From Harmothoe impar (lineage: Eukaryota > Annelida > Polychaeta > Phyllodocida > Polynoidae), in NCBI GenBank assembly GCA_947462335.1, contig OX381710.1, forward strand, positions 26,567,772 to 26,631,771: a DNA stretch of 64,000 bases, read 5' to 3'. Positions 1 through 64,000 of the stretch are shown here, piece after piece (positions within the stretch are counted from its first letter, which is position 1; each line of letters starts with the position of its first letter). The notes beneath the pieces are model-generated. The model was not told the DNA's origin, ran no database searches, and saw only the letters and a program-made list of their open reading frames with translations. Position numbers and translations under genes: made by a program.

Positions 1-131
1 ACACCAAGGTCATATGATGTGCAGACAGAGACTGGAACAACTAGGAGAAACAGACGACATCTCCGACCAGCTATCCCAACTCTGACTGTGACACCCAAAA
101 AGTCAGAAACTTCACCTATTAGTGGCACAAG

Positions 132-576
132 TGGATACACTCACATAGGAGCATCGACAAGAAAATCTTCTGATCTCAAAATCTTGTGATAATCTTAAAA
201 TCAATCATCTTAACACCAGAGGTCACCACTGTCTTGGGGTAGAATGCACACTGCGGGCCCTCTCCTTCCGCATAGCCTATGTAGACTATGATAGGCCTAA
301 ATCAGTAAATTTAAAAGCAATTGGGTTCAGTTATGGGTTTGTTGCCATTTTCCAAAGAAAGATAAAGAAAGAAATGGGGGTTCGGGGGCAGAGCCCCTGC
401 TGTATACAATAGCATTTCTAGTGCTAGTAGTGATGTCATCTTACCAGTATGCAAGGCGATAATTTTAGATATATGTTATAATCTTAAATGTTAACATTAA
501 GATTGTAACCTTTTTACGATTATCGATTCTAAGATTGGAAAGATTTTCTTGTCCCTGCACCCACGTGAGTATGTCC
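132..576. repeat. MITE-like inverted-repeat element, copy 1
   Basis: The two ends form an imperfect inverted repeat of about 35 bp. The left end reads GGATACACTCACATAGGAGC and the complement of the right end begins GGACATACTCACGTGGG; both continue into ACAAGAAAATCT. A second copy lies at 27647-28047 in opposite orientation: the internal block with a run of G followed by CAGAGCCCC appears here on + and there as its complement. It has no coding capacity. The terminal sequence is not one I can assign to a named superfamily. Confidence 0.7.
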
Positions 577-1092
577 TGACGACTAGGACTAGAAGAGCTA
601 GGACACTAGGAATATGACGATGTTGACATTGGGGGCTTACTGCTACTTACATATATGTGAGTAAATGCGTAAAAGTAATATGTTTGAATTTAAGTAACAG
701 CAAAAAAGATTCTGGAAATGATCTAGAATAGGTTTTTTTATGCAGTCATAACATGAATGGGCTGAACCCAGCTGGGCCCACCTCACACCCGGCCCACACC
801 CCACCCCACAGTCCAGGTCTACCCTATAATTGTATCCCATCTCAAACCCCTTTTGAAAATGAGAATTCCGGTTTGAATAATCATTATGGAAGGACATTTC
901 AATATGATTTAAGGTGTTCTCTAGGCAATGAAATGCATTTCAGCAGGCAAAGCTCAATCCCAAGTTAGCCTAGATTGCCCGTTCCAAACCATCGGGCCCC
1001 AATTGGGTGATAAGGACCATAGCACTAATTACCGTCTAGTCTGTGGGTTCCTACTAAACGTGTGGAGGCCTATTCCCATACCATCCCCCAAC

Positions 1093-3349
1093 ATGGAGCA
1101 GCACATAGAGGTAGTCAACGGTGCCATCACCCATGCTACGTGGGTATCTACACCAGGATTGAGACCAGAACAAGTGATTAAATATTATGATCAATGGTCC
1201 AAGGATTCCAAATATGACAAGGTAGGTTTAGTTGTTTTGTCACCTTATGCTTGATTGGTGTTGAAGACAGTCTTTGGGATATCCACTGGTGTGGAGCTAA
1301 TTTAATGGCAACCATGGCAACAAACAAGTTCAGATTTTCCTCTTTTTTCCTGAAAATTTCAGAAATATTAGGTAGGTTTCACAAGGTGTCGCTTGGTAGA
1401 TATTTATTTTACAGTGACAACTAATTAATACGAATTCTGAAAGGGAAGCTCATGGAGACTGTAGAAGAATAAACATCAATTTGATCCATATAGTTTTAAC
1501 ATCACAGGTGAAAAAAAAGAGTTTAATGAAAGTTTTGGATTTATGAAAAATATTTTTCACATGAACAAATTGGTTGCCATGGTAACACTTTTTAAAGGAT
1601 TTTGGGGTTTTGCCAGATTTTCCCATTGTTCATGTGATACTCCTTTTGATGGTATATGATAATGATGGGATACTCTAGATACAATTTCATTAGTGTTTTA
1701 TTGAAAATGGGTAATGATATCTATGAAATTCAAAGATTTCGCAGTAGACAAAAACACAAAGGTGTGTGGTAGATTTTATCTTTTTATTTACAATACACTT
1801 TATTCCCACATACAAGAGTATGCACATAACAATAATAACCAACCTACATTTTAGCAACTCATTTAAATTAGCAATCATTTGAATATAAACCAGGAATTAG
1901 GAGAGCCTTACAGAGGCCCTGCAGTGGCTGCGGCTGCTGTGTGCTACCATCTACGGGGCAGGACAGATGCCTCCGTCCTAGATGTTGCAGCAGGCACCGG
2001 CAAGGTGGGAGTCCAGGTAAGGGCTATAGTGCCTACAAACTAGCATAGGATAACTGAATCATCTGAATAACCTGAAATAGACCTCTTTATTGCCTTGACA
2101 TATTTAGGGAGATGCAGAAACTAACAGAGGTCTGCCACTTAAGAAAATAATTCATCTGTGTAGGTGACAGCAAAAAGAAGCAGCTAGCTGTTTACAGTTA
2201 TGTAGAATTATCATGATTGACACTTATAAACATTACCCAGCAACAATTTCCGCTTTTCAAAATACAGTTGAGGAGACATGGTTTGAAACAGGTTGATGCC
2301 CTGGAACCCTCCAGAGGCATGCTTGATGTGGCAAAGAGCAACAGCATATATAGAAATTACTTCCATACCTACTTCACCGACAGTGTGCCTGACTTGGAAT
2401 CAGGTATAGCATGTTTAAAGTGGGTAAAACTGGGACAAGACAAGACATGCATATTCATATTGTAACGTCACGTTAAGCCCTGGGTTTTGAATAAGCGTCT
2501 TGTATAAACGCCTGGGGTAGGAGGGTTTTCAAATAGATCTCAAACACTAAAATCCTGTCTTGAATGAGTCCCTGTTTTGTATTTGTGGAATTAGATCACT
2601 GGTTTCCCTAAAATTTTACAACGTATCAGTTATCCTAATTAAGTTGTCTGTCTGTGAGTCATCTGAGGAATACATGTAACATACTGATACTCATTGGGAG
2701 TCGACTTGTATTTAGTTAACTCAAGTTGTGGTATCTTCAACTTTCTTAGATTCTTACGACGTGCTAGTATGCTGTGGAGGAATGATGGATGGACACCTCA
2801 GGTGTAATGTCCTACAAGAGATGGTGCGAATTGTCAAGCCAGGTGAGTTTTATGCTTAATTCTAGCTATTTGGGGCTCTTCTTTTCTGCAATATGAGATT
2901 ATTGTTCAGTGTTAGTATATCAATGTTGCTGTGCTGTTACTAATTCACATCATAAGTGTCCTAAGGGGTAACCTAATGGTGAAAACTACTACACTTTATA
3001 TCCAGGTCCTAAGCATGTTTCCCCCCTGGGTCATTTCCTTTATCAATCAATTCAAAGTGTATTAAGACTTGGATTACACTAAATGTGGAATGAACCTGGC
3101 TGGACCGACAGCAACATTCAACTTGTATAAGCATCGCTAAAAGTGATACTCCATGTTGCAGATGGCCTGATAGTGATTGTGATGAGGGAGGAGTATCTGC
3201 AAACTGTGGCCGAGTACAAGGACAGACTGGAGCCCTACATGAAGCAACTCGAGACTGATAGACATTGGGTCTCTATGGATAGGAGTGTCATCCCAGACTT
3301 TTTCTATCATTTCAATGGAATACGATTTGTGTTCAGAGTCACAGAGTAG
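1093..3349 (+). CDS. METTL27: METTL27-like SAM-dependent methyltransferase, five exons
   Basis: Five exons join in frame across GT/AG introns: 1093-1221, 1894-2016, 2268-2403, 2750-2842 and 3162-3349, giving 222 residues. The ATG at 1093 is chosen because it begins the family-like segment MEQHIEVVNGAITH; upstream in-frame sequence looks like 5' UTR. Exon 2 carries the class I methyltransferase motif I, VLDVAAGTGKVG, which binds S-adenosylmethionine. Exon 3 has DALEPSRGMLDVAK (motif II acidic residue), exon 4 has YDVLVCCGGMMDGH, and exon 5 has GLIVIVMREEY followed by a C-terminal FYHFNGIRFVFRV strand. This order matches the Williams-Beuren region protein METTL27 (WBSCR27), a small soluble methyltransferase of uncertain substrate; human METTL27 is slightly longer. 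Splice phases (0,0,1,1) agree at every junction. The gene looks intact. Confidence 0.85.
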
Positions 3350-3728
3350 AGTAGAGGGTAAATTACTTTCAATGCCTGAGTACAGATGTGTGTCCATGTA
3401 TGGGCGAGGATTAATACTTGTTAGCTTGTTGGTCAGTAATTGTCTTTGTATCTCAAAGTTTTTACAGCACCTTCAAGATGGGGGTGCTATACGAAGCACA
3501 TGTCAGGCAGCTTCTCTCTCCTCTGTCCTCAAGAAAGTATCCCAGTTTTCCTTTCTCGGGCCTAGTCATAATTAATTGTCCTTTCCTGGGTGACCTCAGT
3601 AGGGTTTCTAACTAGACGGTGCCCGGTGCACTCCTATGTTAGACCTCATGTTATAGTATTTCGCTATAAGACTACCGATACCATACCCCATACTTTGGAA
3701 CTGGATACTATTTGGGCTTTGATCTGTG

Positions 3729-3734
3729 AATAAA
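3729..3734 (+). terminator. Polyadenylation signal for the METTL27-like gene
   Basis: A canonical AATAAA lies about 380 bp after the stop codon in the sense strand, just before the upstream limit of the truncated retrotransposon. It is the first such hexamer seen after the coding region. Assignment is by position only. Confidence 0.5.
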
Positions 3735-3899
3735 GTTGGTTTCTTTAACATTTTAATTCAACACGTGTTTATTGTCTAATTACTTCCCTGTCTGGGACCA
3801 ACAGCTTGGTTCAATATTCATGTGTAAAATGGGGTTATCATATACCATGGCATTCCAAAAATTATTATGAAATCTGTTATATTCCCAGCCATTCTGGAA

Positions 3900-5934
3900 T
3901 TATTGAGAATCCATAAACTTGTGTAATCCAAATGTAAAAAATGATAATCCAAAGAGGTTCTGGGCAACCCTGAACAAGTTGTGGAAGTCTTCAAGTGAAC
4001 ACGCTGAAATCTGTCTGAAGGATGAACACGGCTCACAGATATCATTTGATGCCACTACAGATTTTATAAACAACTACTACAGTATGGTGGGCATGAACCT
4101 CGCGGCGGCACTACCTCCCATGGCACCACCCCCTCAACCAATCAATGTACCAGCTGACGAACAACGGATCCCCGCTCGGGTCTTCAAACTAGACACAATC
4201 AGCAAGAGAGACATAGTGAAACACATAAGGGAACTAGACACCAGCAAATCTTCTGGTGTTTGCAATCTTCGCTCACAGGTCATAAAGGATACACTGCTAG
4301 CCAAACCAGAAGTGGGACAACAAATGATCAACTCCAGCATATCAAGCTCGACTTTCCCAACCGCCTGGAAGACTGGTCGTGTGGTTCCGCTCGCGAAATC
4401 TGGCGACCTGTCGAAGGTGGGGAACTGGCGGCCAGTGTGCCTATTGAACATATGCTCAAAGCTATGTGAAAAGGTTGTACACTCCCAGCTCCTCTCGCAT
4501 CTACTAGCAAACAACCTACTCTCAGAACACCAGTACGGCTTCATCCCTTCACGATCGACTTCAGACGCTGTCTATCATCTGGTGACTGACCTCTACGAAT
4601 CTCAAAACGCGTGGAAGCCTTCCGCAGTCGCCTTCATCGATATGCGGAAGGCTTTCGATACCGTAAACCACATCCTGTTACTCACAAAGCTGCGAGAGAT
4701 GCAAATTGGTCCGGAGACCATAGGCTGGTTATCCAGCTACCTGGACCAACGCCAGCAAATCACGATCGCCAACAATAGACAGTCAGGGCCGGCAACCGTC
4801 CCTTGCGGCGTGCCGCAGGGGTCGGTCCTCGGCCCACTACTCTTCCTCTGCTACATTGATAATGTGTGTAGCGTGGTTGAGAGTGCAAAATGTTACCTCT
4901 ACGCTGATGACCTCGCTCTGATGGTCAGTGGAGCAGACCCAAGGCAAGTACAGCTACTCCTCCAACATGACCTGGATGCTGTGTCCACGTGGTGCATTCA
5001 AAACAAGTTTACGATCAATACCGACAAGACAAATATCCTGTGGAACTATTCTCCCTGGAGCAGACCTGCCCTGGAGGAATTAGACCTGAAAATGGACGGG
5101 CAGCGACTGAAGGTAGTTGATGAGTTCAACTATCTTGGCGTCACCATTGATGCCCACCTGTCTTTCAAGCCACAATGCAAGAAGATCATCAACCTGACTC
5201 AGGTCAGGCTAAGCCAACTACGTGATGTGAGACGTCACACTGACTCTGAAACAACTGCGCTCGTCTACGTCCAAATGGTGCGGCCAATCATGGAGTACTG
5301 TCCATTTATCCTAGATGGAGGCCCAGCCTGGATTGAGCGCAAGTTGCAAGTGCTCCAGAACACCGGTCTCCGCATCTGCTCTAACATCAAAGATGCCAGA
5401 GATGCCAACATCGACGATCTCCATGGGGAATACAAGCTAGAGCGCCTCGTGACAAGACGAAACAGATCGCTGCTGCAACTAATGTACAAGTTGACAAGGA
5501 ACCACGAAAACCTAGTGGCACCAACAAGAGCCCTGAGAGCAAATAACAAACTCCAACTCAAGACAAAACGACCACACAAAGACATATACAAAAAGAGCCC
5601 GGCATATCGTGGATCTAAATTATGGGAGAGATGTGATCACACCAAACATCATATGACCACGAAGGACAAGTTCACCAACTCGTTGTCCCCCGAAGAGCTG
5701 CTTCCGATAGTAGAGGCATAGTACAGACCAACGCTATATCCACAGATATAAATCTGGACCAATACACACTGACTCTGGACTATCATATAAATAACTTTGT
5801 AACCTGTAATGCATTAGCATTAGTATTATTACTTGATTGATCATGATTCATATGGCCATATTGGAAGAGCTCTGCTATGTATTGAGATATATTGCCTAAT
5901 AAAACAATTAAACTCAAAAACTCAAACTCAAAAG
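3900..5934 (+). mobile_element. 5'-truncated CR1/jockey-type non-LTR retrotransposon
   Basis: The element consists of a truncated ORF2 followed by about 210 bp of 3' UTR, an AATAAA near 5899 and a tail of repeated ACTCAA units ending near 5934. There are no long terminal repeats. The 5' edge falls near 3900, inside ORF2 before the polymerase domain, the usual result of incomplete reverse transcription. The endonuclease domain is absent, so this copy cannot move by itself. It sits immediately downstream of the METTL27-like gene in the same orientation. Confidence 0.85.
3919..5721 (+). CDS. Non-LTR retrotransposon ORF2 fragment (reverse transcriptase)
   Basis: An open frame of about 600 codons encodes reverse transcriptase and the C-terminal tail but has no credible ATG; it begins at the truncation. 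Motifs are in the expected order: KSSGVCNLRSQVIKD near residue 110, NWRPVCLLNI near 172, FIDMRKAFDTVNH (catalytic motif A) near 238, CGVPQGSVLGPLLF (motif B) near 296, and YLYADDLAL (motif C, catalytic Asp pair) near 326. The C-terminal RGSKLWER block is also typical of CR1/jockey-group ORF2. The frame is open throughout, suggesting a fairly young insertion. Family membership beyond the CR1/jockey group is not resolved by eye. Confidence 0.9.
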   Translation: MCNPNVKNDNPKRFWATLNKLWKSSSEHAEICLKDEHGSQISFDATTDFINNYYSMVGMNLAAALPPMAPPPQPINVPADEQRIPARVFKLDTISKRDIVKHIRELDTSKSSGVCNLRSQVIKDTLLAKPEVGQQMINSSISSSTFPTAWKTGRVVPLAKSGDLSKVGNWRPVCLLNICSKLCEKVVHSQLLSHLLANNLLSEHQYGFIPSRSTSDAVYHLVTDLYESQNAWKPSAVAFIDMRKAFDTVNHILLLTKLREMQIGPETIGWLSSYLDQRQQITIANNRQSGPATVPCGVPQGSVLGPLLFLCYIDNVCSVVESAKCYLYADDLALMVSGADPRQVQLLLQHDLDAVSTWCIQNKFTINTDKTNILWNYSPWSRPALEELDLKMDGQRLKVVDEFNYLGVTIDAHLSFKPQCKKIINLTQVRLSQLRDVRRHTDSETTALVYVQMVRPIMEYCPFILDGGPAWIERKLQVLQNTGLRICSNIKDARDANIDDLHGEYKLERLVTRRNRSLLQLMYKLTRNHENLVAPTRALRANNKLQLKTKRPHKDIYKKSPAYRGSKLWERCDHTKHHMTTKDKFTNSLSPEELLPIVEA

Positions 5935-6121
5935 CTCTGTTGAACATTAATGTGATATCACATTTAAATGAGGACATATAGTGGTTTGTGCAAGAACATG
6001 ATTTGTCCACTTTACCTGGGTCCAGCCCATATGAATCCCATCGATGAGAAGAAATGGGATTTGAAAAGTAGCTATATATAAAAGGTAGGTTGATGGCCTG
6101 AGCCCAGAAAATTAAGTGGTG

Positions 6122-7150
6122 CACTGTAAGAAGTAAGTACTGTACACCTACAGCAAAAGTTGCTGGTGGCTCTTTTTCCAGTAGATTTTGCTGTAGGTGT
6201 ACAGCAACTGACTTGCTGTACATGTACAACAACTGGGTGCTGTAAAGTTACAGCAACTTCTATTGAAGGCTTCATTTTATTGTTGTCATCAATTCATAGC
6301 AATTAATATGCATGCATGGAGAGTACTTTCCTGCAGAATAGTTCAATCTTAGTTGGGATAATACACACTACACAATGTAATGGTTTAATCCTGCTTTAAT
6401 ACAGCTGAACTGTATTTGATACCAGCTTTTTCCCAGTCCAGGCACTTAAGCATTTAATTTTCCCCACCCATGTGGTGTCTGTTCTATATTTATGCTGTTT
6501 TTATTATGTTATTCAACACAATTATGCAAATATCAATACACTTTATGATAACTGCATTAAGTGTCTCTCATCCATTCTTATTCTAAAATGACTTGAGAGT
6601 TGATGAGGCTTTATTTGACTCAGGAAAGGGTTTGGTGGATTAATTACTACAAAAATTGTATACTGCTGCCACCTACACAGAGAGAAGAAACAGCGTCAAA
6701 AGCGAGTCCATGTTGCCTCCAGAATGACTCCCCTGTTTAAGGGAGTCCAGGTTGCCTAAGGGAGCCTAGGTGACTCTCTGACTGACCTAAGGGAATCACA
6801 TGGGGGAGTCATATGACCCAGAGAGCTATATGACTCTCCCAGGTGACTCCCTTAGGTCAGCCAGCGAGTCACCTAGGCTCCTTTGGGCGACCTGGACTCT
6901 CCTAGAGAGGGGAGTCATTCTGGAGACAATCTGGACTCCCTTTTGACGCTGTTTCTTTTCTCTGTGTAGCGGCAGAAATCTACAGCATAATGTACTGTAA
7001 ATGTACAGCAACATTGCTAGAGACCCAATTTACAGTACATTATGCTGTAATTATACAGCAAATAGTGCTGTAATATCAACTACAGCAAAAGGTGCTGTTA
7101 ATGTACAGCACATTGTGCTGTTTAAATATATATAGCAACTTTTGACAGTG
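6122..7150. mobile_element. CACTG-ended DNA transposon derivative with TACAGCA subterminal arrays
   Basis: The left end reads CACTGTAAGAAGTAAG and the complement of the right end reads CACTGTCAAAAGTTGC, with TG on both flanks (6120-6121 and 7151-7152), consistent with a 2-bp target duplication. Both ends hold arrays of short inverted units around TACAGCA and TGCTGTA (about 6140-6260 and 6975-7140), the kind of subterminal repeats bound by EnSpm/CACTA-type transposases. No transposase ORF is present. A foldback element at 6674-6971 is nested inside. Superfamily assignment is tentative. Confidence 0.55.
6674..6971. repeat. Foldback (long inverted repeat) element
   Basis: Two arms of about 135 bp pair with each other around a short spacer near 6810-6835. 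The left arm begins CTACACAGAGAGAAGAAACA and the complement of the right arm begins CTACACAGAGAAAAGAAACA. Both arms repeat GAATGACTCCCCT, GCCTAGGTGACTC and CTAAGGGA in the same order. It is noncoding and would form a long hairpin as RNA or single-stranded DNA. It splits the TACAGCA-rich element around it. Confidence 0.8.
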
Positions 7151-8146
7151 TGGACTAACCCAAGTGGGAGGGGGGGCTGAGGGATATTTTGACCATTTTT
7201 TACCCTTTTTTAGATAACCTTTTTCGTTTGACCCCTTTTGGGGTTGGTCAAAATTGATGCCCCCCCCCCCCCCCCGATTGCCACGCCCCTGGTCGTGGCA
7301 GGAAGTCACGTCTATTTACTCTGCTACATATACATTACCCCGTGCCCTAACCTGTCCTTAACTAAACAAGGTGACAATGTACAGATAAATAAACATGGCA
7401 GGTAATATAAGGTTGGGGGATATTTGATACATATCCCACCCTAGGTTAACCCTGGCCCCTTACCAAGTGTTGCCAACCCTTTGATGTTAACATAATGCAT
7501 GGGGTGGTTGTGGGTTACTACAACCTGTGAGAGGACACGGCAGAGTGAGTTGTTGGATGGATGACCCATGCCCATTTCCCATCCCTCCTCTACCCGTCCT
7601 TCCCCCATGTACCTCTATTCCCATGTGTCTATTGTATACTACATGAAGTAGCAATGTTCACATGGTAGAGTGCCAAGAGAAATATCCAACTGATTAAACC
7701 GCCGAGGCTCCCATACACAAAACTGTTTAGAGAACTTGAAGGGATACGTGGGTGTGGGAGTGGTCATAGATCTAAGATATCCTTTATATTAGTAGTTTAA
7801 CCTTCGATCGCTGAGCCACCTTGTCAAAGGCTGAGGCACCTTGTCGGATAATGCTACGATGTGATGCTACTCAAAGACTCAACTAGTTACATGTATCCCC
7901 CGGAATCATCCCAAAGGACGTTTTAGCTACCCACCCAAGCACAATCCCTATACATGTATGTAGCATACCATATAATAAATATGATCCACATATCTCTGGT
8001 CGACAGTAAATTGAAAACAGTATCTTAAGATTTCTACTTTAATTGAATCATTTTATTTTAACAGGGAAATCCTAAAATGTGTATATCTAAAGCTTGCCAA
8101 TAGTTTTAGTGCGTCAGCCGGTGGATCCACAGTAAGGTAACCCCTG
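7151..8146. other. Intergenic stretch without a supported gene
   Basis: The stretch holds a poly-C run at 7258-7275 and a short direct repeat around 7811-7846 (GAGCCACCTTGTC and GAGGCACCTTGTC). I see no splice-compatible coding exon, RNA gene or complete transposon. Confidence 0.5.
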
Positions 8147-8149
8147 TAA

Positions 8150-10532
8150 GGGAGCGTTCATTATTTATGCCAGGGGGGGGGGTGTGCAAATCAGGGGGGG
8201 GTCATTTTTTTTAGGGGTATTCGGAGGGGGGGGTCTTTTTTTTTCAACCTATTCTTAGGGGGGGGGGTCTTTTTTTTTCAACCTATTCTGAGGGGGGGGG
8301 TCATTTTTTTTAGGGGTATTTATTTAGGAGGGGGTATTTTTTGACACAACGTGACGCGAATTTCACGACACATGTCGCGAATTGGGGTCATAAAGACGGT
8401 AGAACGGCTAAATTTCTTGCCTACCAATCCACACATGAATGATTCACTACTTTTCTTTTCCTAAAGCAACAATAATTAACTGGAGAAAGAGCATTAATTC
8501 AACACGAGAAGAGTACAGAATGTAGGGGGTCTAAACAAAAAAGCTATCAGTGTGCAGTTAGATGAATGCTATTGTGGCACCGAAATATGACAGTACTGTA
8601 TCCGAAATAGTTTGGGTTAATTGGACTTTAGCCTTGCCCATCACGTTTTGGCATCCATATGCAAGGGTGAACTTGCCTACTTTTTTAGACCCTGCCTTTC
8701 TTCCCAATAGAGGCGCAGATGCATAGTATGCAAGATGCAGATCTACCTCATATAATGTTGATACATTGTAGCTTAGGTCCACTCCACCAGTCAAAGGCGT
8801 GATAACACTAGTCATGATAACACTTTTCCTTGGTATCTTGTACCAGACCCTGCTAAATGAGCCACAGCGTTCTGATTGCAGAGCTCTCAATATTTTTAGA
8901 ATACCTTCACCATCTCCCTGATAGCTGCCTGCTTCTCACAGATTCTAGGACTTATAAAATCAGCAGACTCATAGAGTAGACATGATCATCCCACTATAAA
9001 TCGGTGTACCGAATGCCTTGAAATGTAGCAAATAACCACCAGATCCACAGAGTTTTCTGCTGCGGATGCCACTCCTTCTGTCGCCAATTTCTAAATCTCC
9101 CTCTAAGTTCATCTTTGGCTTCAACAGAAATCAGGCACTGAATAATCATTGCTACTCATCGCTACTTGGCCTCATCAGAATTTTTAGAGCTCTATATTTG
9201 GTTCTGGTCAAGTTGCTTCCGATGCTCTGCAGGGTTATCAGTGAGTTATTCATCACTATTTTAAAGCTTTTATTTTTTTTGGAGTCAATGCATTCCCATG
9301 GCTTGGTTATACTGACCACACACTAGAATATTGAAGGCAGGTACCTTATGGCATTTCCTCAAATAAAGGTTATCAACTATGGTGCACGTAACATCCATGC
9401 ATACCATTGATGGCTTAAGCGATTGTAATTGATCAGTGCTGTTATATAACAAAGACACATTCCCCTGTGACTCTTTGTTCAACTTCAAATTCTCACCCTC
9501 AGCTCCCTATTTCTTACTGATCCTAGCCTTTGGAAAACCAAACTAGGTTTAAATAGTGATCTTGTTCCTTTAACTGCAAGTTATAATACCAGGATACATT
9601 AAAATGGGCCGATTGACCTCTAGATTTTCAAAATTTTCTTCAGGTTTGCCACTATTATAATGTCCAGAGCATCCCTTCATCAAACATCTTTGTTTTAAGC
9701 TGCAGTAGCGCGGAACAGGGGGAGGGGGCTGGGGGCCTAGTAAAGTGGGGGAGCCAATCTTTTTGGGAAACATGAACATTCTAGACTCAGAGTACCCAAG
9801 AATACACCAATCTCGAGGTAAAATTCCTAAAACTTTCTTGAAAGACAAGCTCAAAGTCCCTCAGAACACATCAATTTCAATGTAAAATTACAAAATTTCC
9901 CAGGATCATATGGTAGACTTCAGACCACTCTGAATACACTAATATAAAGGACAAATTCCCAAATTTTCCTGGGGCTTGTGGCCCCAAAACAACCATTTGT
10001 TTCTCCCTCTAACCAACACTCATCAGCTGGCTTTGGGAGCTGGGCCCCCCAACTATATCCACCTTCCGCTGCCCCTGAGCCGGGCCATTTCATGGTACTT
10101 CTACCAAACAGTATTAGCAGGACTTGTAGGTGGGGACCAAAATAATCACACCAATTTTTAGCAAAAATATCAAACGTGCCACGGAAACAGAAAAATGCGC
10201 GCTCTCCACATAGATATATTCACCATATTGTTATGCCCTATAACCACTCCCTCAAATATTGGTTAAGCACATGCTATAATAGGTTATAGTATAGGACTAT
10301 GTGGACTTTGTATGTCGTTGATGCCATTATTAAGTATTTATAAATGTCTATGGTGAGGGGGGGGTCATTTTTTTTCAACCTATTCGGAGGGGGGGGTCTT
10401 TTTTTTTTTACCCATTCGGAGGGGGGGGGGTCTTTTTTTTTTTACCCATTCAGAGGGGGGGGTCTTTTTTTTTTTACGTATTCGTTTTGCAAAACGCCCG
10501 CCCCCCCCCTGCCATAAATAATGAACGCTCCC
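8150..10532. mobile_element. 2.4 kb DNA transposon with GGGAGCGTTCATTATTTATG ends, TAA target duplication
   Basis: The left end reads GGGAGCGTTCATTATTTATG and the right end is its complement. TAA flanks both sides (8147-8149 and 10533-10535), a 3-bp duplication typical of PIF/Harbinger-type insertion. Inside each end is a tandem array of a roughly 30-bp unit: a run of G, then TCTTTTTTTT, then CAACCTATTC or ACCCATTC (8170-8340 and 10355-10490). The central 2 kb contains short open frames, the longest on the - strand at 8558-8890, none of which I recognise as a transposase. It is probably a non-autonomous or decayed copy. Confidence 0.65.
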
Positions 10533-10535
10533 TAA

Positions 10536-11679
10536 GATTGCCTCGTCTACACACATGTCCCTACATGCTAATCCTAACCAAGTAAGCCTGGTTCACCTGA
10601 AGACAACCCTGAAGCCTCATTCTCAATACAATCAATCATGAATGATATCGGTGTTACCACATATATAGGGTATAGCAAGTCGCTTAAAAATGGCATTTGT
10701 CGTCATGATGCACCGCGAGTAACTCGCCAGGCTGCATTGGTGCATCATGCCAACGCTTTGGTGGTGTCTCAACCCTGTAGATTCATGCATCATAACGTTC
10801 AAGGGCCGTCCTTATTAAAGTGTTTTTTTTATTTTCTATTTATTTAACCGTTCATAATATACAGAGTGACATTAAGATCTTCCCGGTTAATTTCTGCGGG
10901 GGTAATCCATCCAGTGAAAGTATTACATCAATTATCATACACTTCAGCAGTTATTGTTGACCTTCAGGTTCCACCCACTTTTGCTGCATAGTACAGGCTG
11001 GTGACTTAACTATTTACAGAAAACAGGCGATTATTTACAATGGATGAAGTGGTACAAATAATAATAAAAATGATCTCAGTTTTTACCATACGGTACAAGT
11101 ACCAGTGAGGGTTACACGTAGGGGGGGGGGATCACATCGCATCGCAATTTTGGAGTTTATAGTCTAAAGTTCAAACTTCAAACCTTAAATGGTACATAAA
11201 TCGTCTCATGAAGCATAATGGAAAACATGAACTGTTTTATCTGTCGCAATACTTTTGGGCATACACACAGGGTCTACAGTTTTTTCATATATGATACCTT
11301 CCAGACCAAGATATTCATCCTCTCATTGAACTTGATTCCATCCTTCCCTCCCCTCACATAATTGTAAGCGTGGGAAGAAACAGGAAAAAAAGATCAATCT
11401 AGTGAACTCTTTCTTTTCAATCACATATCTGTACAACTGTCAGGAGTCATGTCAATCCATAAACATACCTCCCATTTTACACCTAGGTGGTGGTTCAAAT
11501 GAGACAGAAAATCTTCCAGAAGAACTCAATTCAATTCACTTCTGTCTTTCCTTCCCTTTTCCCTCTTTTTTCTTTCTCCGAGGGAACACATCAAAATACA
11601 GGTTTGTTTGGACAGCTAGTCGACCTCTTCCTGCCCTCTCTCTTCTATCATTCAAAAGTCTATCCCTTGCTCCCCTCAG
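10536..11679. other. Intergenic stretch without a supported gene
   Basis: I see no recognisable coding exon or RNA gene. A poly-G run lies at 11121-11130. The right part may include the 3' end of the - strand retrotransposon whose coding remnant begins at about 11680, but its exact 3' terminus is not visible. Confidence 0.45.
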
Positions 11680-11821
11680 GTTGGTACCAAGTCTCTTTTT
11701 TATTTTCTATTTGAAGACCATTTTGTTTGGGGCCATTTGTTCCTCTAAATTGAGGTTGTTCCATAATTGGACTCCCCTGTGAAAAGGGCTTTTATCATAG
11801 CCATGCAGTTTTGACGCTCTT
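11680..11821 (-). pseudogene. C-terminal ORF2 remnant of the interrupted non-LTR retrotransposon
   Basis: On the - strand this segment encodes LHGYDKSPFHRGVQLWNNL followed by a basic helix ending KKRLGTNL. This is the usual C-terminal end of CR1/jockey-type ORF2 (RGV-LWN followed by a basic FK-KLKK block). A TAG interrupts it. It is the distal part of the same ORF as 12656-13453, separated from it by the MITE at 11822-12655. Confidence 0.65.
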
Positions 11822-12655
11822 CCCAGTGGGCAAACTTCAGTTGATTTAATGTTGATTCAATGTGTGTAGCGACATGATATCAACAGTTGATACAGGGTTG
11901 TCATTTGGTTGATATTGATGAGGTCATCAACATTGGTCATTTATCAGTGATTCAACATTGATAATTATGGCCATTGTGAATCAACAACGAATATACATAA
12001 TGAATGATGATCTAATATTGACTGCTGATGCATAATTTGAGATTCAGTATATTGTTTTTGGCATTGCTTGCAATTTTTATATTCTCATTAAAACATCTCC
12101 CCCCCCCTTTTCTCCAACATTAAATGCCAATTCTAGCACCATCCAGGGTAGGGGTACATGATCGACCTCTGATGATCAGACTAAGAGGCATTTCTATTCA
12201 TTTCAAACTAACCTGGTCAGGACTGAGGCTTTATCTATTATTCTTATCAACATAAAGGGTGTCTTACTGAAACCATGCATGTATTCTTGTCATTTAATTC
12301 CAAATGTCAACCAAGTGCACAGCCCATAGTTGTCAATGAAAATGAATGACATTTTGATCAATTGTATACATTGATGAGAATATAATAGCTTACAATTAGG
12401 GGAAATAGATGTAGCATGTGGATAGAAATGCTACGAAGTAGGTTGTGGAGGCACCTAGTGGGAAAGATGGGAAACGCATGGTTCATTCAAGGTTGATATA
12501 CAAACATTATACAACATTGTATCAATGTTGAAACAGGTGTTGGTTGACAATGTTGAAATAATAACATTGCATCAATGTTGAAAACAGGTTGATCTACCCT
12601 GCAACCCTATATCAACCAGTTGTCAACGTTGAATCAATGTTTTGTGCACACTGGG
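11822..12655. repeat. CCCAGTG-ended MITE with GTTGATTCAA subterminal repeats
   Basis: The ends are inverted: CCCAGTGGGCAAACTTCAGT on the left, and CCCAGTGTGCACAAAACATT as the complement of the right end. Near both ends are many copies of a TTGATTCAATGTTGA-like unit in alternating orientation (11838-11965 and 12490-12640). There is no ORF. It lies inside the coding region of the - strand retrotransposon, splitting off its C-terminal tail. A clean target duplication is not evident, so the superfamily is left open. Confidence 0.7.
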
Positions 12656-13453
12656 TTACAGGGAAATTTCTTTTGACATCATTTCTCGTTCGACCATCAC
12701 CAACCTGTTTTTTGGGGGAGGGAGTTTCTCAGACTTTGAATACATACAAGATAACAATAATTCTTCCCTTCTCACTTTTTGTTTAGGTGTCTCACATAGT
12801 GTGTGAACCGTGTCTGTGTTTTCATCCAGAGTACCAACCATCAAACATGACCTCAACATCCTATTTTGTACACTTTGCAATTTTCGGTTACTTTCCTGAG
12901 ATGCAATATCCAACAGGTGAGAGCAGTAATCAAATCTGGGGAAGATAGTTTGCTTAAATATCATTATTGCAATTTCAGCGCCCGTCATGTACCTTATGTT
13001 CCCTAATTTAAAAGCCAGTTGATTTCCTTTGCTCATGACCCGATGGAGTTGCTCTTCCATTGTTAGACATTGATCCAGTATTGCACCAAAATATAGAAAT
13101 GACTGAACCTGTGTTATCTTCTCATCATTTATCACAATTTCCAACCTTGGACATGTTTTGCACTTTTGCCTGGAGCCATACCATACACTTTTGGTCTTAT
13201 TTATGCTCACTGTTAAACCTAGATCTCTATAATTAGAGCATAATGTGCTACAATCCTGTTGTAAATCTCTCATGGCAGCCCTCAGGGACCTATTACATGT
13301 ATATAATACTAGGTCATCTGCATACAGTTTGATCTTAGCATCTTATATATTCTTCGTTATGTCATTTATGAATATTGTGAACAGCGTCGGGCCCAACACT
13401 GACCCTTGTGGTACTCCAAATAATACATCCTTTTCATCAGACAATTCACCGTT
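12656..13453 (-). pseudogene. Reverse transcriptase, middle part, of a non-LTR retrotransposon split by element 1
   Basis: Read on the - strand from 13453, this fragment begins within the VNG codons of the target duplication and gives GVPQGSVLGPTLFTIFINDI (motif B), an in-frame TAA, then LYADDLVLY (motif C catalytic Asp pair) and the downstream thumb region (NKTKSVWYGS, QVQSFLYFGAILD). The frame continues exactly from the fragment at 22102-22665 on the far side of element 1. The segment ends where the CCCAGTG MITE is inserted. It is a CR1/jockey-group relative but distinct from the copy at 3900-5934. Confidence 0.85.
13448..13453. repeat. Target site duplication of element 1, left copy (ACCGTT)
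   Basis: ACCGTT immediately precedes the AGTAGTAT terminus and is repeated at 22102-22107 immediately after the complementary terminus. Six base pairs is the duplication length known for Polinton/Maverick integrases. Confidence 0.9.
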
Positions 13454-13917
13454 AGTAGTATTGTATGTATCGGAACGGGACTATAGTTAAGTACTGTTTA
13501 TTACTCAATCGACCTGCAGCCAATCAGAGGCCTCCATTTGGTCACGTGACCGGAAGTGACCTACTTAGGGGATTAGTGGTGACGTCACGTGACCTAGTTA
13601 GCCAATCAGAGGCCGCCATTTGGTCACGTGACCGTAAGTGACGTCATATGACCTACTTATGGACCGGAAGTGACGTCATATGACCTACTTAGGGGACCGG
13701 AAGTGACGTCATATGACCTAATTTAGGATCACGTGACCGGAAGTGACCTGATGAGTCACGTGACCGGAAGTGACGTCACATGACCTAATGGCCAACCGGA
13801 AGTGAGTGACCTCATTGAGGATCACGTGACCGGAAGTGACCTGATTGATCACGTGACCGGAAGAAGAAGTGACGTCACGCGACTTAATGAAGAGATGAGC
13901 GTCTTTAAGGGGTCACG
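13454..13917. repeat. Left terminal inverted repeat of element 1 with promoter-motif array
   Basis: After the terminal 75 bp come at least seven copies of CCGGAAGTGA, most preceded by TCACGTGA and many followed by CGTCA, giving composite units such as TCACGTGACCGGAAGTGACG. GCCAATCAGAGGCC occurs twice. These are the consensus sites for E-box/USF-TFE, ETS/GABP, CREB/ATF and NF-Y in animals. Element 2's left end (55065-55500) carries the same array with a slightly different unit order. Confidence 0.85.
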
Positions 13918-13943
13918 CGCTTTAAAATGTGATATCTTTTTTT

Positions 13944-14300
13944 TTGGAGGAGGAGGAGGAGGAGGAGGAGGAGGAGGAGAAGGAGAGGAGGAGGAGGCGA
14001 GTCTCTTATTTTTTTCGGTAAACTAATAAAAAACACTACGATATAAGTTTGTTTTTTTTTTTCATTTTTTATTGTTTTACGAGCGACTGGAAGTGACTTA
14101 TTGAACTAGGTAGAAGCGTTCTTTAGAGTGTATAAGGGGGGGGAGGGAAGGGGAGGGGAGGGGAGGGGAGGGAAGGGGAGGGGGGCCCCTTTAAGATGCA
14201 TGGGGAGGGGGGCGCTTTTAGGATGCATGGGGCGGGTGGGGGGAGGGGGGAGGGGGGAGGGGGGCACTCTAGGGGGGTGGGGGGGCACTCTAAGGGGCGT
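13944..14300. repeat. G-rich block: (GGA)n tract followed by G4-like runs
   Basis: A (GGA)n tract at about 13946-13998 is followed at 14126-14299 by dozens of G4-G7 runs separated by single A or short spacers, interrupted by two GATGCATGGGG units and two GGGGCACTCTA units. The strand asymmetry is extreme and the tract is conserved in element 2 (C-rich on + at 63646-63812 and 63937-63985). It lies only at one end of each element. It should be able to form G-quadruplex structures, which is inference. Confidence 0.75.
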
Positions 14301-14343
14301 TTGTCTCTTTTAAGAAAAAAAGAAAAGAAAAAGATTTCAATCG

Positions 14344-14385
14344 AGAGACACGCTTCTTCCTCTCGAGAGGAAGAAGCGTGTCTCT
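14344..14385. repeat. Perfect 42-bp palindrome
   Basis: The half-site GAGACACGCTTCTTCCTCTC is followed directly by its exact complement, with one further matching base on each side and no spacer; the centre is CTCGAG. The same palindrome is preserved without change at 63555-63596 in element 2, next to the same G-rich block. Exact conservation amid otherwise diverged noncoding sequence suggests a constrained function such as a hairpin origin, resolution site or structured RNA. Confidence 0.9.
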
Positions 14386-14502
14386 TCGTTTTTTTTTGTT
14401 TAGGAAGTGAGGGTCTTTAAGATCACGCGACTGGAAGCGACTTGATGAAGCATGTGACTAGAAGTGACGACGTCACATGCTTTAATGAGGCGATCAGCTG
14501 TG

Positions 14503-14620
14503 ACTGGCGGCGGCGGCGGTGGCGGCGGCGGTGGTGCTGGTGGTGGTGGTAGTATACGTTACTGTGGTCAGAGTTGATATGGTTTTTTTCCAACAGAAAT
14601 CAGAGCTTTTATACAGAGGG
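14503..14620 (-). promoter_or_regulatory. Orphan promoter and 5' UTR of the deleted death-domain gene
   Basis: On the - strand a TATAAAA box (14607-14613) is followed by an initiator-like CAGAGC/TTCTGTTGG region and a (CCG)n leader. The same arrangement drives the death-domain gene of element 2 (TATAAAA at 62539-62545, (CCG)n to 62652). Here the coding sequence is missing: the CGG-repeat leader joins directly to terminal-repeat sequence near 14503, so roughly 850 bp has been deleted relative to element 2. Confidence 0.7.
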
Positions 14621-15000
14621 AGTTTAATCCTATTTCCAACAGCACCCCAGCTGTCTAGCAGCTGCTCCGCTCCTTAAGAGCTTCTTAAGAGCTTAGATGA
14701 CGAGGGGTATGTCATCGCCATCTGTGGAAGCCAGCTGAAAATGGTGTTTTTTCCTTATCAATAGCTTTACCTCCTACCCCCTACCTGAGGACGACTCTCT
14801 CCCCCTTTGGCATTCATTGTAACAAACGTCAGAGGTCAGGTGAAAATCGGATTTTCATGCACAGCCTTAGTCAGCTGTCACCCCTATTAAACTAGCCGGC
14901 ATGCTTTAAGTCTTTTTGTTTCTCTTTGTGAATGGCCGCTGGTCAGCCGGCGGCAGCTGAACAGAGCCGTAAGTAGCTTAGCTCTAGAAGCGAGAAGGAG

Positions 15001-15007
15001 TATATAA
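15001..15007 (+). promoter_or_regulatory. TATA box of the element 1 fusion gene
   Basis: TATATAA lies 66 bp before the ATG, followed by an initiator-like CACTCACTCAGTC about 30 bp downstream. The same promoter with TATATAAG precedes the PC4-like gene of element 2 (61659-61665, - strand). The first 180 bp upstream are shared as well. Confidence 0.8.
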
Positions 15008-15066
15008 GGGGGCTGGAAACACCCATTCACTCACTCAGTCTTTTGCTGCTCTCTACAGTCACCACC

Positions 15067-15362
15067 ATGAGCAAAACACAACAACTAGTGTCGTCCAAGG
15101 ATCTAATCGAATTCAAGAACAAGAAGAGTACGCAGAACGGTGATCGTTTAGCGTCAGCGTCTCCTCTTGCTACTGAAATTGAGACTACCGCCGCAACCGC
15201 TTGGTCTTATCACCCTCCCGCTGTAGCGAGCGCACGCAGCAGTAGTAGTGGTAGTAGTAGTCGTCGTGGTAGCGACGTTGTTACACTCGCGACGGTTGTT
15301 ACTGCTAAGCACGCTGCTGCTGCTGCTACTGCTGCGCCTGCTGCGGCTGCTGGTGATCTTCG

Positions 15363-15393
<31 letters not shown>

Positions 15394-16572
15394 GCTGCGC
15401 CTGCTACTGCTGCGCCTGCTACTGCTGCGCCTGCTGAGGCTGCTGCGCCTGCTGCTGCTGTGCCTGCTACTGCTGCGCCTGCTACTGCTGCACCTGCTGC
15501 TGCTGCTGCTGCTGCTACACCTCTTGCTGCGACTGCCGCTACTAGTACTGACACGCAGCACGTTGCACAGAACCTCTCCACCGCTACATCAACCGACGCC
15601 ATCAACGCCGCTCGCGCTGAGACTTACAGCTATTCGGACACTCAGCCCCAGCAGCGCGTAGTAGACATACATGCCCTAAAGCAACAGGGTGAGACAGAGA
15701 ACGACGCTGACGACGAAGCGTACGAGGAACCCGAAGGGCTACGGGCGCACAGTCCGTTTTTCGACCTCATTTCCACTGGTAGCGCGTCCGGTCCGTGGCG
15801 ACTGCCCTCACCACCACCTTACGAAGTCGTGTGGTTGCCCTGTTCCGACAACGAGTCGTCGGATACCAGCGCAGACGCTGCTCCTGTTATTGGTTCTGCT
15901 GCAGTAGTACCTGTATCATCATACTTCAAAGCAGAGCCGTTAGGATACTTGTCAGACGCTATGCTACTGAAAATAAGTAGTAAGTTGCCGACATCAGATT
16001 ACATACGGTTAGGTTCATACCTTGAAGTGAACTTGAAGGATATGGGATATCTCAGTTGTGAGACAAGTGTCATAACTCAAGCTAGAGAAATGTTCACTAC
16101 TTGGTACCAGAAAAGTTGTACTACTAAGTGGAAGGACCTAGCCGCCGCCTTGGAAGAATCTTACCGTATGGACCTCATCAAATTCTCACGTGAGTACATG
16201 GACAAGCATGACATGTGGGATGGCTTAGAGAGTGGAGACATGGAGTGGAAAGTGCAGAAATATTTCTCTCTTTTAGCTGAGCTCTGCCCTAGAGACTGGA
16301 AGACCATAGGGATCTACTTAGGGTTGACTTCTCATGAAATAGCTTTCATCTCTCAACCTGTGCCTTCTGACAGGACTGTGAAGAACCCTGTCTATGAAGT
16401 GCTGAGAGCTTGGAAGTACAACGAGACGTCTGAGCCTATGGCTCTGATGAAAGTGTTGCAAGACGACATGGGTCGCAGCGACGTCGCAATGTATGTTCAA
16501 GGGTTGTATGCAGCTGTACCCAAAGACATAAAAGTGAGCTGTGACACTCCAGTGTTGACCACTCTTGTCTGA
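15067..16572 (+). CDS. Fusion protein: Ala/Ser-rich low-complexity region plus tandem death domains
   Basis: 501 residues from the Kozak-like CACCACCATG at 15067. Residues 1-55 (MSKTQQLVSS start) and the following Ser- and Ala-rich region to about 285 match the N-terminal half of the element 2 protein at 60004-61599, including EPEGLRAHSPF and GPWRLPSPPPYE. From about residue 290 the sequence is unrelated to that protein and instead encodes two death domains: one at about 291-372 (LLKISSKLPTSDYIRLGSYL, with WKDLAAALEE) and one at about 391-478 (WKVQKYFSLLAELCPRDWK, VYEVLRAWK, LMKVLQDDMGRSDVAMYV). Death domains are six-helix adaptor modules of apoptosis and Toll/IL-1 signalling. The reading frame is intact although the neighbouring polymerase gene is ruined, which hints at selection or recent acquisition. 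Death-domain assignment is by pattern (conserved W, L-DD-G-SDVA) and not by search. Confidence 0.75.
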
Positions 16573-16740
16573 TCCCTGCAGTAAGATGGTCATCTGTTGA
16601 ATTCGATCCTAGACTACAGTCACCTTTCACAATGCTAATAGTATCGTGTGGTAAGAGGTGTCTAGTATTCGAAGTGATAAATAACGTTTTATTTTTTTTA
16701 ATAATTGGTAAATAAGTGAAAAAACAAAAAAAAGAAAAAC

Positions 16741-18636
16741 ATGACGCAGGACGTTTGCAAAAAGTGTTTCAAAATTTTTAAAAGACCGTACAATCACGAG
16801 TGACCCGTAGAAAAATGAAGAACAATACCTAAGTTTTGCCCTCTATGCGGCGATGTCGATTGCTGAAAAGATCACCTGTCGACGCGAATCTCTGGACGAG
16901 GTGACTATCCCTCCACGTACATGCGCTGTACCGAACGGTGAGGAAACGTTCACGGCGAATTGGCCTGCAATACGAACGAGTGTCAGGATGCACGGGACTC
17001 GCGTGAGTGTAACAAACGTCAAACTACCAACCGGCGAGTTGAGTGACGCTGTAGATACTATGCGTCGCAATCCGCTTCACACAATGATAAAAAGTGGGTT
17101 TCTCGGTAAGCTTACTCTTACAACACAGAGAAGACAAGAACATACTGCGCTACTTTCACGTCTCCCAGAACAACGCAACTCCCAGAACAAAGCAACTCCC
17201 AGAACAACCGCTCCCTACTATAACTAATTCAGAAACTTTGGAAGAGCTCCTCTCAAAGATGGAAAACACCGTCGCTTGCGAGGAAGTACGGAAACTTTGC
17301 GACGCTGACACCAAGCGGTGCGCTCTTTTTCCTACTAATTTTGAACATTTGCGTTTACATGGGACCTGGAGGTTTTCCCATAGGCGGTAGGAACAGGCAG
17401 GACGGTCGAGTTGGAAAGAGAAGCCTTGTGTTAGATTTTCCCAACAAGGACAACCTCTGCGTCTTCCGCCACATTTCCTTTCACTTATACAACACCAGCA
17501 AGCGCGCTTCAAATTTGTTACGTCAGTTCTGTCCCGCTGCCACACGTGAAACTTTTCCTCCCGACGGACATTCCAGAATCTACCCTTACAACATTACCTT
17601 CGATTTCGAGGCTTTCTTCAGACCGTGCAGAGAACCGTCGACTGAACACGTGTCCCTGCTGTGGGATCACGTCCCTTTGTCGGCTAGCGTCGCATCCGAC
17701 TTTCCGGGGTAGGAGGGGACGGTGTACGTCAGAGAATCCGACGCAGATTCCGACCCCTTGTTAGACCGAGTTTAAAATCACATAAACGAGAACGCCAAAG
17801 TCATCGAGAAAGCTGTGCTATAACTTTACCGACCAACATTAGCGAAGTTACATGTGGCGATAGGTGAAGCTCTCCTGCTGGAGGAAGCGACATTCACCCC
17901 TTCTCCAGGCGGCTTCGCTGCAGCTCACACCAAACAACCGTTAGTTCAACTGAAGAAGTAGCTTCTGAGATACATCCGTCAAGCTCCAGTCGTGAGCTTC
18001 AACACGGAGCGTTACGACTTGAACCTGATCAAAAATACGCCTTCACTCGTTCTTTGCCTCCGGAGACCGAAGAAACCAACAATTCAGCGTCATAAAGAGA
18101 AGCAATCAATACTTGACGGTTTACACACAGTTTTCTTGGACATAGTAGTCAACTATTTGGCACTTGGTTACAGCTACGCGAATTATTTGCGAGCTTTCAC
18201 CAGAAACGAAGATAAAAGTCGCTTTCCTTACGAATGGATGACGTATACCAAGAAACTGGTAAACAGAACCCTGCCACCGAGATCGGCTTTTGACAGCGAA
18301 CTGACGGGCGTCAAAATGGCCGAAATCCGACTACGCCACATGTCAGAAAGTTTAGTACAAGAAGATGCAAACTATGAGAGATTACTTGATCCACTACAAC
18401 AACGAAGACGTCAAACTTTTCATAGAAGCTTTTGAAAAAATCACGCTAATTTTTTCCAAGATCGCAGCATTGTCATGTTGAAAGACGAGATCTCTCTCGC
18501 CAGTTTGACTTTACAGGTCCTCTTCCAAAACCTATAAGCTGTGTTCACAACGTTCCCTCCCTTCGACGCCGTCCTCCACGCTCTGATCAAAGAAAATCTA
18601 GTCGGTGGTCCTTCCATCATCTTCCATAGATTTCAC
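16741..18636 (+). pseudogene. DNA polymerase B pseudogene, N-terminal and exonuclease part
   Basis: Starting with ATG at 16741 the sequence tracks the first 750 or so residues of the element 2 polymerase but is broken by frameshifts and many stops; the first stop follows KRPYNHE. Recognisable blocks in several frames are the CKKCFKIFKRPYNH zinc finger, NKDNLCVFRHISFHLYN, the exonuclease I region ITFDFEAFF, an exonuclease II remnant around SFNTERYDLNLIK, and HYNNEDVKLFIEAF-like exonuclease III. Homology stops abruptly near 18636, before polymerase motif A. It cannot encode a functional protein. Confidence 0.85.
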
Positions 18637-18828
18637 GAGAAGGAGTGTATAGGTGTCTTATAAGTCGGCAGAGGGTGAATACTAGTGAAAAGGGAAGGCA
18701 GGTGTGCAAGTAGCTTTTCTAACAGACACGTGTGTGAACTAAGCTGCTTAAGTCTAAACCCACCTGCGGTAGAAGCTCTGTACTGAGAGAGTCTTTTCAG
18801 CCGTTTAAGAGGCTTATCTAGGACAGGG

Positions 18829-18836
18829 TACATAAG
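18829..18836 (+). promoter_or_regulatory. Possible TATA-like element of the cargo gene
   Basis: TACATAAG lies about 100 bp before the ATG at 18928 and is followed by an initiator-like CTCACCAGTC, similar in spacing to the other promoters of these elements (TATATAAG then CACTCACTCAGTC). This is a weak, position-based call. Confidence 0.35.
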
Positions 18837-18927
18837 GAGTGAAACGCCGCTCTCACCAGTCACACTTTCTCCACCCGCCCTTCATCTTCGTAGCATCGTC
18901 CACTCTACGCCCGCTCAGCACGTTACG

Positions 18928-19779
18928 ATGATTAGTTCTGCTATTTTCTTTATTTATGAAAGTGTTGACGCTACAGAGCATCGAAACCCTCTCGAAATGA
19001 GTCCAAGAAAGAAAAAGCAACTCCCACTTGAAGCAAGAAGAGAAACAGTGCCCTATGATGCATGTGAGGTAAAGAAACATTGGAAGGACGTCACCAAGGA
19101 GCAATGGATAGAAGCATGCTTCAACTTCATCGGAACAGTAGTTTCATTTGGACAGAGGGAGAAGATTTTGTTAGAGCTATTTTTCTTAGCTCCGTATACT
19201 TGGCCTGACTGTGGTGAAATTCCTTCAAGTTTGTCAGTCTTCGCCATACAAGTTATCAACTCCTTGAAGGAGCTTCGATATATGCAAGGCACTCAGGAGG
19301 AGATTGTCAAGAAAATGACGGAATTCGAAACAGGCGAAGACACAATATGGTGCGAGGAGACGACATATGCGGACGATGATCTGGAGTCCATCATTTGTAG
19401 CCCGTTGGAACATTATGTTTAAGACTTTGAGGACATGCTAGACAGCACTGAGATGAACCCGAAAGAGAGATCCCTTACTGCACAGAAAGAGGCCAAAGCT
19501 GTGTTGGAAAAGCACAAGTTTGGTCAAGGATTCACTCTTCAAAGCAGCTGTGTGAGTGTGATAAAAAGTCTTGTGTTGAAACATTCAGACATGAAGTTTT
19601 CGCGTGCTGTCGACACACTTCCTTTGCCTGAACTGATGATGAACATGATCGACCCCATCGTACCAACACGTTTCGACTCTGCCAATTGTCCCATGTATAA
19701 AATGGTTTCAAGTTTTGCCCGTGGCCGATGGCTAAACGATCCACTGAAGTCAGAAAACCTCCTTGATTTAATCAACTGA
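18928..19779 (+). pseudogene. Unknown cargo gene with one in-frame stop (284 codons)
   Basis: A single reading frame runs from ATG 18928 to 19779, interrupted only by TAA at 19420-19422; the downstream part is in the same frame. The first part has NPLEMSPRKKKQLPLEARR, KKHWKDVTKEQWIEACFNF and LELFFLAPYTWPDCGEIP; the second has SLTAQKEAKAVLEKHKFGQG and VDTLPLPELMMNMIDP. It is mostly helical-looking, with Trp-rich amphipathic segments and no membrane helix. I do not recognise the family. It occupies the place where the polymerase palm should be. It may be a captured gene or a diverged regulatory protein. The single stop could be recent decay or a sequencing error. Confidence 0.5.
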
Positions 19780-19835
19780 CTAAATGTATTTTCTCATACT
19801 AGTATTAGTAGCATTAGTAATAGCGGCTACTCAGT

Positions 19836-20172
19836 CTCGTGCAGCACAAGCAGCAGCATCTGTCAGCAGCATCCGTGACATCGTCAGCAGCAGCTGCACA
19901 AGCAGCACAAGCAGCCACATCTGTCAACAGTATCCGTGACATCGTCAGCAGCTGCAGCAGCTGCACGAGCAGCGCAAGCAGCCCAAGCAGTAGCATCTGT
20001 CAGCAGAATCCGTGACAACGTCAGCAGCCGCAGCAGCGGCTGCACGCGCAGCACAAGCAGCAGCATCTGTCAACAGCATCCGTGACAGCGTCAGCAACTA
20101 CAGCAGCTGCAGCTGTCAGCAGCTGCAACAGCTGCACGAGCTGCACAAGCAGCAGCAGCAGCAGCAGCGGTA
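19836..20172. repeat. CAG-rich minisatellite, about four units of 60-75 bp
   Basis: Each unit contains GCAGCACAAGCAGC, then CATCTGTCAGCAGCATCCG, then TGACATCGTCAGCAGC, with small length changes between copies. It ends in a (CAG)n run at about 20149-20168. It follows the cargo gene and has no long open frame on the + strand without stops. The codon content resembles the Ala/Ser-rich segments of the element proteins, but coding potential here is not supported. Confidence 0.7.
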
Positions 20173-20189
20173 GTGTAGACCGCTAAATT

Positions 20190-20449
20190 CGAGATGACGT
20201 CATGTCTGTTTCTTAGCATCGACATTCGACATGAGACCTAGTGACATTTGACATGAAGCTTGAAAAACATAGTGACAGGTGACATGAGCAATTCTTAAAA
20301 TCGCCATGAGATATGAGCATAATTAAGCGACATCGACATGTGCCATGGCTATTTTTTTTTAAGACAAACGCCGTAGTCTCCTCATCCAGACCTCCGCTAG
20401 TAGCGCTCTATAAGCGCAAGCTGTGGCTGTGAACCCCCTCCTCCCACCG
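20190..20449. other. Noncoding segment of element 1 with GTGACAT..GACATGA repeats
   Basis: Short imperfect repeats of the form GACATTCGACATGAGA, GTGACATTTGACATGA and GTGACAGGTGACATGA occur at about 20219-20300. No gene is seen. The segment has no counterpart in element 2. Confidence 0.4.
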
Positions 20450-20850
20450 TACACACGGGTAAATATCAGAGTCGGCCAATGTCGCCAATACTACTCTCAT
20501 ACAAGGGTCAGGACTATAATAGATGAGTCAAGGACTATTCTACTGAGGGTCAGGCTACGCCGGACATTCAATAACAAGCTGGACTTTGGCAAATTTGCTT
20601 GAAAGTCTGGCCAGCAAGAGTCCAGCATACTCTCCCAAGAGTTCAGCATTGCCAGACTATGGCATGAGGATCCCGCATGGTCAGACTTTCAAGCAAGTTT
20701 GCCAAACTCCGGCTTGTTATTGAATGTCCGGCGTAGCCTGACCCTCACTAGAATAGCCCTTGACCCATCTATTATAGTCCAGCAGTGCCTGACCTTTGTC
20801 TGAGAGTAGAATTAGCGCTATTGGGTGCCTCTGATATTTGCCTCTGTGTA
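20450..20850. repeat. Foldback element abutting the polymerase remnant
   Basis: Left arm 20450-20612 and right arm 20679-20850 are inverted copies: left starts TACACACGGGTAAATATCAG, complement of the right starts TACACAGAGGCAAATATCAG, and both continue through GGACTATAATAGATG, GTCAAG, GAGGGTCAGGCTACGCCGGA and CATTCAATAACAAGC. The 66-bp spacer contains smaller repeats of CCAGCA. Its right edge meets the first base homologous to the polymerase gene (TAGTCAAACC). Confidence 0.85.
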
Positions 20851-21382
20851 GTCAAACCTCGCCTGAGAGAGACATACTTCAGAAAGAAACGAAAGCGGAT
20901 TCCGACATCGGTGTGTGACGATCACTTAGAGCTTTTCGTGAAGATAAAAACGGAAAAAAAGTGTGAAAATGGTGTCCGCCGCCCGGCGGATGTTGTGAAA
21001 GACGTTACCTTCACGATCTGAGAACTTCGGAGCTTATGAAAGCGGCGTGAGAAGGTGACGGGATCCTAAGTCTCAACCCTAAGACTTACATTTGCTACGA
21101 TCGAGTCAGCGGCACCGGTGAAAGAAAATCCCAAAAAAAAAGATAGCGTGCAAAAAGTGTACAGAAGTAACAAAACCCTAAAGAACCAGTCGTCTTCTTA
21201 GATGTTTTCGAAAACGAAAAACTCTCCTTGCGGTAAATAGAAATTTCAAAGTGGTACGAACCAAAAATGGACACTTACACCATAGAGAAAGATGACGTGC
21301 GCTACTTGTATTATAAGCGTCGCGTGCATTCTAACGGTGTGACAACGAGTCCTTTAAAATATGAAAAAAAAGTGTGTTATTG
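20849..21382 (+). pseudogene. DNA polymerase B pseudogene, C-terminal end
   Basis: Homology to the element 2 polymerase restarts at VKPRLRETYFRKKRKRIPTS, just after the position of catalytic motif C, and runs to the C-terminus (YTIEKDDVRYLYYKRRVHS). A frameshift lies near 20960-21000 and others follow. The NPKTYICYD-like lysine motif block is present around 21080. All three polymerase catalytic motifs are missing from element 1. Confidence 0.85.
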
Positions 21383-21519
21383 ATTGATTGAGCGCATCTT
21401 TTCAAAAATAGCGTGTTTATTAGAATTGAAAAAAATAAAATAAAAAAATAAATAAAATTATTGTTGTGTTTTATTTTCATACGTCTTCTTTTATTAGTAA
21501 GTAAAAAAAATTATAACAA

Positions 21520-22101
21520 TTAACTAGCGTGTCCTCTTAAAGTGACACTTCCTCCGGTCGCTGCTGATCGCCTAATTAAGGCATGTGTCGTCGTCACTTC
21601 TAGTCACGTGACTCATCAGGTCGCTTCCGGTCACGTGATCCTAAAGTCGATCACTTCCTAAACAAAATTAAATTAAGAGACACATTTCTTCATGACCCAA
21701 CCAATCAGAGGTCTCCATTTGACCAGAAGTAGTCCCCTCATTTGCATAATGGGTCACTTCCGGTGTACCAGCCAATCAGAAGCCTCTAACTAAGTCAAGG
21801 TCACGTGACGTCACTTCCGGTATGCCCTTATATGGACATGTGAAGGTCACATGACGTCACTTCCGGTATGCCCTTATATGGGCGTGTGACGTCACTTCCG
21901 GTCAAATGGAAGCCTCTGATTGGCTGAGTCATGACCTTGACCTCTAACTAGGTCAAGATCACGTGACGTCACTTCCGGTATGCCCTTATATGGGCATGTG
22001 ACGTCACTTCCGGTCAAATGGAGGCTTCTGATTGGCTGCAGGTCGATTGAGTAATAAACAGTAGTTAACTATAGTCCCGTTCCGATACATACTATACTAC
22101 T
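21520..22101. repeat. Right terminal inverted repeat of element 1 with promoter-motif array
   Basis: Read as the complement from 22101, the end matches the left end for about 75 bp, then continues as an array of CCGGAAGTGACGTCA units (at least six), interspersed with CATATAAGGGCATA units and CCAATCAGAGG. The order differs from the left end, so the arrays have been reshuffled or separately amplified. There is no G-rich block or palindrome at this end. Confidence 0.85.
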
Positions 22102-22107
22102 ACCGTT
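22102..22107. repeat. Target site duplication of element 1, right copy (ACCGTT)
   Basis: It is identical to 13448-13453. On the - strand it encodes part of the Asn-Gly codons of the interrupted reverse transcriptase, and the frame continues across it. Confidence 0.9.
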
Positions 22108-22665
22108 TACAAATGTTCTTTGTTTTCTGTCTTTCAGGTAGGACGCAATCCATTAAAAAATATGTGGCGGAAAGCCAATTTCGCCAATCTTCTCCAAAAG
22201 GATCAAGTGATTTACTGAATTGAAAGCCTTGACTACATCGACGAATACCGCCGCAGTGATCAATCCCTTGTCCTTAGCAACAAACAAATCCTCCTGTAGA
22301 TCCAGTACTGCCTCCGTCGTGCTTCTTCCTGGCCTAAAGCCGCATTGATCAGCACTGAAGAAGGACTTTTCCTCTAACGCATTCATCATATAACTTTGAA
22401 CAATTTTCTCCAACATTTTACCTGGTACCGGTAAAATCGATATCGGTCTCCAGTCACCTACATATTTTGATTTTGTACCCTTAGGTATTGGCTTACGTAA
22501 CTTTGGCCTTACCCCAAATTTTTGGGAAGTATCCAGTCCTTATTGATACTGAATATATGTGAGTAAGGTGTGGTACAACATAGCCTAGTACATCTTTCAA
22601 AACTTTGGCACTTATACAGTGTATACCAGAAGGTTTGTTCACGTCAATAAGGCCATGTGATCCCC
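22102..22665 (-). pseudogene. Reverse transcriptase, N-terminal part, of the retrotransposon split by element 1
   Basis: On the - strand it encodes DVNKPSGIHCISAKVLKDV, then (after a frameshift near 22500) KYVGDWRPISILP, FSADQCGFRPGRSTTEAVLDL and FVDVVKAFNSVNH (catalytic motif A), then an in-frame TAA and WIASYLKDRKQRTFVNG up to the target duplication. It continues in frame into 13453-12656. The 5' part of the retrotransposon, including the endonuclease, is not recognisable upstream of about 22665. Confidence 0.85.
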
Positions 22666-25600
22666 ATACAGCATGACCAACGGACTAGAAGTCAGGGAGA
22701 TGACACCACTAGATCCCCCTGGTGGGATCCTAGCGAATTATACGGAGAAAATTTAGGTGTGACTCTTAATATTTTACAGTTTAGTAGGTCTATATTGTAC
22801 TCCAATCCCCAATTACACTAGATGTGCGTGTAAAGACGAGGTCTTTATCAAAGATGCAGTGCAGTAGGAGAGACTGGATGGTTACGATATCATTTTTAAA
22901 CTACAGTCGGGCCCCAATTTCCTCGGATTTGGAAAATGCAAGGAAAAATGTCTGAGGAAGCAAATTATCCGAGGAATTAAGTCTAAATATAATGGAATTT
23001 ATAGTTTCCCTAGACTATTTAAATTGATGGCGAACGTGGTCATCTTGTTGATAGGTGTGATCAATCAATCTGGTAATCCTATAAAATATGTTGACAACAG
23101 GCCAACTGAGTGCATGCCACCAATATTCCCAAATATCGTTTATCCGTTATTCTAATGATAATTTTGGAGGCTGCCTCGTAGGCTACTTTTGGTGGGCTGA
23201 AGCAGGCAATGTATTTGATATTTAATCACCCACAAATGCCCATTTTCTTAGACAAGCATTATAATAACATACAGCCAATTACTAAATAGGTGTTGTAAAG
23301 AATGACTAAAACATGGCGATTTGTTATAAAAGTTTATTACTAAATCTACAAACAGCACCGTGGCAACCAACTCTAGACACCTGATACAATTCATTTCTTC
23401 AACTGCATTCAATTCAACCTGTCATTCTTTTGGGGCGAAAATAGTAAAAATACAGGGTAAAAGTTGTTTCTATTTTACAAGCATTACAATTTGAATTTGA
23501 CACAAAATGGCAATTCGTACCTGCCATCAAACCTATTGGCACAAATGGCTGTTCCAATAATAATGAAAAATGTGATCAAGAGATCATAATTGTATTTCAG
23601 ATTATGTCGAAATAAAATTACACAAAAGACAATTAGTTGTAACGGATTTCATAAGTTAGCTGGTAACGAACATACTAAAAGCACTTAAACATTAACAGCA
23701 ATACAATCAGACATTACATGAATAGTAAGTATAGAGAGAATAATTAAGTTGCACTGCTTGACGATCGGAATTAAAGAACTTTAAAGTTCCTTTTATAGTA
23801 CCTGCTTTATGCGAGAATATAAAGCTTCCTAAATCCACTGAACCGGATTTAATCTGAAAGTGGTCTCCTAGGGACTTTAAGAAAGTACTTTAATGTGCAT
23901 TAAATCCAGACTTCAAGTAGTGTTGGCTTAAAAAGAGAGGTGCAAGTGGACGGTTACAAACATAAAGACTGATTAATTAGTTAATTAATTAGACACACGA
24001 CTTGGATATGTGTTATTAAAGCTATGGCATCACCTTGGTGTCAACTACAACAGACTGACAGAGTTCATTCAAAATGTGTTTTACTTAATTTGTATCAAGA
24101 TAATACCACCAATGACACGATGCCTTCAGGCAGCCTAAACCATGTCAGTACTTATTACATGCTTCTTGTATACACAATATGTACCTCAGATTACATATGG
24201 CGAGGTAAATAGGTTGATTATTTCACTGTGTAACATACCAATTATCTATGATGTGACTTATTTCTAGACTTAAAGGGTACTAATTGATATATATCTTCGG
24301 CGATTCATATTAAAATTTCAACGATGGCGAACATGATTTGTAACAAGTATTGAAGTTGACATTCTATGAAATGACATTTGAACTAGAACAATTGACAAAT
24401 TGATTTATATATGTGTGGAACAATCATAGTTCAATTCCTTAACATTATAATTCTAATGACCCTGGAGTGTCACAATATTACATAGGGAGAATTCGAGGAT
24501 GGAATATATAAAATAGTTAATTATTAATAAAGTCTGAAACCCACACATCTGAGCAATTAATTTTGCAAGGGCGCTCCAATTCAAAAAGATTAAAAATGCC
24601 TTTTGTTAAAATACAATATAATCTTAATCATTCAAGTTGTATATAGCCAATAAATGTCAACAAATCAACAAACACAAAACAAACTCGAGTATCCCTAAAG
24701 CAGAAGACAATAACATAGTCAACAAAACAGACGTTGTTAAATAAACAAAGCATTCGTTAAATAAAACCAAAATATACACACTTCATTTCCACAATATTAT
24801 GCAAAACAGCCTGTCCTATGAAGGCTTAATATAGTCTTCCTCATGTACCTTTGGCACATTCAACCTTACAATGTTAGAAAGCAGTACTGTTATTCAAGGC
24901 AAGCTTGTTGACACAATTTCCCGAAAATAGAATTGATTAGACATGTAATCGGCAGTGATATCGTCTATAAAAGATCAGAAAGAGCTTAATGCTATTCTCT
25001 AACACCAAGCAGGACATACATGATCGCTGTAAGTTGACTGATTATTCCAGTTTCGAAAGGACGAGTTGCACCTCCTACATTGCAGTACACAAGTTTGCTA
25101 ATTATCTTATCTTATCTTGACACGTTTGGTTAGTATTCCGACCAAGAGGTAGAATATCTATAAGTCTGTCACAATATACCAAATAGATATTACAAAATGT
25201 ATATTAATAGTTTCGGCTAAATGCTAGGAGAATACCCTGATGTATACAGCATTACAATATGTGGGATGCTTCAAGCACACTACCAATACAACACTTATTT
25301 TGATTATGTTGTCAATTCTAATCTCTTTGAGAAGCTGATTATATCAGTTCATTCTCATTTTTTTCTCTGGTAGTTTGAGGCAATATTTAACGCTACAACC
25401 ATGAAGTAGTTTGTGATAAGATAATTAATTCCAAAGAACTTAAGCTGCCTGATGGGACTGTCTCCATTATCTTTCACCCCCGCCGAGCCCCCTTTTTGTA
25501 TGTCCACTGACACGTCAACATCTTGGCCATTGGAAAAGTGCAAACATACACAGACATGGAACCGTAACACTTGTTAGTGGAATGAAATCACATCCCTGTT

Positions 25601-27085
25601 TGACAGAAAATGTACACATGCGAAAACCTAGGGGCCGTCCCTGCTATAAACGTATTCAATGGTGTGGCCTGGAAGCCTCCATGACACATAAGTTGTGGTA
25701 ATCCCGTCTTCTTCAGCAGCTTTCTAATACAGTCATCCCCCCTATGATCAGCGTTCCATACTCAGATGTGGCCACTATTAAATGCTCGGCTTACACTGAA
25801 GCTATCTTATACTTATGAGCTTCCAATTCTATGAGAGTACCATTATCACAACTAGTAGTATCAAAAACGTAAGTGCAGCTACAAAAAGTCCAGGGTGCAT
25901 CTCATGCACATTTGAGGTAGCTCTACACATTTATATAAAACCACCTAATTGGCTCCGGTGAAAGGCTGTGAACTATACAATCATAGTGCTATTTAATACT
26001 TTAGGTTGAGTTTGGCTTTGCCTACTGGCTACAGAGTTACTACAATACGTGGTGGCTGAGCACCATTACAAAAGTGCATTTTTTAAAATGTTACTCGAAT
26101 TGCTAATTTAACCTTCAAAGTTGTATTACTAAGAAATTAAATATTTTAATTTTTTTTCCACTCGGTGAAAATCAGTTTTGCACATGCAATATCTAGATAG
26201 AGAACTAGCACGAAGTATCATAGGTCTCAGATATTTCTGTAATGTCAGATTCCATAGTACTTTTCACCACCATTTAATCCCTCGGTGTGAGCCTACGTCT
26301 CCTAACTCTACCTTTAGTACCTTTAGTACATGTAGCTGATACTATGGGGCCCAGATGATCACACTGAGCGACATGTTTGTACCTTCTATAATATACAGAC
26401 ACCTTGCATTGTACGCCTGCCCCTTAGGATAGTTCAGACTGCTAAATAAGACACCGTTATCTGGGCCAGGACCAAACTGGAGTAAAACAGAGCCTAGGGC
26501 TTGAATAGGGATTTCTACTGTTGGTAGCCCTGGAAGAAAAGCTGTTATCTCATGTGGTCTAAAGCAGAAACATCATGTAAATCCCTTTGGTTGCACTTAA
26601 TTCTGAATCACTGGCAAAGACTCTCTACTTCCTTCCTTGGTAGTGATTATTTCTCATGCTAAAAAAACACGCTTGTAATTGTGTATAGATCTAGACCTCA
26701 TCCCCATCATTATATATGGGTAATTATGTAATTGGGGCATGCGTTCCCTATTGCGCAGTTTTACTTGCCGCCTATTTGAGGCTCCATTGAGCTGTGTTTT
26801 GTGTAACAAGTGATGTCAGGTCAAACAGTTTGTTAGTCTTCCTTTATGCATCATGTAATAGCTGTATCTTTGAGTATGAGGTATCTCTTATATCAGTTAC
26901 TGCCATGAAGCTGGGGTTTAATGTTCATATATCTACTAACGGTAATGTCAAATGCTGACCATGACAATGCCATAGCGGCCTGATGTCATCTAACACATAC
27001 CAATCGATATGATACCTTGCAATTCCTCCTTTCTGACACCAGTATGGCCTGGTTTGATTTAACACCTAGATGAGAATGATTTATA
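22666..27085. other. Gene-free stretch downstream of the SH3 gene
   Basis: AT-rich sequence with no exon I can support on either strand. A possible - strand AATAAA (TTTATT on +) lies at 23333-23338 and could end the SH3 gene transcript if its 3' UTR is very long; this is weak. A decayed repeat may lie at about 22905-22980 (TCCTCGGATTTGGAAAATGC). Confidence 0.4.
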
Positions 27086-27199
27086 CTAGTCTGACTCGTT
27101 CAGGTGTATAGAAGCGAGAGTAATAGCGGCAGAAGTTGGATACAACCCGATCATGCCATCCTCCAGTAGGCCGACCGACCAACCCGGACGGTCAGGGAT
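27086..27199 (-). CDS. Last exon: C-terminal half of SH3 domain 4
   Basis: It encodes IPDRPGWSVGLLEDGMIGLY then PTSAAITL and a short tail ending NESD before the stop. GWSVG and GLYPTSA match the second half of an SH3 fold (GWWxG, GxFPxxYV). The acceptor ATTACAG is good. It joins in phase 0 to exon 29906-30029. Confidence 0.75.
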   Translation of the reverse strand: MPDRPGWSVGLLEDGMIGLYPTSAAITLASIHLNESD

Positions 27200-30100
27200 C
27201 TGTAATGTAGGATAGGGATAAAGGTCAGATATAATGTCATATATATGTCCTTGGGAGTCAGTGAGGTATAATATGACACGGGGTTGGTTTATACAGTGCT
27301 GAGTGAATGTAATGTGTGTGTGTAGTACAACATTGACGGTGATTGATGCAGGAAGACAATAGTATTGAACTAGGGCCTGACTATTCATGTGTGATAAGAA
27401 GCTTAAGGGATATCATCGTCATATGTGCAGGACTAAGGTTATAGTCATTTATATACTAAGTATTGGGTTACAGCAAAGAGTGAATTTAGGTTGTGGTCCT
27501 TAAATGCCAACTTTAAATCAGTTAGGTCTCTTGATGTACTGTGGGCATTTATTGACCAGATGATTAGGGATGCTTAGAATTCGAACTCCATAGGGATACA
27601 GTAGTGTGTAAGTCAAGGCATTCATTACGCTCATCCGGACAGACTCATGTGAGAGCGTCAACAAGAAAAAATCTGTCCTTAGAGTGACCAATCTTAAAAA
27701 CGTTACAATCTTAAAGTCTATACTGACAATCTTAAAGTTAACATTTATTTAAGATTATCGGTTCTGGCTATCTCTGCAAGATGGCGCCACTAATAATTAT
27801 CAATGGGGACACATGTTGTGCTGTTCAGTTGGTGATATTATTGTCTATATCGGCGGCTCTGCCCCCGAACCCCCCTTTTTTTCCTTACCTTTATCAACTG
27901 CTGTAGGGCCTGTAGGCCTATCATAGACATTCTTAAATCAATGTTATTATCTCAATTTTAATATTCTAACGTTTTTAAGATTGGACACTTTAAGATAGTT
28001 TAAGACTAGACAGATTTTCTTGTTAACGCTCCCACGTGAGTCTGTCCACTAGTGCATTCATTACAGCTCTAGCACAGGTCTATAAGATTACCCAGATAAC
28101 AGAAAAGACGTTTTCCAAATGCTTTTACATGATTTGGAGGAAAAGTTTTGCAAATAAACCTTTTGTTAAACCTTTGACTCCAAACCATTTAACATTTTGT
28201 CAGCCGGCTGCATCTAGATTGTTGATTATAATTTATAACCGAGACATTGCTATTCAAGCAAGAAGTGTCAAGATAGCGGAAAGGCATTCATTGCTATCTA
28301 GTGCATACAATAAATCATTTAAATCCATAAAGAGATAAAAAGTAAAGGCGAAGTGATCCATTAACACACAAAAAGCTAAGGAATATGACATGATTAGCTG
28401 GTTGATCCTTGGAGATCAACAGAATTAATAAAGTTTAAAAGAATTCCATTCTTGAAATAAATTAGGCGAGGGTAGTCCGTAGACATTCTTTTCTTTTCAA
28501 ACAAAAATAAAAGTTTCCGAAAATAAGGTGCGCAAAATCCGTAGACTAGCTGCTATATTTTTGGTCTGGCTTCATTATATGGGTCATGAAGATGACATAG
28601 TTGACTTAGATTAATTATGAGACACAAGTTACAGAATCTGAGAAAGCTCTATAGGCTGGATTAACAAAGAGAAACCGTAAAACCATGTGGTGCTAGTTAT
28701 TATTTGGTGTCATAGGGAGGATGTATGCAAGGATACAAAAGTAATAGAACTACGTCCTACAATTAAAATCATTATAGCTAGCTTTTGTTAGATGATGTTA
28801 TTACTACCGTATTATGAAACTCCCTGCTAGCAACAGTCTTCCGAATAACGTCATTATCATGTAAAACTGATGACTTTCTCGTCATATTTACCTAAAATTG
28901 ACGTGATTTAAACGAATGGTGCTAGCTGGGCTAAAGCCAATACACAAGCATAAGGCACCACCACCACCACTATAGGAGAAGACCCGGTGCAGAGAGAGGC
29001 GGTGCGGACCTATGGGATAACTTACCGCTAACCTCCTTCATTCAGATCCACACTATATCCCCGGCCGGGCGGGGAGGCTCTGACGCATTGGTGGAAATAC
29101 TACGTGTCTGGTTAAGAGGTAAAGCAGACCAGAGGATTAGTCAGCTTTGGGGACTCCAGTAAAGCATCTTCATATTGCTCTTTTCTAACGTTGGAAAAGA
29201 CACTGATGGTTTATGTCGTTTATGTGTATACATATCATATCTGAAAACCCTACCTTACCTAGGAAAGTGAATTCCCATTTCAACTTATATCTAATATTAC
29301 TAAACCACCTGAGAGAACTGTAGTAAAGAAACACATATAACATCGTAATGTAACCCTTAGGCAATATGCCAATTATTCAAAAGTGCAATTTTGTAAGAGT
29401 CCATTGCCTCCTTAGTATATGCAATGATCCACTTAAGGACCAGACTATTGCATGTGTGTAAATGGATCTCAGTTTTTACTCATTATTAAACTTCAATAGA
29501 TTAAAGCAATATTAAAGCAGTATTCTTACACAGCCAATAGCAGCCATGCGAACATGCACTTAGGGACTATATTATTTTGATTATGTTGGATATGTAGAGG
29601 TTATCGGTGTGAGCCATTCAATAAGGAGGGGCATCACGGATACATAGTATAGGCCAGGCCAGAGTGATTCTGAGGGTATTATGATTATATAATACTACTA
29701 CTTGCACTTTTGATTAAGGAACTGATTGCGTAGGCTTCATATCTAAATTTATGGCTAAATGAATTAAAACGTTAAAACAAAACTTTCCAAAATGTAATAA
29801 TTTTGGGAACAAGCTCCATGAATTTATCCTTTTTTGAACATTTGATAATTATAAAATGGGTTAGCAACTTGAGAACAGAGTTAGACTTATCCTTACCATG
29901 CTCACCTCCCCTATGTCTCTGATGACTGTGTCTTCCTCGAACGACAGTTCGCCCTTCTCGGAGGCCAGGTAGGACTCTGTAGACCGGCGAATCTTGTCTT
30001 TGCGAGGAGGTTTCACAGGTCGTTCAGCCCTATACAGAAAGAGACATGCAGTGCACTTAACTATTGGAGTAGGCATGACGTGATTTGCTTTAATATTAGA

Positions 30101-33100
30101 GTAGCAGGCTCGTCATTAATACAAAGCCAAGCAGTGCACAGGCTGAGATGGCAGGGAAGTTGACTTTCTGACAATTTGGTAGCTGGTACCTAAATCTGTC
30201 GCCTTGTTATATAGATATAATATATAGTTGGCATTTGAGACAGTTAAATTCCGACCATAACAGGCCGACATGGCAGAAACATGCATCAGTGAAAAGATTT
30301 AATCTTTTAATCCTGAGTTTCATATAAAATTTCAATAGGCTGTCAACCAATTAGCTGCATATCATGATATAATACAAAAAACAGTTCCATCATATCAAGT
30401 ACAAAGCTACATTATTTGTACAAATACCTGTTTGCATGTAGGACATCTCCATTTTGACCTGATGGGAACTTCTTCACAGGACTTCCAGGTGATACAGCTG
30501 GTAGTGGGGGTCTCTGCGGTGCAGGCTTGTCGCTCGGACTGGTCGGAGGACTGGACCAGCGCTTGGTTGGCCCCGTTATGGTGCCTTCCTGTCGGCCTAA
30601 TGTTAAACTCCTCGGGACATCATAGTTTAAGTTCCTTGGCATATCATAGTGCCCAATGTTTCTAATAGGATCCTCCATCATTTGGCTGGGGGAGGCAGTT
30701 GTGGGCAGTGTTTGTGACTTTGCTTTATGCTGTGCTCGGGCTTGTGGCGCGATACCCTGCGGCAGGGCCTCATTGAGACTGGACCGCTTCCCACCTCCTG
30801 CCTGCTTTTTGTACTTTCTGAATGAGTCCCTTGGGCCCGCATTGAGTCTCTTTGAGTGGTCTGTCATAGATATGACTTGGAAGTTGGACCCTGGACCATC
30901 TATTTCATCAAAGTCTGAGCTCTCGGTGAGGTGGGAGGACAGAAGGTAGCGCGGCTCTGAGGTGGCTTTCACTGCCGTGTCTGTACGAGTGCCTGCCTGA
31001 TTCACGGTATATGTCACATCAGCAGGGGCACTCTGTACACTCTCATGTAAGTCTACATAGCCACCAAGACTGCCCTTTGTAAGACTGGACCTCTGACTGT
31101 CCACACTGCTGTTCATGGTCTCTGGTTGTTTCTGAGAACTCACACGCTCAGACAGTGGCTGCATGATAATGTCTGCACTGGTCTGCGAACAGTCCAACCC
31201 GTTAAGCTGGATCCATTGCTCAGCGTGCTGTTGGTGACCAGAAGACCGCTTGTGGTCAGGATGGAGCCCATCACCATGAGCCCCAACTCTGCCCGGAGGG
31301 GGCCCTGGAGGTCGTGGTGGGGGAGGCATCTTGGGTCTCGGCGGGGGAGGAGCGGAGGGTCGATGCGACCGCCTTCGGCCTTTCAGTGGTTGAAGGTCTG
31401 GCGATAGTTCAGCTTGCTCCTGTAGGGGAGCGCCGACAGAGCTCTGGCGATAAACAACCCCAGAGGGCTGTTGAACCGTTGGTGTACTGGTTAATGACAC
31501 TGACTGACGCAAGGGTGGCTTGTTGTGAGCCTTCTGACTGGGGTGGGGAGCAGACATTGGGGCATTGGAAATAGGCCTTGGCCGGGGCGGTGGGGTTTTG
31601 TTGGGTCTCTTGGCACCTGAATGGCTAGATGGGGAGGTAACTGTATTAGTATTTGATGGTTGTGCTTCAACTGAAGGAAGCCGTTGTCTTTGAGCAGATT
31701 GGCCCCTGCCAGAATGGTCATTAGATCTTCCCTCAGGAGTATTTGATCTAATAGAACCATTACTAACTTGGCTAACTGGTCTGGAATTTGACCGGCCTGG
31801 AACACACTTATGATTATCACCATTTGGCAGGCTACTTCTTTTGTCTCTAATGTCCTCATAGCTGCCCCCATGCGGGCTCCTGTACAGTAATGCTGATTTG
31901 TTCTTTAATATACCTGGGGAATCATTGTGAGGAGGGTCTATTGTAGCAATCGCCTCCGCTTTCTTGACGGCGTCAGGTGATTTCTCAACAATAGGCTCCT
32001 GGAATGACACGCGCAGTTCTTGAGAAGCAGCTATGCGCATTGGGTCTGAGCTCTGCTGGAGTATGGGTGCGCTGATCTCAAGACGCCGGTGCTCGGGAGC
32101 CGGTGGGGCCGTGCGTTTCCCCATACTACCACCCCTCCGCACCTGAGGCAAAATCTTCTTTGGTATTTTCACAAACTTCGGTTTTCCGAAGCGCCTAGCG
32201 AGTTTGGAGCGGAATCTCTCCGGCTCTGACTCGTCCGTGCTACTGATTGCCAAATCGGAGCCGCCAAACCCAACAGGCGGCTTAATGACAGGCCGGGCCG
32301 GGGAGGCCTCCACCTCACTACCAGCAGTAGTGTCACTGTCAAACCCTGCAGCCAAGTCCCTCCCACTGGGTCCGGGGTGTACTGGTACAGGCGCCTTAAC
32401 CTCCAACCCGGTACTGACCGTAGAAGCCACTCCAGCATCCACACCGGCTCGTGGGCCACTGGCCACTGGACGACCATTCCGCACATAGTCATAGGTAGGC
32501 TGTGCGTTACCAGGTCTACTCGGTGCCCTGTCACCCCCCGGAGGGGCTCCTCCGGCTGGTGTTGTCACGTGCTGAGGTGGTGAAAGCTGGGTCTCCTCCT
32601 GGTGGGAGGCTTTCTCTTTCTCCAGCTGCTCACGCTGTTCCCGCAGCTTCTGCTCCAACTCCTCCAGTTCCTCGTCTGTGGGTGGAGGTGAGGTGGGCAG
32701 CGGCGGGGGCACGTCGTCGTCTTCTTGTATGGGAAGGGTTTTCATAACAGGCTGACCACTAGTCCCATCTGAGAAATAAATGAGTTCATAATTATCTCAG
32801 AGTAAAACATGGCTATCTGGGAAAGTGAAATAAGCATGTGTATCGGTAAGTATTATTAGGCATGGCAGCGTAAAAATAGTTATTGAAGAGAAAGCGTTAA
32901 AATGTACCAATGTGTTGGTTTTGTATCCATTAAGGATGATCCAGTATCAAAATCACAAAATGAGTGTATCTTATTTAGGTGCTGCTCTGGTAAAGATATG
33001 TCAAGTGACAGCTGCTTGTGTTAAAATGGCCCCAGCTGAATAGAACCATTATCTTTCATTGATGGAGCTCTCACTGCACCACGGGGCCCCCTAGGGATAA

Positions 33101-36100
33101 AATGCTGCATTGATTAACAATGCAAACCTGCAGAACAAGCATGCTGCCATCTGGTTTCTAATATACCTTATGGTGGTGTCCAGGTAGGCAGTGGAAAGGG
33201 GAGTGACAACTGAAAGGAACAGCCAGTACACTCACCAAGCACATGCAGGCATCAGTTTACTACAACATGGAGACTGCTGGCTGCTTGGAGACTTGCAAAT
33301 CCAATGAGTAGGACATATCCTCTAATATATTTTTTGGTTGGTATTTTGTCTGTTACATGATAGGCCATAGACCAATAAAAACAATTTCACTTCTGCATTT
33401 TACCTAAATAATAGCTGCAGGGATCAATTTGTATTTACAAGTGGTATGCAGTTTGGAATTCTCGGTGACTGATTGTAAACTTAAGATGCTGATAACTAGT
33501 TTTTGAGTCCAGGTAGGAAATTAAATTTACAACATACCAAAACTTCAATATTTTGGGGGAAACTTTTCTTTTTGGACCTATCATGAATTTCAGTAAATTG
33601 AATGAGGTATGTGACAGCCAAAGTCTGGTTATTTTGGGGCCATAATAGGCCTCCAATGGTGGCGCTGCAGTCAGGTACCCTGCCATGCCTAGTATTATAT
33701 ATCGATTATCTGCCTAGGATACTGACAAGCCTATTCTATAACATTAGCGCCAATATCCCATGGGCTATGGAATATTGAAATCATTATTCCAAGCCATGGG
33801 ATATTGGGTTCTTGCCCAAAGGATATTGGGCACAGGTCACCTGGGTAGAAATTAGAATGACCTGATCTATTTGGAGTGGATCAACCGATTTAGTATGAGG
33901 TCATAAGGACACCAAAACACGTATTGGCCCCATCACATGGCTCACCCGTTGATTCCAGGATCTTTGTCAGGGATATATCCGTAACTGATGAGTATCTGTA
34001 ACTACCTTTGATATAGACTGTTGTAGTATATATTGTGGTACTTACTGAGTGCATGAGACAAGATGGTGGCGAACGGGGATATGGCGGTAGCAGCTGGGGT
34101 ATTGGGAGTGCTGCTTAGTGTGCTCATCTGTAAGAAATGGAGACATCATTACTCATCACCTGGTGTCACGGTACATATTTGCCTCGTAATGTTGTACTCA
34201 GATATAGTGCCAATGAAAAACAGCACTACTATGCATATATACTCAGACCTTAAATTCAACAGACAATCCCCAATAACTAATAATTCCCGGCCCAAATTGT
34301 TGTCAGAGGCTTGGGTAAAAGAAAGTTAGTTGTAGCCATGGTAACTTGGGATGATGATTGGGAGGTTAATGGTCATGGTCAGAGGTCACTGGAGGCACGT
34401 GTAAAATTTCTCCAGTTTAGGTAAGTCAGTTTCCATGACAACTAACGCAAAATTGGTACACACTTTATTAACTGGGAGGCAGATTAAAAAGCAGATATGT
34501 GTTCAGCTTTAATTCAAGGGGGTCATTCAATACTGTACATTAAAATGAGCCCAATATTTCGGCCATCTGAAGGTGAAAAGTAGGGTCAGATTTAGATATG
34601 TTGAAACTTATCACATGCTGACAAACACGGTGATATTAATAACCGAAACATTAATGAGATATATAGCAAAACCACGCTATGCACCATAGGAATTGGCGTC
34701 TGTCAAATGTAATTGTTTCTATTAATGTTTTCCTAATTGAACTGTTCAAGTGAAAGATTTATATAACCATTTATTTCCCAACCCACAAGAACTGTACACA
34801 TAGACATACCTCGACGTAGGTTCCGGGAAACCATCCTTCTTGTTGCATGCACAAGCCCTTCCACCATCCGTTCTCATGCATCTCCAGCACGGCCACCTTG
34901 TCACCCACACGTAGTGGTAGGTCCCCCTCCTGTTGGGGCTCGTAGTCGTACAGAGCCACGTGCTCTACAACAAGAAACAAGCCAGGTTAGAGTAGGGATC
35001 TGGTAATTATTCCTTTCGCAATTGAAGTAGACTAAAAAGTAATATGTCATTTATGCCATGGTCTAGCAATATGGAGAATTGACAAAGTCAAGTACCAAGA
35101 TTGAATTTGAGGGCCGAGTTAGCACTCATATTTAGAAATAGTCCTTAATATCACTCGCTATCAAACTGATTTCTGATAATTCAGTCATAGCTGTACGTAA
35201 AAACCTACCTATGGCAGTAATGTCTCCCTCAACATCATTATCGAATTCGTTAATGTCCCAGTCTTCAGAGTCGGGTGTTTCAGGTGACCGGTGGCGGCTC
35301 TGTGCGTCCTGGTGCACGGGTGAACTAGGATCCTTCTGTGCAGATAACAGCGATAACAGGACTACTGTGAAAAGTGTTCAGTCTGGTCTTATTCTGTATT
35401 CTTTTAACTGACATTATTTGTGTTGCGAGTAATTGAGCCGAAATTGTACACTGAAATCACGTTAAACGCTAAATAACCTGCAGTGTGATTTATGCAATAT
35501 TCTCAAAGTCTGCGTACGGGTTTTAAAAATATAGGACAGTACTAAAATATCAATTTTCAGACCCCAGGTGCAGGCTATGCTTATTCTCAAAATCTAGCTG
35601 TGTGCAATACGCGAGGATTTACGGTAGTACATGTTAAATGTTGTTTGATGTCACTTTCATCCACACACCAACCACTCACCTGTGACACATATAAGAGGGG
35701 CACAATGCCCTCCTCCCCTGACGAGTTCCTGACCCGCACCCAGTCGTTGGACACGGTGGACACATGTAAGAGCAGCTCGTCTGCTGTGATGGGTAGCTCA
35801 TCGTCTTGGCGCGGCTCGTAGGAATATAGCGCTCTGTAACTTAGGTTGCCTAAATCACATGGAGGCAAGGCTGGAGGTTCTGAAAACATGTTTATCTGTT
35901 TAGTAGTTATAAATATGTGAAATATGCCACAACATTTGACATACATCCCGAAGTCAAGGCTAAACCCCAAACCGCTCCCCTCCCAATCCTTTACCAATCC
36001 AGAAACCAGTAAAGCTCTACAGCATAAATATGTTGGCAAAATACATATCCATATCACTATTTTAGTAGCTTGAGAAATAATTGTTTAACCCTTTGCGGGC

Positions 36101-39100
36101 CACATAGTGCTTTTATGTGCTATGCTCTTTATCAGATGCATCATGCCGACACTTTGGGAGTGTATCAATGCCATATACGGTCGACATGACACATGTCATA
36201 GTGCAGTAAGTACTGTAAGGCATTATGTGGCCTTTAAAGGGCTATACAGCAGCACCTGTAGCAGCCTGCCACCCACCTGGTTGCTCCTGTGTGACGGCAG
36301 CAGCCTCCCTACTGATACAGTCCTGGAGGATCTTGTCAAAGCCGTGGTGTACCACCTCCATCTCCTCCTGGGCCGCCTCCTCCTCCTGCACGGCCACATG
36401 GCGCTCTGCCTGACAGTTAATGTACATGTCCTCCTCCTCCTCCACCCGCTCCACCTCCTCCCGCCGGTTAATGTACGTGTCCTCCACTACAGGCTCCTCT
36501 ACCTCCTCCTCAGCCCTCTCCTCCTGTAGGGTACAGGAGGCATGAGAGCCTCCAGAGTGCCGCTCCTCCCCAAACGACTCAGCCAGGGGGATGGGCTGGA
36601 GGCTGCTCTCCAGGGGCTCTAGTTTGTAGTAGTCCTTATTGATAGGCGTGGATACCTGAGGGGTGAGAGAAGGGAGGGTTAGTGGGTGTCAATTACAGAT
36701 ATACCACAGTTGTGGGACAGGTTTATGTGGACACATGTAGAGGAGTATATATATACCACTATATTGGTGTACACATGGGTGTTTATGGCCGAGGTGACCA
36801 GTGGGAAAGGGTCGGAATGACCAGAATTATCGTTTATTGTCCTAAAGCGGATTGCCTTAGGCTAAAACAAATATATGTATGGCAAGCCTTCGCTACTTGG
36901 AGCTTCTCGTTTCTAATCTATGAAATATGCTTTTTTGTTCACTGTAAAAAGTAAAACATTTAAAACGCTCCATTTATCCACTATGTGTTACCGACAGATA
37001 TCAAAGGATCCCTTGGAATAGTGAGGAAACCGTGGCTACCACCTTTTTTTTTAAATGGCATAGTTAAACGGCTAGCCAAATAACCTGATGTGTTGTTCCC
37101 AGCCTAGTCAACGAAGATACTTTAATTATCACTTCTCTTTGTATTTTTTTGTGTGTTATATCTACCATTTCCATCTATACGTTCTTAATTTCCATGAGGT
37201 AAATCCCTACAGAAAATGTTCGGTGATGTTCAAAATATTCACCAACAGTCATTTCTGAGCAGTTTCCATATGCGTTTACACAGGATATGAATGTTTCAGT
37301 ATAACGCCAGAATAATAGGTTCATGTTTGCCTTTCTCTTCGCTGCACACAGGCCACTACTATCATTAAGCGATTATTTCAATGCAACCATTGTTTAACGA
37401 GACACAAAATAAGGAAATGATAAACATTTGCTGAACCAACATCTTTCGTGTCAGTTTATATATGCCTTATGTGTAACATTTATCAAGTATGAGGTAGAGT
37501 ACTGAATGCAGTATATACCACTCAATGAAATGTCTACTTTGTGCAAAGTATAGCTGTCTGGGTTAGACTAATATTGGTCAATTGATACTAGAAACTCATT
37601 CTCAACAACGAAAAAACTCAAAAAAAAAAAGTCATTCTCAACATCAGCATATCGGACAGGCATCATGCTTATTTAATATGCAGGATGAAAGGCACTATAT
37701 ACAGCAAACAATGGTTCTAAACGAAAATGTCCACTTTAAAATGGTATGCACAGGTAACACCATTCTACACGATCCTATTGTTAAGGGGTGTGTCCATTGT
37801 GTAGCTCTTACATAATGGAGGGTTATACTTGGACTTTAATAGGCATGCTGCAATTATGCTGCAGGGGTGTTGAGCTGTGAATAATAGCTTTCCAACCGGA
37901 GTAACATAGTACACAGGGCATGAGAGGTACAAGCTGAGCAACATACAGTTAAACCATTCTTTATAGCATGCTAACATCTGTACAAGGAAAATACCAACCG
38001 TCTCTATTACAACGATATTTGTAAAACAGAAAAAGCAGTACATGCACCTTCGTGTGACTATTGTTTATATTAACAGTATTTAGAGAACTGTTGATAGACC
38101 TTGTGAGTGAGCTGCACTGTATTGGTACAGGAGACTATTTGAACGGGGATTTATGTAACTTTCTCCACACCAGTCGAATACATACATGCTCTGAATGTTT
38201 GTTGCTCAGCGGGGGCCTCTCAAATACTGTATCAATCATGTTGTACTCAGGTGAAAGCTTTGTATTACAACTAATGATAGAGTGGTCATTATTCAACACC
38301 TGGGTGGGGGGGGGGGCACTACTTTCTTCTTTGACCCCCTCAGAGGGACACAAGGCCCCCCCCCCCATGTTGTTGAATAATGACCATTCCTATGGTGAAA
38401 ATATCAGCAATTTGCACATCGTGAATTACATGCTTTTGAACTGAAAAGGTGGGAATTATTGATGAAAATAAAATAGCAGAAATAAATCATATTAGATATC
38501 TAGTAAAAAGCGGTGGTGACTTGGACTGCCTGCATTCCCGCGGGTGTCCTGTAGTATTAGATATCACATTATTGACAAATATGGAAGGAAAATGGACATA
38601 ATCATGACTTATATGCACAGCATGAACAAAACAGACATACACGCACATTCACTGGTCACAACACAGAGGGCCCACACTAACAGGCACAATACACAGCACA
38701 AGGCACAATACACAGGCACATGTAACACGTATAAAACAAGCATTAGGCATGTATAAAGGTAAGTTGTACTATTCTACACGTGATGGTGCAGGACGGTGAC
38801 CCCTACACACTACATGGGCGTGTGTTACCATGCGTGACAAGGTTAACAGCTAACTAGAGCAGCACCTAGAGTATTAAGGTGGATGCAGGTGCCTTTTAAC
38901 ATGGGCCACATACCTACCAATGCTCCCTGCTAATCCCATGGATTAAAGGTCTTGATCTGGTTCTTTGTACCTCGGTAATCTTAGGTTTGTTTATTTAGGT
39001 CGTATTGGGGGTTTGTATATTATAGGATGCAGCAGTAACTGGATTGGACCGAGTATTTATATCTAATGTTACAGCCTTACCCATTAAGGTTAACACTTAT

Positions 39101-42100
39101 GCCTTAAGTGGAGCCAATTAACGTATCGCTATTAACGCCAATATAGAGGAGTCTAAGACAGTTAGCCTGTAGAAATGTTAGGATTTATAAGGGTTTGCCT
39201 CGACTCTATCTTGCACCATACGTGTGGTTACCACACGCCGGATTGGGGGATATCCGAATTCTACATGTAATTTATTATAAATGGATATCATTTTCAAACC
39301 TAAAACCGTTTTAAATAGGTAGGGTGATCTAGAAACACTAAAAGATGCAACCCTCCCCCTTTGTACTCAAATCTACATTGAATCCAGATGACTCCTACCA
39401 AAAAATCCCACTTTTCCCACAGTCCATGGTCAGAGAGCATTGGTTGGCTGCTATATTAATCTACATCCATCACTGCTTGCCTGTGCTTTGCTCCAGGCCT
39501 TCTCTAGGTCATTAAATATGGACTGGAGCAGATTCTCCTCTCCTCCTGAGGAGGACCCAGAGTGGGGTCTCCTCAGGGTGAAGTCTTCCTCCAGGGCAGG
39601 GTCCTGGCTGGCCTCCTCCTTGTGTTTGGGCACCATCGGCTGGGTGGCCTCGGTCTCCGGGTCGGGCAGCGGGGCGGTAGGGGGCACCGGGACCGGCCGG
39701 TCCTGGATGGAGCGCTGTGGTCTGCCCTATAACCCAATGGTTACTACACGTTTTTACCTCTGGGGTCGGTTATGTTATATTGGGGATATTATCACCAGAA
39801 ATGATGTAATTCTACCATGTGGCATAAGTTAATATGGTAAGGTATTGGTGTGGAAAATGATTTAGAATACTATTTATATTTAAAAAAATCCCTTCAATGA
39901 ATTGAAGATTGGAGATTATAAGAATTTAGAACATTTGCAAATATCCTTTTTTTTTTTGTGAAATGGCTTCTGCTAAAAAATAGTGTGACCAAATTAACAC
40001 ATTAATCATATAAATAGTGCGACCTCATCCAAACTGTACATGGCAGAGTTATCATTTCTGGTACTACATACATGTATTTTGTCATAGACAGCATACTTGG
40101 TACAACTTTGTATTCTTAAAGTACATGTATTATCAGGCCGGAGGCTGACAACTGCTAGGGCAGGCAGTGCTTTGCAATACGGAAGGAAAAACACCGACCA
40201 AACTGCTAAACTAGCACAAGCCTTGCCAAGAGATCTAATATCAGCGGGCACTAGAGGGTAAAAGTTGTCCAACCTTAACACACACAGCTATGTATTACGA
40301 AATGCCCTACTTCTACTATAGTGCTGTATAGGGCTTGTGTGGATCTTTTTTTAAACCACACAATACTAGCATCTGTAAGCCCCCAAATGTATAGTGCCAT
40401 TTGGGATAAATATAGACCCATCAAATAGTGAAACGTATATATATAGGACTCGTCCTAATATAGCTATCAGTATACTAAGGTGTTTTATATAGGCTTGATC
40501 TAATGATATTGCGTCAATGGCACATTTTGTATACTGCATGTATCATTGCATGTATATATACGGTATATACAATACATAGTATACATCAAGCGAAACTGCT
40601 AGTCACAAATAACAGTAGTTTCTAATTTTATGCAAATCATACCTTTTAATGCTACACAGTTTAACATGAGATGCAAACACACCTTCTTGATCAGAACTCA
40701 TGAACTGTCATATTAACTCATGGTACAACGTTATAGAAAATCCTGCAGTACTTACAGCCTGGAAGTCCACCTCGTCCAGGCCCCTGTTGAGTACGCTGTC
40801 CCTGCTGCTGTGGCTGCTACTCTGTGTGGTGGGCGGCCTGGGGTGCTGGTGACGGCTAGTGTGCTGGTCTGCCCGCAGGTGGCGCGAGTGGCGGCCTCCC
40901 ATGTCGTCAGTGTAGTCCTCAAGCGTCGCACAGGAATCTAGCCAAACACATCAAAGACAATAGACATAGTTAGGAGGTTCAAATGACACCAAGGCTGGAA
41001 CACAATTAATCACAGTAAATGTTTGTTGTATTGCTGAGGTGTACAAGGACGGAAATGTGGAACGGTGACGTAGGCCTAGAGTATCAACGTTTCGACCAAT
41101 TTATTGCCATCAAATTTCAGGATCAATTAACATGTGTTTTTCCCCCTTTTGTTAGCCCCCCCCCCCCGCACATCCCTAAATCGACCCATCTATAAAGCTG
41201 TGTGAAAAGGAAAAAGAGGGAAGTCACTGATACAAACAGCGGTCAGTCGTTCAGCTACGGTACTATTTTTTACTCATTTTACCATTTTTTCATGATTTTT
41301 ACCACTTTAGCATTTGCTCCCATTTTCTTTTGTCCGTCACTCATATTTCATGTAGCAGATGGTGTGACAATGTTTTGTCACCATTAACATTTTACCTACA
41401 TAGATCAAGCCTGATAAATACAAGTCATGACACAACCGAGCAAAGCTAAACACATACAGATGGTACCCTATTATATAAAAAGGTTTACTGACACAGGAGA
41501 CTGAGGAGTGTCAGCTCTTTAACTCAGTTTGAGGGGTAGCCACCATTTATAAACATAAATCAGACTCGGACAGTGGGCTGTATTCTAGATCGAGCAAAAA
41601 AAAACAAAGCATATGTAACACATACTTTCATAAATCAGACTCGGACAGTATTCTAGAATGAGTGAAACCTCAAAAGCTACACATTTTAACACATACTTTC
41701 ATATAATTATGAACCATTATTTTACCACCAAATAAGTAAATACTGTTCTAAGGGTGACAACTGGCTAAAGCCCCCCCCCCCCCCCCCCCCCATGATTCAT
41801 AAACCGAATTGGATCACTGATCAGTAAAGCCTGACTAACCAATGCCAAACAGCCACAGGTCGGGGGACATTGATTGTCTTCGTAATAGACTTATACATAC
41901 CTAGTCTTCTAGAGCCTTACTACCTTAATATGAATATGCTGAGCCTATTGGTATAAATTGACATGGTATATATTGCGCCTACCTCTATTCCTGATGGCTA
42001 TTTGTCATGTAGGCTACTCTCCAATGTTAAACACAGGCCCCTGACACAGGCCCCCTCCACCAGCAGTGTCAAACAGCTAATGGCACATCAGCTCAATTCA

Positions 42101-45100
42101 GTGCCAATCACATCATTACTGAACGAGGATGTGCCACGCTATTGAGGCCATGTGGGTTTACCCAGTCTCCAAGCACCAGCAAGGAGGTCCGACCCTTGGG
42201 TATAGTGATATATGTCATATTCAGTATCTGATTGGAGTTAAATTGTAATGAAGGTACCCCCTGCCATTGTGTTAATAACCCATTTTGTAATTGTGTATCT
42301 AATATGTACTTTTATATGTAAGTGGCAGATGACGACAACTTGCAGAAAACCTTACAACTTTGGTCTAGAAATTAGCACAATCAAATACAAATCATACCAT
42401 ACAAATAATACAATTTCTGCAAATGTAGAAGGGAGCTCTCTGCATTATAGAGCTTACTTTGACTACCAGAATATCCCGAAACCCTTCAAATACAGTTCTG
42501 AGAGCTGCTATACCGTAAAGCAGTCCAGGGTTGACAATCAGTGTATAGCGGGCTACATATCATAGGGTCTGATGGGTCAACTATATGTAACAAATATTTC
42601 TATCTTTTTCGGCTTGTCATTGTAATGACTATTACAGTTTCAGCTTTGATACTAGGTTGCTGAATTGGTGGTGTATATAGTTCGAGAGAAAGGTGAGACA
42701 AATTGCACTAAAGAGGCCGCTAGTGAACGAAGTAAATGGACACCGCTGCCCCCTGCCGTATGAACTAAGAAAGTACACTAGATGAGGGTCTACATGTCCA
42801 TTCTTAGAACAGCCCATGTCCTAGGTTAAAAACGACATGGGACATGGTGGTTATTCCGTGACATGGGACATGACCTCTTCTTAGATTCAACATGGGACCC
42901 CTATTTTACAGGGCCCCAAAATGTATTTGCAAGTCTGCTAGGGGGAAGAAAGCAACACCCCTCCCCCATATCCATTGCCTCCTCCATGGCAAAGGTGCAA
43001 ACGTGTCTCTGCAGAGGATGAGCATGTCTTTAGTTCAACACAATGTGTACAAGTAACTAGATATAGATTGCAGAGATAAGCTTACCTTGGTAAACCCTCT
43101 CTACATAGTTGGCGGGAAACCAGCCCTCCTGTGGGCCGTGGTAGCCCCTCCACCAGCCGTCCGTCTTCTCCACCACGTCTATGACGGAGCCGGCCTCCAG
43201 CCGCAGCTGGCTGTCCTCTGTGGGGCTGTAGGGGTACACGGCGCGGTACAGCTCCGTGCCTGAAATACACACCACGGGGAGCTGCTCAGTGAGCTGCTCA
43301 CAGCTAGCACGGCTACATGCTGCAGGACGATATGACATGGAGTAGGGCCAAGGGAGTGCTCATTTCTTGGGGGAGGGGGTCGTTGCATTTTTGGTGCAGA
43401 CGTGTGTAAAAGTTTTACAACAGGGGGGGGGCGAAATAATGTGGACCCCTCTTGAGGACTCCCTCTTGAGGACCAAAAAAGGGAAAAGTGTGCATTCCTA
43501 TAGCTCAATAGGGCCTGCCCCGGTCAATTTAAGCGGGGGGAGGGGGGCAAAAAAATAATAGACCCCTCTCGTTGTTGGGGGGGGGGGGGGGGTCGCTCGC
43601 ACGGAAATCCACCAACCCCCCATCAATGTTGTTAAAAGATGACCACTCCCCAAAGCGCTGGCATTTTTGAAGCACAAAACAGGTGTACCCCCCCCCCCCC
43701 CGCGTGTAATAATGAGCACTCTCCTAAGTGTGTGTAGGACAGATGGTAAACATGACAACAAATGGATGTACCACTAATAGTAATCCTAAACGTATACCAT
43801 GATGGGAATAACATTGAGGGACGGGAATGATTCTTCTCTCATTATTGTAGGCAGTAGTTGACAGTCTACTGTTGACTTCTTCGTGTGAGGGGGGGGGGGG
43901 GGTGTCTTAATCATTTTGATTTTCTTTCATATTGCGGTTTGAAACTCCATTCTTATTAATTGATGCAATCAATTTTGTAATTTCAGATTAGGTAAACACC
44001 ACAAAAACCATGTTCACGTTCATGGTATGTCATTATGATTGTCATCGATGATATTGCTTCTAACAAGAAAAATCAAATATACCAGTAGAAATGATATGCC
44101 ACGTTAAAGCGTATGGGATAGTAAATGGTGGAAACTAGTAAATGGTGGAAACTTAGGAAATAATAGTCACACTGACATTCAGACCTATACCCTAGCAATG
44201 TTGTTTTTTTGTTTTTTCACCCCACCCCCTCCCCACACACACACTCGGGTGCTAAACATCCCTGTGCGACTGAAAAACATGTATACGCGCACTGGCTAAG
44301 CCGGTGGGTATTTGGGATGGGGAGGGGAGGTAAGGCGGAGCGGGGGGAGGCAATGGAGATGAGCTAGTTGGTGAAAGGAGTAAATAAAAGCACCCACAAT
44401 AAAAAACAACATAGCCTGCATAACTGTGTCGACAAGGTAAACGGTCCTGCAGGCTGGCTAGTATACATTTATAGAGGAGAAAACGGTGCAGTGTCTACAT
44501 AGTACATGTACATGGGTTGAATAGATGGCGTGGAAAACCGGTGTGGAAATACGGGAAAGAAGTTGAACATGAAAGTACACTTGTGAGTTGTAGGGAAGCT
44601 TATCACTGTGAAAAAAACCGTATCTTGTTTCCACTTAGAAACATAGTGGGGATGTAATTGGTTTTGGCTAACTGACTCATAATGGCCTTTTCTTGCTGCC
44701 TTTTTCCCCACCCTTTTTAAGGTGAAACAACATTTGGGGGCGCTGTCCCTTTACATAGGATGTGCAATCGTTACTGGGTAGTAGCGAAGGGAGTGGTCAT
44801 TTTTTAACAACAGGGGTGGGGGGGCGGTGGATTTTTCGTGCGAGTGGGTCACAACTTTTTTGGTCCGCCCCAAGGGAAAACTCAAACAAATTTCGGTTTC
44901 CCCTCCCCTATAGGCAGGTTGAAAATGGCCGCGGCGGACCCCTTTGAGCTATAGTAACACGCGGGCTTTTTCGCTGAAAAAGGGTGCAATTTCTTTGTCC
45001 CCCCCCCCCAAAAAAAAGGGGTCCAAATTTTTTTGGTCTCCCCCTTCAAGGGGTCCAAATTGTTTTGCCCCCCCCCCCCAAATCCACCACCACGCTGTTG

Positions 45101-47098
45101 TTAAAAAATGACCACTTCCTAATCATGGTTCATGGTTGGTGGAAATCCACCAACGCCCTCCCCCCGTTGGTGAAAAATGACCACTCCCTTAGCATGCCTA
45201 TCTTACCCTCTTACAACCCACAAGGTGATGCCTGTGTGTATATACATGTACATCGATTTCAAACTCCAGGCCTCTAGGGCCCACAACTTGCTGCCCCACC
45301 AGGTACTCTGTGCGTTATATAGATTCATTAGAGGGTTACGGCTAGTTTCATCCATGCACACATTGAAGCACAGCCGGTGGCGGCATATCGCAGGTGGTTG
45401 GCCAGGCTTGTGTTCTCCCCACCAAATATGAGGATCTACCACTGGTTGTGATTAAATACCTTTATCAATATAGTGAAGCATTTACTACCGGTAGATAATT
45501 TAGGTCTCTTGGTACATGTAATAGCAGTTGTGTACCCAGATCAAAAGAAAAGCCCATGGCAATTTTAGCTAAGGATCTAGGAACATTAATTGTTGTTATC
45601 CTAACCGAGAAAACACTATACAACTTTTTCTTTTATAACTACAAAATGTAATAGATTGTCCATACTTATGTGAGATGCTTTGGTAGTGTCTGTGCTGGTG
45701 CGGGGTGGTCCTTTGGTGTCGCGGGCACGTTTACGGTTAGGCAGGGTCTGCGGGGTGGCAGGGCTGTATCGGGCACCTTCAGCCCACAGACCAGAGTCCC
45801 GTCCTGTCCTGTCCACATTCTTCTGGAACGTGGGACGACCCTGAAGCAAAGGTAAGACATGTTGTTAACAATGTGTAAAAGCCTGATGGGTATTATCATA
45901 TTACATAGCAGTTTGATAGAGACAAAAATCATGATAGTGTGATACATTCCCATCGTTTTCCATGAGTTAAATCTCTATCACACTACGGTCCAGGGTCATG
46001 TTTACATCATGCTGGGGTTTTGTATTTATTAACTAAATTTCCGTATATGATCCGCATGTCACGTATAACACCCTATATCCCGCTCTGGGGTATGACCCGT
46101 GGGTTGTATGCTTAGGGACCTGCCGGTTGTACGCGAGACTTAACAGACAGTAAACAGACATGGTAATGTTCTTGTGGACTACACTTTGCACGTTATGTTA
46201 AAGTGGGTGCCTACCTTTTTCCTTTTCTGCACCACGGTGTACCTGACGAGGGCGGCTGTACAGACGAGCAGGAGGACGAACAGGAAGACACACACCAGGG
46301 ACAGCACCACGATGATACCCGGGTGCAGCCCGTCCCCCTCACCACCACCGTCTGACACTGAGCACAGGGAGACGGGTTGACTTTATTTTACACATTATCA
46401 CATAGCATCAAATAGGATGGAACTCTACAGGTACATGCAGCAGAAATCTGCAGCTTCCTTGGTTATCACATAGATATGAGATCCTTGGTTATCAGTAGAT
46501 TTAATTTATCATTGTATTTGCTACAGTAAAATCTCGTTATAAGGGGGGCCTTGGGACCAGAGATGTTTGCTCCTCATAAGCAATGTTCATCATTACCTAT
46601 ACTAAAGATAGAGAACAGCGAATCAGGGCCATGGGAATGAGCTCCTGATAACAGGAAGGTCCTCGTATTAGTCCTTCTTGTAGCAAGATTTCACTGAGTT
46701 TAATAAATTACTCTAAACTTGAGGTACTTTGCTTTTGCTCTTAATACAAGGATTTATATTACAGATTTTAGTCAATTACTTCAGTAGAAAGTAGCCTGTT
46801 GCATCTTAATGCTAGTACCTACCAGGCTGTGCTAAGTTGGCGGTGGAGGCAGGAGTCTCCTCCAGTCCTATCTCCCCTCCTGCACCTGCAGGTTGACTGG
46901 CACCGCGGTTCCCGCGCCCGCCGTCAGGGGGCTCCACCTGACGGACCTCGGGCGGTGGCGCCCCCGTGTGGTCGGAGGGAGTATCAGCTGTGGTTGGGAG
47001 GGGAGGGGGCGTGGCCCCCCGCCTCACCAGGCGGTGACTGAGGTGTGAGGGAGGGTGGGCGGTGAGCAGGGAAGGCCATAGCAGGATGACCACAAGCA
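27086..47098 (-). CDS. Large membrane-anchored multi-SH3 adaptor, at least 13 coding exons
   Basis: Exons (in transcript order): 47098-46823, 46357-46215, 45840-45666, 43259-43086, 40937-40756, 39714-39474 (3' edge could be 39465), 36655-36277, 35879-35680, 35335-35209, 34964-34810, 32751-30428, 30029-29906, 27199-27086 (stop TAG). Nearly all have GT/AG borders and matching phases. The exon at 39714-39474 ends in phase 1 while the next starts in phase 0, so a small exon is probably missing between them; the acceptor of the 30428-32751 exon is also uncertain. The first exon is not identified. The protein, about 1540 residues, has a proline-rich ectodomain, one transmembrane helix, then four cytoplasmic SH3 domains, acidic and tyrosine-rich linkers and a 775-residue proline-rich region before the last SH3. 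I do not recognise a named orthologue. The architecture suggests a receptor-like scaffold for tyrosine-kinase or actin signalling (inference). Confidence 0.75.
27647..28047. repeat. MITE-like inverted-repeat element, copy 2
   Basis: The ends read GGACAGACTCATGTGAGAGC on the left and, as the complement of the right end, GGACAGACTCACGTGGGAGC, both continuing to ACAAGAAAA. The internal CTCTGCCCCCGAACCCCCC block is the complement of that in copy 1 (132-576). GCATTCATTAC occurs just outside both ends (27618-27628 and 28054-28064), possibly a long target duplication or chance. Confidence 0.75.
28048..29905. other. Last intron of the SH3 gene, no other gene seen
   Basis: AT-rich sequence between the two exons that build SH3 domain 4. 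The short + strand open frame at 28036-28338 overlaps the MITE end and shows no family features. There is no RNA gene I can support. Confidence 0.45.
29906..30029 (-). CDS. Exon: N-terminal half of SH3 domain 4
   Basis: It encodes AERPVKPPRKDKIRRSTESY followed by LASEKGELSFEEDTVIRDIGE. GELSFEEDTVI is the RT-loop to distal-strand part of an SH3 domain, but the usual ALYDY is replaced by ESYLA, so ligand binding may be altered. A PPRK motif precedes it. The donor GTGAGC follows directly. Confidence 0.75.
30428..32751 (-). CDS. Large proline-rich exon with coiled coil and tyrosine motifs
   Basis: About 775 residues in one exon. The start has PPPLPTSPPPTDEE and a short coiled coil, ELEELEQKLREQREQLEK. 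Several SH3-ligand stretches follow (NKTPPPRPRPIS; APPPPRPKMPPPPRPPG). Candidate phosphotyrosine sites include TYDYVRNG and the pair YDMPRNLNYDVP near the end, which match the YDxP motif of Cas-family docking proteins. Basic, Ser-rich segments (KFVKIPKKILPQVRRG) may bind membranes or be phosphorylated. The protein could bind its own SH3 domains (inference). Open antisense frames here are compositional shadows. Confidence 0.8.
32752..34809. other. Intron of the SH3 gene
   Basis: No further exon with acceptable splice sites was seen. A segment at 33738-33850 repeats CCCATGGGCTATGGAATATT and its near-complement, a small inverted repeat (CCATGGGATATTGGG). A missing small exon cannot be excluded. 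Confidence 0.4.
34810..34964 (-). CDS. Exon: SH3 domain 3
   Basis: A complete SH3 domain in one exon: HVALYDYEPQQEGDLPLRVG, then DKVAVLEMHENGWWKG and EGWFPGTYVE. It contains the canonical ALYDY, WW and FPxxYVE ligand-binding residues. Phase 1 in, phase 0 out; donor GTATGT. Confidence 0.88.
35209..35335 (-). CDS. Exon: acidic linker
   Basis: It encodes KDPSSPVHQDAQSRHRSPET, then PDSEDWDINEFDNDVEGDIT. It is acidic and probably disordered. Its splice phases (0 to 1) fit both neighbouring SH3 exons. Confidence 0.7.
35680..35879 (-). CDS. Exon: SH3 domain 2
   Basis: It encodes PPALPPCDLGNLSYRALYSY then EPRQDDELPITADELL, NDWVRVRN and GEEGIVPLLYV. The SH3 pattern is clear, but the second Trp of the usual WW is Val and the FPxxYV is VPLLYV, so this is a divergent SH3 domain. 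Acceptor TTTTCAG and donor GTGAGT are strong. Confidence 0.85.
36277..36655 (-). CDS. Exon: glutamate-rich segment with two Grb2-type YINx motifs
   Basis: It encodes STPINKDYYKLEPLESSLQP, then an E-rich repeated stretch with VVEDTYINRREEVE and EEEDMYINCQAERH, ending KILQDCISREAAAVTQEQP. The two YIN(R/C) sequences fit the pYxN consensus recognised by the Grb2 SH2 domain. The near-duplicate spacing suggests an internal duplication. CTCCTC repeats on the + strand are the complement of the Glu codons. Confidence 0.75.
36656..39473. other. Intron of the SH3 gene with a small MITE
   Basis: No exon was identified, although splice phase suggests a small one should lie in this interval. It contains the hairpin MITE at 38280-38390. 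Confidence 0.4.
38280..38390. repeat. Short hairpin MITE with GAGTGGTCATTATTCAACA ends
   Basis: The left end reads GAGTGGTCATTATTCAACA and the right end is nearly its complement (TGTTGAATAATGACCATTC). G-run and C-run lie just inside each end and the middle pairs further. It is related in end sequence to the larger elements at 43352-43724 and 44789-45188. Confidence 0.7.
39474..39714 (-). CDS. Exon: linker with amphipathic C-terminal helix
   Basis: It encodes RSIQDRPVPVPPTAPLPDPE, then TLRRPHSGSSSGGEENLLQS and IFNDLEKAWSKAQAS. A proline-rich part is followed by a likely helix. The acceptor is CCACAG. Two donor choices (at 39473 or 39464) give the same phase, and neither matches the next exon found. 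Confidence 0.6.
40756..40937 (-). CDS. Exon: His/Arg/Ser-rich linker
   Basis: It encodes DSCATLEDYTDDMGGRHSRH, a His/Arg-rich stretch (HTSRHQHPRPP) and SSHSSRDSVLNRGLDEVDFQ. It is probably disordered. Acceptor GGCTAG, donor GTAAGT; phases 1 to 0. Confidence 0.7.
40938..43085. other. Intron of the SH3 gene with a local direct duplication
   Basis: About 41555-41712 contains two copies of ATAAATCAGACTCGGACAGT ... ACACATACTTTCATA, a direct duplication of roughly 80-90 bp. A long poly-C run lies at 41770-41790. No other exon was supported. Confidence 0.5.
43086..43259 (-). CDS. Exon: SH3 domain 1
   Basis: It encodes TELYRAVYPYSPTEDSQLRL, then SVIDVVEKTDGWWRGYHGPQ and EGWFPANYVERVYQG. This is a canonical SH3 domain with AVYPY, WW and FPxNYVE. 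Acceptor TTTCAG, donor GTAAGC; phase 1 on both sides. It is the first cytoplasmic domain after the transmembrane exon and a basic linker. Confidence 0.88.
43352..43724. repeat. MITE with GGGAGTGCTCATT ends
   Basis: The left end is GGGAGTGCTCATTTCTTGG; the complement of the right end is GGAGAGTGCTCATTATTA. Long G and C runs lie inside. It may be a composite, as an additional TGACCACTCCCC end lies at about 43643. Confidence 0.55.
44789..45188. repeat. MITE with GGGAGTGGTCATTTTT ends
   Basis: The left end GGGAGTGGTCATTTTTTAAC is mirrored by AAAAATGACCACTCCC on the right. Inside are G/C runs and a nested AAAAAATGACCACTTCC end near 45100, suggesting one copy inserted in another. It lies in an intron of the SH3 gene. 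Confidence 0.65.
45666..45840 (-). CDS. Exon: juxtamembrane basic linker
   Basis: It encodes GRPTFQKNVDRTGRDSGLWA, then TPQTLPNRKRARDTKGPPRT and TDTTKASHI. It is basic and Thr/Pro-rich and follows the transmembrane exon in phase 0. Acceptor GCTTCAG is good; the donor GTATGG is acceptable. Confidence 0.65.
46215..46357 (-). CDS. Exon: transmembrane helix
   Basis: It encodes SDGGGEGDGLHPG, then a 23-residue hydrophobic segment (IIVVLSLVCVFLFVLLLVCT plus AAL) and a basic stop-transfer VRYTVVQKRKK. The Gly/Asp-rich outside and basic inside indicate a single-pass protein with the SH3 domains in the cytoplasm. Splice phases fit exons on both sides. Confidence 0.82.
46524..46696. repeat. Possible pogo/Tc1-type MITE
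   Basis: The left end reads CAGTAAAATCTCGTTATAAG after TA; the complement of the right end reads CAGTGAAATCTTGCTACAAG. About 173 bp, no ORF. The right flank lacks a clear TA, so the call is tentative. Confidence 0.45.
46823..47098 (-). CDS. Exon: signal-peptide core and proline-rich ectodomain
   Basis: It begins (after acceptor TGTGTTGCAG) with LVVILLWPSLLTAHPPSH, a hydrophobic stretch ending at a plausible signal-peptidase site, followed by RRGATPPPLPTTADTPSDHT and EVRQVEPPDGGRGNRGAS. The initiating Met must be in an upstream exon that I could not identify. A basic RLVRR just after the hydrophobic core could be a furin-type site. Confidence 0.6.
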
Positions 47099-47654
47099 CT
47101 GCAACACACAAACACAGACACATCATGGAGTACATATTTATATTATAGTGACATATGTAAGCAGTATGGAGTCTTTCACTCTATCAAAGTACAATACATC
47201 GGGAAGAAAATTAGCTATATTGTTCTGTCCACACCAAAATGACAGTTGTCACATACTGTGGTTCAATCCTAAAACGTCTTATTCCCAAATGACAACTTAC
47301 GAGGATTTCGCTTAAAATTCGTGTCTAGTGCATATTGTTTTCAGTTTTTATTGTGTGTGGTTTTTTTATTTATCCATTACCGGTAGGCCCTACACTGTAT
47401 TGGCAGTGTGTGTTGGTGGTAAGCTTTCCCAGCTCATGTTACAGAGCCTCATGTAAGACGGGACACATAGCCGTGTCAGTCTGTGGTAGGGATGGAGTGG
47501 TTCCAAGGACAGACCCACATTACCTCCCCTAACAATGGACAATCTGTCCCTGAGAATGCAGCCACCACAGTCTACTTCTACAGGATGGGGATCTGTGAAT
47601 GCCTGCCGTAACTAGACAAGGTAGCGGTCTATGTACTACCCTACCGTACCCTAA

Positions 47655-47726
47655 TTTACTAGTATATAGTCTATATATTGTATTTAATATATACTAGTCT
47701 ATATATTGTATTTAATATATACTAGC
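47655..47726. repeat. Direct repeat, two units of about 35 bp
   Basis: TAGTCTATATATTGTATTTA followed by ATATATACTAG occurs twice in tandem. AT-rich, noncoding. Confidence 0.7.
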
Positions 47727-48179
47727 ATACCCAAGTGATAAGCTAATAAATGCCATCTTTTGGAGCTGGCACCCCTCTCAATCTCATCAATCATCCCAAA
47801 ACCATAGACTATGAGGTAACTGATAACAGTCAGTCTATCTTTCCCCAACAATATACATGTCACAGGACTGCGCAAGCCATCACATAGGATGAAGTTGAAG
47901 TTGTAAATGCAGTCTTGCCCGAGGCTAATTCCAGTGCTGTATTTTTTCTAGCCTAGATCGTCCATGATCCTTCCTCCCTTTCGCTATATATGGACAACCT
48001 GACTCTTGATCTCGGCTTATCATAATAAACATTCTCTTTTCGGAATGACGCTTCTTTATCAAAGATGCAAATTGCGGTTCTATGAGTAACGGGTATGTGC
48101 ATGCATTCTTGTGTTTGACTGATTGGACCCCTTCCCTTCACTGGCAGATCCCAAAGCCCATAAACAAGCTTACATTGTG

Positions 48180-48352
48180 CTGAGATCATAGAGACAAGCC
48201 TAACTGCACACATTTTACTGGGATTATAGTGACAAGCCTAGCTTTTCATTTTGCTGAGATAAGTGACAATCCCAGCTCTACAAATTTTGCTTAAATAAGT
48301 GACAAGCCTAGCTCTATACATTTTCCTAAGATTAGTGACAGGCTAGCTGTAC
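48180..48352. repeat. Tandem repeat of about 43 bp, four diverged units
   Basis: Units contain GTGACAAGCCTAGCT followed by a short variable part and CATTTTGCTGAGAT or a variant. Noncoding; it lies upstream of the SH3 gene. Confidence 0.6.
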
Positions 48353-51002
48353 ATGACTGTAGCAGGCTGAGGGAGGGCTGTGGGATGCACACCTGGGTGT
48401 ATGTGTGTGTGTGTGGGGGGGGGGGGGGTGTCAACACACATCTGTGTGCACGTCAGGGGCTGCAGAGTTTAACTAAACACACCTTTCCCCCACCACAGTC
48501 CGCTCCCAGTCCGCACTTCCCACAACCCAACCTGTCCCCCCACCCATGTGCCGTATGGAATGTGGGAACAGTCAGACTCATATCGATGGGGCATGCATGT
48601 GTGTATGTGTGACATAGTGTGTGTCCATCATGATAGTATGTAAACAGATATACACCTATAGTAAACCCACACATATACAATAGTATGGTGCATCTGTATC
48701 CATTTAGTAAGCTTATGTATATGCTTGGTGGTGATTGTGATCTTGGAAACCCATTATATATGTAGTACGGTTACCCTTCATTGTCATAATCCTTGGTAGT
48801 GCCAGCAATGAGCCTAAATAGCGTATACTCTACTATTGTTGATGCCAGGGATAGCTTACTACGCCCATTTAGGAGGGTATGTAATAGCTATGAATAAAAA
48901 TTATTAGCCTTGTCCCTAGTTAGAGAATGTTGGTTACTTGAGAGAGTGGTAATTTTTGAACGAAAGGGGAGGTGGGGTGGAAGTTTATAGCACGGATGGT
49001 GCCTAAGGTTTGGCTCACCATACATCACCAATCATGGCCAAGAGTCACCACGATTTGCTGGGTTGGTAGCAAGTCGGTAGCTGCATACATTATGTGTAGA
49101 GGGTGAATACCTACAGGATAGGGTGACCAGACAGCAACATACATGGGCGGATTCACCAGACACTCAAAAACTAAAGGGTGGGTATCATACCACCACTATA
49201 TAGTAATAGGAAGTGCCACGTCTGGTCCATTATGTCTAAACCGCAGTATATATCATTTAATCCATTTAGATTATAGTAGAAAATCAACCTTTGAATGGAG
49301 TATTAAAAAAGATCATAGCAGAACTATGTCAAAAATTACTATATATGTACATATAGTGCGCATAAATCAGCCTTGCCTCTCTCAGTAAGAACACAGACCT
49401 AATATCCCGACAGTTAACTCATTTAAAGCTGCCATACTACCTCAGATATATAGAACGTTCACTTTCTGCATATTTATAAAGGGTCTCCTTAGTGCAGTGT
49501 ACTGGTAAGATCCCAATCAAATTTGTGGCTTTTAACTGTGCTAAGTTCAAAGATAAAGATCAGAAAAAATAGAATGCTTCCAGCATTCTATTCAGCACTT
49601 AATTATATCAACAAGTTGGCGCCATCTACAGTGTACACTAGGAAATAGTAGACTCTGTTGGTAAGATCAGCAATGCAAGACTTGCAGGTAGCAGTCCACT
49701 CATTGCTGCCACCTGATGTCATTTTTTTAACACTAACTTATCAAAGCCCACCAGAATATAAATAGTAGCTGGAATTAGAGTCTTGTTTTGCACATATTAA
49801 GAATCTCTTGTCAAAATAAATGACAGATTATAATAGGGAAAGGGTTATACAATCATCTGAGATACAAATGAAGATAATATAGGTTTGAGTGTGCCAAGTA
49901 GTATAGCAGCTTTAACCACCATTTCCCCATTACTCACGACTTTGCTTTCATTATGATGACATTACATGTTTATCTCCGTTGGTATGGTTTAGAGTATTCT
50001 TAGTCTCTCTGATTATTACCGACATGGTTGGCTATATTACCATGGTAGTTCATCAAATTGACTCACAACTACCAAAAAGTACATGATTGTGGAGTTGCTC
50101 TAAGCACCATCTATATGTAGATGCTTTAGGGTGGGGCCTTGTGCACATTGTTCAAGACTATCAATGTTAAGTACTAAGCCTTGATTAGACCCCCCCCCCC
50201 GCCCCAACAAGCCTAGTCATACACAAATTTAGATGTGCTTCAAGAAAATATGAGGTACTACATTTTCATAGTGTGGGTCAATTTGTCTAAACGAAGTGCT
50301 CAGTTGTCTTTTTTAATCTTATTAATTTTTTTGGTTTTTTATTTTTTTATTTAAAATTTAGGGCGTTTGTAGGTGACATTTCTGAACCTGTTTTCGTGTT
50401 GACATTATGCATAGAGAGAGGCACTATTACATGGTAGTGGCCTGGATATATGCAGATGACCTGGAGCTTGGATTATGACAGGTTGTGTAGACAGGCACAC
50501 GACCCCCATCACAGGGGTTGGGAGTCTAACACGGACAGTAACTGCCTCTATAAGGCTACAGGCGTCAGTTAACTACCACACAAGGACACACTGAGCTGTA
50601 ATCAGTGTCAGATTAAAGCTATACCAGTCAGGGTGCCCCATCACTACACACACAAGACACATGTACATATGTCACTTGTAGAACCAAGACTGTGTCATAC
50701 TGTAAAGGCACACATACATTTACTAACCCAATATGACACTTTTTGTAGTTGGTCAAAACTCCAAAGAAAACTTCCACTGACTTCTTCAACTATGTTTCTC
50801 CTGGATGTCAGTTTAGTGTATAAAGATTGAGCGTGTGAGTGACCTCACAGATGACTCAGGGTAAGCTGGATTTGTAGCTTATCATGTACTTAGATATGAT
50901 GTTCCCTTATAATCATTCATTGGTCAATTCTGGTATCAGAAATTAATTCCTTGTTAAAAAGTACCCTCAAGTCATGTGTCATACATGTATGTTATTCCAT
51001 AT

Positions 51003-51078
51003 CAGGCCAGCAGGTGGGTGTGGGTGAGCAGGTGGGTGTGGGAGAGCAGGTGGGTGTGGGTGTGCAGGTGGATGTGGG
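51003..51078. repeat. Short tandem repeat GCAGGTGGGTGTGGG(T/A)GA
   Basis: About three and a half units of 18-21 bp, each with CAGGTGGGTGTGGG. Each unit carries a CAGGTG E-box. No coding role is evident. Confidence 0.6.
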
Positions 51079-54000
51079 CGACAGTTGCAGGCTGTGGGCG
51101 TGTACCGCCTTCTGTCCCTATCAAAAAGACAGTCGATCGGACTATAAACGGTGAATATTTGGGTGGTATAATTTCGCTCTGCACACATTAAGATCTAGCG
51201 CAGTACAAGAAGTACCAGTGGCGACACCGTGTGCATCACGGCTGGAACAGGAACTATACGGGACTAGTGCATTAGGCTATGGAGGCCGCCATATTGGCTC
51301 AGAGCAATGCATTGTGGTTAGGCCCCCCCGAGCAGTGCATCATGGGTGAATTTCTTATCAACACCTTTGTTCTAGGTGTGAGGGGAGGGGGTTAACCTAA
51401 TAAGGAGATAGGGGTTCAGCCCCCAACTACCTGAAATACCAGGATGCAGTGGTGCCACCCTTTGGAGGACGGTCGAAAGAGGAACTAAAATATTTTTCTT
51501 GTGTTGCTCTGTTCTATTCTCCTATTGTCCACACATGTATTTCAAGATAATTCAAGATAATAGCAGAGCAGACTATAGAAAAGGTCTTACAAAAAACGTC
51601 TCACCCTGTAATGCAAGATATCTCCCATTGACTTAACACTAAAATTGTGTGGACTGTAATGTAGACGAAAATCCTTTCCAGTACTTAAGAGTTTAATTTC
51701 TCTCCACACATTTTTTGTATTTTTTTGTCACTATTTTTAAATTAAATGTTTTAAATGCTTAGAGTAGAACATTGATGAAAGTGACTGATGTTCCATGTAC
51801 CTGAGTGTCCCATCTGTCCATCTGTCAAGTTTTTACATTTTTTGAACCATGGGTTCATGTCAAAATTGACTGACAAAAATGAAGTTTCACTATCTTGATG
51901 CGACCCCTCACAAGGCGTCGCATAAGACTCTGGGTGGTAACCCTGAGTCAATTAGTGGTGTCTAGTCTAATACCTCTTGATATTATATTATAAATGAGGC
52001 CCCGATTATGTACTTCCTTTTCACTGTTCAGATTTAAAGTTTTCATATGAATCAATATATTCGACCATATATTCGACCTCACTCCTCCCAACTCCCACCC
52101 TGCTTAACGATTTGAATTCAATATGTGTTGATCCGGGTTGTTACTTTTGCAAACTTTACACAAATGTTGTAGCAATGGGAATTGTATACTGTGTACTTTA
52201 CAATAGGTAAAGTCAATATTATAACACAATGACTGCAGAACGAAGCTGGCAGCTATATCAACATTCTCTGTTCCTGAAGCATGAACACACCAACATCTGT
52301 TTCCTCAGCTCCCACACCAATTACAGGTGTGTTTCAGGTAACATGGGGACAACATCTCAGGTAGGCTGCAGCTCGGAACTTTAAACACACGATTCAGATC
52401 GTGACTTCCCTTGCTTTCCTTAACTAAAAATGACCACTTCCCTCACCATATTTACCATACATACCTCAATATATCTGGTATATAGGCACTCTCCAAGATG
52501 GCGGAGCTTTACCTCTGAGATAATATTGAATTTGTTATTTAATTTCCTCTTTTTTTTCCATTTTCCCTGACTTTCCCTGACCAGATTTCCCCGTTTGGAA
52601 ACCCTATACAGAATTACAAATAGGAGAAATATGCGGTGGTACCGTGGCCTTTTATTGATTTGTTTTTGACTATTTTAATGAGGAAACTTATGCAACTTGA
52701 GACACAGATTATTTCTTGTTTGCCTAACCCCTTCCACATCAGTTGTCACTCAGACCGTAAAGCTATATTATATAGATCAGGAAAATGACAACATTCTAGA
52801 CAGCAGCTGTGAACCCATGTCCACATCTAGAGGTATTTTGAATAGACTAGCATAGGACGCAGTAGCCTCCAATAGCTCCGTGTCTGAAGTCTGTATGGGA
52901 ATTTCTAATGCTTCAACCTAGGAAAGACCCAGTTATAAATTAACATATTGGAAATGTATATCAACGGAGCATTCGTAATTATGCATTCATTTCTTTACTA
53001 TGAATTACGAGAACAAACCCCAAAAAGGATTGCCAATTACGGTACGAGGTTATGTTTAGAATTAACTTATATATTGCTTTTTTTTAATATATGATATATC
53101 TCTTTCATGATCATTCTCAGGAAACTGTCCACGATAACAATCCAGTTTTGGAAAGAGGTCAGGGTGAAAAAGGGGTTACCGGTAAACTGATCTCAACCAA
53201 AACGAGTTTAAAAGAATAAAACAAATCCAACACTAAAAACAGCAGGAAATTGCTTGTTATAACCATCTTGGTGTTCAACTTGACAAGAGATCCCATCCTA
53301 TCCCGAGGCCATGGACCGAGGACTACAAAAACAATGCAGGCCCTACACAATATACCTCTTACTCAGCTACACTAACAAGTGTGAGAAGACAGTTATTGAT
53401 TATCTAGGTGCCCATATTCACACACCTAGGTTCTACAACTATAATATTATTATACGTGTGCAGTTATATGCCATGCTCAGTCATACCCAGCATTTGGTCC
53501 CATCCTAAAACCCCGACAGAGGTCATGATTCGCATATGACCCGCGGGTTATACGCGACACTTTACAGTAGCTTGTTGATAGTATTGAAGTATTCAAAAGG
53601 TTATTGGACATTCACCTCAATGAGGAATTATTCCACGAACAAGATGACTACATAGGCTGATAATATAGTCAATAACAGTAAATTAATGATTGATAGAAAT
53701 TCGTAATAAATGTCATTGTTGATTAACATAATTAAAATCCCCCAGTCAGCATTTTTATCAACAACTCACAGATGACCACAGCAGTTGGGGTTGATGATGA
53801 ATCCCCGTGGAGAAGTAGCTGCAGTAGTGTAGTGTAAAGTGGCTGGGTGGGAACTCCTACCTTTGCTCCTGTGTTCTAATGTAAGCTGCACATAACACAT
53901 GTAAGTGGGACTCCAACAGAAAGCCTGTCCAAGGCCTGAGGGGTACAACCTGGGCCCACCTCACACCTGTCAGACACACACCTCCTCCAGTGCTAATTCC

Positions 54001-55064
54001 TCCTGTGTGTAGACAGTCCAGGTGTCATGAACAAGACACCCTAGGGTGTACAGCAGAGGTGGGTCAGCAGCAGGTGGGTGGAGGTGGTCTCCTACCCCTG
54101 GGGGTGCAGGTTAAGGTGCAGGCACTCTGGGGGATCTCTGCTACCACTAGTGGTGCTGGTGATCCACCTGTGACTGACTGCAGATAATCCGTCTGGCCCC
54201 TTAATCCCTGGGGGGTTCTGGGTCCTGCTTGCCGCCAAGGCTAATGTATGTGTGCATACATACATGATATCTAGGTGAATTCATGCTATAGGGGAGACAC
54301 TGAAAACGTCACGGCAGCTTTTATTTGTGGCATCCTCTTACATCAACGACAAAGTAACACTTTTCACAACCTGTTCAAAACCTAGGTGACCATATATACC
54401 AGTACATTTAGTCCGGATTAACATTTCTACTAAAGTAGAAAATATGATATTTCTGTTTTAATTTCATGACATCATGAAATGTTTACTGAATGTAATGTTG
54501 ATGTGTCATGACTTGGTGGTATATATAAATGTCTGGGTAGAGTGAGGCAGACAGTGGGATGCGGGCTGAGACAGACTCAGGTTGCACCCTCCTTAGACCT
54601 ATACAGCAGGGCCGCTTCCTGGGTGGGACTGTGGGTACTGGAGGGTGGAGGGCTGGGTGGGGGAGGGCTTCACAGATCAGAGAGCCCGCTTCCTACCTGA
54701 ATGCCCACCTCTACAGGGGTGGTTGGCACGCACGAGGACTAAGTAATCTTAGCCCTGATACAGCCCATATAAAGTAAATGCAACCTATCAGAATACATTT
54801 ACTTCATCATTCTTGAAACGAATCTATAGGGGATTATAGGGGCTCTGTTTTCCCAGGACCACCCAAAGACAAAACAACTCTCTCAGTGGGCTTGGGAGCT
54901 CATTTCATATTCTTAAAAGTATACCATATAAAAAGATGTTTCAGAATATTATCTTATAGGAATATGTGAATATGTTCCTGCATTGTCAGCAATATAGATA
55001 CGTCGGTGTGGTTGACATCGATATTGATTTTACATACCTTCTAAGTGTGATACAGTGCTATAGA

Positions 55065-55560
55065 AGTAGTATAGTATGTATCGGAACGGGACTATAGTTA
55101 AGTACTGTTTATTACTCAATCGACATGCAGCCAATCAGAGGCCTCCATTTGGTCACGTGACCGGAAGTGACCTACTTAGGGGATTAGTGGTGCATTCTGG
55201 GTAACCCTGCAGCCAATCAGAGGCCACCATTTGGTCACGTGACCGGAAGTGACCTACTTAGGGGATTAGTGGTGCATTCTGGGTAACCTACTGACCTACT
55301 TAGGGGACCGGAAGTGACGTCATATGACCTAATTTAGGATCACGTGACCGGAAGTGACCTGATGAGTCACGTGAGCGGAAGTGACGTCACATGACCTAAT
55401 GGCCGACCGGAAGTGAGTGACCTCATTGAGGATCACGTGACCGGAAGTGACCTGATTGATCACGTGAGCGGAAGAAGAAGTTTTTTGTTTAGGAAGTGAG
55501 GGTCTTTAGGATCACGTGACTGGAAGCGACGTCGTCACATGAGTGACGCTTTAAGAGACT
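55065..55560. repeat. Left terminal inverted repeat of element 2 with promoter-motif array
   Basis: The terminal 75 bp are nearly identical to both ends of element 1. Then come two CCAATCAGAGGCC units, a twice-repeated GGTGCATTCTGGGTAACC block, and at least seven CCGGAAGTGA (or GCGGAAGTGA) units, mostly next to TCACGTGA and sometimes TGACGTCA. It ends where the polymerase 3' flank begins. Confidence 0.88.
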
Positions 55561-55611
55561 GCGCGACTTACTAGTAAAAGAAGACGTATGAAAATAAAAA
55601 CACAACAATAT

Positions 55612-55617
55612 TTTATT
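55612..55617 (-). terminator. Polyadenylation signal of the polymerase gene
   Basis: TTTATT on + (AATAAA on -) lies about 80 bp past the polymerase stop in an AT-rich stretch, with further copies to 55634. The same AT-rich 3' flank is kept in element 1 (21415-21470). Confidence 0.55.
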
Positions 55618-55697
55618 TTATTTTTTTTATTTATTTTTTTTTCAATCTTGATAAACACTCTATTTTTGAAAAGATGCACACGCTTATTTTTTTTTTT

Positions 55698-57341
55698 TCA
55701 TATCTCTAAAGGACTCGTTGTCACACCGTCAGAATGCACGCGACGCTTATAATACAAGTAGCGCACGCCGTCTTTCTCTATGGTGTAGGTGACCATTTTG
55801 TTTCGCACCACTTTGAAGTTTCTATTTACAGCAATGAGAGTTTTTCGTTGGCGAAGAACATCCAAGAAGTCGTCTGGTTCCTGAGGGTTTTGTTTCTTCT
55901 GTACGCCTTTTGCACTCCATTTTTTGGATTTTCTTTCACCGGTGTCGCTGACTCGATCGTAGCAAATGTAAGTCTTAGGGTTGAGACTTAGGATCCCGTC
56001 ACCTTCCCACTCCGCTTTCATAAGCCCCGAAGTTCTCAGATCGTGAAGGTACCGTCTCTCACAACATCCGCCGGGCGGCGGACACCATTCTCGCACTCTT
56101 TCCGTTTTTGTCTTCACGAAAAGCTCTAAGTGATCGTCGCACACCGCTGTCGGAAGCCACTTTCGTTTCTCTCTGAAGTACGTCTCTCTCAGGCGAGGTT
56201 TGACTAGGTCATCCAACGTGTCACCGCTGAGAGCCATGTAAAGACTGTCGGTGTCCATTTGACAAAGGGCATAATCGCGCCGATCGACGAATCTATCCAA
56301 GAAGTCGTATGTGAACTCTAACATTTTCAACTTCGCGTACTGGTATACCATGAACCCTATTTGAATAGGGAGGTTGTTGTTGACTGTTTTCGGTTGTAGT
56401 TCGACTTCAAACAGATCGGAACTCAACTCGGACGCCTTTTTGAAGCTCCACGAATTGGCCAATAGTTCGAACTTCCGACTGTCAGTGTATCTCACCGCCG
56501 TGTGTTTTTCTTTGTTGCAGATTGTTTTACCGTACGTAGCGTTTCCCATTAACTTGTAACAGTCTGACAGAATTTTCTCGTTCTCGTTCACATCGCCACG
56601 TCTTCGCGCCGCCGTTACTTCGTCCGCGAAACCGGCAAAGGAGCGTTTAGGTAGGTATTCTACCACCAGCTGCACTTTGGTGACTATCAAACCGTGCTCT
56701 AAATACCACTTGAGAAGCGGCGTTCCCAAGAGAATATTTTTTCCGTGGTAACTCCCTATCAGACATCTCTGAGGCGTGTTCAACAGCTTTTCTTCCTGCG
56801 CAAAGTCTGACATGTGAGGTCCTATGTCCGATTTTGAAACGGTCGCGTTCTTGAAAACGGGGGTCATTTCTTCGAAGTAGTCTCGTAGGTGAGGCGGCGT
56901 AGTGATGTCCACTTGAACTAAACCGAACATTTTCTCCTCTTTCACAGCGGAAAGGATGTCGCTCTCGCTCATCGCGTTTCGAGACACTTTCAAAGCGTCA
57001 ACCTTCCAGCGTTGTTGGGAGGCCTTGACCCGCTCATCTCGACGCTTCATCTCTCGCCATTCGCACTCCCACACGACGACCAGCTTGTGACCTAGCGCTT
57101 TCAAGTAAGCGCTTACTCTGGTCGTTCTGTCGCGTCTCTCCTCTCTCAGTGAAGCGCACTGATATCGGTGCGACGGTATGCACTCGTGAGCGTGGAACCA
57201 ACACCCGTGAAACTGGAAAACCGTATTAGAGGCCGCGTGAACCCGTCCACGCGAATTCTCCGACAGCCTACAACCATCTCGCCGCCGTTCAAAGCGTGGC
57301 GCAGTTTCACGTCGCGGTCGTGCTCTACGAAGCGTAACCAC
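55698..57341 (-). CDS. Family B DNA polymerase, C-terminal part (palm and thumb)
   Basis: This open frame holds the second half of the polymerase. It continues from the upstream frame after a one-base shift near 57231-57240; the in-frame start at 57341 is not an ATG and is unlikely to be used. Seen in order: VFQFHGCWFHAHECI (a block known in protein-primed polymerases), KLMGNATYGKTICN near residue 265 (motif B), CQMDTDSLYMAL near 363 (motif C, catalytic Asp pair) and NPKTYICYD near 455 (lysine motif). The gene stops with TTSPLEI. Polymerases of this type copy linear DNA from a protein primer at its ends. All residues expected for catalysis are visible across the two frames. The frameshift may be real inactivation, sequencing error or recoding. 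Confidence 0.85.
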   Translation of the reverse strand: MVTLRRARPRRETAPRFERRRDGCRLSENSRGRVHAASNTVFQFHGCWFHAHECIPSHRYQCASLREERRDRTTRVSAYLKALGHKLVVVWECEWREMKRRDERVKASQQRWKVDALKVSRNAMSESDILSAVKEEKMFGLVQVDITTPPHLRDYFEEMTPVFKNATVSKSDIGPHMSDFAQEEKLLNTPQRCLIGSYHGKNILLGTPLLKWYLEHGLIVTKVQLVVEYLPKRSFAGFADEVTAARRRGDVNENEKILSDCYKLMGNATYGKTICNKEKHTAVRYTDSRKFELLANSWSFKKASELSSDLFEVELQPKTVNNNLPIQIGFMVYQYAKLKMLEFTYDFLDRFVDRRDYALCQMDTDSLYMALSGDTLDDLVKPRLRETYFREKRKWLPTAVCDDHLELFVKTKTERVREWCPPPGGCCERRYLHDLRTSGLMKAEWEGDGILSLNPKTYICYDRVSDTGERKSKKWSAKGVQKKQNPQEPDDFLDVLRQRKTLIAVNRNFKVVRNKMVTYTIEKDGVRYLYYKRRVHSDGVTTSPLEI

Positions 57342-59821
57342 TCCAAAGCGCTGTGAGAGTTTCTTTGCCTAATTTCGGGCTTGAACTCGGTCTCGGGCCG
57401 TCTCACCGCGTAATAGCCCGTGCAGTGCGCTTCGCTCATGCAGCGCAAGTACAGAGAGTTAGCGTCTAGTCCTAGGATGTGTTGGCACGGTCTCGCTTCT
57501 TCGCCGTACTTGTGCTCCCTTATCCGCGTGGTGCCCTTCTCGTGAAATCTATGGAAGATGATGGAAGGACCGCCGACTAGATTTTCTTTGATCAGAGCGT
57601 GGAGGACGGCGTCGAACTGGGGGAACGTTGTGAACGCGTCTTCTAGGTTTTGGAAGAGGAACCGTAAAGTCAAACCGGCGAGAGAAACTCCGTCTTTCAA
57701 CATGTCAATGCCGCGATCTTGGAAAAATTTAGCGTGATTTTTCAGAGCTTCTATGAAAGGTTTGACGTCTTTGTTGTTGTAGTGGATCAAGTAGTCTTCC
57801 ATAGTTTGCATCTTCTCGTCGGACCAAACTTTCTGACATGCGGCGTAGTCGGATTCGGACATTTTGACGCCCTTCAGCTCGCTGTCGAAAGCCGATCTCG
57901 GTGGCAGCGTTCTGTTTGCCAGTTTCCTGGTAGACGTCATCCATTCGTAAGGAAAGTGACCTTTCTCTTCGTTCCTGGTGAAAGCTCGCAAATAGGTCGC
58001 GTAGTTGTAACCGGGTGCCAAATAGTTGACTACGTCCAAGAAAACCGTGTGCTGTGTGTAAACCGCCAAGTATTGATTGCTTCTCTTTATGACGCTGAAT
58101 TCTTGGTTTCTTCGGTCTCCGGAGGCGAAGAACGAGTGAAGGCGTATTTTGATCAGGTTCAAGTCGTAACGCCCCGAGTTGAAGCCCACGACTGGAGCTT
58201 GACGGATGTATCTCAGAAGACGCTTCTTCAGTTGAACTAACGGGTGTCTGGTCTGAGCCGCAGCGAAGCCGCCTGGAGAAGGGGTGAACGTCGCCTCCTC
58301 CAGCAGGAGAGCTTCACCTATCGCCGCATCTAACTTCGCTAAGGTCGGTCGGTAAAGTTCTAGCACAGCTTCCCCGATGACTTTGGCGTTCTCGTTTATG
58401 TGATTTAAAACTCGGTCCAACAAGGGGTCGGAATCTGCGTCGGATTCTCTGACGAAGCAGATGGGCCCCTCCCACCCCGGAAAGTCGGATGCGACGCTAG
58501 CCGACAAAGGGACGTGATCCCACAGCAGGGACACGTGTTCCGTCGACGGTTCTTTGCACGGTCTGAAGAAAGCCTCGAAATCGAAGGCGATCTTGTAAGG
58601 GTAGATTCCGGAATGTCCATCGGGGGGAAAAATGGAGAAGTCTGCTAGCGCTTCGAAAATCGTTCTCGAATTTTGGTAGATGCCACCTACGTAGCGCAAC
58701 TTGACTTGTCGGCAAGAGGAAAGCTGGTTCCTGTGTCTCTTCAGCAAGAACTCGGTGGTGAACGCCGCCTTACACTTGCAACATTTGTATATGCCCGCGT
58801 ACGCGTTGAAGTCCGTGACGAGAGAGACGTGCAAACCGCCTTTCGCCGTCAGGTGTAGGTTGACTTTACCTCGGGCGGCCAGAGTTCTGGAAGGCGGTCT
58901 GATCAGAGTAACGCGTCTTCTCAACTTCCGCCCCGGCACTTGACGCGACGCGGTGTAAACCGCTATTTGTACGTCAAACAAGTTCTCTAACGCGGGTAAG
59001 TCGCGGATGTTCAGACCCGGAAAGGATTCAGGTGTGGCAGCGGGACAGAACTGACGTAACAAATCTGAAGCGCGCTTGCTGGTGTTGTATAAGTGAAAGG
59101 AAATGCAGCGGAAGATGCAGAGGTTGTCCTTGTTGGGAAAATCTAACACGCCGCTTCTCTTTCCAACTCGACCGGCCTGAGTGATCCTACCGCCTATGGG
59201 GAATTCCCCCGGTCCCATGTAAACGCAAATGTTCAAATTGGTAGGAAAAAGAACGTGCCACTTGGTGTCAGCGTCGCGAAGTTTCCGTACTTCCTCGCAA
59301 GCGACGGTGTTTTCCATCTTTGAGAGGAGCTCTTCCAAAGTTTCTGAATTAGTTATAGTAGGGAGCGGTTGTATGAGAGTTGCGTTGTTCTGGGAGGCGT
59401 GAAAGTAGCGCAGTTTGCTCTTGTCTTCTCTGTGTTGTAAGAGTAAGCCTACCGAGAAACCCACTTTGTATCTGAATCTTTGTGTCAAGTGAATGCGACG
59501 CATAGTATCTACAGCGTCACTCAACTCGCCGGTTGGTAGCCTGAAGTTTGTTACACTCACGCGAGTCCCGTGCATCCTGACGCCCGTTTGTATCGCAGGC
59601 CAATTCGCCGTGAACGTTTCCTCCCCGTTCGGTACAGCACATATGCGCGGAGGGACGGTCACCCCGTCCAGAGATTCGCGTCGACAGGCGATCTTTCGGC
59701 AATCGCCTTCGCCGCATAGAGGGCAAAACTTAGGTACTACTCTACAATTTTCTACGTGTCTCTCGTGGTTGTACGGTCTTTTAAACATTTTGAAACACTT
59801 TTCGCATACGTACTGTGTCAT
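57146..59821 (-). CDS. Family B DNA polymerase, N-terminal part (zinc fingers, exonuclease, start of palm)
   Basis: Start taken at the ATG at 59821 (MTQYVCEKC); four codons upstream the frame is open but lacks an ATG. It begins with a CxxC-HxxxH finger and CPLCGEGDC, then DNLCIFRCISFHLYNT near residue 240, a second finger (CCKCKAAFTTEFLLKRH) near 350, exonuclease motif I (IAFDFEAFF) near 412, exonuclease motif II (GFNSGRYDLNLI) near 547, exonuclease motif III (YNNKDVKPF) near 680, and polymerase motif A (LGLDANSLYL) near 783. After RIRVDGFT the frame runs on for about 28 unrelated residues to a stop at 57146. Zn-finger N-termini are common in Polinton and adintovirus polymerases. It is the only replication enzyme in the element. 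Confidence 0.88.
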   Translation of the reverse strand: MTQYVCEKCFKMFKRPYNHERHVENCRVVPKFCPLCGEGDCRKIACRRESLDGVTVPPRICAVPNGEETFTANWPAIQTGVRMHGTRVSVTNFRLPTGELSDAVDTMRRIHLTQRFRYKVGFSVGLLLQHREDKSKLRYFHASQNNATLIQPLPTITNSETLEELLSKMENTVACEEVRKLRDADTKWHVLFPTNLNICVYMGPGEFPIGGRITQAGRVGKRSGVLDFPNKDNLCIFRCISFHLYNTSKRASDLLRQFCPAATPESFPGLNIRDLPALENLFDVQIAVYTASRQVPGRKLRRRVTLIRPPSRTLAARGKVNLHLTAKGGLHVSLVTDFNAYAGIYKCCKCKAAFTTEFLLKRHRNQLSSCRQVKLRYVGGIYQNSRTIFEALADFSIFPPDGHSGIYPYKIAFDFEAFFRPCKEPSTEHVSLLWDHVPLSASVASDFPGWEGPICFVRESDADSDPLLDRVLNHINENAKVIGEAVLELYRPTLAKLDAAIGEALLLEEATFTPSPGGFAAAQTRHPLVQLKKRLLRYIRQAPVVGFNSGRYDLNLIKIRLHSFFASGDRRNQEFSVIKRSNQYLAVYTQHTVFLDVVNYLAPGYNYATYLRAFTRNEEKGHFPYEWMTSTRKLANRTLPPRSAFDSELKGVKMSESDYAACQKVWSDEKMQTMEDYLIHYNNKDVKPFIEALKNHAKFFQDRGIDMLKDGVSLAGLTLRFLFQNLEDAFTTFPQFDAVLHALIKENLVGGPSIIFHRFHEKGTTRIREHKYGEEARPCQHILGLDANSLYLRCMSEAHCTGYYAVRRPETEFKPEIRQRNSHSALEWLRFVEHDRDVKLRHALNGGEMVVGCRRIRVDGFTRPLIRFSSFTGVGSTLTSAYRRTDISALH
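57231..57240 (-). other. Frameshift position in the polymerase gene
   Basis: Conserved sequence switches reading frame here: the upstream frame is family-like up to the VDGF block and the downstream frame from the HGCWFH block. The shift equals one missing base (or two extra). No slippery heptamer with a clear pseudoknot is obvious. Confidence 0.75.
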
Positions 59822-60003
59822 GTTTTTTTTCACTCAGTTACCAACTACTTAGCCGTCTAACTATCTATCTATCTATCAATCTATCTGTCTATCTATCTAT
59901 CTATTTATCTTTCTGTCTGCTGTCTGTGTATCCGTCTGTCTGTCTCATACAGCGTACGTCAAACGCTGTGTGTGTGTGTGCGCGCGTGAGCGTTGAGCGT
60001 CTC
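59822..60003. repeat. Microsatellite-bearing spacer between polymerase and PC4-like genes
   Basis: It contains a (TATC)n-like run at about 59863-59915, CTGT-rich repeats and a (TG)n run at 59969-59978. The spacer in element 1 (16573-16740) is unrelated, as expected if the preceding gene's 3' end was exchanged. It must hold the polymerase promoter unless the two genes share a transcript. Confidence 0.6.
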
Positions 60004-61142
60004 TCATTCCGAATCTATGCCGAGATATTTCAGAATGATCTCTGTTTTGTCATCCAACTCTTTGAGCGCTCTGGCGGACAGCGTCACTCCCTGCTGTGTG
60101 GGTTTTTTGTCAGGACCTTCGTACTTGCGCACGTGGACGAGGTTCTTACCGCTGTAGTAGCTCACAGCTGCGTACACTTCGCCCTCCTCATCCAGCACTG
60201 CGAACCAGGGGGTGTGATTAGGTCTTCCTTGCGCGGCCGCTGTGTCGCGTATGCGCACCACTGCGCGGATATCGGCGATGCGTGCTATTAGCTCGCGCAG
60301 CGCGTCGGCCGTGAAGTGCACTCGCTTGCTTCTGGTCAGAGACGCCTCTTTCACCTGGCCGTCTTTTGTGTAGCGCGGCCTCCTAGACAGTCTAGCCACG
60401 TCCTCCCAGATCTCCAGCGTCAAAGCTCCGTCTAAGCAGAACTCTAACCCGAGAAGACGGGAGAAGGTTTTCTCTGCTTCTTCTCGTCCATCTCGTTCTT
60501 TTTCTTGTATTTTTCTCTTCTTACTAGGCCTTGTTGTTCTGGAACTCACCTTAGAACGTTTCACACCCGCAGGATGAGTAACACCATCAGCGTGAGCTGA
60601 ATCAGCAGCAGAACCGATAGCAGGAGCAGCGTCAGCGCTGGTGGTATCCGAGGCCTCGTTGTTGGAACAGAGCAGCCACACGCCGTCGGTGCTGAGTGTA
60701 GCGGTAGAAGATGAAGCGCCGCCGCCCTCGTAAGGTGGCGGTGAGGGCAGTCGCCACGGACCGGACGGGGCGCTACTAGTGGAAGTGAGGTCGAAAGGTC
60801 GAAGAGGGGAGCCGAAAAACGTACCGCCCACCCCTTTCCCTTCGGGTTCTTCGTACGCCTCGTCGTCAGCGTCGTTCTCTGTCTCATCCTGTTGCTGCTG
60901 CTCCTCCTCCTCCTCCTCTTCTTCTCGGTTTAGGGGCTGAGTGTCCGAATAGCTGTCACTCTCAGCGCGAGCGGCGTCGAGGGCGTCGGTCGATGTAGTG
61001 GTGGAGGAGAGGGGCTGTGCAACGTGCGGCAGGTAATCAAAGTCATCAACAGTAGTGGGGAGGTAAAAACCCGGTTGCCAGTACTGCGCTGTGCCAGGAG
61101 CGTTGTCGTCAGTAGTAGTAGCGGTAGCAGCAGGTGCAGCAG

Positions 61143-61188
<46 letters not shown>

Positions 61189-61599
61189 CGCAGCAGCAGC
61201 AGACGCAACAGTAGCAGGCGCAGCAGCCTCAGCAGGCGCAGCCGTAGCAGCCGCAGCCCGAGGATCACCAGCAGGCGGGGCGGCAGTAGCAGCGGCAGCG
61301 CGCTTAGCAGCAACGTGTACCGTCGCGAGTGTAACAACGTCGCTAGCACGACGACTACTACCAGTAGTACTACTACCACTACTACTACTACTACTACTAC
61401 TAGTACTACTACTGCTACTACTACTGCTACTACTACTACTACTGCCGCGAGCGCTCGCTACAGCGGGAGGGTGATAAGACCAAGCGGCTGCGGCGGTAGT
61501 CTCATTTTCAGTAGCAAGAGGAGGCACTGACGCTAAACGAGCGCTGTTCCGCGTAGTCTTCTTGTTCTTGGACGGCGCTAGGTGTTGTCTTTTGCTCAT
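60004..61599 (-). CDS. Low-complexity protein with C-terminal tandem PC4-like ssDNA-binding module
   Basis: 531 residues from ATG at 61599 in a good Kozak context (CACCACCATGAG). The N-terminal half is Ser/Ala-rich with long (GCN)n alanine runs and an acidic EEEEEEEEQQQQ tract; then PSKKRKIQEK, a likely nuclear signal. The last 150 residues are globular: ARLSRRPRYTKDGQ ... KRVHFTADALRELIARIADI near 423-445, and again VHVRKYEGPDKKPTQQGVTL then SARALKELDDKTEIIL near 487-523. Both resemble the PC4/Sub1 pattern (basic strand, G-V-L, then a helix with L--L---I-), a fold that binds single-stranded DNA. A role as replication SSB beside the polymerase is an inference. In element 1 this C-terminal module is replaced by death domains. 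Confidence 0.65.
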
Positions 61600-61658
61600 G
61601 GTGGTGACTGTAGAGAGCAGCAAAAGAATGAGTGAGTGAATGGAGGTTTCCAGGCCCC

Positions 61659-61665
61659 TTATATA
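61659..61665 (-). promoter_or_regulatory. TATA box of the PC4-like gene
   Basis: TATATAAG on the - strand, 60 bp before the ATG, with an initiator-like CACTCACTCATTC downstream. It is conserved in element 1 (15001-15007). Confidence 0.8.
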
Positions 61666-61681
61666 CGCCTTCTCGCTTCTA

Positions 61682-62042
61682 GAGCTAAGCTACTTACTGA
61701 CCCTGTTCAGCTGCCGCCGGCTGGCCGGCGGCCATTCACAAAGAGAAACAAAAGACATAAGGCATGACGTTTTCAGCTGGATCCCTTTCCCCCCTTTTGA
61801 GAGATCGACTGTCATGAGCTAAGCCGCTTACCACCCTGTTCAGCAATTCAATGCGCATTAGCTGTATAAAGGATTAAGCGGTTGCTGCCGTCGACTGACC
61901 GGCGGCCATTCACAAAGACATAAGGTATGACGTTTTCAGCTGGATCCCTTTCCCCTCTTTTTTTTGAGGTATCCACTGTCATGAGCTAAGCCACTTACCA
62001 CCCTGTTCAGCAATTCAGCGCGCGTTAGCTGTATAAAGGATT
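61682..62042. repeat. Duplicated control region between the divergent genes
   Basis: A unit of roughly 135-165 bp recurs: GAGCTAAGC..CTTAC, CCCTGTTCAGC, GGCGGCCATTCACAAAG, CATAAGG.ATGACGTTTTCAG and CTGGATCCCTTTCCCC. Starts fall near 61682, 61814 and 61980 (the last partial). ATGACGTTTTC resembles a half CRE. Element 1 has only one unit (about 14880-14990), so the duplication is specific to this copy or was lost there. Confidence 0.7.
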
Positions 62043-62538
62043 AACGGTGATGAGCTTAGAGTGTGTATACAAAAAAAACTACAGGAGGCGTGTGGCGTGA
62101 AGCAGGACCCCCCTAAGACGAACGTGTCTGTCTGTGAGTAGAGGCGTGTGCATGTGGTGAGCGACTTAAGTGTAAGACAAAAAAAAATCACCACCTCCTG
62201 CCGTGGTGAGTAGACCGGGCCGGCCAGGCGGCGGCCGGCTAGTTCAATAGGGAGGGGTGACAGCTGACTAAGGCTGTGCATGAAAAAAATCCGATTTTCA
62301 CCTGACCTCTGACGTTTGTTACAATGAATGTCAGAGGGAGGGAGACGTCCTCAGGTAGGGGGTAGGAGGTAAGGCTATGGATGAGGAAGAAACACCGTTT
62401 TCAGCTGGTCTCCACGGATAGCGATGACATACCCCTCGTCATCTAAGCTCTTAAGGAGCGGAGCGGCTGAAAAAGCGTCATGCGGACAGGTCGCTAGACA
62501 GCTGGAGTGCTGTTGGAAATGGGATTAAACTCCCTCTG

Positions 62539-62545
62539 TATAAAA
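62539..62545 (+). promoter_or_regulatory. TATA box of the tandem death-domain gene
   Basis: TATAAAA lies 127 bp upstream of the ATG, followed by an initiator-like TGATTTCAGTTGG and a long (CCG/CCA)n leader at 62603-62652. Element 1 keeps this promoter (14607-14613, - strand) but not the gene. Confidence 0.75.
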
Positions 62546-62665
62546 GCTCTGATTTCAGTTGGAAAAAAACCATATCGCCTCTGACCACAGTAACGTCTAC
62601 TACCACCACCACCGCCACCACCGCCGCCGCAGCCGCCGCCGCCGCCGCCGCCAAGACGAGACGAG

Positions 62666-63406
62666 ATGGCTCAAGCTATTCCACTTTCAAGCTCGCCTTC
62701 ACCGCCTTGTCCACCTGAAAAAAAGTTAATGCGGCTTGACGACGTGAGACGCGCGAGGCAGACCGATGGGGAGAACAGAGAGGTAGGACAGCGGCGGTTA
62801 GCCTATAGCGACGCCTTGCTTCGTCAACTAGGTAAAGAGTTGAGCGGCTGTTGGAGAGAGTTGGGCAGTAGCTTAAAAGTTACCGCCGCCCGTATGGATG
62901 CTCTAGTAGAGCGCAGTGTCAAGACACCGGAGGAGCTGTGTACGGCGATGTTCCGAGTCTGGTGGGGTGAAACCCCGCATCGTCATAGATGGGGAGAGCT
63001 CGGTCGCGTCTTCACCCGCATTAGACGCGTGGAACTGTTGGCTCAGTGGATGTCCCTTCTCCACAGACAGGGGTTGGATTTCGAAAACCCCGACTCGCGC
63101 GCCATGCATAAGCACTTGGGCACCCTCGGCAGACGTCTAGGTAGCAGGTGGAAAGAGGTGGGGGACCATTTAAAATTGTCGCCTGAGAGGTTAGATAAGA
63201 TCGCTGAAGAATGCGAATACGGAGGAAGTCCCGCTGAGTGGGCCTTCCGAGTGTTGAAAATGTGGCAAGATGAAGCTGACGGTGCCGGCGGTACACCTTT
63301 TGAACTCCTTCGAGTGTTGACTGAGGACATGGGAAAGTTTGACCTCGGCATCGCGATATTACTTGACTTTATCAAGCAAGAAACAACGAGAACGACGGAC
63401 ATGTGA
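62666..63406 (+). CDS. Tandem death-domain protein
   Basis: 246 residues from ATG 62666. A short Ser/Pro N-terminus is followed by two death domains: residues about 48-128 (LLRQLGKELSGCWRELGSSL, LCTAMFRVWWGE, WGELGRVFTRIRRVELL) and about 147-235 (LGTLGRRLGSRWKEVGDHLK, WAFRVLKMWQDE, PFELLRVLTEDMGKFDLGIA). Both show the typical helix-1 L--L, the W-xx-LG of helix 2, the M-W of helix 4 and the L---L-----DL of helix 6. There is no catalytic domain, membrane helix or signal peptide, so it should act by binding host death-domain proteins such as those of the TNF-receptor, MyD88 or IRAK type. It is divergent from the other two genes and is intact. Function as an inhibitor or an activator cannot be told from sequence. 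Confidence 0.8.
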   Translation: MAQAIPLSSSPSPPCPPEKKLMRLDDVRRARQTDGENREVGQRRLAYSDALLRQLGKELSGCWRELGSSLKVTAARMDALVERSVKTPEELCTAMFRVWWGETPHRHRWGELGRVFTRIRRVELLAQWMSLLHRQGLDFENPDSRAMHKHLGTLGRRLGSRWKEVGDHLKLSPERLDKIAEECEYGGSPAEWAFRVLKMWQDEADGAGGTPFELLRVLTEDMGKFDLGIAILLDFIKQETTRTTDM

Positions 63407-63540
63407 ATTGTTGTGTTTTATTTTCATACGTCTTCTTTATTAGTAAGTAAAAAAAAATATCATAACAATTAAGACGCGCGCCCTCTTAAAGTGTCACTTC
63501 CTCCAGTCGCAGCTGATCGCCTCATCGAGGCACGTGATAA
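63407..63540. repeat. Inner part of the right terminal repeat of element 2
   Basis: TTTTATTTTCATACGTCTTC followed by TTTATTAGTAAG and GTGTCACTTCCTCC matches the sequence just inside the left end (complement of about 55560-55612) and inside element 1's right end (21458-21560). The death-domain gene therefore ends directly at the terminal repeat. Confidence 0.7.
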
Positions 63541-63554
63541 ACAAAAAAAAATGA

Positions 63555-63596
63555 AGAGACACGCTTCTTCCTCTCGAGAGGAAGAAGCGTGTCTCT
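63555..63596. repeat. Perfect 42-bp palindrome (element 2 copy)
   Basis: Half-site GAGACACGCTTCTTCCTCTC and its exact complement, plus one pairing base on each side; identical to 14344-14385. It lies about 150 bp past the death-domain stop codon, before the first downstream AATAAA (63864-63869), so the transcript of that gene could contain a 21-bp hairpin. Confidence 0.9.
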
Positions 63597-63645
63597 CGAT
63601 TGAAATCTTTTTCTTTTCTTTTTTTCTTAAAAGAGACAAACGCCC

Positions 63646-63985
63646 CTTAGAGTGCCCCCCCACCCCCCTAGAGTGCCCCCCTCCCCCCTCCCCCCCTCCC
63701 CCCCACCCGCCCCATGCATCCTAAAAGCGCCCCCCTCCCCATGCATCTTAAAGGGGCCCCCCCTCCCCTTCCCTCACCTCCCCTCCCCTCCTTCCCCCCC
63801 CTTATACACTCTAAAGAACGCTTCTACCTAGTTCAATAAGTCACTTCCAGTCGCTCGTAAAACAATAAAAAATGAAAAAAAAAAAAAACTTATATCGTAG
63901 TGTTTTTTATTAGTTTACCGAAAAAAATAAGAGACTCGCCTCCTCCTCCTCTCCTTCTCCTCCTCCTCCTCCTCCTCCTCCTCCA
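63646..63985. repeat. C-rich block of element 2 (G-rich on -)
   Basis: Long C runs (63653-63812) with two CCCCATGCATC units, then an AT-rich stretch, then (CTC)n at about 63937-63982. This is the complement of element 1's 13944-14300 block in the same order, so it is an ancestral feature of one terminus. Confidence 0.8.
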
Positions 63986-64000
63986 AAAAATAAGATATCA

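What the first reader, a model, noticed from the sequence alone, without database searches (positions are those of the whole stretch)
55065..64000. Compact three-gene DNA-polymerase element carrying a death-domain gene
Seen: AGTAGTAT terminus, protein-primed-type PolB with all exonuclease and polymerase motifs, a PC4-like protein and a tandem death-domain protein, all within an estimated 9.4 kb. Known: Polintons and adintoviruses are usually longer and carry integrase, ATPase, protease and capsid genes. Inference: a distinct lineage or miniature form that keeps only replication functions plus a host-signalling gene. This combination is not one I know as described.
Basis: partly seen in the sequence, partly recalled or inferred. 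Interest (0 to 1): 0.92.

Follow-up and report, generated by a model that had tools for sequence, protein, structure and literature searches.

The report
Split-genome Maverick: replication half-element
The 9.4 kb element looks like one half of a virus-like mobile element whose genes are split over at least two separately inserted DNA pieces with the same ends: one carries the DNA polymerase and a death-domain gene, the other the integrase and probable capsid genes.

Summary
Element A is 9,412 bp (55065 to window-equivalent 64476), with AGTAGT//ACTACT ends, ~420-bp inverted repeats and a perfect 6-bp target duplication. A rearranged relative, B (13454-22101), lies in the same window. A's PolB frame is broken, but 50 of 79 scored genomic matches have a 1368-1383 aa open frame.

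It is not simply a miniature. The genome holds 11,945 exact copies of the terminal 28-mer (control 0). Of 46 complete elements paired in 4.6 Mb, 10 carry the PolB marker (10 of 10 also the death-domain marker), 10 a putative capsid marker, 0 both, 26 neither. The one capsid-class element read has rve integrase, adenain-like protease and packaging ATPase and no PolB match. Its outermost 98 bp are identical to A's; both classes make 6-bp duplications.

Best reading: a split-genome Maverick whose replication and integration/capsid halves act in trans on shared ends. At least two further classes exist. Not shown: capsid identity by structure, co-packaging, or absence of a rare monopartite parent. 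Four library searches for a segmented, bipartite or multipartite Polinton and two for a death-domain one listed nothing that I recognised as such.

The parts
55065..64000 (.). Element A (class 1, replication half); ends at window-equivalent 64476, 9,412 bp in all
   Evidence: Both termini and target duplication read directly
55059..55064 (.). 6-bp target-site duplication TATAGA of element A, repeated just after the right end (L001:477-482)
55065..55162 (.). Outermost 98 bp, the stretch shared with the other element classes
   Evidence: 100% identical to both ends of the class 2 element and 98-99% to those of the class 3 element
55065..55481 (.). Left terminal inverted repeat of A; rich in CACGTG and CCGGAAGT
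   Evidence: 90% identical to the right repeat over ~420 bp; in 55065-55575, 7 CACGTG against 0.11 and 6 CCGGAAGT against 0.006 in single-base shuffles
55698..57341 (-). C-terminal part of a family B DNA polymerase, broken off from the N-terminal part in this copy
   Evidence: ORF; weak DNA_pol_B_2 and PHROG DNA polymerase and endonuclease matches; intact copies elsewhere in the genome
57146..59833 (-). N-terminal and exonuclease part of the DNA polymerase
   Evidence: ORF; finds 338 relatives, the nearest 1375 aa at 99%
60004..61623 (-). 539-aa frame: low-complexity N-terminus with a PSPPPYE motif and a PC4-like C-terminus
   Evidence: PC4 21.9 bits, below cut-off; one relative, P0124, 77%
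61751..62204 (.). Region between the divergent genes, with a 1.8-copy 167-bp repeat; part of it resembles class 2
   Evidence: 61751-62048 repeat; 190 bp at 76% to L053:3698-3877
62666..63406 (+). 246-aa tandem death-domain protein
   Evidence: Pfam Death, two stretches; 150 of 150 scored genomic matches 100% identical in protein; relatives P0002 79% and P0003 55%
13454..22101 (.). Element B: rearranged relative in the opposite orientation, 8,648 bp
   Evidence: Same ends; target duplication ACCGTT at 13448-13453 and 22102-22107; self-comparison
15043..16572 (+). B: the N-terminus of A's PC4-type frame followed by two death domains in place of PC4
   Evidence: Pfam Death 48.1 bits; 56% to A's N-terminus; 23% over 189 aa to A's death-domain protein
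16731..18643 (+). B: polymerase remnant
   Evidence: 89-91% nucleotide identity to A with the frame broken into pieces
18928..19779 (+). B: class 4 gene, two frames here; one 331-aa stop-free frame in L058
   Evidence: no Pfam or PHROG match

Best explanation
Element A is the replication half of a Maverick (Polinton) whose genome is split over separately integrated elements. Class 1 (9.4 kb) carries PolB, a PC4-like protein and a tandem death-domain protein. Class 2 (10.4-10.5 kb) carries an rve-chromodomain integrase, an adenain-like protease, a packaging-type ATPase and putative capsid proteins. Proposed mechanism: PolB made from class 1 copies replicates any linear DNA with the shared 98-bp ends; integrase made from class 2 copies inserts any such DNA and makes the 6-bp duplication; capsid proteins, if made, could package either. 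Shown: shared ends, target duplications in both classes, separation of the PolB and capsid markers, open frames in many copies. Inferred: action in trans, replication and packaging. The death-domain protein is inferred to interfere with host death-domain signalling, for example as a decoy; no test was made.
For: Same termini, ~6,000 elements: 28-mer 5,961 + 5,984, control 0. Sample of 46 paired elements: PolB 10, capsid marker 10, both 0; death-domain marker in 10 of 10 PolB elements, 0 of 9 capsid elements (the tenth, which has a PolB element nested in it, left out) and 0 of 26 others. Class 2 gene content: rve 50.3 bits (cut-off 32.6), Adeno_IVa2 24.3 (21), Peptidase_C5 20.9 (just below 21.3), Chromo 19.7 (below 25.1); integrase also matches retroviral and PFV integrases and chromobox proteins in the PDB. 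Perfect 6-bp duplications: class 1, 14 of the 16 copies with both ends located out of 20 tried, plus A and B; class 2, 10 of 10; class 3, 1 of 1. Open frames: PolB 50 of 79 scored; putative capsid protein 96 of 96 scored. PolB coding changes among 7 in-register copies: pN/pS 0.33, 26 synonymous and 31 nonsynonymous variable codons, p = 1e-4. End motif (AGT)2//(ACT)2 and 6-bp duplications as reported for vertebrate Mavericks (passages of PMC8097293).
Against: No expression, virion or transposition data. Gene-content tests use exact or near-exact 28-mers, and the place lists were capped at 100, so diverged copies are missed and 26 of 46 elements are unassigned by marker. Only one class 2 element was read. 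The two long elements (13.2, 15.9 kb) were not read through; of the latter one 2-kb piece was seen. Capsid identity rests on recalled resemblance: no Pfam, PDB or IMG/VR match. Of 20 class 1 loci, 3 showed no left end in the stretch fetched, one no right end, one (L018) no matching duplication and one (L016) 5 of 6 bases.
Confidence: 0.75

Rival explanations
1. A monopartite Maverick parent (rare in this genome, or an exogenous virus) supplies all functions, and classes 1 and 2 are non-autonomous satellites derived from it or captured onto its ends.
For: Satellites sharing only ends with a helper are common among DNA transposons (recalled). Unread 13.2 and 15.9 kb elements and 26 unassigned elements leave room. 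Chimeras show that classes recombine: B joins class 1 and class 4 sequence, and L033 joins class 1 to 1.3 kb of a class 2 end.
Against: 0 of 46 elements carry both markers; of 100 PolB and 72 capsid positions on C1 up to 91.9 Mb only 4 pairs lie within 16 kb: one is an insertion of one element in another, one is two neighbouring elements, and two are 12-15 kb apart and were not resolved. Each class keeps open frames for different functions, unexpected for passive satellites.
Confidence: 0.17
2. True segmented virus: the classes are genome segments of one virus, packaged together or apart, and the thousands of copies are endogenised segments.
For: Conserved segment ends with class-specific interiors; capsid, protease and ATPase genes on class 2; three or more classes; bidnaviruses with adintovirus-type PolB can have up to twelve segments (passage of PMC11071296).
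Against: No particles or extrachromosomal DNA were examined; copy number alone fits trans-mobilised transposons equally well. This is a stronger form of the best explanation.
Confidence: 0.4
3. Class 1 is a free-standing transposon with its own unrecognised integration route, and the match of its ends with class 2 is secondary (end capture).
For: No integrase match in the four class 1 ORFs scanned, yet thousands of copies inserted with 6-bp duplications.
Against: 6-bp duplications and (AGT)2//(ACT)2 ends are those of Mavericks with rve integrase, and class 2, with identical 98-bp ends, encodes one.
Confidence: 0.06

Closest known systems
Mavericks / Polintons
   Same: Family B polymerase and rve integrase, ATPase and protease types, (AGT)2//(ACT)2 ends, inverted repeats, 6-bp duplications
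   Different: Described as 15-20 kb with the genes on one element (PMC4028283) and eight core genes per intact vertebrate copy (PMC8097293); here 9.4 and 10.4-10.5 kb with the genes divided
Adintoviruses
   Same: PolB with rve-chromodomain integrase and adenovirus-type protease and ATPase (PMC11071296 passages); the preprint says mammal-associated ones mostly carry anti-apoptotic or oncogene homologues
   Different: Single genome; no death-domain gene found in the two literature searches for that
Bidnaviruses
   Same: Adintovirus-type PolB on a segmented genome (PMC11071296 passage)
   Different: Defined there by parvovirus NS1 and capsid; no such match among the class 2 ORFs scanned
Non-autonomous DNA transposons (satellites)
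   Same: Share ends with an element that supplies the recombinase
   Different: Here each side holds open frames for functions missing on the other

Membership tests
Maverick/Polinton | Inverted repeats with (AGT)2//(ACT)2 or similar end motif | tested here: met
   motif from PMC8097293
Maverick/Polinton | 6-bp target-site duplication | tested here: met
   Class 1: 14 of 16 with both ends located (20 tried); class 2: 10 of 10
[quoted passage not shown]
   Family B polymerase by homology; protein priming itself not testable here
Maverick/Polinton | rve integrase | tested here: met
   On class 2 only; no rve match in the four class 1 ORFs scanned
Maverick/Polinton | Packaging ATPase and cysteine protease | tested here: met
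   Adeno_IVa2 above and Peptidase_C5 just below cut-off, on class 2
Maverick/Polinton | Major and minor jelly-roll capsid proteins | tested here: inconclusive
   439-aa and 384-aa frames in L052; no Pfam or PDB match; resemblance recalled
Maverick/Polinton | All core genes on one element of 15-20 kb | tested here: not met
   0 of 46 elements with both markers; marker-bearing elements 9.4-10.5 kb
Adintovirus | OTU-like N-terminal domain of PolB | not tested
   A fitting motif is recalled in the alignment; no domain search hit
Adintovirus | rve integrase with C-terminal chromodomain | tested here: met
   (chromodomain below cut-off), on class 2
Bidnavirus | Parvovirus NS1 and capsid protein | tested here: inconclusive
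   No such Pfam match in the class 1 to 3 ORFs scanned; other classes unread
Deletion derivative of a larger Maverick | Interior shared with a larger parent of the same ends | tested here: inconclusive
   No parent among 46 elements; classes 1 and 2 share ends and two short patches only; long elements not read through

The most novel reading that the evidence does not exclude
A segmented, integrating, probable jelly-roll DNA virus: a Maverick lineage with its genome divided into at least three or four separately inserted segments (replication plus host-signalling; integration plus capsid; two or more accessory classes) that share conserved 98-bp ends and complement one another in trans, with a death-domain gene kept on the polymerase segment.
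Probability: 0.4. Interest if true: 0.93.

Novelty: new variant of a known kind. Interest (0 to 1): 0.85.

Why it matters
Mavericks are described as undivided 15-20 kb elements. A lineage that has divided replication from integration and capsid genes, shares only short ends, and has reached about 6,000 recent copies would show how a DNA virus becomes multipartite and how such a system persists in a germ line. It offers many natural pieces in which trans complementation, end recognition and segment ratios can be studied by sequence alone. A death-domain gene tied to the polymerase half would add a host-signalling function that I could not find described for Mavericks in two searches.

Tried and rejected
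Single deletion product: rejected for A, because the PolB-marker elements are uniform in size and many have open frames. One host gene captured by chance: the death-domain marker is in 10 of 10 PolB-marker elements of the sample; over 100 PolB positions on C1 the exact death-domain marker lies 6-8 kb away in 82 and within 12 kb in 90. Viral contigs: four scans of IMG/VR (PolB piece, PolB alignment, putative capsid, ATPase) gave no relative. DNA search with the terminal repeat gave nothing because the tool skips very common words; the pattern search replaced it. Structure of the death-domain protein: mean pLDDT 42.6, useless, no fold search made. First coding comparison of PolB was out of register for two copies and meaningless; redone without those two, L035 and L040, which selects for open frames. 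In one search the nucleotide differences of the reverse-oriented loci are not meaningful; 14 forward loci differ from A at 1-5 of 738 positions. Census of classes 3 and 4: not completed. PolB tree: not built, for lack of labelled references. Host species: not identified.

Full report
What is there. Element A runs from 55065 to window-equivalent 64476 (9,412 bp). Its ends are AGTAGTATAG... and the reverse complement, its inverted repeats are about 420 bp and 90% alike, and the 6-bp duplication TATAGA flanks it. It encodes, on the minus strand, a family B DNA polymerase (broken into two overlapping frames in this copy) and a 539-aa protein with a low-complexity N-terminus and a weak PC4-like C-terminus, and on the plus strand a 246-aa tandem death-domain protein. 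The same window holds element B (13454-22101, duplication ACCGTT), in the opposite orientation.

It is a large, young family. The window lies in an unnamed 1.51-Gb genome of 736 contigs. The terminal 28-mer occurs 5,961 + 5,984 times exactly, against 0 for the control. If the ends pair as in the sample, that is about 6,000 elements and, by arithmetic at ~9.6 kb each, roughly 57 Mb or 3.8% of the genome. The death-domain protein is 100% identical in 150 of 150 scored matches (3,960 first-look candidates); 28 of 30 fetched copies end with the standard right terminus. For 20 of those 30 copies the left part was fetched: both ends were located in 16, perfect 6-bp duplications in 14, and 11 of the 16 are 9,392-9,579 bp. 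In the 4 others an end was not found; at least two of these (L032, L037) show retrotransposon-like frames by eye, and L033 is a chimera.

PolB looks maintained. 50 of 79 scored matches have an open frame of 1368-1383 aa. In 7 in-register copies over 1,290 codons the mean divergence is 0.43%, with 26 synonymous and 31 nonsynonymous variable codons, pN/pS 0.33, p = 1e-4 against neutral; choosing open frames biases this somewhat. Relatives of PolB at 77%, 65%, ~50% and ~41% exist in public data, and relatives of the death-domain protein at 79% and 55%, but without genomic context.

The other half. An element of the 10.4-kb size class (C1:68948-79375) with the same ends was read in two pieces. It has no window match over 120 bp outside one patch, no PolB, and frames for an rve integrase with a chromodomain-like tail, an adenain-like protease, an IVa2/A32-like ATPase, and 439-aa, 384-aa and 147-aa proteins whose sequences recall Maverick major capsid, penton and a basic core protein. 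The capsid naming is recalled only: searches found nothing. The 439-aa frame is open in 96 of 96 scored matches. Marker counts with up to 2 mismatches: PolB 2,575, putative capsid 1,593; exact death-domain marker 2,072.

Separation of the genes. In C1:1-4.59 Mb, 92 of the 100 listed termini pair into 46 elements. 10 hold the PolB marker (9,391-9,747 bp), 10 the capsid marker (10,434-10,537 bp), 0 both, 26 neither; one PolB element sits inside a capsid element. The death-domain marker is in 10 of 10 PolB elements, 0 of 9 capsid elements (the nested case left out) and 0 of 26 others. The listed places are exact matches and capped at 100, so the 26 may include diverged copies. Pieces of 8 of these 26 were fetched, besides the class 3 element already read. 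Two (L060, L061) belong with that class 3 element; two (L058, L059) carry the class 4 gene also found in B; two (L056, L057), 99.9% alike, match class 4 flanks without that gene; one (L062) has one short match to B; the piece from the 15.9-kb element (L063) matches nothing compared.

The shared ends. By BLAST, A shares with the class 2 element 98 bp at each end (100%) and two patches of 89 and 190 bp at 76-78% near its divergent genes; with the class 3 element the 98 bp only, at 98-99%. Gapped alignment stretches a weaker resemblance (74-76%) to ~200-255 bp of the repeats of classes 1 and 2. Duplications of 6 bp are perfect in 10 of 10 class 2 elements of the sample and in the class 3 element.

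How it most likely works. Class 1 gives the polymerase, class 2 the integrase and probable shell; both are recognised through the shared ends. Shown: ends, duplications, separation of markers, open frames. Inferred: trans action, replication, packaging. The repeats hold many CACGTG and CCGGAAGT sites, perhaps promoters. The death-domain protein is probably aimed at host death-domain signalling; B carries a related pair of death domains (23% over 189 aa) fused to the N-terminus of the PC4-type protein, so the module seems mobile between positions.

Against and open. Nothing was tested in cells. A rare undivided parent is possible: two long elements were not read through, two close PolB-capsid pairs on C1 were not resolved, and only a small part of the genome was typed. 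Calls for classes 3 and 4 did not complete.

Literature. Searched: Polinton + Maverick + death domain, 0 papers; adintovirus + death domain, 0; Polinton/segmented/bipartite/adintovirus, 7 papers, 6 listed; a trans-complementation search, 0; Polinton + multipartite, 5; Polinton + genome segments + integrase, 4. Of the listed papers I saw passages of PMC11071296 and PMC11521997, and the rest as listings. Passages of PMC8097293 and PMC4028283 give the Maverick features used here. The adintovirus paper itself is not held. No passage described a divided Maverick; the library lacks most subscription papers.

Noticed in passing
L033:1-1318 and following: Left part equals a class 2 right end (97.8%) joined to class 1 sequence: a natural chimera between classes.
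   Followed up: partly
L039 with L010: A 7,020-bp class 1 copy with perfect duplication and an open PolB frame (1378 aa), about 2.4 kb shorter between PolB and the death-domain gene.
   Followed up: no
C1:3023564-3043619: A PolB element inserted inside a capsid-class element.
   Followed up: no
window 12656-13273: Frame resembling a reverse transcriptase fragment by eye, next to element B; no search made.
   Followed up: no
window 6657-6984: Long near-palindrome (84% over 322 bp to its own reverse complement).
   Followed up: no
L054:756-1856: Class 3 frame with many alanine-rich ALDTYDAA-like repeats, function unknown, no Pfam match.
   Followed up: no
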